NCBI RefSeq assembly: GCF_000764305.2
Contig: NW_025936509.1
Span: 287,913-351,912 of the forward strand
Origin: Hyalella azteca
Lineage: Eukaryota > Arthropoda > Malacostraca > Amphipoda > Hyalellidae
Direction: 5' to 3'
DNA length: 64,000 bases
Position numbers and translations under genes: made by a program. Below are positions 1 through 64,000 of the stretch, one piece after another (within the stretch, counting starts at the first letter, position 1; the number at the start of each line of letters is the position of its first letter). The notes below the pieces were generated by a model. The model did no database searches, had not been told where the DNA came from, and worked only from the letters and a program-made list of their open reading frames with translations.

Positions 1-16
1 GCACAACACGAGAAAC

Positions 17-367
17 CTAATACTTAATTGACTCGGAATGAAGACTATCATGTATTAGAAGTTGTTCGCTCTGGTAGGTTTGTTTGTTAAATGACTGGAG
101 TTTGGCGCTGGCAGAAAATGACAATTTGATTGATGATCCTCTAATGGATAAAAGATGGCCTCTCAGCAGGCGCATCGCACCAAGTCTCCACACCTCCTTA
201 TTAAAAGCCTTGATAAATGAGAGCTCAGTGAGGTCTCTAGCTGTGATGGTTCGTCTCCAATTCTCGTTATGGTTGGTTTTAGCGCTTCCGTTTCTACTCA
301 GGCAAATCAAACACTGCCACGGCCGGTCCAACCCTGCGGCACGTTGACGAGCGGCGGCTGTCTTCAT
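17..367 (-). CDS. unidentified 116-codon ORF
   Basis: An ATG-initiated ORF on the minus strand with a basic N-terminus and one CxxC pair (WQCLICLS) near residues 17-24, followed by a mixed polar region. I recognise no domain. It may be a fragment of a mobile-element ORF or chance; no splice signals or second zinc ligand pair support it further. It lies at the window edge and has no informative neighbour. Confidence 0.15.
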   Translation of the reverse strand: MKTAAARQRAAGLDRPWQCLICLSRNGSAKTNHNENWRRTITARDLTELSFIKAFNKEVWRLGAMRLLRGHLLSIRGSSIKLSFSASAKLQSFNKQTYQSEQLLIHDSLHSESIKY

Positions 368-2429
368 GATGACGTAATTTTTAAATATTTAACTTTACGA
401 CCGAGTCGGAAACGACCGATCGGCATAAAAAAGTAAGAACACGACTTCTCAATATCAAAACTACGTATAGTATAAGGCAGTGACGTAGAAAGACAGATAA
501 GAGATTTCGGTAAGGTAACTTCTGTAATATGTATAAATCGCGGAAAAAATTCGAGTGTTACGTTTTGGCGCCGTTTGAATTCCATTTAATATCTTCGCAC
601 ATGATCAATGACAAGAAAAACATGACAAGAAAAACTAAATAGGGAGCAAGCTTTGCGTATTAAGTAGTTTGTTCTAAATAGTGGCAATTCTGATACACTT
701 CACAGGTGTATCTTATACTTGAATCAGCATTCAATCATGGTTTCGCGGGAAATTGAATCGACAGAATCGACAATAACTAGAGGCAAGCACAAATTAACAT
801 AGGTGAATGTTTTGGTTTTAATTTAAGATAAACATATAAAATAACATTCATAAATTATTCAATCTTATTTTGATGCTTGATTAATGGCTTACAAGGAATT
901 AAATAATTCTCAGGATTCGCAGTCTGATCTCTCATGATCAGACGCAATCGAGGCTGGCCTCAGAATTGCCTATCATTTTCAGAAATTCTCCGAAACGCAG
1001 AACCGTATTCATTGTTGCTCCTTTCTACTCGCAAGATGATTTGCAGATGTTTTATATCCATTGGTGGCAATGAAGAGGATAAGTTGACGGGTGATTAATT
1101 ACCAATTGCATCAATAGCGCATTTCTGGAGCACCCGTTTGAAAAAGGAGCTCATCAGTTTCACGAAACCAGAAGCAATTAATCGCTTGGCAGAGAGACTG
1201 TCAATTGCCAGACGGTATTTGAATGCGATCATTTGAGATTCTTCGCAAAAGAATGGCACAAGCATGGTGCAAATCATTGGCAAAGTGGCCAAGCCTGGAC
1301 CACGAGGGTAGAGAACAAAGCGGGCGCGTCACAATGGCACAGCGAGAGCCTGCCATGCCTATGGCGGGCGCCGTGGGAGGCCTACAGACCCATGATGAGA
1401 TCAGACCCAAATTGTGGGGCCATTTCAACGGTTACTTCTCGATCCCCATGCTAAAACACTCCGTCTTTGATTCATGGAGTTTTGAATGCGCAGATGCCTC
1501 TCAATGTAATGGATTAACCATACTTTCATTTTTAGCAATTACTGCTTAAATAAACATTAAATATGAAACATTATTCATTACGATATACTAGCATATAAAC
1601 CTTGATCGATCAATTTTGCTACGTACATTTTAATGCTGCAACAAAAAATTCCAAGCAACACTTATTTAGTACTAAACATAACTTTTCAAGTGTGTATAAG
1701 AAAGAATCGCTCAATTAATCAAACATTGGAAGAATAGCTAATAGAGATCCACAAAATCGGTGATCGGTGAGGGGTTGTAGGATGCCTGTTGAACTAATGA
1801 TGTAACTTAACTTAATGGAATTTATAAAACAACAGTTTTGTGTGTTGGCATGAAATTTGTGAAGTCAGATTAATTAAATGTATTTTCTTGTGATTTGTTT
1901 TAATTTTCTCTCTATTGTGTCATCACTTAGTGATTTTTTAAAAATTTAAGCACCTCTAAGAAAACAGTTCTAGACAAGAAAATTCCCTGTATTTGCTATG
2001 ATCAAACATTTTATTACTTCTTTTCATGTGTGTGTTAACTTTTATGTACAGTAGCTCGGGTAAAATTAATGGTGTTGTGGAAATTACTAGATTTGCCAAT
2101 TAAGCGTAGAATCTGAAATAAGCTTGGTTCATGCATCTTCGATTTGTGTCTACACTGTTTGTAGGCGTCTGATAGCCGATACAATATAAAAATGATATGT
2201 GAGCAGGACAAGAAAAAAAATACGTGCTTATTGACTCAAAGTCCGATAAATCAAGCGACCTGGCACAATAGCCCCTGATACTCGGTCGAAATTTTCGACG
2301 CTGTGTTAATATTTCAGGTTACTCATCACGTTTGCTTCTATGCATTGAACGCACTCATAAACCCTATCTGGTATCAATCGTGGGATTCGCCCACGTCAAT
2401 TGGAACATGAGCTTTCCTTTTATCTTCAG

Positions 2430-2526
2430 TGGGCATTAAAATTCTGCCTGGTAATGCCCAGGAGCCGTGCGTGTTGGCTCAGGACTTCAGAGACGATCCA
2501 GACCACCCGCATGTTCGCGATCAAAG
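2430..2526 (+). CDS. possible isolated internal exon
   Basis: A pyrimidine-rich tract ending in TTATCTTCAG precedes 2430, and AAAG|GTGG gives a possible donor at 2527. The open frame between reads GIKILPGNAQEPCVLAQDF and onward, rich in Asp/His/Arg, without low complexity. No upstream or downstream partner exon was found, so this is a splice-signal-based guess. It could equally be part of an unrecognised repeat. Confidence 0.2.
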
Positions 2527-3470
2527 GTGGACGGCCAGCGCGTATCGTAGCTACAAGCTAAATCTTGAAAATTTAATTAAACATCATCTGTGTACGATAT
2601 GCTCTGTCTTATAAGTATATAATATTAGGATCATTTATAAGACAGGTTTCAGTTTCTTATGAAAAATTCCATAATTTCACTACCCGTTAAGCGTTTATCT
2701 TCGGTATCGTTCTACAATCATGAATAACATCCCATATATAAGTTTGCCTTATCCAAAGAGTTTTCAAATTAGTACATTTGCTTGATATTAAATTTTCAAT
2801 AATGCGAAATTATCTGAATTTCAAATCAAGGTACTGGAGAAGCTCTCCAGCTGATGAGACAAACCCACCTTACCCCATCTTGCCCACCATTTGCCTGATG
2901 CCAAATTTTATATGATACTGCAAGACTCCTCATTAACCACATCCGGCGCAGGGCAGCACTTAGCGGTGTTCGAGAGCTCTGAAGCTAAACACCAATTGGC
3001 TTGCTATCGTCTAATGAGGTTCCTTGACGGCTTGACAAGCCGTATTGAGACGTACTCCTGACAGCTAAATTTCATCTGAGATCTTAGCTATGATCCGTAG
3101 AAGCAGCGAGCGTTGAGGTCTCTGTGTCTCAAATGATGGCGTAATGATGGTAGCTAAATTTTGTAGCCAGCGATCTGTAATCGTTTCCGCCAAACGGGAG
3201 CGCTTCATGAGAGTTAAACGCCGCTCATGCACAAACTAATGGATCCCTATGAGCCCATTTACTGACTTCCAGTTGTTTAGGCAATAAATTCCGTAAGCTA
3301 TATGTTGAAAATCAACAGCGTAATTATAAGCTCGCTTGAAGATTCAACTGGAGACAATGTTAAGTTTCGACCGAGAAATATCAAATTTTTCGTTTGCACA
3401 GTAAGCGTCGAAGAAAACATGCACCAGAATTGATTATATACTCACATTTGCAATGACACAAATTACTCAA

Positions 3471-3493
3471 CACACACACACACAAAAAAAAAG
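3471..3493. repeat. short (CA)n/(A)n run
   Basis: A run of CA dinucleotides passes directly into about nine A residues. It is a simple sequence repeat. Confidence 0.9.
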
Positions 3494-4099
3494 ATGAGAT
3501 GAGTTCAAACTCCTTATTTCAGTCAAAGCGTTTGTAAACAATTGTATATTTGATATCATTGCTCTGCTCCAGCGGCATTCAGCGTGGTTCGGCTGTAAAA
3601 GAATCATTGTGCGTATATATAAGAAAGCTTGGCAAAAATATTCGCTATGAAGAATATGGACAAACTAATGAGTTGCCTCTACAGATGATGAAGAAATTCG
3701 TGGATATGTGTACAGACTCGTTATCGTTTTCACGAAATGGTGCAGGACAGAAAGAATGTTCAGGCGGAAATAAAGGTGACAACGAAAAAATTGTTCTGAA
3801 TGAAGTTATTAAATGGGAATAATTTAGCCCCAGACATAGAGAAAATATACGAGACAGATATAAAAGGAGACGTAAGGAACCGCCCGACTCATTAATCTCC
3901 CACGATCAATAAAGTACCTCAAACACTAAAATAGATCGGAAAACATAAAGAATTAAAATTTAAAAATAAATTAATCTTGCGAAAACTCGCAACCTTATCG
4001 TAAGCGATTTACCTCAAAGAACCACTGGCAACGTAGCTCTGCTTTATATTGTTTACCATGAAATAATAGTAATGTCAGCATTGTTGATCAGGCTACTAG

Positions 4100-4295
4100 G
4101 CCTGTCACAGAATCTGAACGTATCAGAATTTTCACAGCTTGTTGCGGGTTTCGAACAGGCAGTTCACTGCTCCAACACCCGCAGTGCTTTTCCGCTTGGC
4201 CAGTGGCCAGTTTCCACAGGAAGAAGGGATCGAACTCACAACTCACTGCCAACTCATCTTGTGCTCTGAACTTTATCACTGGGCCTCACCAGTGG
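4100..4295 (-). mobile_element. tRNA-derived SINE-like sequence
   Basis: Read on the minus strand, GAGTTCGATCCC (4224-4236) matches an RNA polymerase III B box. GGCCCAGTGATA, about 45 bases upstream near 4274-4285, resembles an A box. The spacing suits a tRNA-like promoter. The 3' part contains a 'gaaactggccactggcc' segment. The tail is not clear, so the borders are approximate. Confidence 0.45.
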
Positions 4296-4846
4296 TTACA
4301 GATGCAACTTGCCAGTTTGGCCTTATCTTCTGCAAAAAATTTCGAACATTTCTGAAAAGTTTCCATTTGAGTGCTCTACTTACTATTCTCGAGGCATTTT
4401 CTTTATACAGAGTCTGCAGACATAAGCGGGGGAGTAACTTTCGCGAGTAAATATTGCAAAACTGTTCTTTACTTGTTATTTAGGAAGTGGTTTTGACTGG
4501 CATCACTCACCGTCCGTGGATGAATCATCATTGTAATTCTGAATTCTAGCGCAAGGTGTTTAGCTCGTCGCAAAGAATCTTCAATAAAGATATATCAATC
4601 GAATGGAATTGGGCTCATATTAAGTGCGGTGAAGTATGAATGCCCTTGAAAAGATGTTACAACATGCCGGTGCCAAGGTAGTTGATTGAATTCTGCACAG
4701 TGATGGATGTACATCAAAGAACGGTCTTCAAGGATACCTAGATCCTCTTGCACTAAGGATTGCGTAAAGGCGCCAGTACACAGACGCCAGTAGCTCCGTC
4801 TGCTTAAAAAATATATATATGTTCAGATTTGAAATGCCCAGCACCA

Positions 4847-5435
4847 TATCGAACTCGGTGGAAGTCTAGTAGCTACTTCAAACTATTGTCAGTCATGAAA
4901 AGATCCGGTCAAATGACACGATTTTAGATCTGTGAACAAGTCACGAAAAGTACAAGAATCGGCGACAGGCCACATCAGAACGGGTCGCCTGCCGAAGACC
5001 ACCACTGCCCTGGATGTAATGGACCATCATGATTCCTGCCTTCCGGAACGTAGCCTTCAACACTTCAAGCCGTCCGTATTTAGGCCGTGCGTCGAACCAG
5101 CCCTCGGTCGAACGGCCACTTGTCGAAGGACGATAAATTTTGGAACATAACTATGCTATCTGAAACCTAACCTCAGATGCGGTGAACGTAAAATTACGTA
5201 ATTTAAGATGCCCGGAAGTCATATTCGATCCGCGGCCTGGTGGTGCACGGCAGGTTCTATGCAAGACCGGAGGAGGACAAAGCCGAGTGGTTCACGACTG
5301 ATTGGTGGATGTCCGGAGAGATACAAGCCGTTCGATTCATGGCTTATTGGTGCACAAATTTGGTGATGCACGGCTGCGCTCCCATCAGGCCTACACTTCA
5401 GCGGCGAGATCACTATGTTATGTTATTTTATGATC
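4847..5435 (+). mobile_element. CR1-type LINE, 3' end, interrupted
   Basis: 4847-4978 matches, on the opposite strand, the CR1 3' untranslated region seen at 37313-37488 and 47826-47976, including AAAGATCCGGTCAAATGACA. The match stops at CATCAG (4973-4978) and resumes at CATCAG (5383-5388) with GCCTACACTTCAG and the family's terminal TATGTTATGTT tail near 5413-5425. This is a 5'-truncated copy containing only 3' UTR and tail, split by the insertion listed next. Confidence 0.75.
4979..5382. mobile_element. 404-bp insertion in the CR1 tail, flanked by a 6-bp direct repeat
   Basis: The inserted sequence separates two parts of one CR1 tail that are contiguous in the other copies of this window. 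CATCAG is present at both edges, as expected for a 6-bp target-site duplication. I see no terminal inverted repeat and no transposase. The insert is more GC-rich than its surroundings. A long-range duplication (filler DNA) is an alternative. Confidence 0.55.
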
Positions 5436-5534
5436 TACACAGAGCTTATTTGCATCGTGGTAGAAGGAAGACGTGTGTCAGTGCTTTCCTACTTGTACAT
5501 CTTTTAGAAGTGCTATTCATCCCAGCCAGGTGAA

Positions 5535-6637
5535 ATGGCAGCGAACTCTGAATCAGCTGATCTTATAGACCCTGGTGCGCATGAGAAAGAGCTGTTGAAA
5601 ACTCACATGCCCACGGATTCTCAAATCCGTCATTTTTGTGAGGAAGAAGTCAGCCACCACGCCCCAAATCTAAATACAGCTAGAAGGAAACGCAAGGGTG
5701 AGGGAACTGTTAGAGATGGAAATAGTTCGCATAAGCGCCAAAACGTCCAGTTTCTCCAGAACAGCCTTGTAGACTTGGGTCAAACACCTACGAACCCAGT
5801 AGAACCAATTTCTGCACAAGAAGAAGAAAGTGCAGTTCCATAAGACAATGATGCCAACGCCAGGATAATTCTCATCCGACCTGCAACCGAAGATGCAAGA
5901 AAAATGTTAACTTCACCTGAACAACTTTGCCTAGCCTTGGAAGCCCCACCATTCAATTTACACAATTGATATTAAAGATGTGCGAGTAAACCGGCGTAAA
6001 GGACTGGTTGCAGTGGAGCTTGACAGATACCATACCATGTAGCAAGCATCAACTCACTGTTGCAGCTGACCCAACTTGAGGCTTGGCCAGCCACAAGTAC
6101 CCAACCAAATCAAGCCAAATTTTGCTATGGAGTTATTGGTCCTATTGAAGTCAATGCTGATACCAGCACCCTGCTAAGAAGAGTAGACTCCTACAGCTCA
6201 AGCAAGCTTGTGCAGATAGAGAGACTCAGCAGAACAGTTGATGGTAAAAGAGTTCCATCAACTTCAGTTCGAGTGGTTTTTGAGAGCCGGGATTTTCCTA
6301 CAAAAATTAAAATTGGATACCTCTCTTACTCGATTAGAGCTTACGAATTCCCACCGTTGCAGTGCTATCGCTGTCAGCGATTTAAGCACTCTGCTAACCT
6401 AATGGATGCACAAGCAAGATGAGGTGTCTAGTCTGCGCTGAGGAGCATCACTTCAGCACTTGTCAAAGCATGGTTTTCAAATGTGCCAATTGTGGCGGGC
6501 CCCACAGGGCTAACTCACCTGAGTGTGATTTGGCTCCAAAGCGTACTGGAAGAGTTAATCGGGATGCCTCTAAGGTAAGGGCCGTAGGTGTGCCCGGGGG
6601 AAGGGAGTGCTTTGTGGTGTTAGCTGCCTCGGGCTGA
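5535..6637 (+). pseudogene. LINE ORF1 (gag-like) with CCHC zinc knuckles
   Basis: The nucleic-acid-binding ORF1 of the I-clade element. An acidic/basic N-terminus (5535-5843) ends at a stop, and the frame resumes at 6060. The conserved block includes RAYEFPPLQCYRCQRFKHSA at about 6331-6390, then CLVCAEEHHFSTC and CANCGGPHRANSPEC, giving three Cys/His knuckles as in I and Jockey ORF1 proteins. One frameshift lies near 6419, just before the second knuckle. In living elements this protein packages the RNA; here it is broken by at least two lesions. Confidence 0.8.
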
Positions 6638-6827
6638 TCGGGGGCGGCATGCGAGTGTTGGCACTTGGCAGATGTTCATCATGGGTTGGACAGTCCAGGT
6701 CAAGTGACTGGATCTTTGTCGTATAGCCAGGTTGTTGAAAATTTAGAAATAGTCCAGTGTCTTCGAATACTTCTCGCCATTTTTATCACAGTTCACGTTC
6801 AGTGATGTTCCACTGCCAGCTGATTTC

Positions 6828-7636
6828 ATGTTTCGTTTAACTAAGTGTCTTGCTGATTTGTCATCTCTTTCTCTGCATCAAGAATCTCCTCTAAAGTGTC
6901 GTTCACTGATTACTGCTGCAGTTCATAAGCATTTTAGTGATGTTTTGACTATCTCAAATCTGTCTGCACCCAAATCTGCATATGTATTTGCTCCTACTTA
7001 TTGGAACGTCTTGATGATCATCCTGTTACTACCTCTGATTGTGCTGTTGTTGCTCCTGCTGATTGTCCTGTTGTTGCTCCTGCTGATTGTCCTGTTGTTG
7101 CTCCTGCTGATTGTCCTGTTGTTGCTCCTGCTGATTGTCCTATTGTTGCTCCTGCTGAATGTGCTGTTGTTGCTTCTGCTAACCATGATGTTGTTGCTAG
7201 TGGGATAAGCTCTCCAACTCCAGATGAAGTATGTTCGATTGGTGATGAGTTTGGATCTGGTCTTGAAAATTTTAAATTGGTTTCAAATTCAGACATGTCT
7301 GGGGAAGATATTGCATCTGGTAAGGAGTGGGTATCTGTAGTTCCTGGAAGACGTGATGGTCTGAATGGTGTCAGTTTTTTGTCTGCTTCATCAACAAAAT
7401 CCAGTTCATCCATAAACTTGGCTTGTTCATATTTTCCTGTACCAAAATGGAAGCCCACTTTTGAAACATTGCAAAAACTGCCTGGACACCTATCCCTCCC
7501 TAGCTTGGTTCAACCGGTTTCGGTTGATGAGGTGGCTGATGGGGTGACTTCATGCATTTTTAGAGCTGCAGCTGACTGTATTACACGGACAAGTGGCAAG
7601 CTTCTAAATCGGCGGACTTCTCCTTTGGTGGAATGA
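6828..7636 (+). pseudogene. LINE ORF1 end fused to endonuclease/RT linker
   Basis: The frame opened at 7001 runs through a Cys-Pro-Val-Val-Ala-Pro-Ala-Asp repeat, a Ser-rich stretch, and then PVSVDEVADGVTSCIFRAAA, which resembles the segment just after the endonuclease in I-type ORF2. No endonuclease catalytic motif is seen between these parts, so about 600 bases of coding sequence seem to be deleted near 7440-7480, joining ORF1 to the post-endonuclease linker. Confidence 0.55.
7037..7180 (+). repeat. 24-bp coding minisatellite, six copies
   Basis: Six consecutive 24-base units start at 7037, 7061, 7085, 7109, 7133 and 7157. They follow the pattern GATTGTCCTGTTGTTGCTCC plus TGCT, and a decayed seventh unit occupies 7181-7204. 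Each encodes (D/E)C(P/A)(V/I)VAPA in the LINE frame. Copies 2-5 are identical up to one base, indicating recent expansion or homogenisation. Confidence 0.95.
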
Positions 7637-7639
7637 AGC

Positions 7640-9415
7640 TTGTGGTGGAGCAGTTAGGAGCAGACACCGTGCTCGTCGAGCACTGGAGAGGCACCCCACT
7701 CCAGCCAATCTCATTGAATATAAGCGCTGTCAAGCTTTGGCTAGGAATTGTATCTTCAAAAGAAAGCGCAATTACAAAAGGGAAATCCTATCCACAATAA
7801 CTTACAAAACACCTATTGGCGTTGCATGGCGCAAAATTAAACTGTTACGATCAAGACTCACCCTGCCCCTGTACCCAATTATTGAAAACAGGCAGTTATT
7901 GAGCATTACCCTTGCCAAGGCAAACTTATACTGTCGTAACTTTGAGGCTGTGTCAGAGAGTGGTGACCTGCAAACCCCTGCGGATCTGAATAGGGTCATT
8001 GTTGGAAGCTGGGCTGGAACTGGATACTATAACCCCAGCAGGCATCCGACGTTGAAACAACGTTGATTGTTGGTTGATTTCAGGTTGAAATGTTGAACAA
8101 CCAAAATTAAACGTCATATCAACGTTGAAATCTGACCAACACTAGAAGGGACGTAAAACAACCTTATTTCAACGTTGAAATAACGTCGATATTGGTACGT
8201 TGAATTTTTGCTAATTTTTAAACGTTTAATCAATGTTGATTTCAGGTTGAAAGGCTGAACAACCCAAATTATACGTCCATTCAACGTCGAAATCTGACCA
8301 AAACTAGAACGGTTTTAAAACAACCTTATTTCAACGTGGGAATAGCGTCGATATTGGTACGTTGAATGTTTACTAATTTTTAAACGTTGAATCAATGTTG
8401 ATTTCAGGTTGAAGTGCTGAACAACCAAAGTTAAACGTCATATCAACGTTGAAATCTGACCAACACTAGAAGGGACGTGAAACAACCTTATTTCAACGTT
8501 GAAATAACGTCGATATTGGTATGTTGAATTTTAATTGTAACGTCAGTACGACGTTGCATGAAAGATGTTGCTTCAATTTTCATTCTAAACCTCCTTCCAC
8601 CCCGATCTCAATGTCGTAATGCGTAGTTGATTCAACGTTGATTCAACCACCGAATGCCTGCTGGGACTGTCCTTTCACCAGGAGAGAGCTGTGTCGAGCT
8701 GTAAGGCGCATGCGAATGACTACACCAGACACGGATGAAGTAGGTACATAATAGCTTCTTAAAGGCCCTCACTGATGAACATTATGACGCACTTTTGACT
8801 CTGTACAACCAGAGTTTTCGGCTGGGCATCCTTCCAGCTTCCTGGAAGGAGGGCCTTGTACTGCCAATTCTGAAACCTGGGAACGATCCAGCTTTCCCAA
8901 CCTCGTATCGCCGTATCACGCTGTTGTCCTGTCTTGGTAAATTATTGGAACGTCTTGTCGCTGCTCGCTTGGAGTATGTGGTTGACAGTATGTCCCTTCT
9001 CTCCACAAGCCAGTGTGGTTTTCGACGTAGGTATAGCACTATGAATGTTCTGCTCCGGTTAGAGAAAGATATTCGTTCGGCTCAAGTCGCTTTTGAGGTG
9101 TGTTTAGTCGTTTATATAGATTTGCAATCTGCTTTTGACAAGGTTTGGAGAGATGGTCTGCTCTATAACTATAAGTTGGCAATGGCTGGCATTGACGGTG
9201 CGATGGCGCGTTGGCTGCATGCATATTTGATATCTCGCACTGCTTGTGTACGAGTCAATGGAATTCTGTCAGACCCCCTCCCATTTGCTGGAGTGCCTCA
9301 GGGGGCTGTTTTGAGCCCTTTACTTTTCGACCTCATGTTGATGGATATTCTTCAGCTTGGTGGAGTCAATATGCTGTTGTACGCAAATGATGTCATAATT
9401 GCTTTCGTAATTTAA
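7640..9415 (+). pseudogene. LINE reverse transcriptase, N-terminal and palm part
   Basis: 7737-8033 encodes the basic region ahead of RT (KRKRNYKREILSTITYK). After the 632-bp insertion, PFTRRELCRAVRRMRM (from about 8672) continues it. The palm follows at 8795-9415, with YIDLQSAFDKVW (RT motif A), GVPQGAVLSPLLF (motif B) and LLYANDVII. The last is the catalytic YADD box with the first Asp changed to Asn, so the enzyme is inactive even apart from the stops. The frame ends where the CR1 copy begins. Confidence 0.85.
8034..8665. mobile_element. nonautonomous DNA element with CAACGTTGA palindromes and 162-bp repeats
   Basis: Both ends read CCCAGCAGGCAT going inward, followed by imperfect copies rich in AACGTTGA, forming terminal inverted repeats. 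The interior is three copies of a 162-bp unit (anchors at 8121, 8283 and 8445), each containing several CAACGTTGA palindromes. It interrupts the LINE between codons that are adjacent in the protein family (the segment ending at about 8033 and PFTRREL). No transposase is present and I could not define a target-site duplication. Confidence 0.8.
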
Positions 9416-9463
9416 ACAAAAAGCAGTGTAGTAGAGGTGTAGCTCTGTGGGTTACAACCTTTT

Positions 9464-10069
9464 ATGGGGCCCAACAAGTTAAGTTATCAGCAGAGCACCA
9501 ATCAGCTAGAGGATCAAGTGTGGTGTGAACTTTCTCTAAAAAGCAGGAATAGCCTCCTTATAGGTGTCCTGTTACTCCTGTATAGATCACCCAACAGTTC
9601 CTCTGATAACGATAAAGTACTGAACAGTCTTCTACCAAGCATGACTTTCAGCAGGTCGCATACGTTAATCGTTGGTGACTTTAACCATCCAGAAATAGAC
9701 TGGGCACATGAATCCTCTCCCAGTGATGAGAACCACCCTTCATCCTTGTTCATGGAGTCTGTTAACTCATTTTTATACCAGCACATCACAAAGCCAACCC
9801 ATTTTAGAGGAAATCAGACTCCAAATACTCTAGACCTGGTGTTTACTAGTGAAGAATCAATGGTAGAAGAGCTTCGCCACGAGGCTCCGTTGGGCAAAAG
9901 TCACCACCAGTCATTGTTTTTCAGTATTAAGTGCTATACAGAAAAGACGTCTCAGAAGCATGAACGTTTCACCTGTGCGAAAGGCGACTATGTTAAACTT
10001 CGTGAATCAGTGAGTGCAGCGAACATTTCAGACTGTATTATGAAAATGAATGTGGCGGAGTCTTGGTAA
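9464..10069 (+). pseudogene. CR1 endonuclease domain (C-terminal part)
   Basis: The frame contains LLLLYRSPNSSS, then VGDFNHPEIDW (the GDFN catalytic block of apurinic/apyrimidinic-like LINE endonucleases), and KPTHFRGNQTPNTLDLVFTS, which corresponds to the block carrying the catalytic Asp of TLDLV. The N-terminal catalytic Asn/Glu segments are missing, consistent with 5' truncation. A stop follows NVAESW, where the 37.4-38.2 kb copy reads through. Confidence 0.85.
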
Positions 10070-10149
10070 TTCATCAAGAACATAGATATGTCTGCAGTTG
10101 ATGTGTGTGTACCTAAGATAAAGCTCGGTGGAGTCAGAAAACACGGTGG

Positions 10150-11990
10150 ATGAACAATACGGATAAAGCAAAACTAAAGGCAAAGAAGGAAGCCTACAAA
10201 CGTTATTTACGAACTCGTAGCGATGCTGAGTATAACCTGTATGCAAAAGCTCGAAATCAGGCTAAAAAAGCTTGTTGCACCGCAATCAAAAATTTTGAAA
10301 AAGACGTTGCCAAAAACTCGAAAAAGAACCCGAAAGCCTTCTTCTTGTATGCTAGTTCGAAGTGTATGATATGGGACGGTATTGCTTCTGATGAGGGCAA
10401 GGCCAATGTTCTAAATCAGTTCTTTAGCAGCGTCTTCACAGATGAGGACTTGAACAGTATTTCAGCTATTGAGGAGCGACCAGTGGGCTCGAAGTCAACT
10501 AGTTTTGAGATACATGAAGAGGAGGTTCTCAAGCGCTTTGTCTCCCTGAATCCCAACAAGTCATCTGGATCAGACGGTTTCCACAATAGATTACTCAACG
10601 AATTAGCAACCGTCCTGGCCAGCCCCTTAACAGTATTCTTTCGAAAAACCTTGATCGGAGGGACTTTGCCGGCCGACTAGAAAGAAGCCCAAGTGACACC
10701 CCTATTCAAAAAAGGTGACAGAAGAAACCCCGGTAACTACCGTCCTGTAAGTCTCACAAGTGTTGTGTGTAACTTGTAAGGTGATGGAATCGGTTATGAG
10801 GGATAGGATTATCGATCGCTTGACTGTTAACCATCTTCTATCAGACTGTCAGCAAGGCTTCTACTGGTAGATCATGCACCATTTATCTCCTGTCTTCCTT
10901 AAATAATTGGACTCGCCTCCTGGACGAAAGGGAGCCAGTGGATGCACTGTACCTCGATTTTGCCAAGGCATTTGATAGAGTTCCGCATGAGCGGCTGTTA
11001 AGTAAAGTGAATTCTTTGGGAATAGAGGGGAATATACTCCAAATGATCAGGAATTTCCTAGTAGGATGAAGACAACGTGTCAGCATTAACGGAACCGTAT
11101 CAGACTGGGTAACTGTGCGCAGTGGCGTACCGCAAGGAAGCGTTCTTGGGCCTGTTTTGTTTGTCGCTTCCATAAACGATCTACCAGAAGTAGTGCCAAG
11201 CATGTGCTCCATGTATGCCGATGACACAAAAATTTATAATGCAGTTAAGGATGCGTCAAGTAAAATGCAACTGCAAAATGATCTTGATAGTTTAGTTGAC
11301 TGGGCTGATGCGTGGCAGCTGCGTTTCAATGCTGACATGTATAAAGTACTTCACCTTGGCAAGAACAATGAACAGCAAGCTTACAGCAAGAGAAGACGCG
11401 GTTGCAACAAAAGGGTTATGATTGAGGTCTTGGGTGGAAAAAGATCTTGGAGATTAGGTCGACTAGGAGCTAAAATTTTCTAAGCATATTGAAACGCAAG
11501 TTAAAGAATCCAATAAACTGCTTGGGCTGATCAGACGCTCCTACGATTACCTAGATATAGAAATGATGAAGCTGTTGTTCACCTCTGTCGTGCGCCCGAA
11601 CCTAGAGTTTGGAAACGTTGTGTGGTCACAGAGACTTGAAAAGGACAAAAATTTAGTAGAGAGTGTTCAAATACGTGCAACAAGCATAATTCCAGGCTCA
11701 AAGGGCAAGTCTTATGATGAAAGATTGAAGATTATGAAGCTTCCCAGTCTCCGTTATCGTCGCGTGCGTGGTGACCTCATTAAAGTATACAAGTATACTC
11801 ATGGTTTGTACAAGGTCCCAGAAGGATTACTAGAATTTGAAACAAGAACCAACACCAGGGGCCATAGCTACAAACTAAAAAACTGCGGTGCAACTTATCC
11901 ACGCGACAACGTTTCTTCTCGCTTTGAGTCACCGACATGTGGAACAGCCTCCCCGAAGATATTGTCGACGCTCCAGTATGAGCGCGTTTA
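10150..11990 (+). pseudogene. CR1 reverse transcriptase and C-terminal region
   Basis: The frame passes a Lys-rich linker (KKEAYKRYLRTRSDAEYNLY) and NPNKSSGSDGFHNRLLNELA. After a stop at 10678 it continues with LFKKGDRRNPGNYRPVSL. Motif A is LYLDFAKAFDRVPHERLL (about 10948-11001), motif B is GVPQGSVLGPVLF (about 11122-11160), and the intact MYADDTKIY box is at about 11212-11238. The C-terminal block with PSLRYRRVRGDLIKVYKYTH ends in a degenerate stretch. The catalytic box is intact, but stops and frameshifts near 10680, 10776, 11067 and 11480 disable the copy. Confidence 0.85.
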
Positions 11991-12200
11991 AGAACAGACT
12001 AGACAAGGCCATGCAGGAGCATATGTTTAGTCTTAAAATGCCTCGTATTCTACGGAACAACTGAAATCTAGAAGCGATTTCAAATCTGCTGTCCGTTGAA
12101 AAGATTTGATCAAAAGGCCAGTCTAGTCAAGAAAAGTACAAGAATCGACGACAGGCCTATTCTTCAATGCCGAAGATACTATACTATTCTATACTATAAC

Positions 12201-13078
12201 AGTTCGTGTCCGGGTCCAACAATACGAGCAGTCAAGTCTCTCATACAGCAATACCTGAACATATATAAGACATACTGCACAACTTGGGGGTTTGTAGTAA
12301 ATGCACAGAAAACCATCTTTCAATATTTTACTAATAAGCGTGTAAATGTGCCAGTTTTGAGATTTGGTCAACAACCTCTTAGATATGAGCAACATCATAA
12401 GTTACTGGAAATGATAATGGATGCTCCTCGCCTCAAGTGAGGGGCACATTTGCGTGGCCTGCGCACGAATGTGATTCGTCGTATGGACTTGCTTAAACAC
12501 TTGGCATCACATAACTGGGGTGTCAGTAGTCGATTCCTTCGTCTTTTTTACTGTACTTATATCAGGTCTAAGATAGACTACGGTTGTGTCATTTATCAGA
12601 CTGCATCCTCTGCTCAATTATCAAAATTAGACACACTTCAGAATGTTTGTCTGAGACTTGTTTTTTGTGCTCGCTGGACTACACAAGTAAACTCACTTGG
12701 TATTGAGGCCATGTTCCCCCACTGGCCCTGAGACGGCAATATTTGACTGCCAGTACGTATAGAAGGCTGCAGTACCGTCCGGCCGGGGATCATACCACAG
12801 CAGCTGTATGTGGCGGTGCTGCATCTGTGCTTAGTCGAGGTCCTCTACAGCTCACTGACCTGGGGCTCCCGTTTTGTTATCCCCAGCCCTTGCCAGCTTT
12901 CGATCCTGTTCCCCCTTGGATTTGTGTAGATCATCTTATTTGTCTCGATTTCAGCTTTGTCTCTGGTTTAACTGACTCAACTGCCTTTTCTGCTCATGTT
13001 AGGGAATACAGAAAATCCATCTACAGCATGTGGTTTATACATACCGGCACAAGCAAGAGCAGTTGCATGGAGGCTTAA
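12201..13078 (+). pseudogene. I-clade LINE, RT thumb and connection
   Basis: Coding resumes after the CR1 insertion with CPGPTIRAVKSLIQQYL, the segment that follows the YADD box in this clade. LRFGQQPLRYEQHHKLL and, after a stop at 12438, RFLRLFYCTYIRSKIDYGCV are typical of the thumb/connection. A second stop is at 12729. Reading frame shifts relative to the pre-insertion part by one base. Confidence 0.75.
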
Positions 13079-13129
13079 TCCCAGGCACGCCATCCTGTCA
13101 GCTGAATTGATTGCTAGCCTATATTACAT

Positions 13130-13755
13130 GATTTGAAACTCGTAAGTGCAGCATTCCTATCCTGGGTTACTTTTTCTGACTTACTTGTGGCCTTGCAACT
13201 CATACTCTCCCCAACGGACACATCTTGCGATCTTGTACTATATCAAATTCGTCAGCTGCTCATTGGCCTGAATGAGAGGAAAACGGTGCGCCTACAGTGG
13301 GTCAAGGCCCATGCTGACATTGTTGGGAACGAGCGAGCTGATGCTGTTGCAGAGATGGTCATACTCTTGACCAGTCTGCATTGTTTCGTCTCTCTTGTTC
13401 TGATGCACTTGCGTTGCTTCGTTCTTGTTTTCTCAAGTCTTGGGAACTGGACTGGATCGCTGCTTTGGCTGTTGGAGGGAAGGGACATCATCTCGCTTCT
13501 GTACGGACTGATTTGTCTCCTGTTCCATGTGTCGCCAGTTGCTCTCGTCTTGCTGCTGTGGTGCTTACTCGTCTTCGATTGGGTCATGTTGGTGTTCGGT
13601 CGTACCTTTATCGATTTGGCATGGCCGACACTCCCATGTGCTTGCATTGTGGGGTGGATGATACCGTGGAGGTTTTCTCCTGGCATGCCTGCGGTACCTC
13701 CTGGAGCGTCAGTAGCTGGCCACTGCTACTCGAACCGTGGGTGTGCACCAACTAA
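13130..13755 (+). pseudogene. I-clade LINE RNase H domain and C-terminal zinc finger
   Basis: FSDLLVALQLI and VRLQWVKAHADIVGNERADAV (about 13289-13350) match the RNase H motifs SD.. and ..H..I.GNE.AD. In a second frame, LTRLRLGHVGVRSYLYRFGM is followed by CLHCGVDDTVEVFSWHAC, the CCHC-like finger that closes I-type ORF2. An RNase H places the element in the I group rather than CR1 or Jockey. The frame change near 13360-13380 shows an indel. Confidence 0.8.
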
Positions 13756-14115
13756 CTGTACGAATACTTCTTGGAGGAGGCAACTTCCGCAAAGAGATTC
13801 AACATGCAATAATAAGAGCAACAATCACCTATTCAACACAAACAAATCGTCTGACTTCCCTGTAGAGCATGAGCACCACCCTGGATTTACCTGTGATCAA
13901 AACCAGAAGCCCAGCTAATAGATCCTTCAAGGGTCATTGACACAAAACGCAGAAACTTTCTGGTGAGTCCAGGTGTAACGAGTGGTCATCCTTCGGCTAC
14001 TTCTTCACCTACAAGCCGGCCAAAACAACACATGTTCTACACAGCCCTCATCTGCTTGCAGTGACATCTCCCCAGCCTCCCAGCCCCAGGGGCCAGGTGC
14101 ATTATTATTATAAAT

Positions 14116-15477
14116 GTTGTCGTATTAAGAACAGCAATAATTCTGTTAATAGAATTCCGCATCTATTATGAACATGTATTTAATGAACGATCCATTTACA
14201 ACTTGAAGGTCGTACTTGAATTGATGCAACTAAATTATAAGGCTTTCAACGCGTAATAAGGTAATTTTGATGCTAATTATTTCTTAATTATAGTAACGTA
14301 CAATATCATTGGATGGAACTAAGGCTAATTAATGACACCTATCACTTTATATGCTACCAAAAAATCGATAGAAGATTTCTGTGGCACTGTGTATGTAGTT
14401 GACATTATACGAAACTTTTAGCTGTGAAAATATACCTATTACACCCTATGGATATTTAGACACATAGGGTTGAACAGTTTACTGGCAGTCGCAATTGCGA
14501 ACACTGAAAGGTGGAGTTATAGCGGGTATATCGGTACCGCTATAATCTGCGGGTAGTGCGAACAGGGAAACCTAGGAGTAATTAACCACCGGATGTTATG
14601 AACTGTGAATTTGTGCGTAAGGTAAATTTTGCACCTGTTGAATAAACAAACTCTAATAAGGCTAATTGCATAACATGCTTGAAAAGAATAATATAAAAGA
14701 GAATATTACAAATAATATATGAATATAACATTTACATGAGGTATTTAAGGACTTACCCCAAACGTTGGCGGACAAGGCGGAAGTGAATTGACTTGTAGCT
14801 GAACTTACGAAGAAAGAAAAAGTCAATCTATAAGAAGTGCGGATGGTTGTCTGACTGCTAACTTTGAGGAAAAATGAAGAAGAAAATATATAACGAATAT
14901 CGGTGATCCCTACGGAGTGCAATGTTATTTATGTTGCGATAATTACTTTTGTTAAGGCTTCAAAATATGCCTTGAAGTGTCGAAAGAGCAGTGCACCACT
15001 TCACGAGCTACTTTTGAAAATCATTAATGTCAATCGTTTTAGTGCCTCAGTTAGCCAGTTTTAACATGACAATCAGTCCTATTTTCTATGAATTCTAGTT
15101 TACGGTTGGTAGTCAAAACCATTTCTGAATTAATTTCACACAGAGAATGACAGTTATAGTAAATCAAGTTACAATGTTGGAATAGGATTGATTACATATA
15201 ATACTGTCATAGCTATAGGTATGATTGTCCAAGTCCAACTCCAAATTTGTCCAAATTGTCTGCTAAATTATTTTGCAAGCTAGTGTTTTATGCATTCTTG
15301 GCATAGGTAATGGCATTTGATATGATCATGATATGAAGAAGGGTGAAAAAGATTATATTGTCTGATATTTAAAAAGTTTCAAAGGATTAAATCAATGCAT
15401 TCTGTGATTTCTGTCTAATATTAAGAAAAGAGTTTAAACATTTAATAGGTATGCCCTGAAAAGTTAGGAGTACCTAC
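14116..15477. other. AT-rich gene-free stretch
   Basis: No ORF above 90 codons and no family match. A small dyad (CCTATGGATATTTAGACACATAGG-like, about 14448-14470) and one near 14520-14560 are the only local structures I noticed. Confidence 0.5.
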
Positions 15478-15620
15478 CAGGATTGGTGCAGTGCAGAGAG
15501 CCTGAGAGGTGTGGGAGCGGGTTTGATCCCAGCCTGCCAGGGGGTCCCAGCTCTGTGTGCCAGTTTCTGGTCAGAATTGGCAAGGAGGTTAGGAGGCTGG
15601 TCTGTTAAAGCACAGCAGGA
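15478..15620 (+). mobile_element. tRNA-derived SINE-like sequence
   Basis: GGGTTTGATCCCA near 15527-15540 fits a polymerase III B box, and TTGGTGCAGTGCAGAG near 15484-15500 fits an A box at normal spacing. The downstream part contains GTGTGCCAGTTTCTGG, recalling a segment of the 4.1-kb SINE. The sequence runs directly into a palindromic MITE at 15622, which probably inserted in its tail. Confidence 0.45.
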
Positions 15621-15621
15621 T

Positions 15622-15860
15622 AGGGTAAACGCGGTATATTCCGACATCGTAGGTAATTCCGTCACCTCTCCAGCTTTTCCTTTATATTAAGCTTTGTTTT
15701 AGTTCCATGNGTGTTTTTGCAGTATTTCGACACGCAAATGTATGACGTCACCATTTCAACCATCAATGAACGCATGGAACTAAAACAAAGCTTAATATAA
15801 AGGAAAAACTATAGAAGTGACGGAATTACCTACGATGTCGGAATATACCGCGTTTACCCT
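15622..15860. mobile_element. palindromic MITE, AGGGTAAAC family, copy a
   Basis: The two halves are inverted copies. The left begins AGGGTAAACGCGGTATATTC, and the right ends with its reverse complement. The arms include the segment TTTATATTAAGCTTTG. TA at both borders suggests a TA target-site duplication as in Tc1/mariner-derived MITEs. One ambiguous base (N) lies at 15709. Larger relatives are at 19805-21573. Confidence 0.85.
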
Positions 15861-16739
15861 AGCTATGACGGAAGTTATTTTATGTGTTTTTCTTTGTGTT
15901 AATTGTGCTTTATCACCTTTATGAACCTCTATTATACTTTCTATGCTACTAAAATAAAAAAAATCAATTAATATAAAAAATACTGATCTGGGACTCCAGA
16001 GTCCAGACTCCCAGACATAGTGCCAGTGGCAAAGCAGAATTAGCAGAGAGTTTTTTAGACTCTGTCTCAAGTTCATTTTTGAGTCCTATAAGTAGACCAG
16101 TAAACTAGTAAAGTATCATGGATACCAGCATTAGTATCATACTTGAGAAATTGGTTAAAATCTTGAGTAAATGAGGAAATTAAAAATGAACTGATTCTAA
16201 AAAATCTCTGGTTTGTCACTATGCTGGTAGTTAAACTGTCTAAAACCTGAAACTAAATAATAATTATTACATTCAGGTTATATTTTATAGTGAGTCCCAG
16301 AGTTCCGTCAGGGCTCCTGGGCGGCCGGGCTCCCCGCTCCTGGTACATGTATTAATCGTATAGCCATCACATGTGATCCCTTGTTTTAGGCTATGGCTAT
16401 GCTCCAAGATCTGTACAATTTGCACTTATTAGCAATAATAATGTGAAATAAAACATGTTTTGCTGTTTGCAATAAACATTTTTGACTTACAAAATTAACA
16501 CAAATAAAAAAAAATGAATAAAAGAATATCTTTTCAGCATAAAAAGTGGTTGATTTTTTTTTTGGCATGCTGAAACAATTGATACAGTGTAAAAGCTAAT
16601 CAGATATTTATTATCAGTAAGTATATAGAAAAAAATAATCTGAATGAAATATTAATCTATGACATAGGATAATAACTTTGGCTTTATAATGGCTCATGTG
16701 ACAAGGTGAGATAAAATCATAACAGAATACATCACATCT
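15861..16739. other. gene-free AT-rich stretch with a short GC-rich patch
   Basis: No coding signal. A GC-rich patch at about 16290-16345 (GGGCGGCCGGGCTCCCC) stands out. It may be part of the terminal region of the piggyBac element to the right, but I could not match it to the other end. Confidence 0.4.
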
Positions 16740-19664
16740 CCTTTATCGCACGGGCACTTGCACGCTTCCTAGCTACTTGTGATACTCGACAAAAGTTTTT
16801 TTTACACAGTGAGAACATTTGGATAATGGACGTGATTCCACTTTATCCAGGGAACAAACTTCACAACGGCCATGAATGTTCGTGAACAGGGCCAGTGAAT
16901 TCCAGTGATGCTCAACCGCACGGAGTCCGGTGTCGACAATTTTCCTTTTTTTATTCTTGGCATGATGGGTGCATGAATGTTCTGTATATGCTAGGTGCTA
17001 GGAGTCCACATGCTATTTCTTGTTGATAGTCCGAGAGGGAAATGGCAGATTGACAATGTTCTTTGTGAATGAGGAAGCTATTCATGATTGTCATATCTAG
17101 AAGTCCAAAGAATATGCAATGCCACCATTTCAAGCTCTTCCTATTGATGCCATAGATTTGCCTTAGCATGTCATGCTTATCAACTTATTATATTAAAATA
17201 AGTATTTATTATAATATTTTGCCACAATTGGACAGGTGACAACCATTTTTGTGCCAGTTTTGTCCTTCCTTTGCACAGTAGAAGCTTCAACTCCGTGGTA
17301 GTTGGAAATGAAATGTACTGGTTTTGTATCCTTCCACTTGTAAACTGTTATCTCTGCATGAGTACTGTAGTAATCAAAGTTTCCTCATTTTAATTCTTTA
17401 TCAGTAGATAACAAGGGGAAGTCTTTGCGCATTGGACGGATTGTACCACAACCACATGCATTTATGTTAATGGTCTTCAAGGTTTCAAGCGGGGGAATAG
17501 ATGAAAAAAAGTTATTGAAATAGAGCTTGTGGAAGCGGTTCTTCAATGATGCGGTAAGAGATGTAACAATGTTTCCACCAAAGCCAATTTTATTATTGAC
17601 CAGTTCGTCACCTGGCTGCCGCTTTCCACAATAAATGAAAAACTTGTGTATGTATCCAGAGTCATCAGCAAGACACCATAATTTGAATCCTCTTTATGGG
17701 TTTCATTGGGTTGTACTGTAAACTGGGGTAACTTTGACCACTTTTTTTTCTTAATGGTGCCATTTTTTTACTAGATAAGTTAAACTTAAATTGAAACATG
17801 CAAAATACAGGTCTATACCCTAGCTTTACTTACCATAAATTGCTGGCTCCTGCCTCTCATAGTTTTGATGTAATTTAAAAAAAAGTGATGGTCTTTGTTA
17901 CCCCAGCTCTTGTTGTTTCTTTGACCGACTGGTAAAATCAATTTTATTTTTTGGTAAAATAACTCCAAATAACTCCAGGTTGTGGTGCATTGTAGTAGAA
18001 CTCTTCTAGTTACATATGCAAAAGACAAATTTTAGGAAAGTGTCATAGTTTGCAAATGGGGGGCAATGGGCGAAAAAATTGGAGGGGGTACTCCGACAGG
18101 CTTTAAATAATAGCTCTTTTTTGTGGGTCACATTATTAATTTTTTAACCTATTAGATATGCAAACTTTTTAAATCTTTCTAATGTGTTATGTAGCCTCAG
18201 TATTAGGCCTTTGATGGCCATTGACAAAATTGTTCTATGTCAGATCGTTTTTTAGTTTTGGGGGTTTTTGTTAAAAAAACGAAAAGTGGTCAAAGTTACC
18301 CCGCCGGTCAAAGTAACCCCATTTTGTGGTATTGCTTTAGAGAGCTCTTTCCCTTGAATTTGATCATGGACTCGTCCACAGACAAGAATTCTGAAGGATT
18401 ATTTACCGTGGAAAATTGTTCATTAAGTTTTTCAATATACGGTCTGAATAACTTGTCGTGCTTATTTTCATTCAATTTTGCATTGTCGTTTAGATGCAGA
18501 CATCCTAGAATTTCAACAAAACGGTCACAAGACATTGCTGCTTGGATGATAGGTACCTACACTTATATCTTGAGATGAGACCAATAATGTCAGAGCTGAT
18601 TTCTTCTATTGTAGCCCATCACAATGTTGATTCCAATGAATACTTTTATTTCATTTTTTGTCACAGAAGCATGCTTCCCCTTTTGTACACTTTTCAAATT
18701 AGTCTGGAAGTGAATCAAATCATGAAGATCCTCGTCAAAAAATGCAAAAAAAAAACATCGAGGTCACATGCAAATTCATTATTTAGTTTGGGATGCACGA
18801 TAAACTCATGGACAATTGATTTTTCTTCTTTTCTTTTTCCATTTTTGTGGATGTACACCTATCACAGGAGTCTCGGAAGCTGCATCAGTAGGTAAAAACT
18901 TGGCTTGTTCATCCAATTCAATGATAATGGATTCTTCTTTAGCATCCGCATCTAATCTGTTCACTATATGAATGGTTTCTGTGGGGTCTCGATCATCAGG
19001 CTCAATGTTGGTATCTTTGTCAATGTCAGTACCTATCAATTTCGTCCAACAGATGAAGTATTTCATTGGCTTCCAATGATCGATTGGCCATGTTTCAGTA
19101 AGAAGTGCTCAAGTCTGAAAATAAAATAAGTTACAAAATGAAAGTGTCGTGGTGTAGAAAAATGAATAAAAAATCCATGGGACCAGTAAGAATTGGAATT
19201 CTCAGTAGTATTCCTACCTAGTAACACAAACGACATGCGACTCCTACTAGGACCATCAGGTCCCGGTTTTCCTGGCGGGACTTGCAGGTGCAGCAGGTCG
19301 TTTCCCTAATTTCTATTATTTTCATCAAAAACAGTTTTCCAAATACATATATTTATTATATTTTGTTAGAATATAAATTTTTACACAAAATAAAACAAAA
19401 AGTAAGGAAATCCATGTTGAATATAAACAGTTATGATGGAATATTCTGAGAGAAAAAGGAAACTTACTGTCATTCTCAGCCAGCTGATGCAATTGACTTA
19501 GGAATCTCACTGGGTGAGCCAGTTGCCAATTAGTAATTTTCTTGAAGTGTGAAAAGGAACGTAGAAGTCCCATTAGGTACCAGGACCTAAAATTCCTTGT
19601 TGTATGTATTTTAGAGCATGAATCTTGAGGTGGGACTTGTGAGTCCTGTCAGTGGGGAAAGGGT
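16740..19664 (-). pseudogene. piggyBac-type transposase pseudogene and element remnant
   Basis: Read on the minus strand, blocks of a PGBD/DDE_Tnp_1_7 transposase occur in order. They are an acidic N-terminus (19066-18806), RDRF-like SCDRFVEILGCLHLNDN with FLSVDESMIKFKGKSSLKQY (18535-18308), SGYIHKFFIYCGKRQPGDE (about 17670-17610), NRKSLKWWHCIFFGLLDM (about 17145-17090) and a decayed Cys-rich C-terminus (16900-16740). The DES of the second block is a conserved catalytic Asp region. Stops and frameshifts are frequent. At 19664 the outer end reads CCCTTTCCCCACTG with TTAA adjacent (19665 region), fitting a piggyBac terminus. The opposite terminus was not located. A 596-bp MITE lies inside. Confidence 0.8.
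17725..18320. mobile_element. 596-bp MITE with GGGGTAACTTTGACC ends, inside the piggyBac ORF
   Basis: The left end is GGGGTAACTTTGACCACTTT. The right end, read inward, is GGGGTTACTTTGACC followed by a second copy of the motif. The insert separates SSLKQY from the downstream block beginning about 17720, parts of one transposase that are adjacent in the family. No ORF of note. The target-site duplication is not clear. Confidence 0.75.
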
Positions 19665-19804
19665 TAAGAGAATAAGAGTTAAGAGTAATATTGAGATTGG
19701 GTTGATGGGCTGAGTCTAAGTACTGGCTTTAGCCTTTTAGGACAGTTTAGGTTAAGGCTTAGAGAATACAGAGAGAGATGTGACCCAGAGAGAACCAAGC
19801 CACT

Positions 19805-21341
19805 AGGGTAAAGGTAAATGTACCATATTCCGACGACTGACACTCAGACACTGTGGGTAATTCTGACACCCCTCGACTTTTTCCTTTATATTAAGCTTTG
19901 TCTTAGTTCCACGCATGCGTAGATGGTTGAAGTAGTGATGTCATACTATTGCGCACCAGATTTCTGCAAAACACTAGGTCTAGCAGGAAAATGTTAAGAT
20001 CAGCAGAGCAAAACTCCAAGTCAGCCAGTGAGAACATTGAAACACATGTGAAAGTAGATACTTGATAGTTTACCTTGCTTTACTAAATAGTGATCAACTG
20101 TTTGTGTAGAAAGAATATTATGGTTTGAGACTTTTGAATATGTCTGAATATATTGATAATCCTTTAAGTATTTTTGTATTTGCTAATTTTAAGTGGTAAA
20201 TAAATTAATAAATGATTGATATAAGATACGGTTTTAGACTTTTAGACACATAAAAACTAATTCCAACATGGTGTCAGAATTGCAACACACAGCCATGACA
20301 CAAGGTGTTGTATTCTGACACAGCTCACACAGGGTGTTGGAATTCTAACACAAGGGTGTCAGAATTATGAATTACGATTTTGAAGCGCTGTCGGAATTAG
20401 TCTCACAATATGCCGCATTTAGAGTAAACATGGTATATTTCGACACATTAAGGACGTAGCAAAAATGAATGGCTATAAAAAAATCACCATATGCGCAACT
20501 TGAGTTCTGTTTGCTTTGTGTCACTCTCAAAACACCGCACTACGCGCCAGCAACAATGAGACGCCACAAACTGTTGCCATATTTATTTAAAAGCCTATAG
20601 AATGCAAACCTACCAAATCCATATATTCCGACGCTGTGTGACTAAATTCGGCATTTTGGGAGACTAATTCCGGCTGCACTTTAAACTCTACTAATTGGAA
20701 TTCCGACCCTCTTGTGTTTGAATTCCGATGGCTGTGTGAGCTGTATTGGAATACGACTCAGCTCGGAATTAGAACACTATTGAATATTGAACACTACTTA
20801 ATTAGGCTTTTAATTAAGAGCTATTAAGCTTTTAATTAAGAAAATTTTAATTTTTGCACAGCTCGGAGCGAGTTGTGTGTGTCTAATTCCAAGCTGTGTC
20901 AGAATTAGTTTTTATGTTTCTAAAACCGTCTCTTAACTTAATCATCTATTAATTTATTTACCACTCGAAATCAGCAAATACAAGTATACTTGAAGGATTC
21001 CTAATATATTCACAGACTTATTTAAAAGTCTCAAACCATAATATTCTTTCTACACAAACAGTTTATAACTATTTGGTAGAGCAAGGTCAACTATCAACTT
21101 TGACATGTTTTTTGATGTTCTCACTGGGTGACTTGCACTGTCTCTCTTTGGATCTCAACATTTTCCCGCCAGATGGCCCAGACCTAGTGTTTTGGCAATA
21201 GTATGACGCGCAATAGTATGACGTCACTATTTCAACCATCAATGAATGCGTGGAACTAACTAAGACAAAGCTTAATATAGAGGAAAAAAGTTGAGAAGTG
21301 ATGGAATTACCCACGATGTCGGAATATACTGCATTTACCCT
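19805..21341. mobile_element. 1.5-kb palindromic element, AGGGTAAA family, copy b
   Basis: Left arm 19805-about 20400 and right arm about 20640-21341 are inverted copies. They share the TTTATATTAAGCTTTG segment, the TTTGAGACTTTTGAA region and the AAAACTAATTCC segment near the centre. The ends are AGGGTAAA. There is no transposase. The arms are long (over 500 bases) and imperfect. The left arm of element c sits at the centre, so the two structures interleave. Confidence 0.8.
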
Positions 21342-21573
21342 TGTCACACACAGTGTTGGAATTTAGCAATTTTGCAGACTTAAATTCTAGAGGCTTTTAA
21401 ATAAATATGGCTACAGTTTGTGACGTTTCATCATTGCTTTTGCTGGCGCGTAGTGTGGTGTTTTGAGAGTGACATAAACCAATCAGAACCCGAGTTGTGC
21501 ATATGGTGATCTATTTATAGCCATTTATTTTTTGCTACATCCTTAAGGTGTCAGAATATGGTGTGTTTACCCT
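20421..21573. mobile_element. inverted-repeat element c, interleaved with b
   Basis: Left arm 20421-about 20630 begins AGAGTAAACATGGTATATTT. Right arm 21360-21573 is its inverted copy, ending GTTTACCCT. TA borders are present. Shared inner blocks include CACCATATGC, GGCGCGTAGTG-type and TTTAAAAGCC sequences. Because the right arm lies beyond copy b's right end, neither element is nested within the other. Confidence 0.8.
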
Positions 21574-21800
21574 ACCAATCCAATTCACCATCACTGATCA
21601 GAAATTACTCTGCACTCTGGTCTGGTCACTGCTAAACCAAATACCTACCAATATGCTTGATTTCTGTGCTCCTTATATAGGTGACAACCCCGTCAACTGT
21701 CATCTTGTCATGAATATAGTTGATCTCTGTCAAAGTTTTCATTCAAACTCCAAAGTAGGGAGTACTGAGTTGGGAGTACCAATGTATATATATATATATA

Positions 21801-22812
21801 GTCAGATGGGGTAAGACAGGACCGAAATCACTAACAAGCCCGTAGCATCTATACCATGAATAATTAAAAAATCCTAAACCTATCATAAGGTGTATCTATG
21901 CAATGGGCTTCTAAGCTACAACTCTGACATTTTGCATCTAACATAGTTTTCTGTACAGATTAAAAAAAGTGAGCTGGTCCTATCTTACCCCATTGGGGTA
22001 AGATGGGACCAGGCATGGGGTAAGACAGGACAAACTGGTTATTCTTATGTTACAAGGAGTTTAATAAAAGTACAAATCTGATATTCAATATTATCCATCT
22101 AGAAACACATTATTCAATTAAACAACCACTTGTTACTGTTTTGTGTTGCGGGAAGTCAACTATAATATCAGTCACATTGAAGTTTTTGTCACGAGAAAAC
22201 TTTGTTAAGCATAATAAAGGTGGGTTGGCTTTGGTTCATTGTAGAGCACTGCTAAATGCGTCCTGAATATTCCATTACCTAGTGTCATTGCCTGAAAAAT
22301 TTTTCACATTGGTAATAAAACCAATGGATAATAACTTGAGTGTCAGACATCATGAGTTTTCTTGCTAACTGCATTTGTGGTGCACTTCTTCAAACATAGC
22401 TCATGCCTTCTCACAGAGTTGTGATCATAATTATTTTTCATGTTTCACACAATGATTCTCCCCCCAGCCAATCTTGCACATAGTTCTGCAGGTCAATAAT
22501 GGGAAGTGACATCCCTATTTTCTCCATCCCTTTGATGCAATTTAAAATAGTGCACTAAATTTCTCTAATTAAAAGAGCTAACAAGTTGAAGTTTGAGCCA
22601 AATATAAAAATTTTGACCAAAATACTCCATGTACTGACAGTGACTGCACAATAATATATTCATTTAAAAACTTTTTTTGATAAACTGTAGGGTAATAGAG
22701 GACCATTTGTGGGGTAAGACAGGACCATAAATTCAGTGCAATTAGAATGCACGCCATGGGCTGGTCCTTTCTTACCCCATGAAGGCTGCGATCCTGTCTT
22801 ACCCCATTTGAC
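21801..22812. mobile_element. 1-kb nonautonomous element with GGGGTAAGACAGGA ends
   Basis: The left end GTCAGATGGGGTAAGACAGG and the right end (inward) GTCAAATGGGGTAAGACAGG are inverted repeats, each abutting TATA. The motif GGGGTAAGA(C/T)(A/G)GGACC recurs inside near 22008-22030 and 22710-22795. No transposase ORF. The left edge lies in a short (TA)n run at 21785-21800. Confidence 0.8.
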
Positions 22813-23377
22813 TATATTATGTTTGTTCTCATGTGCAAGATGGGAATTTTCCTACTTATGAATGAAATCTTATGGCTCTGAAGTGAAAGTTTTTGATACC
22901 TTTGGATTCTTCATTCTTGCAGCCCAATCCTGCACTTTAATTAACAATTAGATAACTCTAAGTAATTCATCTTGCAGCTCTAAAAATGGCAGGAAAGCTC
23001 TGGTTGCCACTTGAAAGGTAGTAGTTAGGTATGTGTACTCACTGTATATATAATATATTCTACATCTGCTCATGCTTGCACTTTTTGGAGAGGTTCTACA
23101 TCTACAGTGGCAAATAACAGGTCTCAAGTTCTCAACTGGCAGCCCACATAATATAACTTTAACCTAAATCTAGAATTTATAACACTATTACATACTATTT
23201 TCTGGTGCCTTTGTTGTTACAAATTTGTCTTATAAACATTATTTCTAGCCCTTTTTGTGGTGACTGTGTTTGCAGCTCCTGATTTCTCATCCGTAGACTG
23301 TAGTACTAGTAGTAGCCTAGGCTAGTAGGTTCTAGGTTGTGATATTTTCCAATGTTTCATTTGATCTCTATTTTCAG
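22813..23377. other. region upstream of the host gene; probable 5' intron/promoter
   Basis: No ORF or repeat was recognised. It ends in TTTGATCTCTATTTTCAG, a good splice acceptor, so the real first (non-coding) exon and promoter must lie upstream. I could not place them. Confidence 0.4.
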
Positions 23378-23515
23378 GATTCTCTGCAGAAATTACATTG
23401 CAAAAATTTTCTGTTTCCCCTTACTATGGGTAAAGCTGACTTGGCTGGGGAGGCGGAATCCTCTCCAGCATCTGTGTTGGATCTCACTGATGCTTTATCT
23501 TCATTGAATCTGAAG
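23378..23515 (+). CDS. host gene exon with start codon
   Basis: Acceptor TCTATTTTCAG at 23377, 48 bases of 5' UTR, ATG at 23426, donor AAG|GTGAGA. It encodes MGKADLAGEAESSPASVLDL and ten more residues. The start is favoured because no in-frame ATG precedes it in the exon and the codons stay open to a strong donor. Confidence 0.7.
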
Positions 23516-26500
23516 GTGAGAACATTTTGTTGTATTTTAAATTCTTGAATTAATTTGGCTTATTTCATTGACTAATAAATTTATAGGTACCTCCTTTCTG
23601 CATTTAGAAAGATTTCTCTCTTCAAATATATTCTTATATTCCAAAATTATTATTTTTTGTACAATGTTTAAGGTATGAAATTTATGATTTTTTCAAAAGT
23701 TTAATTTCAGTATACAGTGGGGGGAAATAAATATTCGTACACTTGAAAAATCGTATTTTAATGTATGTAAGTACGCAAACTTAACAGGAAAAGTGATTTA
23801 AATTATGTATAGAGACGCATAGTATTCAAAAATACTATCAAAAGAAATTAAATCTCAATGCAACAAAAAACAATGCAACATGTTCACTTTTCAGGTGAAA
23901 AAAGTATTCGTACAAAACAATAAATTTGCATTATTTTAATTTAATACTTGGTTGAATACCCTTTATTCAGCTCAACAGATACCAGTCTATTTCTATACGT
24001 CTCGACCAATGATTTGCAGATGCTGACTGGTATTTTATACCATTCTTCTTGGCACACCACCTTAAGATTCTCAATGTTTAACTTTACATTAGGCACAGTG
24101 TTCTTTGGAAGGTAGGCTTCACCGTCTTTCCTCCACACATGGTGACGATAATTTCGACCGAAAAGCTCAATTTTTGTTTCGTCCGTCCAAAGAACCTTTT
24201 CCCAAAAAGCATAGTCTTTGTCCTTATACCCCTTGACAAATTTCAGCCTGGCATCTTGATGTCGTTTCATTAGGAGTGGGGTCTTTCTTGGGGTGTGTGA
24301 TTTTAATTCGTTTCTGTGAAGTTCATTGCTTATCGTTTGTTTGGTTACCTTAATTCCTGAGGCACTCAGGTGACTTTGCAACTCTCCTCGAGTAATCTGT
24401 GGATTTTCTTGGATTTTTCGTCCCAATAATCTAGCAGATCGTGCAGAAATCTTCCTAGGAGCACCTGATCACAGCTGGTTTTCAACGCTGTCACGGGTCT
24501 TGAAGCGTCCAATGAACGAAGCAACTGTACTAAAAGGAACATTCAAGTGGCTAGCAATCTTCCTATAACTTTCTCCTCCCTTCCAATGCGATAGAATTAG
24601 TTGTTTTTGGGAATTTGTTAGTTCTTTACCTTTAGCCATTTTTGAGACCTTCTTGTACTACGGGCAGTTGCAGAATGATCTGGTAGTTGCAAAATACGTT
24701 AACTATGGTTACTGATTACATTACTGGAACTTGCTACATATTTCTAGTACATTCTGGAATGTTCTGGTGTGAAATATTAGTCAAAAGTTGTTTTGTACGA
24801 ATACTTTTTTGACCCGAAGAAGTTAACATGTTGCATTAATTTTTGTTGCATTGAGATTTAATTTCTATTGATGCTATTTTTGAATACAATGCGCCTCTAT
24901 ACATAATATAAATCACTTCTCCTGTTCATTTTGTGTACTTACATAGGTACATTAAAATACGATTTTTCAAGTGTACAAATATTATATCACATTAATAATA
25001 CTGTAATTAATGAATATGGTAATATATCAATAAAGTAAAAACAAGTAAAAATCACAGAAAATGTCATTTATTTTACATCTACATCATCTACAATGAAAGA
25101 GGAGGACTTTCATTGTAGGACTGTTAGTAATAGATGAGTAGGTACACTCTGCATGCTTCAAATGTTTGAAATTGAGTTTTATTTCAAGTGTCCCTTTCTA
25201 CCCTATTTCAAGATTAATTCAGGAGCCTTTTATATTGCGTCTAGCGCCTTACAAATAGCACATGGAATTTTTTTGAAGATGCTATTCAATAGCCCGTGCA
25301 AAGTGCTATAAAATGAGCCTAAACTTGTTTCTGAAGTATTTCATGGTAAGAAGTTATTAACAAAAATCGCTCAAAACTGTCCCTTTTTACCCCGTTTGAT
25401 GGTATTACCTCCCCAGGGTAATATGGGACACCTCCAAAATTGCATTTACAGTAGAACCTTGGTTAATAAAAGCACCAGTTAATGAAAAATGTAATTAGGA
25501 GTTTATTTCATACTCCATAGTAGTGTGAGTATGTAACTGGCTCCTCAGAATAAAACATGGATGATGGAATTATGCCAGTTAAGAAATTGCCACTGCATAA
25601 TTTTCTTTAAGGAAATTTCTTATTCTATATATTCAAGAGTTCCAAGTGCACAAGTTCAACAGAGGAATGCTAATTAATAAAATTTTTGCTGGAATGTAAG
25701 AATTTTTCTTCTCTGGTTTGGCTACTGAATGTATTTTATTTATGACCTTTTCTGATGTTTTCAGAAAGATGAAACTGTCTCTGGTGAAAGGAAGCAATTT
25801 TCTTCTGATTCTTCATCTAAGGATTCTGGGCAAGAGTCAGGCTCTGACAGTGATGAAGCTGAAACAATTACCAAGTCTGAAACATTTACCAAGGCTCTTA
25901 CTACAGAACCTGAGAAAAAAGAATTTGAAGCATCTCAGGGTAATTTCAAGCTACCTGTTGATGATGGTGTAGAAAGTGATGAAGACAATGAGAATGTGGT
26001 GTTGGAGGACGATTTGCAGCCTAAAGTGGAAAAAGCTGTCAAGGGTAATATTGCCTCTGAGAACCTGGAGGAAGATCAGTACCAAGAGCGAGGTCCTTGC
26101 AAAGTGTCTCGTTCTTTCTATTCTGGGTCACGGTACAACCCTATGGTGGGTAATCAGCATTAAGAGTTGTTTCAAAACTGATGCCTTTTAAGCTTATACA
26201 TTCAAATTTATATCAGAAATTATGTAAGTTTTAAAGAAAGTATTTGCAATCTTCATGTCTTGACTAATTTGATTTATTCTAATATCTTCTCTGGTTTGCT
26301 GTATGCACTTTTTCTTGCTGTTTCCTTTAAAGCTAATTATTTTATGAAAGATTTCTTATGACCTTTTTTTCCCTGCTTCATTTGATGATGTAGACCTGGT
26401 CCAGGTTAGTTTTTATTCTATTAGTTTTGATGCATTGTGTTTCTGAGTCACTAAATTTGAAAAAGATGAAAATATACCTACATCTCAAATTATGATTCTT

Positions 26501-29500
26501 GCTAGTAAATTTTTTAAATTAAAACTTTTGAAAAGTGTAAAATGACTTGTGTTCATTACCATGAGGTAGGTAGGTATGTTATTCAAATAGTTTGCTCTGC
26601 TTGTATTGATGTTTGTTTCTCCCTAGTCCGCAAGTCTAAATTTTCCTACATGCCTGCCACAGTTTTTAAGGTTCAGACTCTTTAAATCATTACTTTTCAA
26701 CTTTGATAAATCATGGTTTATTCTGATTTCCTGGTGTCTGGAAAGGTTGCACTATCCTTCTACTGTACAGAGGTTTTGATAATTTTATTTATGCTTAAAT
26801 CTCCCAAATTTACAATTCTCCGTTGAAATTATGGTGGGATATTTGTTGGACTATCAAGGAGGTATTTATTCTCTTTGGTCAATTAATAAACCTTATTTAA
26901 AATAACTTTTATTTCACTTGATATAAAGGAAATCTTTCAACTGAATCTTCTCTTGCTAATATTGGTAACTTATAAAGCTGTCAGAATTGGTGGGTAAAGG
27001 TGACCCAAGCTTGGCGTCTTTCCGCTGTGATGACACAACCGTCTACCAGCCCCTCACTCCTCCTTACTGCCAGGGCATCACTCTTCAGGTATCCTCTTGC
27101 TCTTTACTTCAAAGCTCTTTACTTTCAATGCTAATTTGTTTAACCTGCTATTATCCATTGTAAGTTTATGGTCTCTATCACTCCTCTTTCGTGTCAAATC
27201 AGAATTATTTTATCCTTCCAAGCTCTTTCACCTCTGTACCAACAGATTTCATCATGAGTGCAGCAATTTATTTTTGAATGTACTCAATTGCAATGTTCAA
27301 CTTGAAACAATGTGATAGCAAGAGTAGTATGAACAAGGTGATCTTGTACAACCCAAATATATCAATGAGTTATTGGTTTTATAGTATGAATAGTATTTCA
27401 GTGAAATGCAGGGGCCATACTTTCAAAACTTTCTAAGTGAACGTAAGTACTTACGCTCTATTTTCTTGTCTATGATTGGTGGATTTTGCTTGATCAATGA
27501 TTGGCTGATAAGCTTACGATCTCTTAACTTTTTTTGAAAGTATAGGCCCTGGTTTCAATGAACTTCTTTCATATAAGTTTCAATGCCACTATCCTGATAT
27601 CCTTATCAGGATGAACTTGCCTTCGACTCATCGCCGCTGAACTTCAATGATATGGTTGTGCCTGACTTGTCTGACTTGACGCCAACCCAAGAAACTAACC
27701 TCAACAGCAGCCCCCTTTATGCTGGATACAGCAGCCCTGCCCCTGCTGCTGGTGGTTACAACAGTCCATCGGCTGCTGACTATAACAGCCCTGCTGCTGC
27801 TGGCTATAACAACCCTGCTGCTGCCGGCTATAACAACCCTGCTGCTGCTAATTACAACAGCCCTATAGGAGTTGGCAACAACAGGTCCCTCACGGCTGAC
27901 TACAATGACTCCTCTCCTCCACAAAACCAGATGAATTACGGCTATGGGTCAGGCCCGATTATTATTCCTTTAGGGTGAATTTGATGAGTTGTTTCTTATT
28001 AGATGGAATAGAAAAATTAGAAATTGTATCTTATTAGCTGCCCAGTACACAAAATTGAAATATTGGATATTCAAACATTAGGTATTACTGTTCTGCTTAT
28101 TAATCCGAATATATGGTAGGTTTTCATTTTATCTAAGTAGGTTCTAAGTTCATTAAATATTCTATGCTAGTAATTATAGAGACAGATGATATGAATCCAG
28201 CTACTATTTTTATCTGCTAACCATAAAAAATTGATATGATAAAACAATTGTTTGTACCTGCTTCACTACCAACCCGTCCATGTCAGGCCTAGCAGCAATG
28301 GTCCATCAGACGTTCAGACCCACTTACCCAACTGGACATACAACTCTGAGTGCTACTCGGGCGACGACAGCCTCAATCCGCTCTCTTTCTGTCCGGACCT
28401 CTCGACCAATTTCCTGGAAGCTATTGAAGCCGTCAGTATTTAATTAAACATTCATGGTACATTTCGTATTCTTCATTAATTCTTGGTGTGTGAATTCGAT
28501 TTATCAACTCCTTACTATACAATACCTTGTAGAATAATACTAGCTTGTACAATAGCAAGCATGGCCCATAGTAAGTGGCATGAAGCCGGTGGAGTTTATT
28601 TTAACAATTAAGTCAAATGTTTAATTCAATCTTTACAAAAGAACTTGGTGTGAAACATACCGTAGATGATAATGACACCGCATTTCACTCTCTATCTAGT
28701 GTTATGATCAAAGTTTAAATGAATAACATCAATCTGATCATCTGATGTTATCAATAATTTAACCAAAAGATTATGTTCTCCATAAATTATTTTCTATTAT
28801 AAATTTCTGTTAATTTATTGAGACCATGCTGTAGATACAGCGGTCTTCCATCATTTGAGTTCCTAATCAATTTTGGTTTTATTTACCGACATATTAATTA
28901 ATCCCGGAATGAGGAGAATGACGCTGCCTTGTTTGCACAGGCCGTGGCCCGTACCGTTGACCTGAGCCTGGGCTTGCCCGGCAGCGTGGGTCTGGAAGAC
29001 GAGCTGCAGGACGAGGCGAGCAACGAGAACATCAGGAACATCATTGACAGCCTGCGCAGCATCGACCCTAACGAACTGGACTACATTGCACCCGCCAGCC
29101 CTGTCGCCGCCCACGATGATCTCGAGCAGGTGCGTCTGTGTTGCGGGAGCTGCTCATGAGATGTTATGCCAGATGTCGAGTGTCGTGTGGGATTTATTTA
29201 CATTGCCCACGGAAATTTTTTTCGTAAGGAATGAAGATTATTTATAATGAATAAAAAATTAGATTATAATTTTTTACATCAACCTGTATGAATGTAAAGG
29301 ATGGCGATTATTACTGTCCAAATTGGCACCAGATGTTAACAAAACTACGTGTTGAATTTGTTACTGCCTTGAATAAAGGTTATCAAAACATAGCCACCAA
29401 CTCATCGTTCCTAACTTCGACCAGGAGCTGGCGCTGTCATCAGAGCCCTGGCCCGAGAATGAAGCCCTGCTGTCACCATCGCCACCCCTCACCCCCTCCT

Positions 29501-32456
29501 CCCCCTCCCTACCATCCACCCCCTTCTCCCCCAGCCTCTCGCCCCCCACGTCTCCAGACTGCGGGGATCAGGAGAGTCGTTCCTCCATCAGCTTCAAGGT
29601 TAACTCTTATCTCTGCATTTCTTACTTACGCGCAACTTATTTAACCATTTTTATAGCTCAACACTTAATAATCAATTACCTATATATTATGGAGCTGCTT
29701 GGTTTTAATTTTAGTTCCATTTCCATCTGTGTGCTTTTTTCATTACCTTCAACGACCGCAAGGTATTTGTGTAGTTTTGTTTTCATTTATTATTCCTGAG
29801 CCATTTTATGGCAAGCATAAAAACATACATAAATTTTAATTTATGAAACCTGTACAAAAAAGTATGAAAAATTATGAAACATATTTAGTTGAACCATGTG
29901 TATTTTTCGAAATTTTGTGCATTGAAAGAGTTATTCGCAGCTGAATAATGTATTAAATACGTCCATTACACTGGAGAAATTTATAAGAATTAAAATAAAC
30001 ATTTCAATGTAAAAATAACTATTTATCTTCAATTTAATTCTGTTTCGTCAAGTGAATAGTTCATTGAAAGTATATTGCTACTTTCGTCTATTAAGGAACT
30101 GTGATTAAGGCATCAGTTTATCAAAATTTCCATTTACATGCTCATATTTTAATTTTGAACATTGTAAGAAAATGCTGCTATGCATAAATCAACGGTCAGA
30201 TAATTGATGAGCGGGAGAGGCATAATAACTAAGCCTCAAACACAAAACGTGGCCGCGGTGGGTACTTTCGGAAGCAGATTTGTAGAGACCATTTTGGTTT
30301 TTACCCACAAAAGGGTAAGCCGAGCATGCGTTGTGACCCTATCGGGACCTGGAAGATAACTTGTCCCAGATCGGAATATGTATGACTTCAAATACGACTT
30401 GAATCTAATTAGTAATCTATCGAGTTCATTTAGTAACATATTTTTTCATTTTCATATATAATATTTTCATGCAAATTATACACGTTTTATTGATTTGACC
30501 TTGCTCCAAAATGTTCTCTTCATTAAATACCATCAATCCAAGATCATAATCAGAATGCTTGTATTGTGATGCCACTCGAGCTGACCACTCATTTGTGTGG
30601 TGCAGGAGCTGACGCTGAGCTGCAAGGCTGCCGTGGCTGCTGTAAGGGAGGTTTGCAACCCAGACGTCATCCTCAGCGCTGCCAAGTCTGTGTCGTACTT
30701 TTAGTCGTAATAATTTAGTTTATTCAAGGTATTTCTGATTTATGAAGGTTGCCTTCAAATTTTATTCGTGGATTACTTAATCGTAATAGATTTATTGGGG
30801 CGGAAATTTTTCAAATCTTTGCCACCTGGGCATTTGGAATTGAAATTCTCCATGTTACTGATAAACGTTGAATCAGGAGATTTCTGTAAACTTTTACTGT
30901 TTGGTCATTTGCTAGTTATGGAAAGTGAAGGTATCATCCATTTGATTTGTAATGTAATATTTCACGAGTCTAGCACATTTTGTTATCGTTAATCTTCGTG
31001 AACCATGATTCATCACACATGTATAATGTACCTATGTTTCATCACACATGTATAGGTAATGTATGTTTCATCACACCTTAGTTCAATATTTTCCTCGATT
31101 ATCTTTCTCCCAGTGCTACAATTCAAAAGTAAATATATGTATACATAATAAGAGTCTGGTCTTGACTTTTAAGGTAGTTCAGTGAAGCTGTGACTTTATT
31201 ACGTTGTTTGTTTCAGGCGTGTGGCGTGTCAAGATACTGAGGATATTTGTCGCAAAGATCGAGATGGCGACACGTGAGTTTCAAACTTTTTATTTAATAT
31301 TCGGTAAATTCAGAGTTTTCTCCGACTAAATACATCCCGTCGTGTATAGCCTTGCTTATGAATTAAATTTAAATTTTATCGAATTTTGGTTTTGTAGAAG
31401 CTTGTGTCTTCGTACCGTAAATATTTCTCCCTCAGCGCTGTCCAAAGAACTGGACTATTGTATTGCCTGTCAACTTTACCTACGTTTTGTTCAAAATGAA
31501 GGATCGGTAAAGCAAATGATTTCATGCCTCTGTCAGAACTGATACATGTATACAACATTGGTAATGTCTCTTCAGGTGTATCATGATCGTGGTGTGCAAG
31601 CCGTGTGACAGTAAGCATTTCTACGAGAACCTGTTCGTGCTGCAGCAGCACCTGCAGAAGTTGCGGCTATGCTGTGACCAGATCGTAGACAGTGATCACT
31701 CTGAGTGTCCGATCTGTGGTGCTGACAAAGCCAATTGGCGCACCCTGCTCAGCGAGACGAACAATGCTGTGAGTTGCGAACAATTTTATTTCCACTATGA
31801 TATTACCTTGTCACTGTATCATGAATACAATTAAACAGTGATTAATATTTTCCCTATAAATTTAGGAGTTTAATGATCAGATTTTATTCATTGTTTTACG
31901 TTTTGTGTAGCCTGATCCTACCTCGAGACTATTATGCACGACATAGTTTCATGGTAATAGCCCGCGTTTAAACGAAAAAATTCGTGTGTGAACATTTTGA
32001 GGAAGGATTTTTTCACAAAGAATAAATTAAGACTCTTAAAATATCCCTGAAGACGGTAAAAAATATTAGGTTTCTCTCGTACTTGGTTGCTAGTTCCTAC
32101 TTGCACCCTCGTGGAAACGATCGTCTTTTTATCGCATTTTCTCATGGAAAAAATGCACTATTGTGCTCGCCACGTCCGTCCGTCTGTTTGTCCGTCCGTG
32201 ACTTCACGTTTTCGTCGACGAGAAAATCGCTCTCTGTCAGTCACTGCAGTGAGTACTGAGTTATATTTTTTCTCTCTAGGGTGACACGGTGCTGTCGTGT
32301 GCCGTGAAGATGCGTCACCCAGAGCTGGTGATCGACTACCTCTGCGCTGGGCTGACGAGCTGCGAGGAGGATCTGAGGCGCGTCTTTGACGAAGCTGGGC
32401 GCAGGTTCTTCAGGCCTTACACTCGCATGTACCCCGGCCTCAGGAGGTCTGCTTAA
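23378..32456 (+). CDS. multi-exon host gene: ankyrin/IkB-like protein with activation-domain-like N-terminus
   Basis: Eleven coding exons join without a phase conflict: 23426-23515, 25765-26145, 26978-27088, 27610-27974, 28287-28431, 28941-29129, 29425-29598, 30606-30694, 31217-31273, 31576-31768 and 32280-32456. A possible extra 54-base exon is at 26351-26404. The product would be about 655-675 residues. It has an acidic Ser-rich N-terminus, a (S/N)PAAAGYN repeat, a Pro/Ser-rich stretch and a C-terminus with DRDGDTCIMIVVC and AGDTVLSCAVKMRHPELVI. Both of these have the G-D-T-x-L-x-x-A pattern of ankyrin repeats. DxDGDT openings are typical of IkB-family first ankyrins, and a long disordered N-terminus before them is typical of nuclear (zeta/Bcl3-like) IkBs. 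So a role as an NF-kB modulator is an inference; only two repeats are visible, against six or seven in the family. Confidence 0.6.
23715..24985 (-). mobile_element. Tc1-like element in the first coding intron
   Basis: Long (about 220-base) terminal inverted repeats contain TTCGTACACTTGAAAAATCG at the outer edge and GTATTCGTACAAAAC at the inner edge. The left end is CAGTGGGGGG after TA. The right end is eroded. It lies wholly between coding exons 1 and 2 of the host gene, antisense to it, so it is presumably spliced out. Confidence 0.85.
23941..24639 (-). pseudogene. Tc1-like transposase, broken
   Basis: Starts MAKGKELTNSQKQLIL, then an HTH region (ESYRKIASHLNVPFSTVASF). An in-frame TGA follows QL where Tc1 proteins have an Arg before SGAPRK. 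The frame continues with LWTDETKIELFG, carrying the first catalytic Asp. The middle is deleted: the text jumps from YLPKNTVPNVK to NIENLKVVCQEEWYKIP, so the second catalytic Asp (the QQDNDPKHT block) and the third acidic residue are missing. The C-terminus (RLVSVELNKGYSTKY) is normal. It cannot be active. Confidence 0.9.
25765..26145 (+). CDS. host gene exon, acidic Ser-rich segment
   Basis: Acceptor GATGTTTTCAG, donor ATG|GTGGGT, 127 codons in phase 0. Contains SSDSSSKDSGQESGSDSDEA and further acidic runs, then RSFYSGSRYNPM. It is predicted to be disordered, with many potential casein-kinase-type sites. Confidence 0.75.
26351..26404 (+). CDS. uncertain small exon of the host gene
   Basis: The donor CCAG|GTTAGT at 26405 is strong. 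An acceptor after TTTATGAAAG gives 54 in-frame bases ending FDDVDLVQ, preserving phase. An alternative acceptor (GATGTAG at 26393) gives 11 bases and breaks the phase. Skipping it altogether also keeps the frame. Confidence 0.3.
26978..27088 (+). CDS. host gene exon
   Basis: 37 codons: LSELVGKGDPSLASFRCDD and VYQPLTPPYCQGITLQ. The donor CAG|GTATCC is good. The acceptor TTATAAAG is weak but is the one that keeps phase 0 on both sides. Confidence 0.55.
27409..27551. mobile_element. 143-bp MITE with CAGGGGCCATACTTT ends, in an intron
   Basis: The left end is CAGGGGCCATACTTTCAAAA. The right end, inward, is CAGGGCCTATACTTTCAAAA. A second copy is at 46256-46404, and the two share the interior GATTGGTGGATTT and CTTACGATCTCTTAAC. 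hAT-like ends are suggested; no target duplication is evident. Confidence 0.8.
27610..27974 (+). CDS. host gene exon with Tyr-Asn-Pro-Ala repeats
   Basis: Acceptor ATATCCTTATCAG; donor GG|GTGAAT leaves phase 2, matched exactly by the next exon. It reads DELAFDSSPLNFNDMVVPDL, then about six units of (S/N)PAAAGYN at roughly 27757-27870, from 24-base DNA repeats, then SPPQNQMNYGYGSGP. If the donor were not used, a stop would follow at 27976. Low-complexity sequence of this kind is common in transcription-related proteins. Confidence 0.7.
28287..28431 (+). CDS. host gene exon
   Basis: Acceptor CCGTCCATGTCAG; the first base completes the previous codon. It reads PSSNGPSDVQTHLPNWTYNS and ends NFLEAIEA before the donor GTCAGT. 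145 bases restore phase 0. Confidence 0.7.
28941..29129 (+). CDS. host gene exon, acidic helical segment
   Basis: Acceptor TGTTTGCACAG, donor CAG|GTGCGT. 63 codons: VARTVDLSLGLPGSVGLEDE through IRNIIDSLRSIDPNELDY. This exon and the following ones are markedly GC-richer than the introns, which supports coding. Confidence 0.8.
29425..29598 (+). CDS. host gene exon, Pro/Ser-rich segment
   Basis: Acceptor AACTTCGACCAG, donor AAG|GTTAAC. 58 codons: ELALSSEPWPENEALLSPSP followed by repeated S-P-S-L-P and T-P-F-S-P motifs, then SSISFK. It resembles a proline-rich activation domain and has many SP/TP phosphorylation sites. Confidence 0.75.
30606..30694 (+). CDS. host gene exon
   Basis: Acceptor TTTGTGTGGTGCAG. 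It encodes ELTLSCKAAVAAVREVCNPD and VILSAAKSV. The donor TC|GTACTT is non-optimal but is the phase-2 site required by the next exon; reading through hits a stop at 30702. The start is confident, the end less so. Confidence 0.55.
31217..31273 (+). CDS. host gene exon opening the ankyrin-like region
   Basis: Acceptor TTGTTTGTTTCAG, donor CAC|GTGAGT. It encodes RVACQDTEDICRKDRDGD and the first two bases of a Thr codon; only this frame stays open into the next exon. Confidence 0.75.
31576..31768 (+). CDS. host gene exon, ankyrin-like repeat and Cys-rich insert
   Basis: Acceptor TGTCTCTTCAG, donor GCT|GTGAGT. Completes DRDGDTCIMIVVCKP, then a helical FYENLFVLQQHLQKL, then CCDQIVDSDHSECPICG. The CPIC group with nearby Cys/His could bind a metal but may be incidental. 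Confidence 0.8.
32280..32456 (+). CDS. host gene last recognised exon
   Basis: Acceptor TTTTTTCTCTCTAG. It encodes GDTVLSCAVKMRHPELVIDY (ankyrin-like), then LCAGLTSCEEDLRRVF and a basic tail ending GLRRSA with TAA at 32454. No polyadenylation signal is obvious before the Tc1 copy at 32527. A further exon (see 34011) cannot be excluded via the donor AGGAG|GTCTGC. Confidence 0.7.
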   Translation, partial: GDTVLSCAVKMRHPELVIDYLCAGLTSCEEDLRRVFDEAGRRFFRPYTRMYPGLRRSA

Positions 32457-32526
32457 CTGCTTACGGTGTTATTGACTTGGCGAAATGGTGCTGTGCATTG
32501 TTTAATTCGTTTATAATCTATATATA

Positions 32527-33737
32527 CTGGGGTTGGCTAAAATAAGGGAAACACCTGACATTTGGATATAGTAATTTTTGGACATGTTATAAACAATGAA
32601 AACGTGACATATTTTTATGTTTTATTGTTGCTGCTAATTGATATTTTATCCCTGCACAGATATTTTTAGTAAATTTTTGTGTCTATAACCTAACCTATTA
32701 ATGGCAAGCCTCTCTGACTTTCAAAGTGGCCAAATCGGCAGGTGCTAGACTGCTAGTGCGACAGAAACTTCTAGAATGCTTGACAATTCTAGAGGTACTG
32801 TTTCTTAAGTAGTGACTGCTCTTGAAAGAGAAGGAAAAACGTACCCTGCAAAGCACAGGTCTGGCCGAATGTCGAAGTTGTCTGAGAGGGACCGCCGGTA
32901 CGTAAATAGAATTGTGAGGGACAATCGAAAGACCACGCCTGTTGAAATTACTACAAACCTCAATGGACACCTACAGAACCCAGTTTTATAAAGACTCCAC
33001 CGAGAGCTGAGCACATCTGGATTCTATGGAAGAGCTGCAATCAGAAACCTCTGGCTTTAAATACAAATGCATCAAAGTGTTTAAAGTAGTGTAAAAACTT
33101 TTAGAATTGGTCCCTCGATCAATGGAAAAATGTTATTTTCTTTGACGAATCATCGTTTACCTTATTTCCAACCTCTGGCAGAGTTAAACGTTTAGAGGCA
33201 GCCAAAGAAGTCCCCTCAATCCCGACTCGAAAATCCGGCGGACCAATGTATGATTTCTCTCCATGGAAGAATCAACATCCGTGACTATTTAGGAATTTTG
33301 CAGCACCAAGTTCATCCAATGGTTCAAGCACTATTCCCGGAGGGGAAGCCCATCTTTCATGATGATAATGCCCAATCCATACTGCTGGAATTGTTAAAAA
33401 AATGACACGAGGAACATTCTAATGAAGTTGAGCATCTCATTTGACCCCCACAATCACCAGACCAGCTGAATGTTATCGAGCATTTATGGCCGATTTTAGA
33501 GATGCAAGTCAGAAGTCGATTCCCGCCGCCATCGTCTTTAAAAGAGCTGGAGGGAGTTTCAACAGACGGAAGTTTGAGGGAGTTTCAACTTAAATTCCTT
33601 TGTAAACAATTCGCAATTTGGATGAATCAATACCTCGGAGAATTAAGGCTGTAATTGTCACAAAAGGTGGACCTACACCATACCGAAATAATATTTGTGA
33701 ATTTCTCAGGTGTTTCCCTTATTTTGTCTAACCCCTG
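32527..33737 (+). pseudogene. Tc1/mariner-type element with dead transposase
   Basis: Ends CTGGGGTTGGCTAAAATAAG and, inward from the right, CAGGGGTTAGACAAAATAAG, both followed by GGAAACACCTGA. The frame from 32701 (MASLSDFQSGQIG) shows the paired HTH with KTYPAKHRSGRMSKLSERD. Further on it shows FHDDNAQ (second catalytic Asp) and WP-like PPQSPDQLNVIEHLW. Many stops and frameshifts. It lies only 70 bases after the host gene's stop codon, so it may be transcribed as part of its 3' UTR. Confidence 0.85.
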
Positions 33738-34010
33738 CAAATCATTTGGAAAATGGGATTCGGTTTAAGAAAAATTTTTATAGAGAACTTATTGAGTTAC
33801 ATAATAAGGTTGTATACCAGATTGTGTGGACAAAACGATTATCGAGTCACCAAGTGTAAAGAAAAGAAATTCTTCCCGCATGAATTTCGTAATTTCAATG
33901 CATTAACATTGATGTATTCTATTGATATTATTAACAAATCATTCTATTTTGCACACATTTAATGCATCAAGATTGCGGTACACTCGAAATTCACCTTTTG
34001 TTTCTTCCAG

Positions 34011-34075
34011 GTTCCTGTAAATCCGCACACACGCGCGTCACGTTCAACGAGCTGCTGCTTTGCCTTCGATCGTAA
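34011..34075 (+). CDS. possible terminal exon
   Basis: A very strong acceptor, CCTTTTGTTTCTTCCAG, ends at 34010. With a two-base codon completion the frame reads SCKSAHTRVTFNELLLCLRS then TAA. This looks gene-like and GC-rich relative to its flanks. It would need an upstream exon ending with one leftover base, which the 32280 exon does not offer; in the phase it does offer, the reading is FL-stop. Confidence 0.3.
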
Positions 34076-35092
34076 CTTGACTAACGCGGCGACGTCTTGC
34101 AAGCTTCAGCTTACTGAGACTGCAGTTCAGTTTACGGGATGTACTGGACAACTGAAAAATCTGGTTTTTAATTCCATAATAATGTAGCAAAAATTCTTCC
34201 ATGTTTATGACACTTTAGATATTACCAATATAAAATCATTGACCAGAATGATGTTGGGTTATGACAAGGATTAGCAACTAATCAATATGTAACTAAAACT
34301 TATTATGATATTAATCTCTACAAACCAGCTTTCCTTAGCGGTGTTAAACATACATTGTGTTATGAGTCGCCTCTTTGATTGGGGCGAGAGATTAAATTTT
34401 ACTTTAGTTATTTAGATCTTAATGCACGACGACACTGGAGAGTCTTAACGGGCCTCTCTCTGGATGGTGATTATGAGAGGTTATATATGCGCACCTGGGA
34501 CTCAATTAAACACAGAAAATTGATGAGGTTTGCCTGCTTGTAAGCATGTTCAGTTTATGATTACCTTATTTGGATACAAGCCTGCGTCGCTAACTGTGCT
34601 CTTATTAAGTGCCTCAGAATCCTGCTATTACATTATTTTCATTTTTACAATCTTCATATTTAATTGCATCAAATTTTTCGAGTTATATTTTCGATATAAT
34701 TGTACATAATCGGTTGGAAATACTTTTGTTTTAAAATCACTTCTTCAAGTTCTTCGATAAAAGTTGTTTTTGGTTTTCTGTATCAACTTGAGTACCAAAT
34801 TGTCAGCAGGACTTGACACTCACTGCACCTGATACCTAACAATTACTTGTGTAATCGCATGAATTTGAAATTTATGTCGATATCCTGGCATTTCATATCG
34901 TTGTGTTGGTTGACTTTTCTTATCAATTTGTTCAATTTCGTTGCCGGTATTGGATTTGTTCGCATATACCAATCTTTCAGGGTATAATTCAAGGTACGGT
35001 AGTTCTAATTCGCCATTATATTTAAGGCGATGTAGTTCAGTAGATACGGAAATTATTCTATTTTTATTGATATTAGTTTTCCTAATACTTAT

Positions 35093-35230
35093 TAAATTAA
35101 TGTTTGAAAATTATATTTGAGAACATTTATGGTATATAGGAGCTTCGGAAGCACAGAATAATAAATTAATGTTTGAAGATTATATTTGAGAACATTTATG
35201 ATATAGAGGAGCTTCTGAAGCACCAAATTT
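35093..35230. repeat. two-copy 69-bp tandem duplication
   Basis: The segment TTAATGTTTGAA...GAGGAGCTTC.GAAGCAC occurs twice, with anchors at 35101 and 35170 and a few mismatches. It is a simple local duplication. Confidence 0.9.
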
Positions 35231-37312
35231 AATTTTAATGAAAATGCTTCTAAAGCTGTATTTTTTTATATCAATGTTTAACATGAAATGTGTTGTGTTT
35301 CTTAGAATTCTAACCGAGCTTTAAATACTGTGTTGTGGTTTACGTAATTAATTCTGTGCGATTTCCTTCACGAATGCGTTTTACGTCACGAGTGAATTGG
35401 TTCGTTCAAAAATTGAAGCCCAATGTTTGCATTCATTGAGAATTTATGCACAAGATCTTTTTATCAACCATTTTCCCTCCTATGAACTATTTATCGAGAT
35501 GTACTTTCAATAATGATACAAATCTGCGAGTCACGCAGATTTGTACTGGCATGCGTAATGTAGTCCATAGTGCAACGAACTGCTTCCTTTCACCTAGCCA
35601 CAAGTAGATAGTCTCGTAGTTTTTCATACTGCACTAGGTTAAAAGGCCGTGTTTCTCTGAAGATATGCAAGTCAATTTAACTGTAACCGGTTTCTAGATC
35701 CCGGTTTATGGCACTATCGAGTATTGATGATTTCTTCAGGCAAGTAGCCTTCTATAACTAGAGTTTGTAATAAACTATATTCTAACACTATTGCGTCTTT
35801 TTCAAGTACTTATGTGGGTCACTTTTCAATGTTGTTTTCTTCTACAGGTATGAATCTGTCGGGAACTTTTATAGATGACAGTCACTGTATTCTGTGATCC
35901 GAGGATTTTTATTATCCCTAACTAACTAGCAACTAGCCTACCTAGGTAGAATTAGCCGGACCCCATTTGACTGACTTCTTAGGGTCTCGAACAAAGGGTG
36001 TTGAAAGGAGCCATCTCGACTATTGGTTGGTGTTACCCGTCACTATTGTTTGGTCTCACCAGCCACCACGAAAAAGTAAAAAAAAAAAAACGAAAAGTTA
36101 CCTCGATGGTCCTCCTTCCATTGTGCGTCGTTCGGAAGGGATTTACCCAGAAGAAGGACTGACCCAAGTGTTTTGTAGATAAATCCTCGCATTTCGGATT
36201 GCTTTACGAGTACAGCTTGAGTGGGGAGCGTGAGCGTTGAAACCTCATAAATGTTGCACACGACAAATGGAGTGAATTTTAGGAAATGATGTCTTGCCCT
36301 GAGATATCTTGATTTAGATATCACTGATGCAGACTGAGAGCTTGTTAGCCATCGATGTAGCAGACACAGATGTCATTGCATTATAAGAGAACAGTATTCT
36401 TTTACAGAATATAGTTCAGATTGCGTCCTGGCTTATAATTAACAAAACCCCAATTCCCATGAGATGATGTTAGTACTTTTTTCTGGAAAGCATGTTCAGA
36501 GAAGTAATTCGGCTTATAACTAAAGGCACAGCAATACAAGAGGCCAAAAGTTGGCCCGTTTTAACTGCTACAGTAGAGAGCACATTTTTCATGATCTATT
36601 CACAAACCTACACGAATAAACAGTAGAAAAGTTTTTTTATTGCGGTCGATCTTTCTTAGTGGTGGTTCAAACAATGGACACTGTATGATTTTGCCCGAAA
36701 TTGTTTTGGTTCTACACTAACGGGTAGATACTGGATGACTTGCATATTAGGGAATGCGATTTTCTCTTTAGGGCTTCAGTTCATTGCAGGACCACTTCGA
36801 AACACATTGATACCGTCAATGCGCAAAACTATATAAACTTTTCCAAATTCTACGTACAACTCCTAGTAAACCTATTTCATCTGTACGAAAAGATAAAATA
36901 ATTGAAAGTCTTAGCGCAACTTAGCTCTGGGTCTCCTTACATCTCGCATCGTAACCGCTCGAACTTAGCTGTACAGTAGTTGAACAACACTACTACGTCC
37001 CAAGTCCCAACAACGCGCGACCTCCTCTCCTATGCAAGCAAATGGTACGGGTCTGTGTGTGTCCACTTTCACTGTACGCCAGATGTGCCCATGCCTGTTT
37101 ATCCTCTCTAGTCTGTCTGTATTTATGCAGTTCGTTAAAATTCGCTAGGAATATGTACAAAAATTTGTAGTCCCGAATCTTATTCAACCAAGTGACAAAC
37201 AGAAACGGTACATAGACGGCTCAACGGACGACGGTCAAGTCTTTGCATTTCTGCATGCGGTATCGCAGAGACTTCGAAGAAATTTCAGGGGGACTCACTA
37301 ACTTTAATTAAC

Positions 37313-38225
37313 ATAACATAACATAGTGATGTCGGCTCTGAAGTGTAGGCCTGATGTGGCCTGTCGCCGATTCTTTTCCATTTCGTGCCTTGTTCATAGA
37401 TCTAAACTCGTGTCATTTGACCGGATCTTTTCATGACTGGCGATAGTTTGAAGAAGCTACTAGACTTCCACCGGGTTCGATAAGGAGCNNNNNNNNNNNN
37501 NNNNNNNNNNATGGGCCGGCCAGAACGGATGCTAATTCTTTGAGCAATCTGGGATGGCAGCCGTCTGGTCCACATGACTTGTTGGGATTTTGAGCTACCA
37601 GGCGCTTGAGAACCTCTTCTTCGTGTATTTCAAAACATGTTAACTTCGAGTCGACTGGGCGCTCCTCAATATCTGGAATACTGTTCAAGTCCTCATCTGT
37701 GAACACACTGCTGAAGAACTGATTAAGAACGTTAGCCTTGCCCTCATCAGAGGAAATCTTTTGTTGGTCTACTTTCAAATCGGATATACCGTCCTTTGAC
37801 TTACACTTCGAACTAGCGTACAGAAAGAAGGCTTTCGGATTCTTTTTGGCATTTTTAGCAATATTTTTTTCAAAGTTATTCACTGCAGTGCGACAAACTT
37901 TTTTAGCTTGATTTCGAGCTCTGGCATACAGGTTATAATCAGACTCACTGCGAGTTCGTAAATAACGCTTGTAGGCTTCTTTCTTGGTCTTTAGCTGAGT
38001 CTTAACTGCACTGGTCATCCACTGGGACTTTTTGACTCCTCCAAGCGTAATCTTGGGTACATAGGCATGAACTGCAGACATAACCGTGTCTTTAAGAAAC
38101 GACCATGAATCAGCCACATTCATGTCCTTAATACAGTCCGAAATATTCGCCGCAATCACTGTTTCAAGGAGTTTATCAATAATGTCTTCAGTCAAAAAAT
38201 TCTTGATGTTTAGCTCATGGTTGAA
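37313..38225 (-). pseudogene. CR1 LINE fragment: 3' UTR joined to linker/RT start across a gap
   Basis: Minus strand. 38195-37511 encodes a CR1 segment (ANISDCIKDMNVADSWSFLK, KKEAYKRYLRTRSESDYNLY, NPNKSCGPDGCHPRLLKELA), closely related to the 9.4-kb copy but without its stops. After a 22-N gap the sequence is already the 3' UTR (37488-37313), ending in the ATGTTATGTTATG tail. The RT catalytic core and C-terminus are therefore absent, by deletion or by assembly collapse at the gap. Confidence 0.85.
37489..37510. other. 22-base assembly gap
   Basis: A run of N inside a CR1 copy. CR1 regions that should be about 1.5 kb apart flank it, so the true gap size is probably not 22 bases. Confidence 0.95.
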
Positions 38226-38378
38226 CTATATCAAGATGACCTACGGCGATGACGATTTTTTGCCGTTCTTCGCATCTCTAGAGTGACGTCACTATGAGCA
38301 CAAAATGTAAATAGTGTACCTAGATCAACACATTGTTTTTATATCATCTTTGAAAGCATTTAAAAAAATTTACCTCAT

Positions 38379-38670
38379 CAAAATGGCCCATGAAAATTTA
38401 TTTACTGCATGCAACTAGTCTAATTTTAAGCAAAATAGGTGTTACAAATAAGTTTGAAGTCACGAGGTGACGTCACAAGAGCCAAGGTGGCGCCACAGTT
38501 GGAATAACAAATGACATACGCAAGGCGCAGCTGCACTAGGGAAAACCTTGTATTAGTTAAACCATGAAAATAATTGAAATTAAAATGGCTCCAACAAAAT
38601 TATTTACTGCAATTAGTCTTGTTTTAAGCAAAACAGGTGTTACAAAACAGTTTGAATCACACGGTGACGT
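38379..38670. repeat. diverged direct duplication around a TGACGTCA-type motif
   Basis: About 95-base copies at 38379-38475 and 38581-38670 share AATTTATTTACTGCA, TTTTAAGCAAAA and AGGTGTTACAAA, each followed by CAC..GGTGACGTC. A further GTGACGTCAC lies at 38283. This is probably a decayed repeat family. Confidence 0.7.
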
Positions 38671-38769
38671 CTCTGATTAGAGAGGAGGAACTACTTTTGT
38701 TTGATTAAAGATTTCCGTCCTACTCCTACTTTCTTTTCTAACCTTTCTTCTTGGTCTTGATGTAGTAAT

Positions 38770-39067
38770 TTCAACCTTTAACCGAAACTACAAATTTGAA
38801 AGAAATCCGTTCGGTATTTATGAATTTATGACTGGGTAAGTTGAAAATGAAGTCATGTTTTCCGTATTAATATAAAAGTATTTGATGTAAAAATCTGAAA
38901 TAAATCTGTCCGCAAATTACTAATATTATCTACTTATATTTCAAATTTGAAAGAAATCCGTTCGGTATTTATGGATTTATGTCTGGGTAAGTTGAAGGTG
39001 AAGTTAGGTTTGCCTCTTGAGATCGCGCTTGAGTTCGCGCTTGAGTTCGCTGAAGTGTCGATCCGGT
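38770..39067. mobile_element. half copy of the foldback element seen at 55168
   Basis: The right end, read inward, is ACCGGATCGACACTTCAGCG, nearly the same as the element at 55168-55931. The interior shares GTCCGCAAATTACTAATATT and ATCCGTTC. Only one terminus is recognisable, so it is truncated. Confidence 0.7.
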
Positions 39068-39969
39068 CCAAAATCTCTCGATTCGATTTTACCTTCCAAA
39101 TCGAATCCTCGCGGGGGAAGTGTTGAAAACTGCTATCATTCATTTCATTTAAGCAAAGAGTGATCACAATGTTCCCCATGTCTAAATTCAAATTAATTTT
39201 CCGACGGCATTATCTCCTTTACGTGTTTACTTGCACCCACTTAATTTCGCCATATCGAGGTTAATCCGCAGCCTTGAGATTTTCAGCCCTGGCAGCCATT
39301 CCAAGCCAGTTCAGCACCAACTATCACCGCATGACGACCTCCTCTACACACTTCACTGCCCTGCGTGTACGGATCGCTCCGTATCTGTGTATTTTGAACT
39401 TCGCGTAAGGATGGAGAGCGGCTAGCACTTTCTCGGTCAACCCCGTCAGCGAGATGGCACTCCGTGGAGACGCTAGCACCCGACGGCGCGCAGGAGGTCG
39501 ACTACTTCGCCTGCTGACTCGTCTGTGGACTCTATGAAAGCCTACTGTGGTAGAGGTGGGTCGCAGTGCACGGATTGGAGTGACATGCCGGTCGGCCTTC
39601 TACCTTCAGTTTATTTAGTTGATACACATTGTGATCACTAATGCTTTTTCCACTCGTGAACTCTTTAAAGGTGAATGTCCTACGTTATAGTTATAACCCT
39701 CAAATTATTGAACTATATATAGCTTCCAGAACTATGTTCTTGGCATTATTCTTAATTATTTAGATTCATCCCAATTTGCTAAAATCTATCATCATAATTT
39801 TCAGGCATTCACCTCTTGTCAACCGCGTGTGGTGCAGCGGCGGCACTCCAGCAATCCCGACGCTGTCTGGAAGTTTGCCGCTGCTTCGGGGTGCGATTGA
39901 GGCGACGCAGCTCGAAACCATTACGATCAATATAATTAACTTTAGTTCGTTGTCGTGCGTTTCTTTCAA
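39068..39969. other. gene-free stretch
   Basis: Only short ORFs. The boundary with the Jockey-type LINE at about 39970 is abrupt. A GC-richer section (39240-39600) shows no recognisable coding signature. Confidence 0.4.
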
Positions 39970-39990
39970 ACCCCCCACTCGTTTGCGTTT

Positions 39991-40818
39991 TCAAGATGTG
40001 ATGTCCGTTGTTCGTGTATGGGTAGTGACTGAGTGTTGTCTATGATTATGTCGGAGGTTTTTGTCTATTGATAGGATAATTTTGAACTTTGTGGTGTTGG
40101 TCCTAATTAGCCATTTGTTTTCGAATGTGTTTATCTGTTGGATGGCGTGTTGTGTTTGTTGTGCAGCATAGTTGTATTTGTAGCGTCGTGTTGTTATTTG
40201 TGTTATGTCGTCTGCAAATGCTATGTAATCTGTGTTGGGTAGTGGTGGTGGGAGGTCATGTGTATAGAAGCTGTATATTGTGGGGGAGAGACAAGCCCCT
40301 TGGGGAGCACCAGTTTGGAGTTGGAGTGGGGGACCTACGTGGTTGCCTATTCTGATGGATGTTGTTCTGTCATTGAGGTAGTCTGCAAGTGTTTTAGTGA
40401 AGGATGGGTGGAGATTGAGTTGGATGATTTTGTGTTGTAGTCCGGTGTGCCAAACCTTATCGAAGGCTTTGGCCGCGTCGTGGAGCACTATGTCGGTGGT
40501 GTGTTTTTGTGCTGTGTTTATGGCGAGTGTTTCGTGAAATGTAGCTAGTGCTGTGTGTGTCCCTCTGTGTTTCCTTAACCCGTGTTGCCTAGTGTTGTGT
40601 ATGTTGTGGATGGTGAGGTGTTCATATAGTCTGTTGTTGAGTATTTTGTCCAAGAGCTTCCCGTGTATGTCTAGTAATGAAATTGGTCTGAAGTTTTGAA
40701 CTTGGTGTTGTGATGTGTTGGGTTTAGGGAGGAAGATCATAATGGCGTGTTTCAGTGAGTCGGGGAAGTATCCAGCGGAGATGGAGTGGTTGAATATGTA
40801 TAGAAGGTAGTGTATCAT
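39991..40818 (-). pseudogene. Jockey-type reverse transcriptase
   Basis: NFRPISLLDIHGKLLDKIL, then motif A region IVLHDAAKAFDKVWH (normal LD.. changed to HD), GAPQGACLSPTIYSFY (motif B) and YIAFADDITQITT (catalytic F-A-D-D). The frame runs about 60 residues beyond motif C and then loses similarity near 39990. Confidence 0.85.
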
Positions 40819-41703
40819 GTTTTTGGGTAGATGTTTGAGTTGGACGGTTGTGATGCCAGTGGGGCCGGGTGCTTTCTGTTTAAATGTTCTGAGTGTACGT
40901 TGTAGTTCTCTGATGGTAATGGGTGGGAAGTCTACTGGGTGGAGTCTTGCAAGGTCGCCGGTATTGTATGGATATATGAGGTGTATGTTGTTGTTGTTTA
41001 TTTGGTCTTGTATGGTGTGAATGTGTTCTGTGTTAAAGTCTTCGTTGTCTGTGTCGTTCTGGGTGAATATGTCCTGCTAGTGTTTGCGGAAGATGGGTTC
41101 TTTTTGTTCGGGTGTGTCATGTTGTATGTTGTTGTGTTTGAGGTATGGGACAGCTTGTTTGTTGTTGGAGCCTATCATGCGTTTTAGGGATGACCAGAAT
41201 TTTTGGGATCTTTTTGTGTTTCTAATGTGATAATGAGGTCCTGCCACGTCTGTGTTTGGAGGTGTCTGTATGCTGTGTGTAATTGTTGTCGTAGGTGATG
41301 AGTTGTCTGTTGAGCGCTAGCGATGGGCCGTGTGTGTGGATGTATTGGAGGGTGGCTGATATTGTATTTGAATGAGTAATGTTTAGTGAGTGGGCTTGAT
41401 GCCAGTAATGATGCGATGTGTTATGGTGGGGATTGAGATATCGGTGGCGTTCAGTATGTGTTTTGTTCAGTTTTCTAAGTGCGTGTCTATTTCTTCCAGT
41501 GTAGAATCAGGTTGCGTGGGTACTGTGTCCTGTGATAATGCTTGTTTGTATAGTGTCCAGTTTGTTCTATGGAAGGATCTACGAGGACGGATGGGTATTT
41601 GTATGGGATTTGCGGAAATGGTGGCTATTATGGGAATGTGGTCTGAATGGGTCCGGGCTGTAGATGTATGTTGTGAAATACTTTATTATTGTGTAGGACT
41701 CTG

Positions 41704-42261
41704 TCAGGTAAGGTTGTTCTGTTGTGGGTGATGAGCGTTGGAAAGTAAAGTACTATATGGGTACATTAATTTGCGTTGGGATATTAGTGGGTGTAGTTGC
41801 CTTCCTATGTGGTTGGAGGAACTGTTTCCCAATGTTGTGTGTCTTGCGTTTATGTCTGATAGAAGGTATACGGGATGGGGCCTATTCAAAAGTGTGTGGA
41901 AATCGATGTAGTTGATGTAGTCTATGCGGGGTGGGATATATGTGGTTGCTATTGTGATGGGTCCTTGTTGGGTATCTATTGTGATTGCAAGCATGTCTGT
42001 ATGGAAGTTGTCGTGTAGTTTGTATGGGATATGGCGTTTTATGGCTATGGCAGCACCAGAGTGAATTGTGTTGTCTTCGTTGCAGCTATGTACGCTGTAA
42101 TTGCATATTTTGAGTGGAGTGTTGTTGTCTGTAATGGAGTGATCATTGATTAGTATTATGTCTGGGTCTATATGGTTGTAAATGTTTGCAAGAATGAATC
42201 TGTTGTTGTGCCAGTGACGGACGTTGTGTTGTATTATCTTTAGAGACGGTGGCAGGGTCAT
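41704..42261 (-). pseudogene. Jockey-type endonuclease domain
   Basis: SLKIIQHNVRHWHNN is the opening QxN(V) motif. PDIILINDHSI stands where E is expected (catalytic Glu replaced by Asp or shifted), then ITIATTYIPPR and VYLLSDINARHTTLG, where GDFNAH is usual (SDINARH here). Both changes suggest loss of function. A related segment recurs at 57450-57890. Confidence 0.75.
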
Positions 42262-42785
42262 TGTGATGGGTGTTTGAATGTGGAGTGCTTCATCTTTTTG
42301 GTGGTTGTTGTTGAGTGTTTTTCCATGTTGGCGAAGGTGTCATGAGGAATGATATTTATTAATGGTTGGAGTATCTTCAGTCTGTCATGCTTCAGGTAGT
42401 CAAGTATTTTCGATTAGTCAGCCTCCTTCACCGAGAGCGTCAGTCCGTAATCTTTCTTGCTAAATTCGTCCGAAAACCAATGATTAGATGGTCCGTCGGA
42501 ATTTCTACGTCTCTGGAGCTCCTAAATAGTTTAATGGGTGTTGGATCGTCGAGTCTGGGTCCTGTGACGAACGATTCTTCATACTGTTCGTCGATGCTCT
42601 TTCTTTTCCTAGGGTCACGGTCTTATTGATGGGTTTTGGATTTCTGAGGTGGAGGGTAAATTTTCCGATTGTCGTCGTCTTTTGGTTGTTGAGAGAGGTT
42701 GAGTAATGAGCGTCTAAGGTCGTCATCGTCGACGAATTCAGTCTCAGGGGTGAAGTCAGTGTCAGGGGCTTTGGTCTCTGGTTTA

Positions 42786-43956
42786 TTATAAAAGAAATTG
42801 AAAATTTTGAGTCCCCGTCGAAGTTGAGTCACCGTCGGGAAACATTGCGTCTATGTCGTAGTTGGCTTTCAGGGATTTGGATAGTATGCTACCGAACCCC
42901 TCCTGGCGGGAGAGGCTGGCAATGTGGGCTTCCAGTATTATGGCTGTCAGTTTCAGTTGAGTCTTGTCCGTCAATGTTAGGCTGTGTTGGGGGATGTTGG
43001 TTTGCTGGATTGCTTGTTTGACGATGTCGACGTAAGTTTGATTGGTCTTTGTCTTGATCGTCTCGGTCTGTATTTGTTGTTTGTGTTGGATTTTTTGCTT
43101 GCGGTATGGACAGTTTGCTGCTAGTGTTCGGTGGTCATTGTGGCAATTGAGACATTTTTTGTATGTGTTTGTGCATTGGGTGTAGGTGTGATCCTTGGCA
43201 GCGCATTCTGAGCATGATGGTGTAGTTGAGATGCATTGGTGAGTTGGGTGATCTTGAAATTTGTAGCATTTATAACAGATGAGAAGGTGTGTGTAGTGTT
43301 CTTGTTCACATTGTGATGGAGTGATTTTGGAGTTGGACATGTAGAATCCGTGGGAGAGTATTCCTTGTGCTATAGTGGTGTGTATAGTGATTATTTTGAT
43401 GATGTGTGTATATAGTGTTTTATTATAATGGTGTCCTGTATGTGTAGCCAGTTCTGTTGTGTAGTTATTTCGTGTTTGATTTCGTCTGCTGAGTGGCTAC
43501 CTACGTCCCTGTCAAGTTGTCTTACAAAAATGGTCCGTTTAGCTCGGAGGTCTGGGGGTATTATGGGTGTTAGGTTGATTTTGTGGAATGCTTCAGTCGC
43601 CTTTTTGGAAGTCAGTTTGTCGATCACTGTAGCATCGTCAGTCACGGCATAAAAACCAGTTGCGGTGTCAGTGAGTCGGATAAGTGGGGTGTCAAGTGCT
43701 TTAAAAGTTGTCTGAAATATTTTGGGTCGGTCCGTCGGGATTCTTGGGTCGATTTTTTGAGTTGGATGCGGTAAGTCTGGGATCTCGAGCGTTCTGATGG
43801 TGGGTTTGATGAGGATGAAGATGAGGGAGGGGGACGTGATGATACAGATGGAAGTCGAGGTCTTGATGATGATGGCGAGGGGCCACTGCCTCTCGCCCTC
43901 TGGGGCAAGCCCGTCGGGTTCGAGGCTGAAGTGCTCCCTGGTGGAGGGGGCATGAG
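42786..43956 (-). pseudogene. Jockey-type ORF1 (gag-like) with zinc knuckles
   Basis: Starts MPPPPGSTSASNPTGLP at 43956, with a Pro/Ser-rich region. After a frame change near 43645 the core follows (PPDLRAKRTIFVRQLDRDVG), then CYKCYKFQDHPTHQC, CSECAAKDHTYTQC and CLNCHNDHRTLAANC, three Cys/His knuckles at about 43270-43080. It ends with an acidic tail (FPDGDSTSTG). It binds the element RNA in the living family. The copy is split over at least three frames. Confidence 0.8.
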
Positions 43957-44129
43957 GGTATGGGGAGGGGGGAGCGAAAACACAAGTATATGAAGGGATT
44001 GCAGTCGTATGTACAAAAAAAAAGGTATAGACAGAGGCAAAAAAGTAAAGTCTCTAATTCCTAGCGACACTCACGACACGAAGGCTGCTAATCCAAGGTG
44101 AGGCTGCTGATAAGTCACAAGAGAGCACA

Positions 44130-46080
44130 GTCAAAACCACCATCAGTGACCACGAGGGGCCAAGCGTTCTTAAACCTGTTTTATTCGTTATTTTCATAGA
44201 CTATCTGCCAGAAGTAGCGTGTGCTCCACGTATGCTGATGACACAAAAGTTAATAAAACCGTTCAGGATACGTCAAACAAAGTGCAGTTGCAAGATGATC
44301 TTGATAGTTTATTTAACTGGGCTGAAACGTGGCAGCTGCGTTTCAATGCTGACAAGTGTAAAGTACTTCACCTTGTTAAGAACGATGAAAGCAAGCTTAC
44401 AGTATGAGAAGGCATGGTTGCAACGAGAGAGTGGCGCATGAGAACTCGACAGCGGAACGAAACTGAAGTTTATGTCAACATGGATTCAAAATTTCTTGGC
44501 ATATTGTGAGTTAGACTAAGCAAAGTTAACAAAGGCAATATAATGCGAGAATTAAGGGGACCGGCTACCCTCCGGAAAAACTTCTACAGTTATTATCCGA
44601 TCATCATGAAACTTCACATACATACGTAAAATGTAAAAATAAGAACATTTTGCTTCGATGAATTTTTCAAAAAATGAGAGAAAACATGAAATTCATAAAA
44701 AACGGCTAAAAAGGGGTACTTTAGAAAATCTATCTCCTCCTACAAATATCATCCTAAAACATCGAGACACGTATCATTCGGTTCGTAAGGACCATACCTA
44801 AAAATTTGATGATCACTTTTCTCATTTTCCCCTTAGTTTTTTTTCTATGCGCGTTTTATCCCATTTTTCTCATTTTTTCCCCCCTCCCCCACCTTCTCCC
44901 CCATGTAAAAACGAACCAGACAGAAATTCAAAAAAATGATCATCAAGTTTTTAGGTAATTTCCTTACAAATCGAATGGTGTATGTCTCATTGCTGTAGCT
45001 TGAAAACTGTAGGAGGAGATAGGTTTTCCGTGACAATAAGTTGAACTTTTCAGGACGGTGCGACAAAGTCCCGTGCGCCTCGAAATAGGCACTCAATGCA
45101 GCATGGATACCAAACTACAGGCTTCTGTAGCTTAATCCACTCAAGGATGCTAGCAGCAACTTGTAGCGCACCTCTACGTACAATGTTAGGAGGGTAACTG
45201 AGCTCAGATGCCAGATACACCAAGATATGAAGTCTTGCCGCTCTAATTTTTTTAGGTCTATTTAGTGAAGGAACTCCACCCCCCGCCCCCCATTAAAGCC
45301 CGGCCATCTGCGTCAATATTGCCGTATATGGATCGCAGTAGTATCGTTGGAAAGCTCAGAATGTCAGCTTTAAGATGAGACTAAGCATATAACTGCAGCA
45401 CAACTCAAGTAGAAACTATATTCAAAGATTTCAGCAGCTAATTACTTTATATAAAGAACTCTCTCACCCGCTTCCCTTTAAAGAGACGTCGTGAACGTAA
45501 ATATTGGCGTACAGCGATGGCAGTGGTACCATTGGAAAGAGCAGAATTCCAGCTTTCAGATGAGCACAAAAAACGAAAAACGCCAAAATTGAAAATGTTA
45601 GGGTAGCCGGTCCCCTTAAACAGACGCTGCTTCGAGTACATATATGCAGAAGCGATGAAAGTGTCGTTTTGTTGCAGTCGTACGCCTGAACCTAGAGTTT
45701 GAAAACGCCATGCGGTCGCCGAATCTTCAGAAGAGTAAAAATACAGTCATTTCAGTTGCTGCATGTATTTTTAAAATGTTAAATGAAAAAAAGAGCTAAA
45801 TTTCAGTGTCAAATGAAAAATGAGCAAGTCTTATGAATAAAAATTAGACCTATGAAGCTTCCAAGCCTTTGTTATCGACGTCTGCGTGGCGACCTCATTG
45901 AAGTATACAAGCATACTCATGGTTTATACAAGATTCTTGTAAATTGAAACAGGAACCAACACAAGGGGCTATAGATAAAAAAAATGCTGTGCAACTCATC
46001 CATGCGACAAAAATTATTCTCGCTTCGAGTCAACGGCATGTGGAACAGCCTCTCTGATAACACTGTTGATGCTGTATGTA
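44130..46080 (+). pseudogene. CR1 LINE fragment split by a TTAA-flanked element
   Basis: 44155-44400 encodes LKPVLFV and MCSTYADDTKVNKTVQDTSN (RT motif C region) with LRFNADKCKVLHL. After the insertion, 45620-46070 continues through LEFENAMRSPNLQ-like and PSLCYRRLRGDLIEVYKHTH-like sequence to the terminal block. Several stops. The family is the same as the 9.4-kb copy. Confidence 0.8.
44556..45615. mobile_element. 1,060-bp DNA element with perfect 16-bp ends and TTAA duplication
   Basis: The left end GGGGACCGGCTACCCT and the right end (its exact reverse complement) are flanked by TTAA at 44552-44555 and 45616-45619. CR1 sequence on either side is continuous when the element is removed. TTAA targets are used by piggyBac and Kolobok elements. 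No transposase ORF is present, so it is nonautonomous. A pyrimidine-rich tract lies at 44876-44902. Confidence 0.9.
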
Positions 46081-46255
46081 TGAAATATAGCACTGAAGAG
46101 TATGAAATATAGCACTATATATAGCACACTTCACTGGCAATGGTTCTGATATGATTCGCTACAATTTCCGGACTTGCGTACGCGTGGCTCGGAATTGCTG
46201 TTTTCAGTAGAAGCTGCTCTCTGGTGTTGTGTTTTGAATCTCCGGTTGAGTTGTT

Positions 46256-46404
46256 CTGGGGCCATACTTTAAAAATTCACTAAGTGAACGTAAGTACTTA
46301 CGTTCTATTTTCTTGTCTATGATTGGTGGATTTCCCTTGAAAGGCCGTCAATGATTGGCTCATGAACTTACGATCTCTTAACTTTTTTGAAGGTATGGAC
46401 CCTG
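46256..46404. mobile_element. MITE, second copy of the intronic 143-bp family
   Basis: Same ends (CTGGGGCCATACTTTAAAAA, and inward from the right CAGGGTCCATACCTTCAAAA) and same interior as 27409-27551, with a few indels. Confidence 0.8.
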
Positions 46405-47034
46405 ATCATCTAAGTGAGAGGTGCACTGCTCCGAACTCCTGTGACAGCAGTGCCACGTCATCTTGGATTTTTATAATGCCAATGGATGTTACATTAATAT
46501 CCCGCTCCGACTCCGAGGCGTAGAACCGGCGGAAGTATTAGTTTAGCGTGGCGTCTTGGCCTTGTTGCTCTTGAGATTGTTCGTTACTCGTTAGTCGCAG
46601 CTATGCGGCGCTGTTCCCACTTGTGACCGACTGACGGATCGACGCGCTCCATTACTGCTTCAGTTATAACACATTTTTATGTCATACGCCTTGGTAAACC
46701 TTGTAATAATGTTACTGTAATTCATTTAATTCATGAACTAATATGGAACTATAAGAAAAGTTGCTATGATAACGAATTGACAATTCAAAAGTTCATTCTC
46801 AAAAGAAATTCTAAGAAAAAGTATCTGTAATTTTTTGTTGCATGATCATGACAAAAACTTTTCACCAGTGATTCAATTGATGAAAAATACGCATTATTAC
46901 CGAGAATTTGTAATAGCAACTCGTTGAACAAATAAAATTAGGTTAGTTTCCATCAATATTTCATATAAATAAAAAATACTGGGGCAAGATATGCGGCCAT
47001 GGGCCCTGCCTGAGGCAGTTATGTGGCGCTGTTG
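46405..47034. other. gene-free stretch left of the large inverted repeat
   Basis: No ORF or match found. A GC-richer patch at about 46500-46660 has no recognised content. Confidence 0.4.
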
Positions 47035-47732
47035 CCAAATGAGCGTCAACGGCGGACTAAACCTGGCTCAAACTACCCATTGAATTGGCACAATGTGGCA
47101 CCGTCGCCGGTCCCATGAACCTTTTCTTCGTAAATAGTGAACGGGATATTATCATAGTAATTATAGCTCAAAGTTATGAATGAGTATTTAACATTGGAAG
47201 ACTATTTAACATTAGAAGAATATTCAACATTGGAACACTATTTAACATTAGAACACCATTTAACATTGGAAGACTTCTCTTCACATCGCTTAGTTACTTT
47301 TAGCTTCTGAACGAGTTTGCAGTTCTTTAGATTCAATTTCAACATATCACGTAGATTTAATTTCAACGTGGTTTCAATGCAACATCTTTCTGAATTCTTT
47401 TGATTTCTCCCCTAGAAAATTTAACTTTATGATAATTACTAAAATAAAAACGTATTACTTATATCTAACCAACCCGTTAATTTTTATCAACCAATCGTAC
47501 TAGAAAGTCAATTAGTCTCTCAACTGCCGAACTGTTACAATGAAACGAAAGCGGTAATTAATTAAGCCATAACACAAGAGGCCACCACCCATGAGGCACC
47601 CGTCACACAGCGAGGATGTTTTACATCCTTGGCTTCGGGAACAAAAAATTTCCAATTAGATTCAGATTAATTTTGAAATATCTTTTTCTACAGTTTAGGA
47701 TTCAAATTTATAACTGACATTTCTTGAATACT
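47035..47732. repeat. large inverted repeat, left arm
   Basis: Inverted copy of 49847-50509. Shared blocks include CGTCAACGGCGGACTAAACC, AGTGAACGGGATATTATCAT, the ATTTAACATTGGAAGAC short repeats and GTAAAACATCCTTGGC. The arms differ by scattered substitutions and by the number of AACATTGGAAGACTATTT units, so this is not a trivial assembly mirror. Confidence 0.9.
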
Positions 47733-47825
47733 TGCAGCTTGATATTATATAATGATTTTTTACATACATAGTCTTATTATGAATTAATTTAGTAATGGTC
47801 GGTCGAAGTGAATCTGCTAGTCATT

Positions 47826-48880
47826 TAACATAACATAACATAACATAGTGATGTCGGCTCTGAAGTGTAGGCCTGATGTGGCCTGTCGCCGATTCTTTTC
47901 CATTTCGTGCCTTGTTCATAGATCTAAACTCGTGTCATTTGACCGGATCTTTTCATGACTGGCGATAGTTTGAAGANNNNNNNNNNNNNNNNNNNNNNNN
48001 NNNNNNNNNNNNNNNNNNNNNNNNNNNNNNNNNNNNNNNNNNNNNNNNNNNNNNNNNNNNNNNNNNNNNNNNNNNNNNNNNNNNNNNNNNNNNNNNNNNN
48101 NNNNNNNNNNNNNNNNNNNNNNNNNNNNNNNNNNNNNNNNNNNNNNNNNNNNNNNNNNNNNNNNNNNNNNNNNNNNNNNNNNNNNNNNNNNNNNNNNNNN
48201 NNNNNNNNNNNNNNNNNNNNNNNNNNNNNNNNNNNNNNNNNNNNNNNNNNNNNNNNNNNNNNNNNNNNNNNNNNNNNNNNNNNNNNNNNNNNNNNNNNNN
48301 NNNNNNNNNNNNNNNNNNNNNNNNNNNNNNNNNNNNNNNNNNNNNNNNNNNNNNNNNNNNNNNNNNNNNNNNNNNNNNNNNNNNNNNNNNNNNNNNNNNN
48401 NNNNNNNNNNNNNNNNNNNNNNNNNNNNNNNNNNNNNNNNNNNNNNNNNNNNNNNNNNNNNNNNNNNNNNNNNNNNNNNNNNNNNNNNNNNNNNNNNNNN
48501 NNNNNNNNNNNNNNNNNNNNNNNNNNNNNNNNNNNNNNNNNNNNNNNNNNNNNNNNNNNNNNNNNNNNNNNNNNNNNNNNNNNNNNNNNNNNNNNNNNNN
48601 NNNNNNNNNNNNNNNNNNNNNNNNNNNNNNNNNNNNNNNNNNNNNNNNNNNNNNNNNNNNNNNNNNNNNNNNNNNNNNNNNNNNNNNGATTTTTAGGAAG
48701 TGTTTCTGTAATACAAATAATGTCTATACTCTCGTTTGCGATCACAGTTAACAGTTCACTTTTTTTGTTCAAAACGGAATCCGAGTTCGTGTAAAAACAT
48801 TTTAAAACTTTTTGTGCACTTTCACTTTGATGTATGCGGTTCCTCCCTACATTATTTACAGGCCTTAGTTGGGTTATCAA
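47826..48880 (-). pseudogene. CR1 LINE copy spanning an assembly gap
   Basis: Minus strand. The endonuclease start (CFYTNSDSVLNKKSELLTVI, then IDIICITETLPKN with catalytic Glu) lies at 48800-48688. The 3' UTR with CCGGTCAAATGACACGAG and the (ATGTT)n tail lies at 47976-47826. Everything between is N. A complete element would need more than 2.5 kb there, so either the gap length is wrong or the copy is internally deleted. Confidence 0.85.
47977..48687. other. 711-base assembly gap
   Basis: A run of N within a CR1 copy and within the spacer of the large inverted repeat. Confidence 0.97.
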
Positions 48881-48959
48881 CTATAAAGTATAGTATAATA
48901 TATAATGTACACGTACAACATAAAATTATTCAATATATCATCTATTAACATAATTAATT

Positions 48960-49330
48960 CGTTAGTAAATTATAATGATAATAAATAATTCAAAGTCAAT
49001 CAAGCTCAGTGGTTTTTTTCACAGCTCACGCAAGGCTGCGCTGTTCAACAGCAACGCATAACTGCGCCCAACCTGCAGCGCCTGACGCGTGTAACATCAC
49101 GCGACTTTATAAACAATGTAAACAATAATTCAAATTTTTGTCACTGTTGATGAGAACGTTTCTCTGGGTTTGAACACAGCAGGGTTACTGGAATGAATGA
49201 ATTAACTCATTCATGATGCAATATTCGACTAACAACATCGCCTCTCAATTACAGACTTCAACACGCAATGTTTCATGAGTGACGCTCTCAATGGCTTGAG
49301 CAGCGATATGAAGCACATATCTGAACTTCA
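48960..49330 (+). repeat. diverged third copy of the 55-kb/61-kb repeat segment
   Basis: GGCTGCGCTGTTCAACAGCA, GCGTGTAACATCACGCGACT and TTATAAACAA, and further on GATGAG.AC.TT, match 55150-55170 joined to 55932-56110 and 61535-61740. It is more diverged than those two are from each other and has no foldback insertion. Confidence 0.75.
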
Positions 49331-49430
49331 AGTATAATAATGTAATAGTTCAGGCCATCCAACACGTACCCCGGCGGCATGGGAATATTTCGAACTTATT
49401 TTTTTACTTACTTTAGTTATCAAATGTTAA

Positions 49431-49842
49431 CATATTGTGCAATAAGCACAAAAAAAGTTTATGACGATTGACGGTACTAAAAATTATTCCGATTGGAAAA
49501 TATATTTATGATCTGATCTATGCATTTTCGTTATTGTAAAAAAACGTTTCAATTTCGAACTTTAAATTTTATTGAATCTTATGAAGTATTATTTATCAAA
49601 CAAACTCGGATTACGCGGTTACGGTTTCAATCTATTGCGGTTACAATCTATGAGGGACGCGTAATCCGACTTTGTTTGATAAATAATACTTCATAAGATT
49701 CAATAAAATTTAAAGTACGAAATTAAAACGTTTTTTACAATAACGAAAATGCAGAGATCAGATCATAAATATATTTTCCAATCGGAATAATTTTTAGTAC
49801 CGACAATCGTTATAAACTTTTTTGTGCTTATTACACAATATG
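49431..49842. mobile_element. 412-bp snapback MITE flanked by TTAA
   Basis: Left half (49431-49617) and right half (about 49650-49842) are nearly perfect inverted copies, from CATATTGTGCAATAAGCAC at the ends to AAACTCGGATTACGCG near the centre. TTAA at 49427-49430 and 49843-49846 fits a target duplication. The RNA or single strand would form a hairpin of about 190 bp. Confidence 0.9.
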
Positions 49843-49846
49843 TTAA

Positions 49847-50509
49847 GTATTCAAGAACTGTCAGTTATAAATTTAAATCCTAAACTGCAGAAAAAGATAT
49901 TTCAAAATTAATCTGAATCTAATTGGAAATTTTTTGTTCCCGAAGCCAAGGATGTAAAACATCCTCGCTGTGTGACGGGTGCCTCATGGGTGGTGGCCTC
50001 TTGTGTTATGGCTTAATTAATTACCGCTTTCGTTTCATTGTAACAGTTCGGCAGTTGAGAGACTAATTGACTTTCTAGTACGATTGGTTGATAAAAATGA
50101 ACGGTTTTGTTAGATATAAGTAATACGTTTTTATTTTAGTAATTATCATAAAGTTAAATTTTCTAGGGGAGAAATCAAAATGAATTCAGAAAAGATGTAT
50201 TGAAACCACGTTGAAAGTAAATCGACGTGATATGTTGAAATTGAATCTAAAGAACTGCAAACTCGTTCAGAAGCTAAAAGTAACAAAGCGATGTGAAGGG
50301 AAGTCTTCCAATGTTAAATAGTGTTCCAATGTTAAATAGTCTTCCAATGTTAAATGCTCCTTCATAACTTTGAGCTATAATTACTATGATAATATCCCGT
50401 TCACTATTTACGAAGAAAAGGCTCATGAGATTGGCGACGGTGCCACATTGTGCAGCCATTTCAATGGGTAGTTTGAGCCAGGTTTAGTCCGCCGTTGACG
50501 TTCATTTGG
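49847..50509. repeat. large inverted repeat, right arm
   Basis: Reverse-complement partner of 47035-47732; it starts directly at the TTAA of the snapback MITE. The outer border TCATTTGG mirrors CCAAATGA at 47035. Confidence 0.9.
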
Positions 50510-50944
50510 TGACGACAGGATTCATCGCTGGAGGCGAAATATCTACGGGGCCAATTCCTCATCTATACTACGAAGACTTTCTTCCAAATGCTGGGTCTCT
50601 ATGGCCTTACGCTGGTACTCAAGCTCAAGCCGTTTCTCTTGTAACTTTAACCGAGCTCTATCCAACTCTGTTCTCAGCAACTAAGTCTCTTTATCAGCTA
50701 GCAGGATAGCTCGCCTTTCAGCTAACTTCATACGAGCCGATGAAGCTTTAGAAGAAGCCGTTGACCGCATACTAGACGGTCCAACCTCGTCAGAACATCC
50801 CCCAACCGGATCTATCAAATTCTCTATCTGCTCCTGAAACTCTGATATTTTCAGTAAATGAGGTGCCAGCCATTGTTGCAGAAGTTCTGAATCTTCACAA
50901 GCAAATTTGAGGTTCCCAACTTTATCGAGGTATTGATTGTACAA
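50510..50944 (-). pseudogene. BEL/Pao-like gag N-terminal fragment
   Basis: Minus strand. YLDKVGNLKFACEDSELLQQ, then GPSSMRSTASSKASSARMKL, AERRAILLADKET, an in-frame stop, and LLRTELDRARLKLQEKRLEL. The Ser-rich linker followed by an Ala/Glu/Arg/Leu-rich coiled coil is characteristic of BEL/Pao-type gag proteins. No protease, RT or LTR is nearby, and the sequence is cut at the inverted-repeat border. Another coiled-coil protein is possible. Confidence 0.5.
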
Positions 50945-50984
50945 GCTCTTTATATAGAATAGAAGTGTCGGTGTTGAAGAACTA

Positions 50985-51262
50985 GGCCCATGGCCTGTTG
51001 CCGATCCTTGAACTTTTCGTGACTTGATTCACAAGGGATCCGGCCTTTGGAACCCGATCTTTTCATAACTGACGATTGATTGAGACAGCTGCTGGACTTA
51101 TTGCCTGGTCCGTAATTTGTTAGGCATTTTAAGACTGAACATATGCTCCTGCATAGCTTCGTCTAGTCTGTTCTTGAAGGCGTTCACACTCGGAGCGTCA
51201 ACGATGCTATCAGGGAGGCTGTTCCACATGTCGGTGACTCGAAGCGAGAAGATGAACTAAAT
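50985..51262 (-). pseudogene. CR1 LINE C-terminal end and 3' UTR, minus strand
   Basis: Read on the minus strand: a TDMWNSLPDSIVDAPSVNAF-like sequence, then FKNRLDEAMQEHMFSLKMP, then a UTR with diverged AAAGATCGGG and a GGCCATGG end. This is the usual ending of the CR1 family seen elsewhere in the window. Confidence 0.75.
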
Positions 51263-52120
51263 TGTTAGGCATATCATGCAATAGGTCTAAAATTTCCGAT
51301 TGCTTACGTGTGACTACTGCCAAACTTCCGGTCGGTGGCCGGCTAAATTCAGGAAATTTCTTCCGATGTGAATGCTGCACCGCCATGTCACTGAAGTTTC
51401 ATCAGCCCAAGTGGCTGGAAAGCTTTAAATACACTGGCACTGTCACCAAGTTCGTCAGCTCAAATGGCTGGAATCCACACTTCACATATCACGGTACACA
51501 GTGATGAACATAATACACAGATGAGCAATAATTTCAACTTAATGTAACCACTGCCTTGCAGTCTATAAGATGGTTACGTACCATTCTAGTGATGGTCTTC
51601 ACGTTCACTGACTTAGTAATTCACACAAGGGCATGAAACTATGGATATTCAACACAGAAACAAATTTAATTGCAGCAAAACTCAGCAAAGTTTCGTCAAA
51701 CGGGCTTCAAGTTAGTGTCACAGGTCCAATGCCGCAGGTTGAAATTATTTGCATTTTCGTCTGCAAAGGGTTTAAGGTCTATTACATACAGTAATAAATC
51801 CTACAACCATTCAAATCTGATAAATAACAATATGACAAATGTTCAGCATCTCCGCACCATACCGTACTGGTCGGCGTCGGGAGCAAAGTGACACGTGGAG
51901 AAAGAGTGAAGCTGAAAACTACTCGATCATGGTAAACAAATGCTATACGAGATGCGTCAAACTGCAACTACATAGAGTCATAGATGAATGATTATAGTAA
52001 CAAAAATAATATTAACATATTTTGAAACTCGAACCAGTCAGCATTGTTGAGAAGCTATAATAATTAGTTTACGATAGGCAAAATGGATTGACCGCATCGA
52101 ACAAGGATTCTTACATGAGT
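51263..52120. other. gene-free stretch
   Basis: No match recognised. Two similar short segments around CAAGTGGCTGGAA and CAAATGGCTGGAA (51410-51475) form a weak direct repeat. Confidence 0.4.
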
Positions 52121-52124
52121 GACC

Positions 52125-53160
52125 ACATGCATGTGTGCATGCATGTAAGCATGTGAGCGTATAGGCATGTAAGCATATAAGCATGTAAGCATGTAAGCAT
52201 GTAAGCACGTAAGCATGTGAGCATGTAAGCATGTAAGCCTGTAAGCATGTGTGCATATGTGCATGTTAGCATGTAAGCATGTGAGCATGTACGCATGTTA
52301 GCACGTAAGCATTTAAGCATGTAAGCATGTAGGCGTACAAGCATGTAAGCATGTAAGCAAGTAAGCATGTAAGCATGTAAGTGTATAAGCATGTGCGCAT
52401 GTAAGCATGTAAACACGTAAGCAAGTAAACATATATGCATGTAAGCATGTAAGCTTGTAAGCATGTAAACATGTAAGCATGATAGCATGTGTGCATGAAA
52501 GCATGTGCGCATGTAAGCATGTAAACATATAAGCATGAAAGCATGATAGCATGTGTGCATGTAAGCATGTAAGCATGTGTGCATGTAAGCATGTAAAAAT
52601 ATATGCATGTAAGCATGTAAACATTTAAGCATGAAATCATGATAGCAAGTGTGCATGTAAGCATGTAAGCACACAAGCATGTAAGCATGTAAGCACGTAA
52701 GTATGTAAGTATGTAAGCATGTCAGCATGTAAGCATGTAAGCTTGTAAGCATGTAAACATATAAGCGCGAAAGCATGATAGCAGGTGTGCATGATAGCAA
52801 GTGTGCATGTAAGCATGTAAGCATGTAAGCATGAAAGCATGTGCGCATGTAAGCATGTAAACATATAAGCATGAAAGCATGATAGCATGTAAGCATGTAA
52901 GCATGTGTGCATGTAAGCATGTGTGCATGTAAGCATGTAAGCATGTGTGCATGTAAGCATGTGTGCATGTAAGCATGTAAGCATGTAAACATATAAGCAT
53001 GAAAGCATGATAGCATGTAAGCATGTAAGCATGTGTGCATGTAAGCATGTGTGCATGTAAGCATGTGTGCATGTAAGCATGTAAAAATATATGCATGTAA
53101 GCATGTAAACATTTAAGCATGAAATCATGATAGCAAGTGTGCATGTAAGCATGTAAGCAT
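52125..53160. repeat. 8-bp satellite array A (AAGCATGT)n
   Basis: About 1.04 kb of the octamer AAGCATGT with variants (GTGTGCAT, AAACATAT, GATAGCAT). A higher-order pattern of several hundred bases repeats: blocks with ATATAAGCATGAAAGCATGA occur near 52530, 52865 and 52995. Because eight bases shift frame each unit, all three minus-strand frames give the same Met-Leu-Thr-Cys-Leu-His-Ala-Tyr pattern and stay open, which creates ORFs up to 333 codons that are not genes. Confidence 0.97.
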
Positions 53161-54599
53161 GCAAATAACTAAGTCAAGCCTCGCAAGGAGTCACTGCTTT
53201 GTAGTGTCGCGCCGGGCAGGTTGCTCTGTGCAGGTGGCGCTGTACACGTCGTGTTATGCAAACTGCCTCGAATATTTTTAATTCTGCAATAGTTACCCTA
53301 TGAACAAAAAATTATCATTTAACTGAAATTGAACAGACACTGATGATATAAGTTCATGATATTTCGTTTTTAAATAGATTTTTTAATACAATACACATAG
53401 CTCAAAATTATATAGTTTTAAATTGTTATTGAAACAAATTACTGCTATGCTAAATTTCTACCAAAATATTAGTTCACTTAGCAAGGCATGTTAGGGAAAT
53501 TGCCACGAAGTGGTGTAAGTTTTCCAATTTGCTATGTAATTTTGGGACTCAATCGAGTCAGCGAAGTGGTGGATTTTTCTATCTTCCTTTCAATTGTGTA
53601 CGCGTACTAATTACAAACCTCAGAACATAACCTTCCTTAATTATGACTTTATGACGACAGAGGGATAGGGAGAAATCACAACTTCGAATTACATCATGAG
53701 TCATTTCATGTCACACGACATAAAATTTAACTTCAGTTACTCCGTGTACATTTTTTTTTCGTCCTGTAATGCAATTTTCTGAATTTTTCTCCTCATAGGA
53801 ATGACTGCTTTATATCACTGCACACAGCACACTTGAGGCATGCGAACAAAGAGCGATGTAACGACATAATAACGAGGATTTCTTGGATTAGGATCACAAG
53901 TTATGCTTCTAAAACATATTGAAAAGATCTTCAAATTAGATGGAATATATTAATGCAGAAAAATACGGTACATCATTAATATGTCTAAATCATTACTGCC
54001 ATGAATAATCAACGCTTCATTTCCTCGTTCCCCTTCAAAAATAACTGAAAATTATATTCCCTGACTTATTCACTAAAATTTCATCCACTGTAGCTAATTA
54101 TTCACGTTTTTTTCATTTCAGTGTCATGCAGTACTCAGAGCAAGAACATTAGTTCCCGTTAGCAATCGATCATCAATTTTTACCATAGTTACCCTGTGAT
54201 AAAATTTGATTTGTAATACATTTGGAACAAAAATTTATAACGATTAGGCACAAAATATTATTTTTTACGATAGACTTTTTTCGAGAAAACACATATTTTA
54301 TTCGTATTAACTTCATAAATACTCATCTTTAGCGCAAATGATTTTTATGCAGAACATTCTTGTAAACTTTCAGTTAAGTGAATATGGCAATATCCTCTAT
54401 CCTCCTTCAGCAACTAAAAATAGTGGCGTAAAATATTTTGTAGACTCTGGAGAGTCAACTGAGTACTTCATTTATAGTGGGATGATCAGAGATGCACGTG
54501 GCGCTCGAAGTATAATTAGAAGCTAAGCCAACGCCAGTCCGCCACGTGTCTCTTCGAAGGCGCCATTTGTTACAAGTGTGACATAATAAAGTTACATTC

Positions 54600-54694
54600 C
54601 ATAATAAAGCGGTCGCTCCTCACTCTAAAGTCTAAAATCACTCTGGCATAACTTTGTCGCTACTCTGGCTTGGCTCTGTCCTCACGCTGGCATT
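54600..54694. other. 95-bp block that is the same-direction complement of 60990-61084
   Basis: Position by position, each base here is the Watson-Crick partner of the base 6,390 positions to the right (A with T, C with G), read in the same direction. I checked the 95 positions by eye and found no exception. The bases before 54600 and after 54694 align directly at the same offset. No ordinary repeat class describes this. Confidence 0.85.
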
Positions 54695-55167
54695 CCTATG
54701 GCAAATCTCTGAAGTGACTCTGGCGCTGTGTGACGTTTATTTTTATTCACAGGCTGTGTGACGAGAATGTTTTGCTGTCATTTGAGTTCGAGAACAAATA
54801 AATCACCAATTAGATAAAGAGAAATTGTGAAATATCTTTAATTTACTGTTGATTATTTAAATTTACTAGAACAGACATTTGTTTAATTCCTGTAGCCTAA
54901 TTAATACCATAGAGGGATTTTTATTAGTGTTATTATTATAATTAATTCAATGATGGATGGACGGGGAGAACCTGCTTATCATAGGATTCAGTTAATAAGC
55001 TAACATCCATATATCTGTAATATAATATATAATTATTATGGAATAATATATAAACACATATAACATCTAATTACATGAATTAATGCAATAGTTTATTCAA
55101 TTATAATGAATGCTTTGATCAATGTCGGTCGGTATTTCAGATCACGAGAGGCTGCGCTGTTCAACAG

Positions 55168-55931
55168 ACCGAATCGACACTTCAGCGAACTCGCTTGCGA
55201 ACTCGAGTGCAAAACCTAACTTCATTTTCAACTCAGACACTCATAAATCCGTCAATAGTGAACGGATTTTATTCAAATTTCAAATATAAGTAGATAATAT
55301 CAGTAATTTGTGGACGGATTTTTTTCAAATTTTTACTTCAATGACTTTTTTGTTAATACGGAAAACCTAACTTCATTTTCAACTCAAACACTCATAAATC
55401 CGTGAATAATGAACGGATTTTATTCAAATTTGAAATATAAGTAGATAATATCAGTAATTTGTGGACGGAATTTTTTCAAATTTTTACATTCATTACTTTT
55501 TTATTAACACGGAAAACCTAACTTCACGTTCACCTCGCAGGTTAGGTCCTAGTCAGGTCAAGTTTCAGTATTTTGTGGCATTAACAAAAAGTAATTGACG
55601 TAAAAATGTGAAATAAATCCGTCCACAAATTACTGATATTATCTACTTATATTTCAAATTTGAATAAAATCCCTTCATTATTGACGGATTTATGAGTGCC
55701 TGAGTTGGAAATGAAGTTAGGTTTTCCGTATTAACAAAAAAGTTATTGAAGTAAAAATCAGAAAAAATTCCGTCCACAAATTACTGATATTATCTACTTA
55801 TATTTTAAATTTGAATAAAATCCGTTCATTATTGACGGATTTATGAGTGCCAGAGTTGAACGTGAAGTTAGGTTTTGCATTCGAGTTCGCAGGCCAGCTC
55901 GCACGCGAGTTCGCTGAAGTGTCGGACCGGT
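55168..55931. mobile_element. 764-bp foldback element with 8-bp target duplication
   Basis: TTCAACAG is present at 55160-55167 and 55932-55939. The ends are ACCGAATCGACACTTCAGCG and, inward from the right, ACCGGTCCGACACTTCAGCG. Long inverted arms contain ATAAATCCGT, GATAATATCAGTAATTTGTG and AACCTAACTTCA, the last repeated several times. An 8-bp duplication fits hAT- or P-like transposition. No ORF. Copy B and the 49-kb copy show the uninterrupted TTCAACAGCAACGC site. Confidence 0.9.
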
Positions 55932-56548
55932 TTCAACAGCAACGCACAACTGCGCCCGACCTGCAGCGTCTGACGCGTGTAGCATCACGCAACTTTATAA
56001 ACAATAATTTCTAGATCATTTATTCACTAATACTGCAAAGAGCTTTAAAAATTATGCAATTCATGAACAAAACCATTGTTTTCATTATTGATGAGGACAT
56101 TGCTTTTGGCTTGAACTAAGTATCATAACTGGAAGAAATTGATTTACTTATTCTGAAAAAGTGTATCATGATGTAATTAATATTAGTTGTTTTCTTTCTT
56201 TTTAAGGGGGAAGGTCGTGCTGTGTCTTATGGTATTGTAAAATGGGGGATAAATTGAATAAATGAAATTTAATCTGATTTTCGTTTATACAAGTTCCTAA
56301 TAAATCCAAATTCAGGTTTGAATATCGTTCAAATTTCAAAACCGGTGAGATAATCGATAATTGTAGCATTGGAAGAGCCTACATTCTTCGATATTATTCA
56401 ATCAATTCATTTATAAGATGTTTTTATTCCTTACGAATGCTCTCAAACAGAAAAAAATTATTAATTTAATTGATTAGATTAACTGAATTTTTTCGATCCG
56501 TAGTCACGGAATGTAATTTCGGAAATGACGTTTACTTCTGCGATTCTG

Positions 56549-57450
56549 TTATTTCTGTGGGATTCCGGTTTCAGCTGCGGTCAAAGACGGACGTTGCCAT
56601 CTACACCGATCGGTCGCAGATCAACATCCCGGCACCATCCACATCTGCTGCACTGTTCATCCCATCTAAAGGTGTTTTGCTGAGCAGGAAACTCCGTCCG
56701 GAGGTTGAGGTAATCGAATCGGAGCTTTTTGCTACACATGAAGCCTTGAAATGGTCCCAGTGTAATCTAAGATCAGAGAAAATTGTTATATTCAGTGACT
56801 CACAATCATCTATCAATCTGATAAAGAATAGACAACCTTCATGCTATCTCAACCTAGTTTTTCAAATTCAAAGTATAATTATATATCTTATAATTATAAC
56901 CTCCCGCGAGGTATATATCCAATATATTCCTGGACATAAGGGAATCTCTGGCAATGAGACAGCAGACCAAGCTACCAGGGATGCACATTGCACACGCTCT
57001 ACGCTACCGCACCCTCACCGTTATGTCAAAGGAGGAGCTGGTAAGATTAGTCCATGACAAGATTCAGGCCAGCTGGAACCAATCTTGGCTGCACAATGTG
57101 AACAGCTCAGGCAGGGGCCAATTCCTTACACGCATACAGAAAAAATTGGTTACTGGCCTTGGGCAAACAACAATAATCGTATACTGTTGAGACTGCTTTA
57201 ACTAGGCTGCGCACTGGCCATGCATGCTGGCGAGTTAGAGCCCATTTGGCTCGGTTTAAATTGTGTGATAGCCCATTATGTGCCCACTGAAACTATAGAA
57301 CACCTGTTGCTTCATTGCCCTTGGCATGCCCCAGCCAGAGTTAATTTAACTAACACACTGACGCGTCTTAATATCCCTGTCACGCTGCAAAAATTACTTG
57401 GAGGAGGCCCCTATCCTAGCCTCATCCAGAACTTGATAGTAGATGCTCTT
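56549..57450 (+). pseudogene. LINE fragment: RNase H and C-terminus
   Basis: TDVAIYTDRSQINIPAPSTS, VIESELFATHEALKWSQ, IVIFSDSQSSINLIKN and IQYIPGHKGISGNETADQAT carry the four RNase H catalytic blocks (D, E, D, and the H/D region) in order. Later frames give SKEELVRLVHDKIQASWNQS and ETIEHLLLHCPWHAP, a C-terminal finger remnant. Frameshifts lie near 57000 and 57190. The family is RNase-H-bearing (I or Ingi-like), different from the 5.5-kb LINE. No RT is present. Confidence 0.8.
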
Positions 57451-57890
57451 TATTGTTGTGTAGGACTCTGTCAGGTGAGGTTGTGCTGTTGTGGGTGATG
57501 AGGGTTGGAAAGTAAGGTCCTATATGGGTACATTTGCGTTGGGATATTAGTGAGTGTAGTTGCCTTCCTATGTGGTTGGAGGAACTGTTTCCTAATGTTG
57601 GGTGTCTTGCGTTTATGTCTCTGCTAGAAGGTATGCGTGATGGGGCCTATTCAAAAGTGTGTGGAAGTCAATAGCATGTCTGTATGGAAGTTATCGTGTA
57701 GTTTGTATGGGATATGGCGTTTTATTGCGATGGCAGCACCAGAGTGAATTATGTTGTCTTTGTTGCAGCTATGTAAGTTGTAATTGAATATTTTGAGTGG
57801 AGTGTTGTTGTCTGTAATGGAGTGATCATTGATTAGTATTATGTCTGGGTCTATATGGTTGTAAATGTTTATGATTATCTATGGTTGTAA
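57450..57890 (-). pseudogene. Jockey-type LINE, second fragment (endonuclease region)
   Basis: Nearly the same as 41683-42200: shared GTGTAGGACTCTGTCAGGT and ATGGAGTGATCATTGATTAG. A deletion of about 95 bases relative to that copy lies near 57665. It encodes part of the apurinic endonuclease on the minus strand. Confidence 0.85.
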
Positions 57891-57982
57891 ATGTAATTGT
57901 ATTACATTTGTGTATTATATGTATGAATAATTACATACAATCGTGCCTTAAAGATAATGATCAAATTCAAAGGTTCAAACAT

Positions 57983-57988
57983 TTTATT
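57983..57988 (-). promoter_or_regulatory. possible polyadenylation signal
   Basis: AATAAA on the minus strand shortly after the stop codon of the candidate terminal exon. Confidence 0.4.
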
Positions 57989-58021
57989 TCAGACTAGTAG
58001 TGAATGAATGAAGCAGGATTT

Positions 58022-58171
58022 TCAATCTTGATAGGATAGGTATTCTTGGAGCCGGGACTGAGGAAATGCACAGTCAAAGCAGAATAAGGCTGTAAGCGCG
58101 TCAATGTACAGCGGCAACAAGAAACTTGGAGGGTCTGCGTCGCCACCAGCTACGAACCAGGTTGTTTCATA
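58022..58171 (-). CDS. candidate terminal exon of an unidentified minus-strand gene
   Basis: On the minus strand a strong acceptor (TTATGTATTCTTTACAG) precedes 58171. The exon is open for 49 codons, YETTWFVAGGDADPPSFLLP then LYIDALTALFCFDC and RLQEYLSYQD, then TGA at 58024-58022. An AATAAA follows at 58(minus) 57988-57983, 34 bases after the stop. Composition is protein-like and GC-richer than the surroundings. I do not recognise the family and found no upstream exon before the satellite at 58915. Confidence 0.45.
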   Translation of the reverse strand, partial: YETTWFVAGGDADPPSFLLPLYIDALTALFCFDCAFPQSRLQEYLSYQD

Positions 58172-58914
58172 CTGTAAAGAATACATAAATTGAATAAATG
58201 GACTATATAAACAACAGTAAATGCAATAAATCAGAGTACTAATTTCAATTGAGGTAAATTAAATAAATAACATTCACCTGAGATTTAATTGCCTCAGTGT
58301 GCTATAACGCACTTTCAGGAAGAATTGAATTTAAGGAAAAAAAGAAGAAATCAGTTGAAGATGGACGCTTCAGACAGAAGTAAAGTAAGAATAGTTGGAG
58401 ATTGATTCGTTTGAAGTAAGGTCAAAGTTTGAAGGATTTGGCGTGAACTCTTAAATAGAGCATTAGTTAGAGCCGCATCCACTTGAATTTGAATAGTTGA
58501 GGTTTTTACGTTTATAATAAATTGAATTGAACTGAAGTCTAAAGCGTCGCACACGATAATTAAGCATAGATTTGAGCAACTTAACAAAACGAAAGAAAAT
58601 CGGGCACTCAAACCAAGGAATAGATAAATCACAGAACTTAGGAAGAAATTTAGACTTAGGGTTTGAATGTTGGTGCTGTAGCGGCGGCGAACATCAGGTT
58701 GGCTGGAGATCACAAAATTTAAGTCTTTCTACTGTGGTGAATCAGTGCGTACTAACTAATTCCGGAAAACCGGGTCTAACTTGATCTACCGTACTATTAA
58801 ACTTACCCTAGATTGAACTAAAACTAAATCTTATCCTAGCGAAACAACGTAAGCAATATGTACAAAATTGAGCAACGGTGGGAAATTTCCCACATATGGT
58901 TGTAAATGTAATTT
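58172..58914. other. gene-free stretch
   Basis: A 120-codon minus-strand ORF (58713-58351) is Leu/Ser/Ile-rich without a recognisable pattern and is likely chance. Confidence 0.4.
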
Positions 58915-59538
58915 GTAAGCGCATAAGCATGTAAGCATGTAAGCATGTAAGCGTATAAGCATGTAAGCATGAAAGTATGTAAGCACGTAAGCATGTAAGC
59001 GTATAAGCATGTAAGCATGTCAGCATGTAAGCACACAAGCATGTAAGCAAGCAAGCGTATAAGCATGTAAGCAAGTAAGCATGTAAGCACACAAGCATGT
59101 AAGCATGTAAGCACATAAGCTTGTAAGCGTATAAGCATGTAAGCATGTAAGCACGTAAGCATGTAAGCATGTAAGAGTATAAGCATGTGCGCATGTAAAC
59201 ATATAGGCATGTAAGCATGATAGCATGTGTGCATGTAAGCATGATAGCATGTGTTTAAGTAAGCATGTGTGCATATAAGCATGTACGCATGTTAGCACGT
59301 AAGCATTTAAGCATGTAAGCATGTAGACGTACAAGCATGTAAGCATGTAAGCGTACAAGCATGTAAGCACGTAAGTATGTAAGTATGTAAGCATGTAAGC
59401 GTATAAGCATGTGCGCATGTAAGCATGTAAACATGTAAGCATGTAAACATATAAGCATGTAAGCTTGTAAGCATGTAAACATTTAAGCATGAAATCATGA
59501 TAGCAAGTGTGCATGTAAGCATGTAAGCATGTAAGCAT
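58915..59538. repeat. 8-bp satellite array B (AAGCATGT)n
   Basis: About 620 bases of the same octamer as array A, with variants GCGTATAA, AAGCACAC and GATAGCAT. It directly precedes copy B just as array A precedes copy A. The left flank is different from that of array A. Confidence 0.97.
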
Positions 59539-62346
59539 GCAAATAACTCAGTCAAGCCTCGCAAGGAGTCACTGCTTTGTAGTGTCGCGCCGGGCAGGTT
59601 GCTCTGTGCAGGTGGCGCTGTGCACGTCGTGTTGTGCTGACTGCGTCGAACAATTTTAATTCTGCAATTGTTACCCGATGAAGGAAAATTTATTATTTAA
59701 CTTAAATTAAACAGACACTGATGATATAAGTTCATGACATTTTGTTTTAAATAGATTTTTTAACACAATTTACATAGCTCGAAATGATATAGTTTTAGAT
59801 TGTTATTGAAAGAAATTACTTCTATGCTAAATTTCAACCAAAATATTAGTTTACTTAGCAAGGCATGTTAGGGAAATTCTCACGAATTAGTTGGTAGCTT
59901 TCCGTTTTGCTATGTAATTTTGGGACTCAATCGAGTCAGCGAAGTGTATCAGGTGGATTTTTGTATCTTCCTTTCAATTATGTACGCTTACTAATTACAA
60001 ACCTCAGAACATAACCTACTTTAATTATGACTTTATGACGACAGAGGGATAGGAAGAATTCACAACTTCGAAGTACATCATGTCATTTCATGTCACACGA
60101 CATATAATTTGACTTCAGTTAGTCCGTGAACAATTTTCTTTGTCTCGTGATGCAATTTCTGAAATTTTCTCCTCATAGGAATGACTGCTTTAAATCACTG
60201 CACATTTGGGGCATACGAACAAAGAGCGATGTAACGATATAATAACGAGGATTTCTTGGATTAGGATTACAGGTTATGCTTCTAAAACATATTGAAAAGA
60301 TCTTCAAATTAGATGGAATATATTAATGCACAAAAATACGGTACATCATTAATATATCTAAATCATTCCTGCCATGAATAATCACCGCTGGCGATTCTGC
60401 CGATTCATTTCCTCGTTCCTCTTCAAAAATAACTGAAAATTATATTCCCTGACTTATTCACTAAAATTTCCTCCACTGTAGCTAATTATTCTCGTCTTTT
60501 TCATTTCAGTGTCATGCAGTACTCTAGGGCAAGAATATTGATTCCCGTTAGCAATCGATCATCAATTTTTACCAAAGTTACCCTGTGATAAAATTTGATT
60601 TGTAATACATTTGGAACAAAAATTTATAACAATTAGGCACAAAATATTATTTTATACGATGGATTTTTTTATAAAACACATATTTTATCCATATCAACAT
60701 CATAAATATTCATCTCGAGCGCGAATGAATTTTATGCAGCACATTTTCGTCAACTTTCAGTTAAGTGAATATGGCAGCATTCTATATCTTGTTCGGTAAC
60801 TAAAAATAGTGGCGTAAAATTTCTTGAAGACTCTAGAGAGTCAACGAAGTACTTCATTCATAGTGGGATGATTAGATACTCATGTGCGTGGCGCTCGAAG
60901 TAAAATTGGAGGCTAAGCCAACGCCAGTCCGCCTCATGTCTTTTTGAAGCCACCATTTGTTACAAGTGTGGCATAATAAAGTTACAATAGTATTATTTCG
61001 CCAGCGAGGAGTGAGATTTCAGATTTTAGTGAGACCGTATTGAAACAGCGATGAGACCGAACCGAGACAGGAGTGCGACCGTAACCTATGGCAAATCTCT
61101 GAAGTGACTCTGGCGCTGTGTGACGTTTATTTTTATTCACAGGCTGTGTGACGAGAATGTTTTGCTGTCATTTGAGTTCGAGAACAAATAAATCACCAAT
61201 TAGATAAAGAGAAATTGTGAAATATCTTTAATTTACTGTTGATTATTTAAATTTACTAGAACAGACATTTGTTTAATTCCTGTAGCCTAATTAATACCAT
61301 AGAGGGATTTTTATTAGTGTTATTATTATAATTAATTCAATGATGGATGGACGGGGAGAACCTGCTTATCATAGGATTCAGTTAATAAGCTAACATCCAT
61401 ATATCTGTAATATAATATATAATTATTATGGAATAATATATAAACACATATAACATCTAATTACATGAATTAATGCAATAGTTTATTCAATTATAATGAA
61501 TGCTTTGATCAAGGTCGGTCGGTATTTCAGATCACGCGAGGCTGCGCTGTTCAACAGCAACGCATAACTGCGCCCGACCTGCAGCGTCTGACGCGTGTAG
61601 CATCACGCGACTTTATAAACAATAATTTCAAGAGAATTTATTTACTAATACTGCAAAGAGCTTTAAAAATTATGCAATTCATGAACAAAACCATTGTTTT
61701 CATTACTGATGAGGACATTGCTATTGGCTTGAACTAAGTATCGTAACTTGAAGAAATTGATTTACTTATTTATGATGTAATTAATATTCGTTGTTTTCTT
61801 TGTTTTTAAGGGGGGAGGTTGTGCTGTGTCTGATGGTATTGCAAAGTGGGGGATAAATTGAATAAATGAAATTTAATCTGATTTTCGTTTATACAAGTTC
61901 GTAATAATTCCAAATTCAGGTTTGAATATCGTTCAAATTTCAAAACCGGTGAGATAATCGATAATTGTAGCATTGGAAGAGCCTACATTCTTCTAAATTA
62001 CTCAATCAATTCATTCATAAGATGTTTTTATTCCTCACAAATGCTCTGAAAAAGAAAAAAATCATTGAATTGAATTGAATTGTCGGTGTAGTAGGCACTC
62101 AAGCCTGTTCACCCGCCTTGTTCGCCCTCAGCATAGCCGCCCCCATTAGGTTACACGCGCAGATGGTGCCCCCCAGGTGACTGCAAACTGAAAGGCTAAT
62201 GGTAGCACTCAGGATCGAAAAGGCCCGGTCGGTCCGCCCAGCAACTGTCCCAGCAACATTCATTTGGTTGATTAGATGAACTGAATTTTTTCAATCCGTA
62301 GTCACGGAATGTAATTTCGGAAATGGCGTTTACTTCTGCGATTCTG
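59539..62346. repeat. duplicated segment, copy B
   Basis: Direct counterpart of copy A (53161-56548). It lacks the foldback element, so TTCAACAGCAACGC at 61550 is the empty site, and it has its own insertion at 62068-62262. It ends at the same TTCTGCGATTCTG and then passes into a LINE/PIF sequence. No gene recognised. Confidence 0.85.
62068..62262 (-). mobile_element. probable SINE with (AATTC)n tail
   Basis: Absent from copy A at the corresponding site. On the minus strand it contains TTGCTGGGACAGTTGCTGGG (A-box-like) and CTTTTCGATCCTGAG (B-box-like), and ends in AATTCAATTCAATTC. This is consistent with a tRNA-derived SINE with a pentameric tail. Confidence 0.5.
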
Positions 62347-62354
62347 AGTTCTTA

Positions 62355-63559
62355 GGGTACGGCCAGACTAAAAGCGTTGGCGCGTACGCAGGCGTACGCG
62401 CGCTCACGCTGCGATATTATATATATGTATTTCTACCAGAGTGGCCACACTAAACGCGTACAGGCAGAAGCTGCCTCAAGCGTACACACGCGTTGCTGCG
62501 CGGTGGAAAATCGACATTACTCGAGACAAATATTTCGACGCGGACACGCGCGTGCAGTGTTCTTGAAGCAGCCATGAGAGAAGGATGTCGACGCATTGCT
62601 CTCGTCAGTCGAGGCGGTACCTGCAATCTGGGATGCCTCCCACCCACAGCACAGTGATGGGACAAACATCAGCATCCACTGGTCTCTGATAGCTGATGCA
62701 CTCAATATTTCAGCTAAGAACAGTAATAATACATTCTTTCATTAAACAAAGAGAATAGAAGTGAACGAACTTAGCACTCAGAGCACTAGGATATTCCTAT
62801 TGTCTATTTAGAGCATATGATACTGCCAAGCAACTTTTCCTGCATCTGATACGAAATAATTTGTGAATTTTTCCCGAACATCTGTTGCAATTCTACAACT
62901 GTTTCTATGAACAGGAGCAATTATAGTTTCAGGTTGATCATTCGATGCCTTCAATTCCATTGATATGCCGTGTCTTTATCAAATTTCTGCCTAACAAGTT
63001 ATAAGAATCATGTTGCGCAAAACCGTAATTGCTTTAGTTATTTCTGCAGCATTATCCATGCTGGTCTCGATGGATTTCGTTAAAAATCTGAAATTTGAAG
63101 TCATAATGCCAAAGGTGCATTCTACACAACGCCGAGCTCTTGATAGTCTGTAGTTATATATTTTCTTGCTAGGCGGGGGCATGGTCTCATTAAGTTAGGA
63201 AGCAATGGGTAAGCTGCATCACCTTGCTACACAAGTGGCGTTTCATTATGACTCATAATCTCATATATAACCTCATGCATCATATAAGATATACATCATA
63301 TATAACCTCATCTGAACGGATTCAAAAAAAGACAAAATAAAGTATATATGGGATTTTTAAATTTATCTTTTATTTCTCTATAAAACTTTCATCAATGAAA
63401 ACGGATGTTAGTCTCTCGCAGACACTCATTTCTACACACTGACTCGCAGTAAGCTGCGCAGTTCAGCGTCTAGTTTGGACACCATACGAGCGGCGCGGCG
63501 CCGCTCTGCTTGAAGCGTCAGCCAGCGTACGCGTGAACGCTTTTAGTCTGGCCGTAGCC
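62355..63559 (-). mobile_element. PIF/Harbinger-type element, internally deleted
   Basis: TTA duplications at 62352-62354 and 63560-63562. Ends are GGGTACGGCCAGACTAAAAG and, inward from the right, GGCTACGGCCAGACTAAAAG. The TTA target and about 1.2-kb length fit a PIF/Harbinger derivative. It splits a LINE C-terminal reading frame. Confidence 0.9.
62991..63182 (-). pseudogene. Harbinger transposase C-terminal fragment
   Basis: PPPSKKIYNYRLSRARRCVE, then CTFGIMTSNFRFL and ITKAITVLRNMIL. This is the conserved end of the DDE nuclease family of PIF/Harbinger, in which RxVVE carries the catalytic Glu (RCVE here). The upstream catalytic Asp regions and the Myb-like partner gene are absent. Confidence 0.85.
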
Positions 63560-63562
63560 TTA

Positions 63563-64000
63563 CTGGAGACTCAATGAGGTTGCTGATTGGACTGCAAACC
63601 TAGCACACGGTGCTGACAGGTCCTCCTGCTCTATACTCTCTTTTGAGGAGTCTCTTCGAGTGTTAACACTGGCCTTCAGCAGACATTGGCGTGGATACTG
63701 GCAAACACAAATAGCTAACTCTGGTTGTGGTCAATTTAGATACAACCTTGATGATAGCATTACATACATTGATTACAGCTCCTTGCCTAGACCACTACAA
63801 TGTGCTATAGCTCGGCTACGCATTGGGCATGCCGGTGTAGGTGCTCACCGTGCAAGATTTGGGATGGCAACAACTGGATTTTGCTCGGTGTGCCACGTGG
63901 GAGACACAATAGATCATTTCATATCAAGCTGTACTAAGTTCACTGGCCCAAGAGCACTATTCATGAGTGCGGTGACTGCACTGGGACTTCCTTGGGGTCT
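63563..64000 (+). pseudogene. LINE ORF2 C-terminal fragment, open to the window end
   Basis: From 63569 the frame stays open to the end: NEVADWTANLAHGADRSSCS (end of RNase H), SFEESLRVLTLAFSRHWRGY, QCAIARLRIGHAGVGAHRAR, and CSVCHVGDTIDHFISSC, a CCHC-type finger. The layout equals the C-terminus of I-type LINEs and resembles the 13.6-kb finger (RLRLGHVGV...). The copy looks well preserved and continues beyond the window. Confidence 0.8.

Follow-up and report, generated by a model that had tools for sequence, protein, structure and literature searches.

The duplicated locus and its surroundings

The window analysed here, a 64-kb stretch of Hyalella azteca DNA, contains a tandem segmental duplication whose copies, taken from a gapped alignment, lie at 53172-56470 (copy A) and 59550-62080 (copy B), and in which sit the two 95-base blocks that are the subject of this report. 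The parts of the duplication are the following.

53172-54599, plus strand: left part of copy A; 121 of 1412 columns are mismatched in its alignment to 59550-60989, the last mismatch being at 54599
59550-60989, plus strand: left part of copy B, counterpart of 53172-54599
54600-54694, plus strand: block in copy A, probably native, forming the first 95 bases of a perfect-identity tract; complementary to 60990-61084 at 95 of 95 positions
60990-61084, plus strand: block in copy B, probably altered, the parallel complement (95 of 95) of the block in copy A
54695-55122, plus strand: remainder of the perfect-identity tract in copy A, 428 bases equal to 61085-61512
61085-61512, plus strand: remainder of the perfect-identity tract in copy B, identical to 54695-55122
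55160-55931, no strand assigned: 772-bp insert with long inverted repeats, present in copy A only; context, outside the anomaly
55932-56470, plus strand: right part of copy A, differing from 61550-62080 in 30 of 525 columns
61550-62080, plus strand: right part of copy B, counterpart of 55932-56470

Around the insert, the alignment runs from 54695-55159 against 61085-61549 and then continues with 55932 opposite 61550. The arms of the insert (55185-55501 and 55586-55902) are 92% complementary; the insert is also missing from a diverged relative at 48933-49117, which runs across the insertion site, and a partial relative is present at 38791-39068. Further to the right, related sequence picks up again at 56460-56548 and 62258-62346. 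The latter segment is related to the start of an RNase H frame, open in copy A (56470-57057), and lies just left of 62354-63560, a stretch in copy B that is bounded by 46-base inverted repeats (87% complementary) and has the appearance of an inserted DNA transposon. Each copy has on its left an array of GCATGTAA-type satellite, at 52141-53161 for copy A and 58924-59539 for copy B. It is a degenerate 8-base satellite, present in 127.6 copies in the array at 52141-53161, and is open in several minus-strand frames, which gives rise to HAYMLTCL-like reading frames that are probably meaningless.

Elsewhere in the window, decayed LINE-type fragments (reverse transcriptase, endonuclease and RNase H), together with a Tc3-like transposase frame, are found at 8744-13918 (plus strand), 37431-44053 (minus strand) and 23941-24468 (minus strand). 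Pfam matches at an E value of 0.001 were obtained for 8 of the 20 frames scanned, one of the eight falling below the curated cut-off, and a search of the window against Rfam returned no family at its gathering score. For the reverse transcriptase at 39991-41076, the named relatives among 120 of its 243 matches come mostly from the amphipod Trinorchestia longiramus, with 53 to 70% identity; others in that set are from some shrimp and one moth. A large inverted-repeat structure that encloses an N gap occupies 47120-50421. It is made up of two exactly matching 210-base arms (47480-47689 and 49889-50098) together with additional segments that match, and the arms resemble parts of the perfect tract (54762-54982) with 70 to 73% similarity. 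Finally, the segment 15600-15860 contains a single N at 15710, and the 89 bases that precede it (15621-15709) recur as an imperfect reverse complement (score 77) that starts about 60 bases after it. This segment is either a hairpin element in which a single base was left unresolved or an artefact of strand handling at this site.

A parallel complement in register

Comparison of 54600-54694 in copy A with 60990-61084 in copy B gives direct identity at 0 of 95 positions and complementarity, with the order of the letters kept, at 95 of 95, free of indels. The offset between the copies is 6,390 inside the block and in the direct homology on either side of it. To the right, direct alignment restarts at 54695 opposite 61085 and the next 428 bases (54695-55122 and 61085-61512) are gap-free and identical; to the left, 54491-54599 aligns directly at the same offset with 15 mismatches in 109 positions. 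The probability of a 95/95 complement for one fixed pair of segments is about 4^-95, and chance is thereby excluded. Complete complementarity without an indel, with direct alignment resuming on both sides at an offset of 6,390, had been claimed in the initial annotation of this DNA, and our recomputation reproduced each of these points exactly.

The same annotation held that the block is not an inversion, and this too is borne out. The reverse complement of the copy A block is identical to the copy B block at only 13 of 95 positions, and the complement itself holds without a single exception. A microinversion generated by recombination or template switching would resemble the block in being short, sharply bounded, in place and neutral in length, but it yields a reverse complement, which was looked for here and is absent. 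A mirror repeat fares no better, the plain reverse of the copy A block matching copy B at 22 of 95 positions. The segment does contain a degenerate 22-base repeat (reported for copy B, 61028-61086), and one might imagine that near-symmetry or low complexity had caused an ordinary inversion or mirror repeat to be misread. However, the copy A block matches its own reverse at only 13 of 95 positions; it is not mirror-symmetric and therefore cannot be a disguised ordinary inversion. Together with the equally poor match of its reverse complement to copy B, this refutes the misreading, to which we attach a negligible probability. The geometric relation is the one that repeat-finding programs label "complement" or "everted"; the repeats known under these labels are short chance matches, whereas the present block is complementary at 95 of 95 positions, in register, within true paralogues.

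The whole window was scanned for direct, parallel-complement, reverse-complement and reversed matches using exact 16-base seeds, with simple words and Ns left out. It returned 399 direct segments and, with each counted from both of its sides, 154 reverse-complement ones, but only one parallel-complement pair, the A/B block itself, reported from each side; all four reversed matches were stretches matched against themselves. No further parallel-complement block was thus found at repeat junctions in this window by the seed scan, and one case within 64 kb is too few to reveal a pattern.

The probably altered copy

The coordinates given in the initial annotation, 54600-54694, are those of the copy A block. 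It identified the right pair, but the altered member is more likely the one in copy B, at 60990-61084. We consider this likely, though not proven; the comparisons that bear on it (short repeated units, word sharing, local score and, with mixed results, Markov models) overlap and are not independent of one another.

One indication comes from short repeated units, which were sought in 301 bases of each copy. Units resembling ACTCTGGC with at most one mismatch occur at 54640, 54662 and 54684 within the copy A block and again outside it at 54717; in copy B, such a unit is present outside the block, at 61107, and none is present inside. The complement unit, TGAGACCG, occurs within 60890-61190 inside the block only. 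Similarly, CATAATAAAG lies immediately outside the block in either copy; in copy A alone it also begins the block.

Word sharing points the same way. Between the block and its 200-base flanks, the A-type letters have 9 7-mers in common with the flanks of copy A and 11 with those of copy B, against 1 in each case for the B-type letters. The resulting differences, 8 with the A flanks and 10 with the B flanks, are matched by 11.4% and 8.3% of 3000 native segments, respectively, and their negatives are reached by 1.1% and 0.3%; an earlier run with the A flanks and 1500 native segments had given 10.1% versus 0.7%. For all word lengths from 5 to 8, and whichever copy supplies the flanks, word sharing favours A. 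A variant based on the best local score is weaker, with a difference of 3 and proportions of 13.2% versus 4.1%.

Markov models are less uniform in their verdict. The first set (orders 2 to 5) was trained on the control segments themselves, and the models were then redone with held-out controls, for which the A-minus-B differences at orders 1 to 5 are +1.74, +0.90, +0.38, -0.39 and -3.80 nats, where native segments average +1.2 to +2.1 nats. Orders 1 to 3 lean weakly towards A as the native copy, order 4 slightly and order 5 clearly towards B. At order 5, 5.6% of native segments have scores as low as the one A would have, and native segments near the A value make up 5.8%, compared with 19.7% near the B value.

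No third copy of the block turned up in the window; the weak relatives that exist (47610 onwards, 49967-49849 and 48933 onwards) all begin to its right and do not cover it. Two 25-base words, one A-type and one B-type, found no match in a search of viral contigs.

The perfect tract and the repeat junction

With the 95 complemented bases counted after complementing, 54600-55122 forms a tract of 523 bp (95 complemented and 428 direct bases) with 0 mismatches, amid paralogues that differ by 7.8% elsewhere (151 of 1937 columns, pooled); at that divergence, and with columns treated as independent, such a tract has a chance probability of 3.7e-19. Beyond its two ends, the nearest A/B differences fall at 54597 and 54599 (left) and at 55123 and 55147 (right). 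The tract opens on its left with the block, whose first base follows directly upon the last A/B difference, and a 95-base segment placed randomly within the tract would touch an end of it in 2 of 429 positions.

A stretch of excess identity bounded by paralogue differences is what interlocus gene conversion between tandem segmental duplicates leaves behind, and the tract is either the product of such conversion, or of some other recent identity, or one shared piece of an assembly graph that was placed twice; a collapse of the copies, or the filling of a gap with sequence from the counterpart, would mimic a conversion tract. Gene conversion copies in proper polarity, however, and the complemented 95 bases lie beyond its reach. 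For the letters to represent real DNA, copying or conversion between the duplicates would have to have involved synthesis of 95 bases parallel to their template, or the joining of a strand segment whose backbone polarity was reversed and which replication then fixed. We regard this as highly improbable. The sequence as given is on its side, the block does lie at one end of a conversion-like tract, where a synthesis event may have started, and one abstract claims parallel-direction DNA synthesis in PCR (PMC4304224). Against this, the block is the only instance found in the window, and zero errors in 95 bases between indel-free junctions would demand a parallel copier of high fidelity. Polymerases extend antiparallel to the template, and recombination and template switching yield reverse complements.

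The block is very probably a software artefact rather than a real biological feature, and its position suggests how it may have arisen. When copy B is written in A-type letters, the first word shared by A and B begins at 54600 for all ten word lengths tried, so that the block begins at the first word common to both repeat copies. The first shared word of length 95 is 54600-54694 itself; given the shared left edge, that value follows from the length of the block. Ninety-five is K-1 for the default K of ALLPATHS-LG, which is given as 96 in passages of two papers (PMC5905499; PMC4779268), although this match was noticed only in hindsight, and a good many odd lengths could coincide with the k of one assembler or another. 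A general review describes assembly graphs as having k-mers for nodes, linked via overlaps of k-1 (PMC3861042), and unipaths built with K = 96 would have neighbours that overlap by 95.

We therefore favour, with a probability of roughly three in four, a strand error made during assembly or gap filling at a repeat junction, superimposed on an ordinary gene-converted or collapsed repeat. Two copies of a repeat-rich sequence, diverged by about 8%, share at least 428 and probably 523 identical bases, either through recent gene conversion or since the assembler put one shared graph piece in twice. In a k-mer graph, the copies would merge at their first common word, which for 95-base vertices (K = 96 edges) is the block. 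When the assembler output the copy B path, or a gap in it was closed, the 95-base junction string may have been inserted with its strand wrongly handled: a plus-strand string complemented, or a minus-strand string reversed and left uncomplemented, the resulting letters being identical. Either slip would hit one stored word, and would be expected to leave a block of set length after which the sequence is correct again. What is observed are the letters, the boundaries, the perfect tract and its coincidence with the 95-base merge vertex; the use of K = 96 (or k = 95), a slip at the path-writing or gap-filling step and an error in B rather than A are inferred. If an assembler keeps its graph words in a single canonical orientation, the minus-strand slip is at least as natural as the other.

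The initial annotation had considered an assembly, polishing or file-handling error the likeliest cause, and the location of the block at a 95-base merge vertex of the repeat lends support to that view. Its more specific proposal, a complement applied without reversal, may be correct, but it is not the sole form that the slip could take, as the minus-strand alternative shows. The merge-vertex reason for the position of the block, the probable wrong copy (B) and this second type of slip are what the present analysis adds.

Errors at repeat junctions are familiar from de Bruijn graph assembly, for example with ALLPATHS-LG at K = 96, where unipath ends have K-1 overlaps. The block shares with them its site, at the first shared word, and the identical tract downstream in both copies, and its length would equal K-1 under the default K. 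The usual junction errors are collapses, misjoins, duplications and true inversions; an unreversed complement differs from all of these, and our narrow literature search found neither such a case in print nor a printed report of an assembler bug of this kind.

The history of the assembly is relevant here. The window contains N gaps at 37489-37510 and 47977-48687, and is thus part of a gapped scaffold. A 141-base exact direct repeat occupies 37314-37454 and 47836-47976, its second copy ending where the 711-base gap (47977-48687) begins, and the end of such a repeat is where a k-mer or short-read assembly might break. H. azteca is an i5k species. For i5k arthropod genomes, two papers describe the use of ALLPATHS-LG, Atlas-Link and Atlas gap-fill (PMC7570057; PMC6977273), the second of them also describing a later re-assembly with Redundans, and two papers on published talitrid amphipod genomes name Platanus and SSPACE instead (PMC7062882; PMC7831040).

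Some other artefact is the main competitor of the junction error: a home-made or vendor step of gap filling, polishing, scaffold merging or file conversion, or later editing of the file, in which case the match to a 95-base vertex would be a coincidence. Complementing without reversing is a common scripting slip, and no assumption about K is required. It would nonetheless leave unexplained why the block starts directly after the last A/B difference, and we judge it fairly unlikely.

If an assembler or gap-filler does mishandle the strand of junction words, the same scar is to be expected at repeat boundaries in assemblies made in a like manner. Such scars would escape aligners that test direct and reverse-complement matches only, and comparisons would take them for novel sequence; searching simply for parallel-complement blocks that share one fixed length would detect them. 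Were the letters to represent real DNA after all, they would violate the rule that templated synthesis is antiparallel. In biological terms, the locus most likely amounts to no more than a repeat that carries a conversion-like tract.
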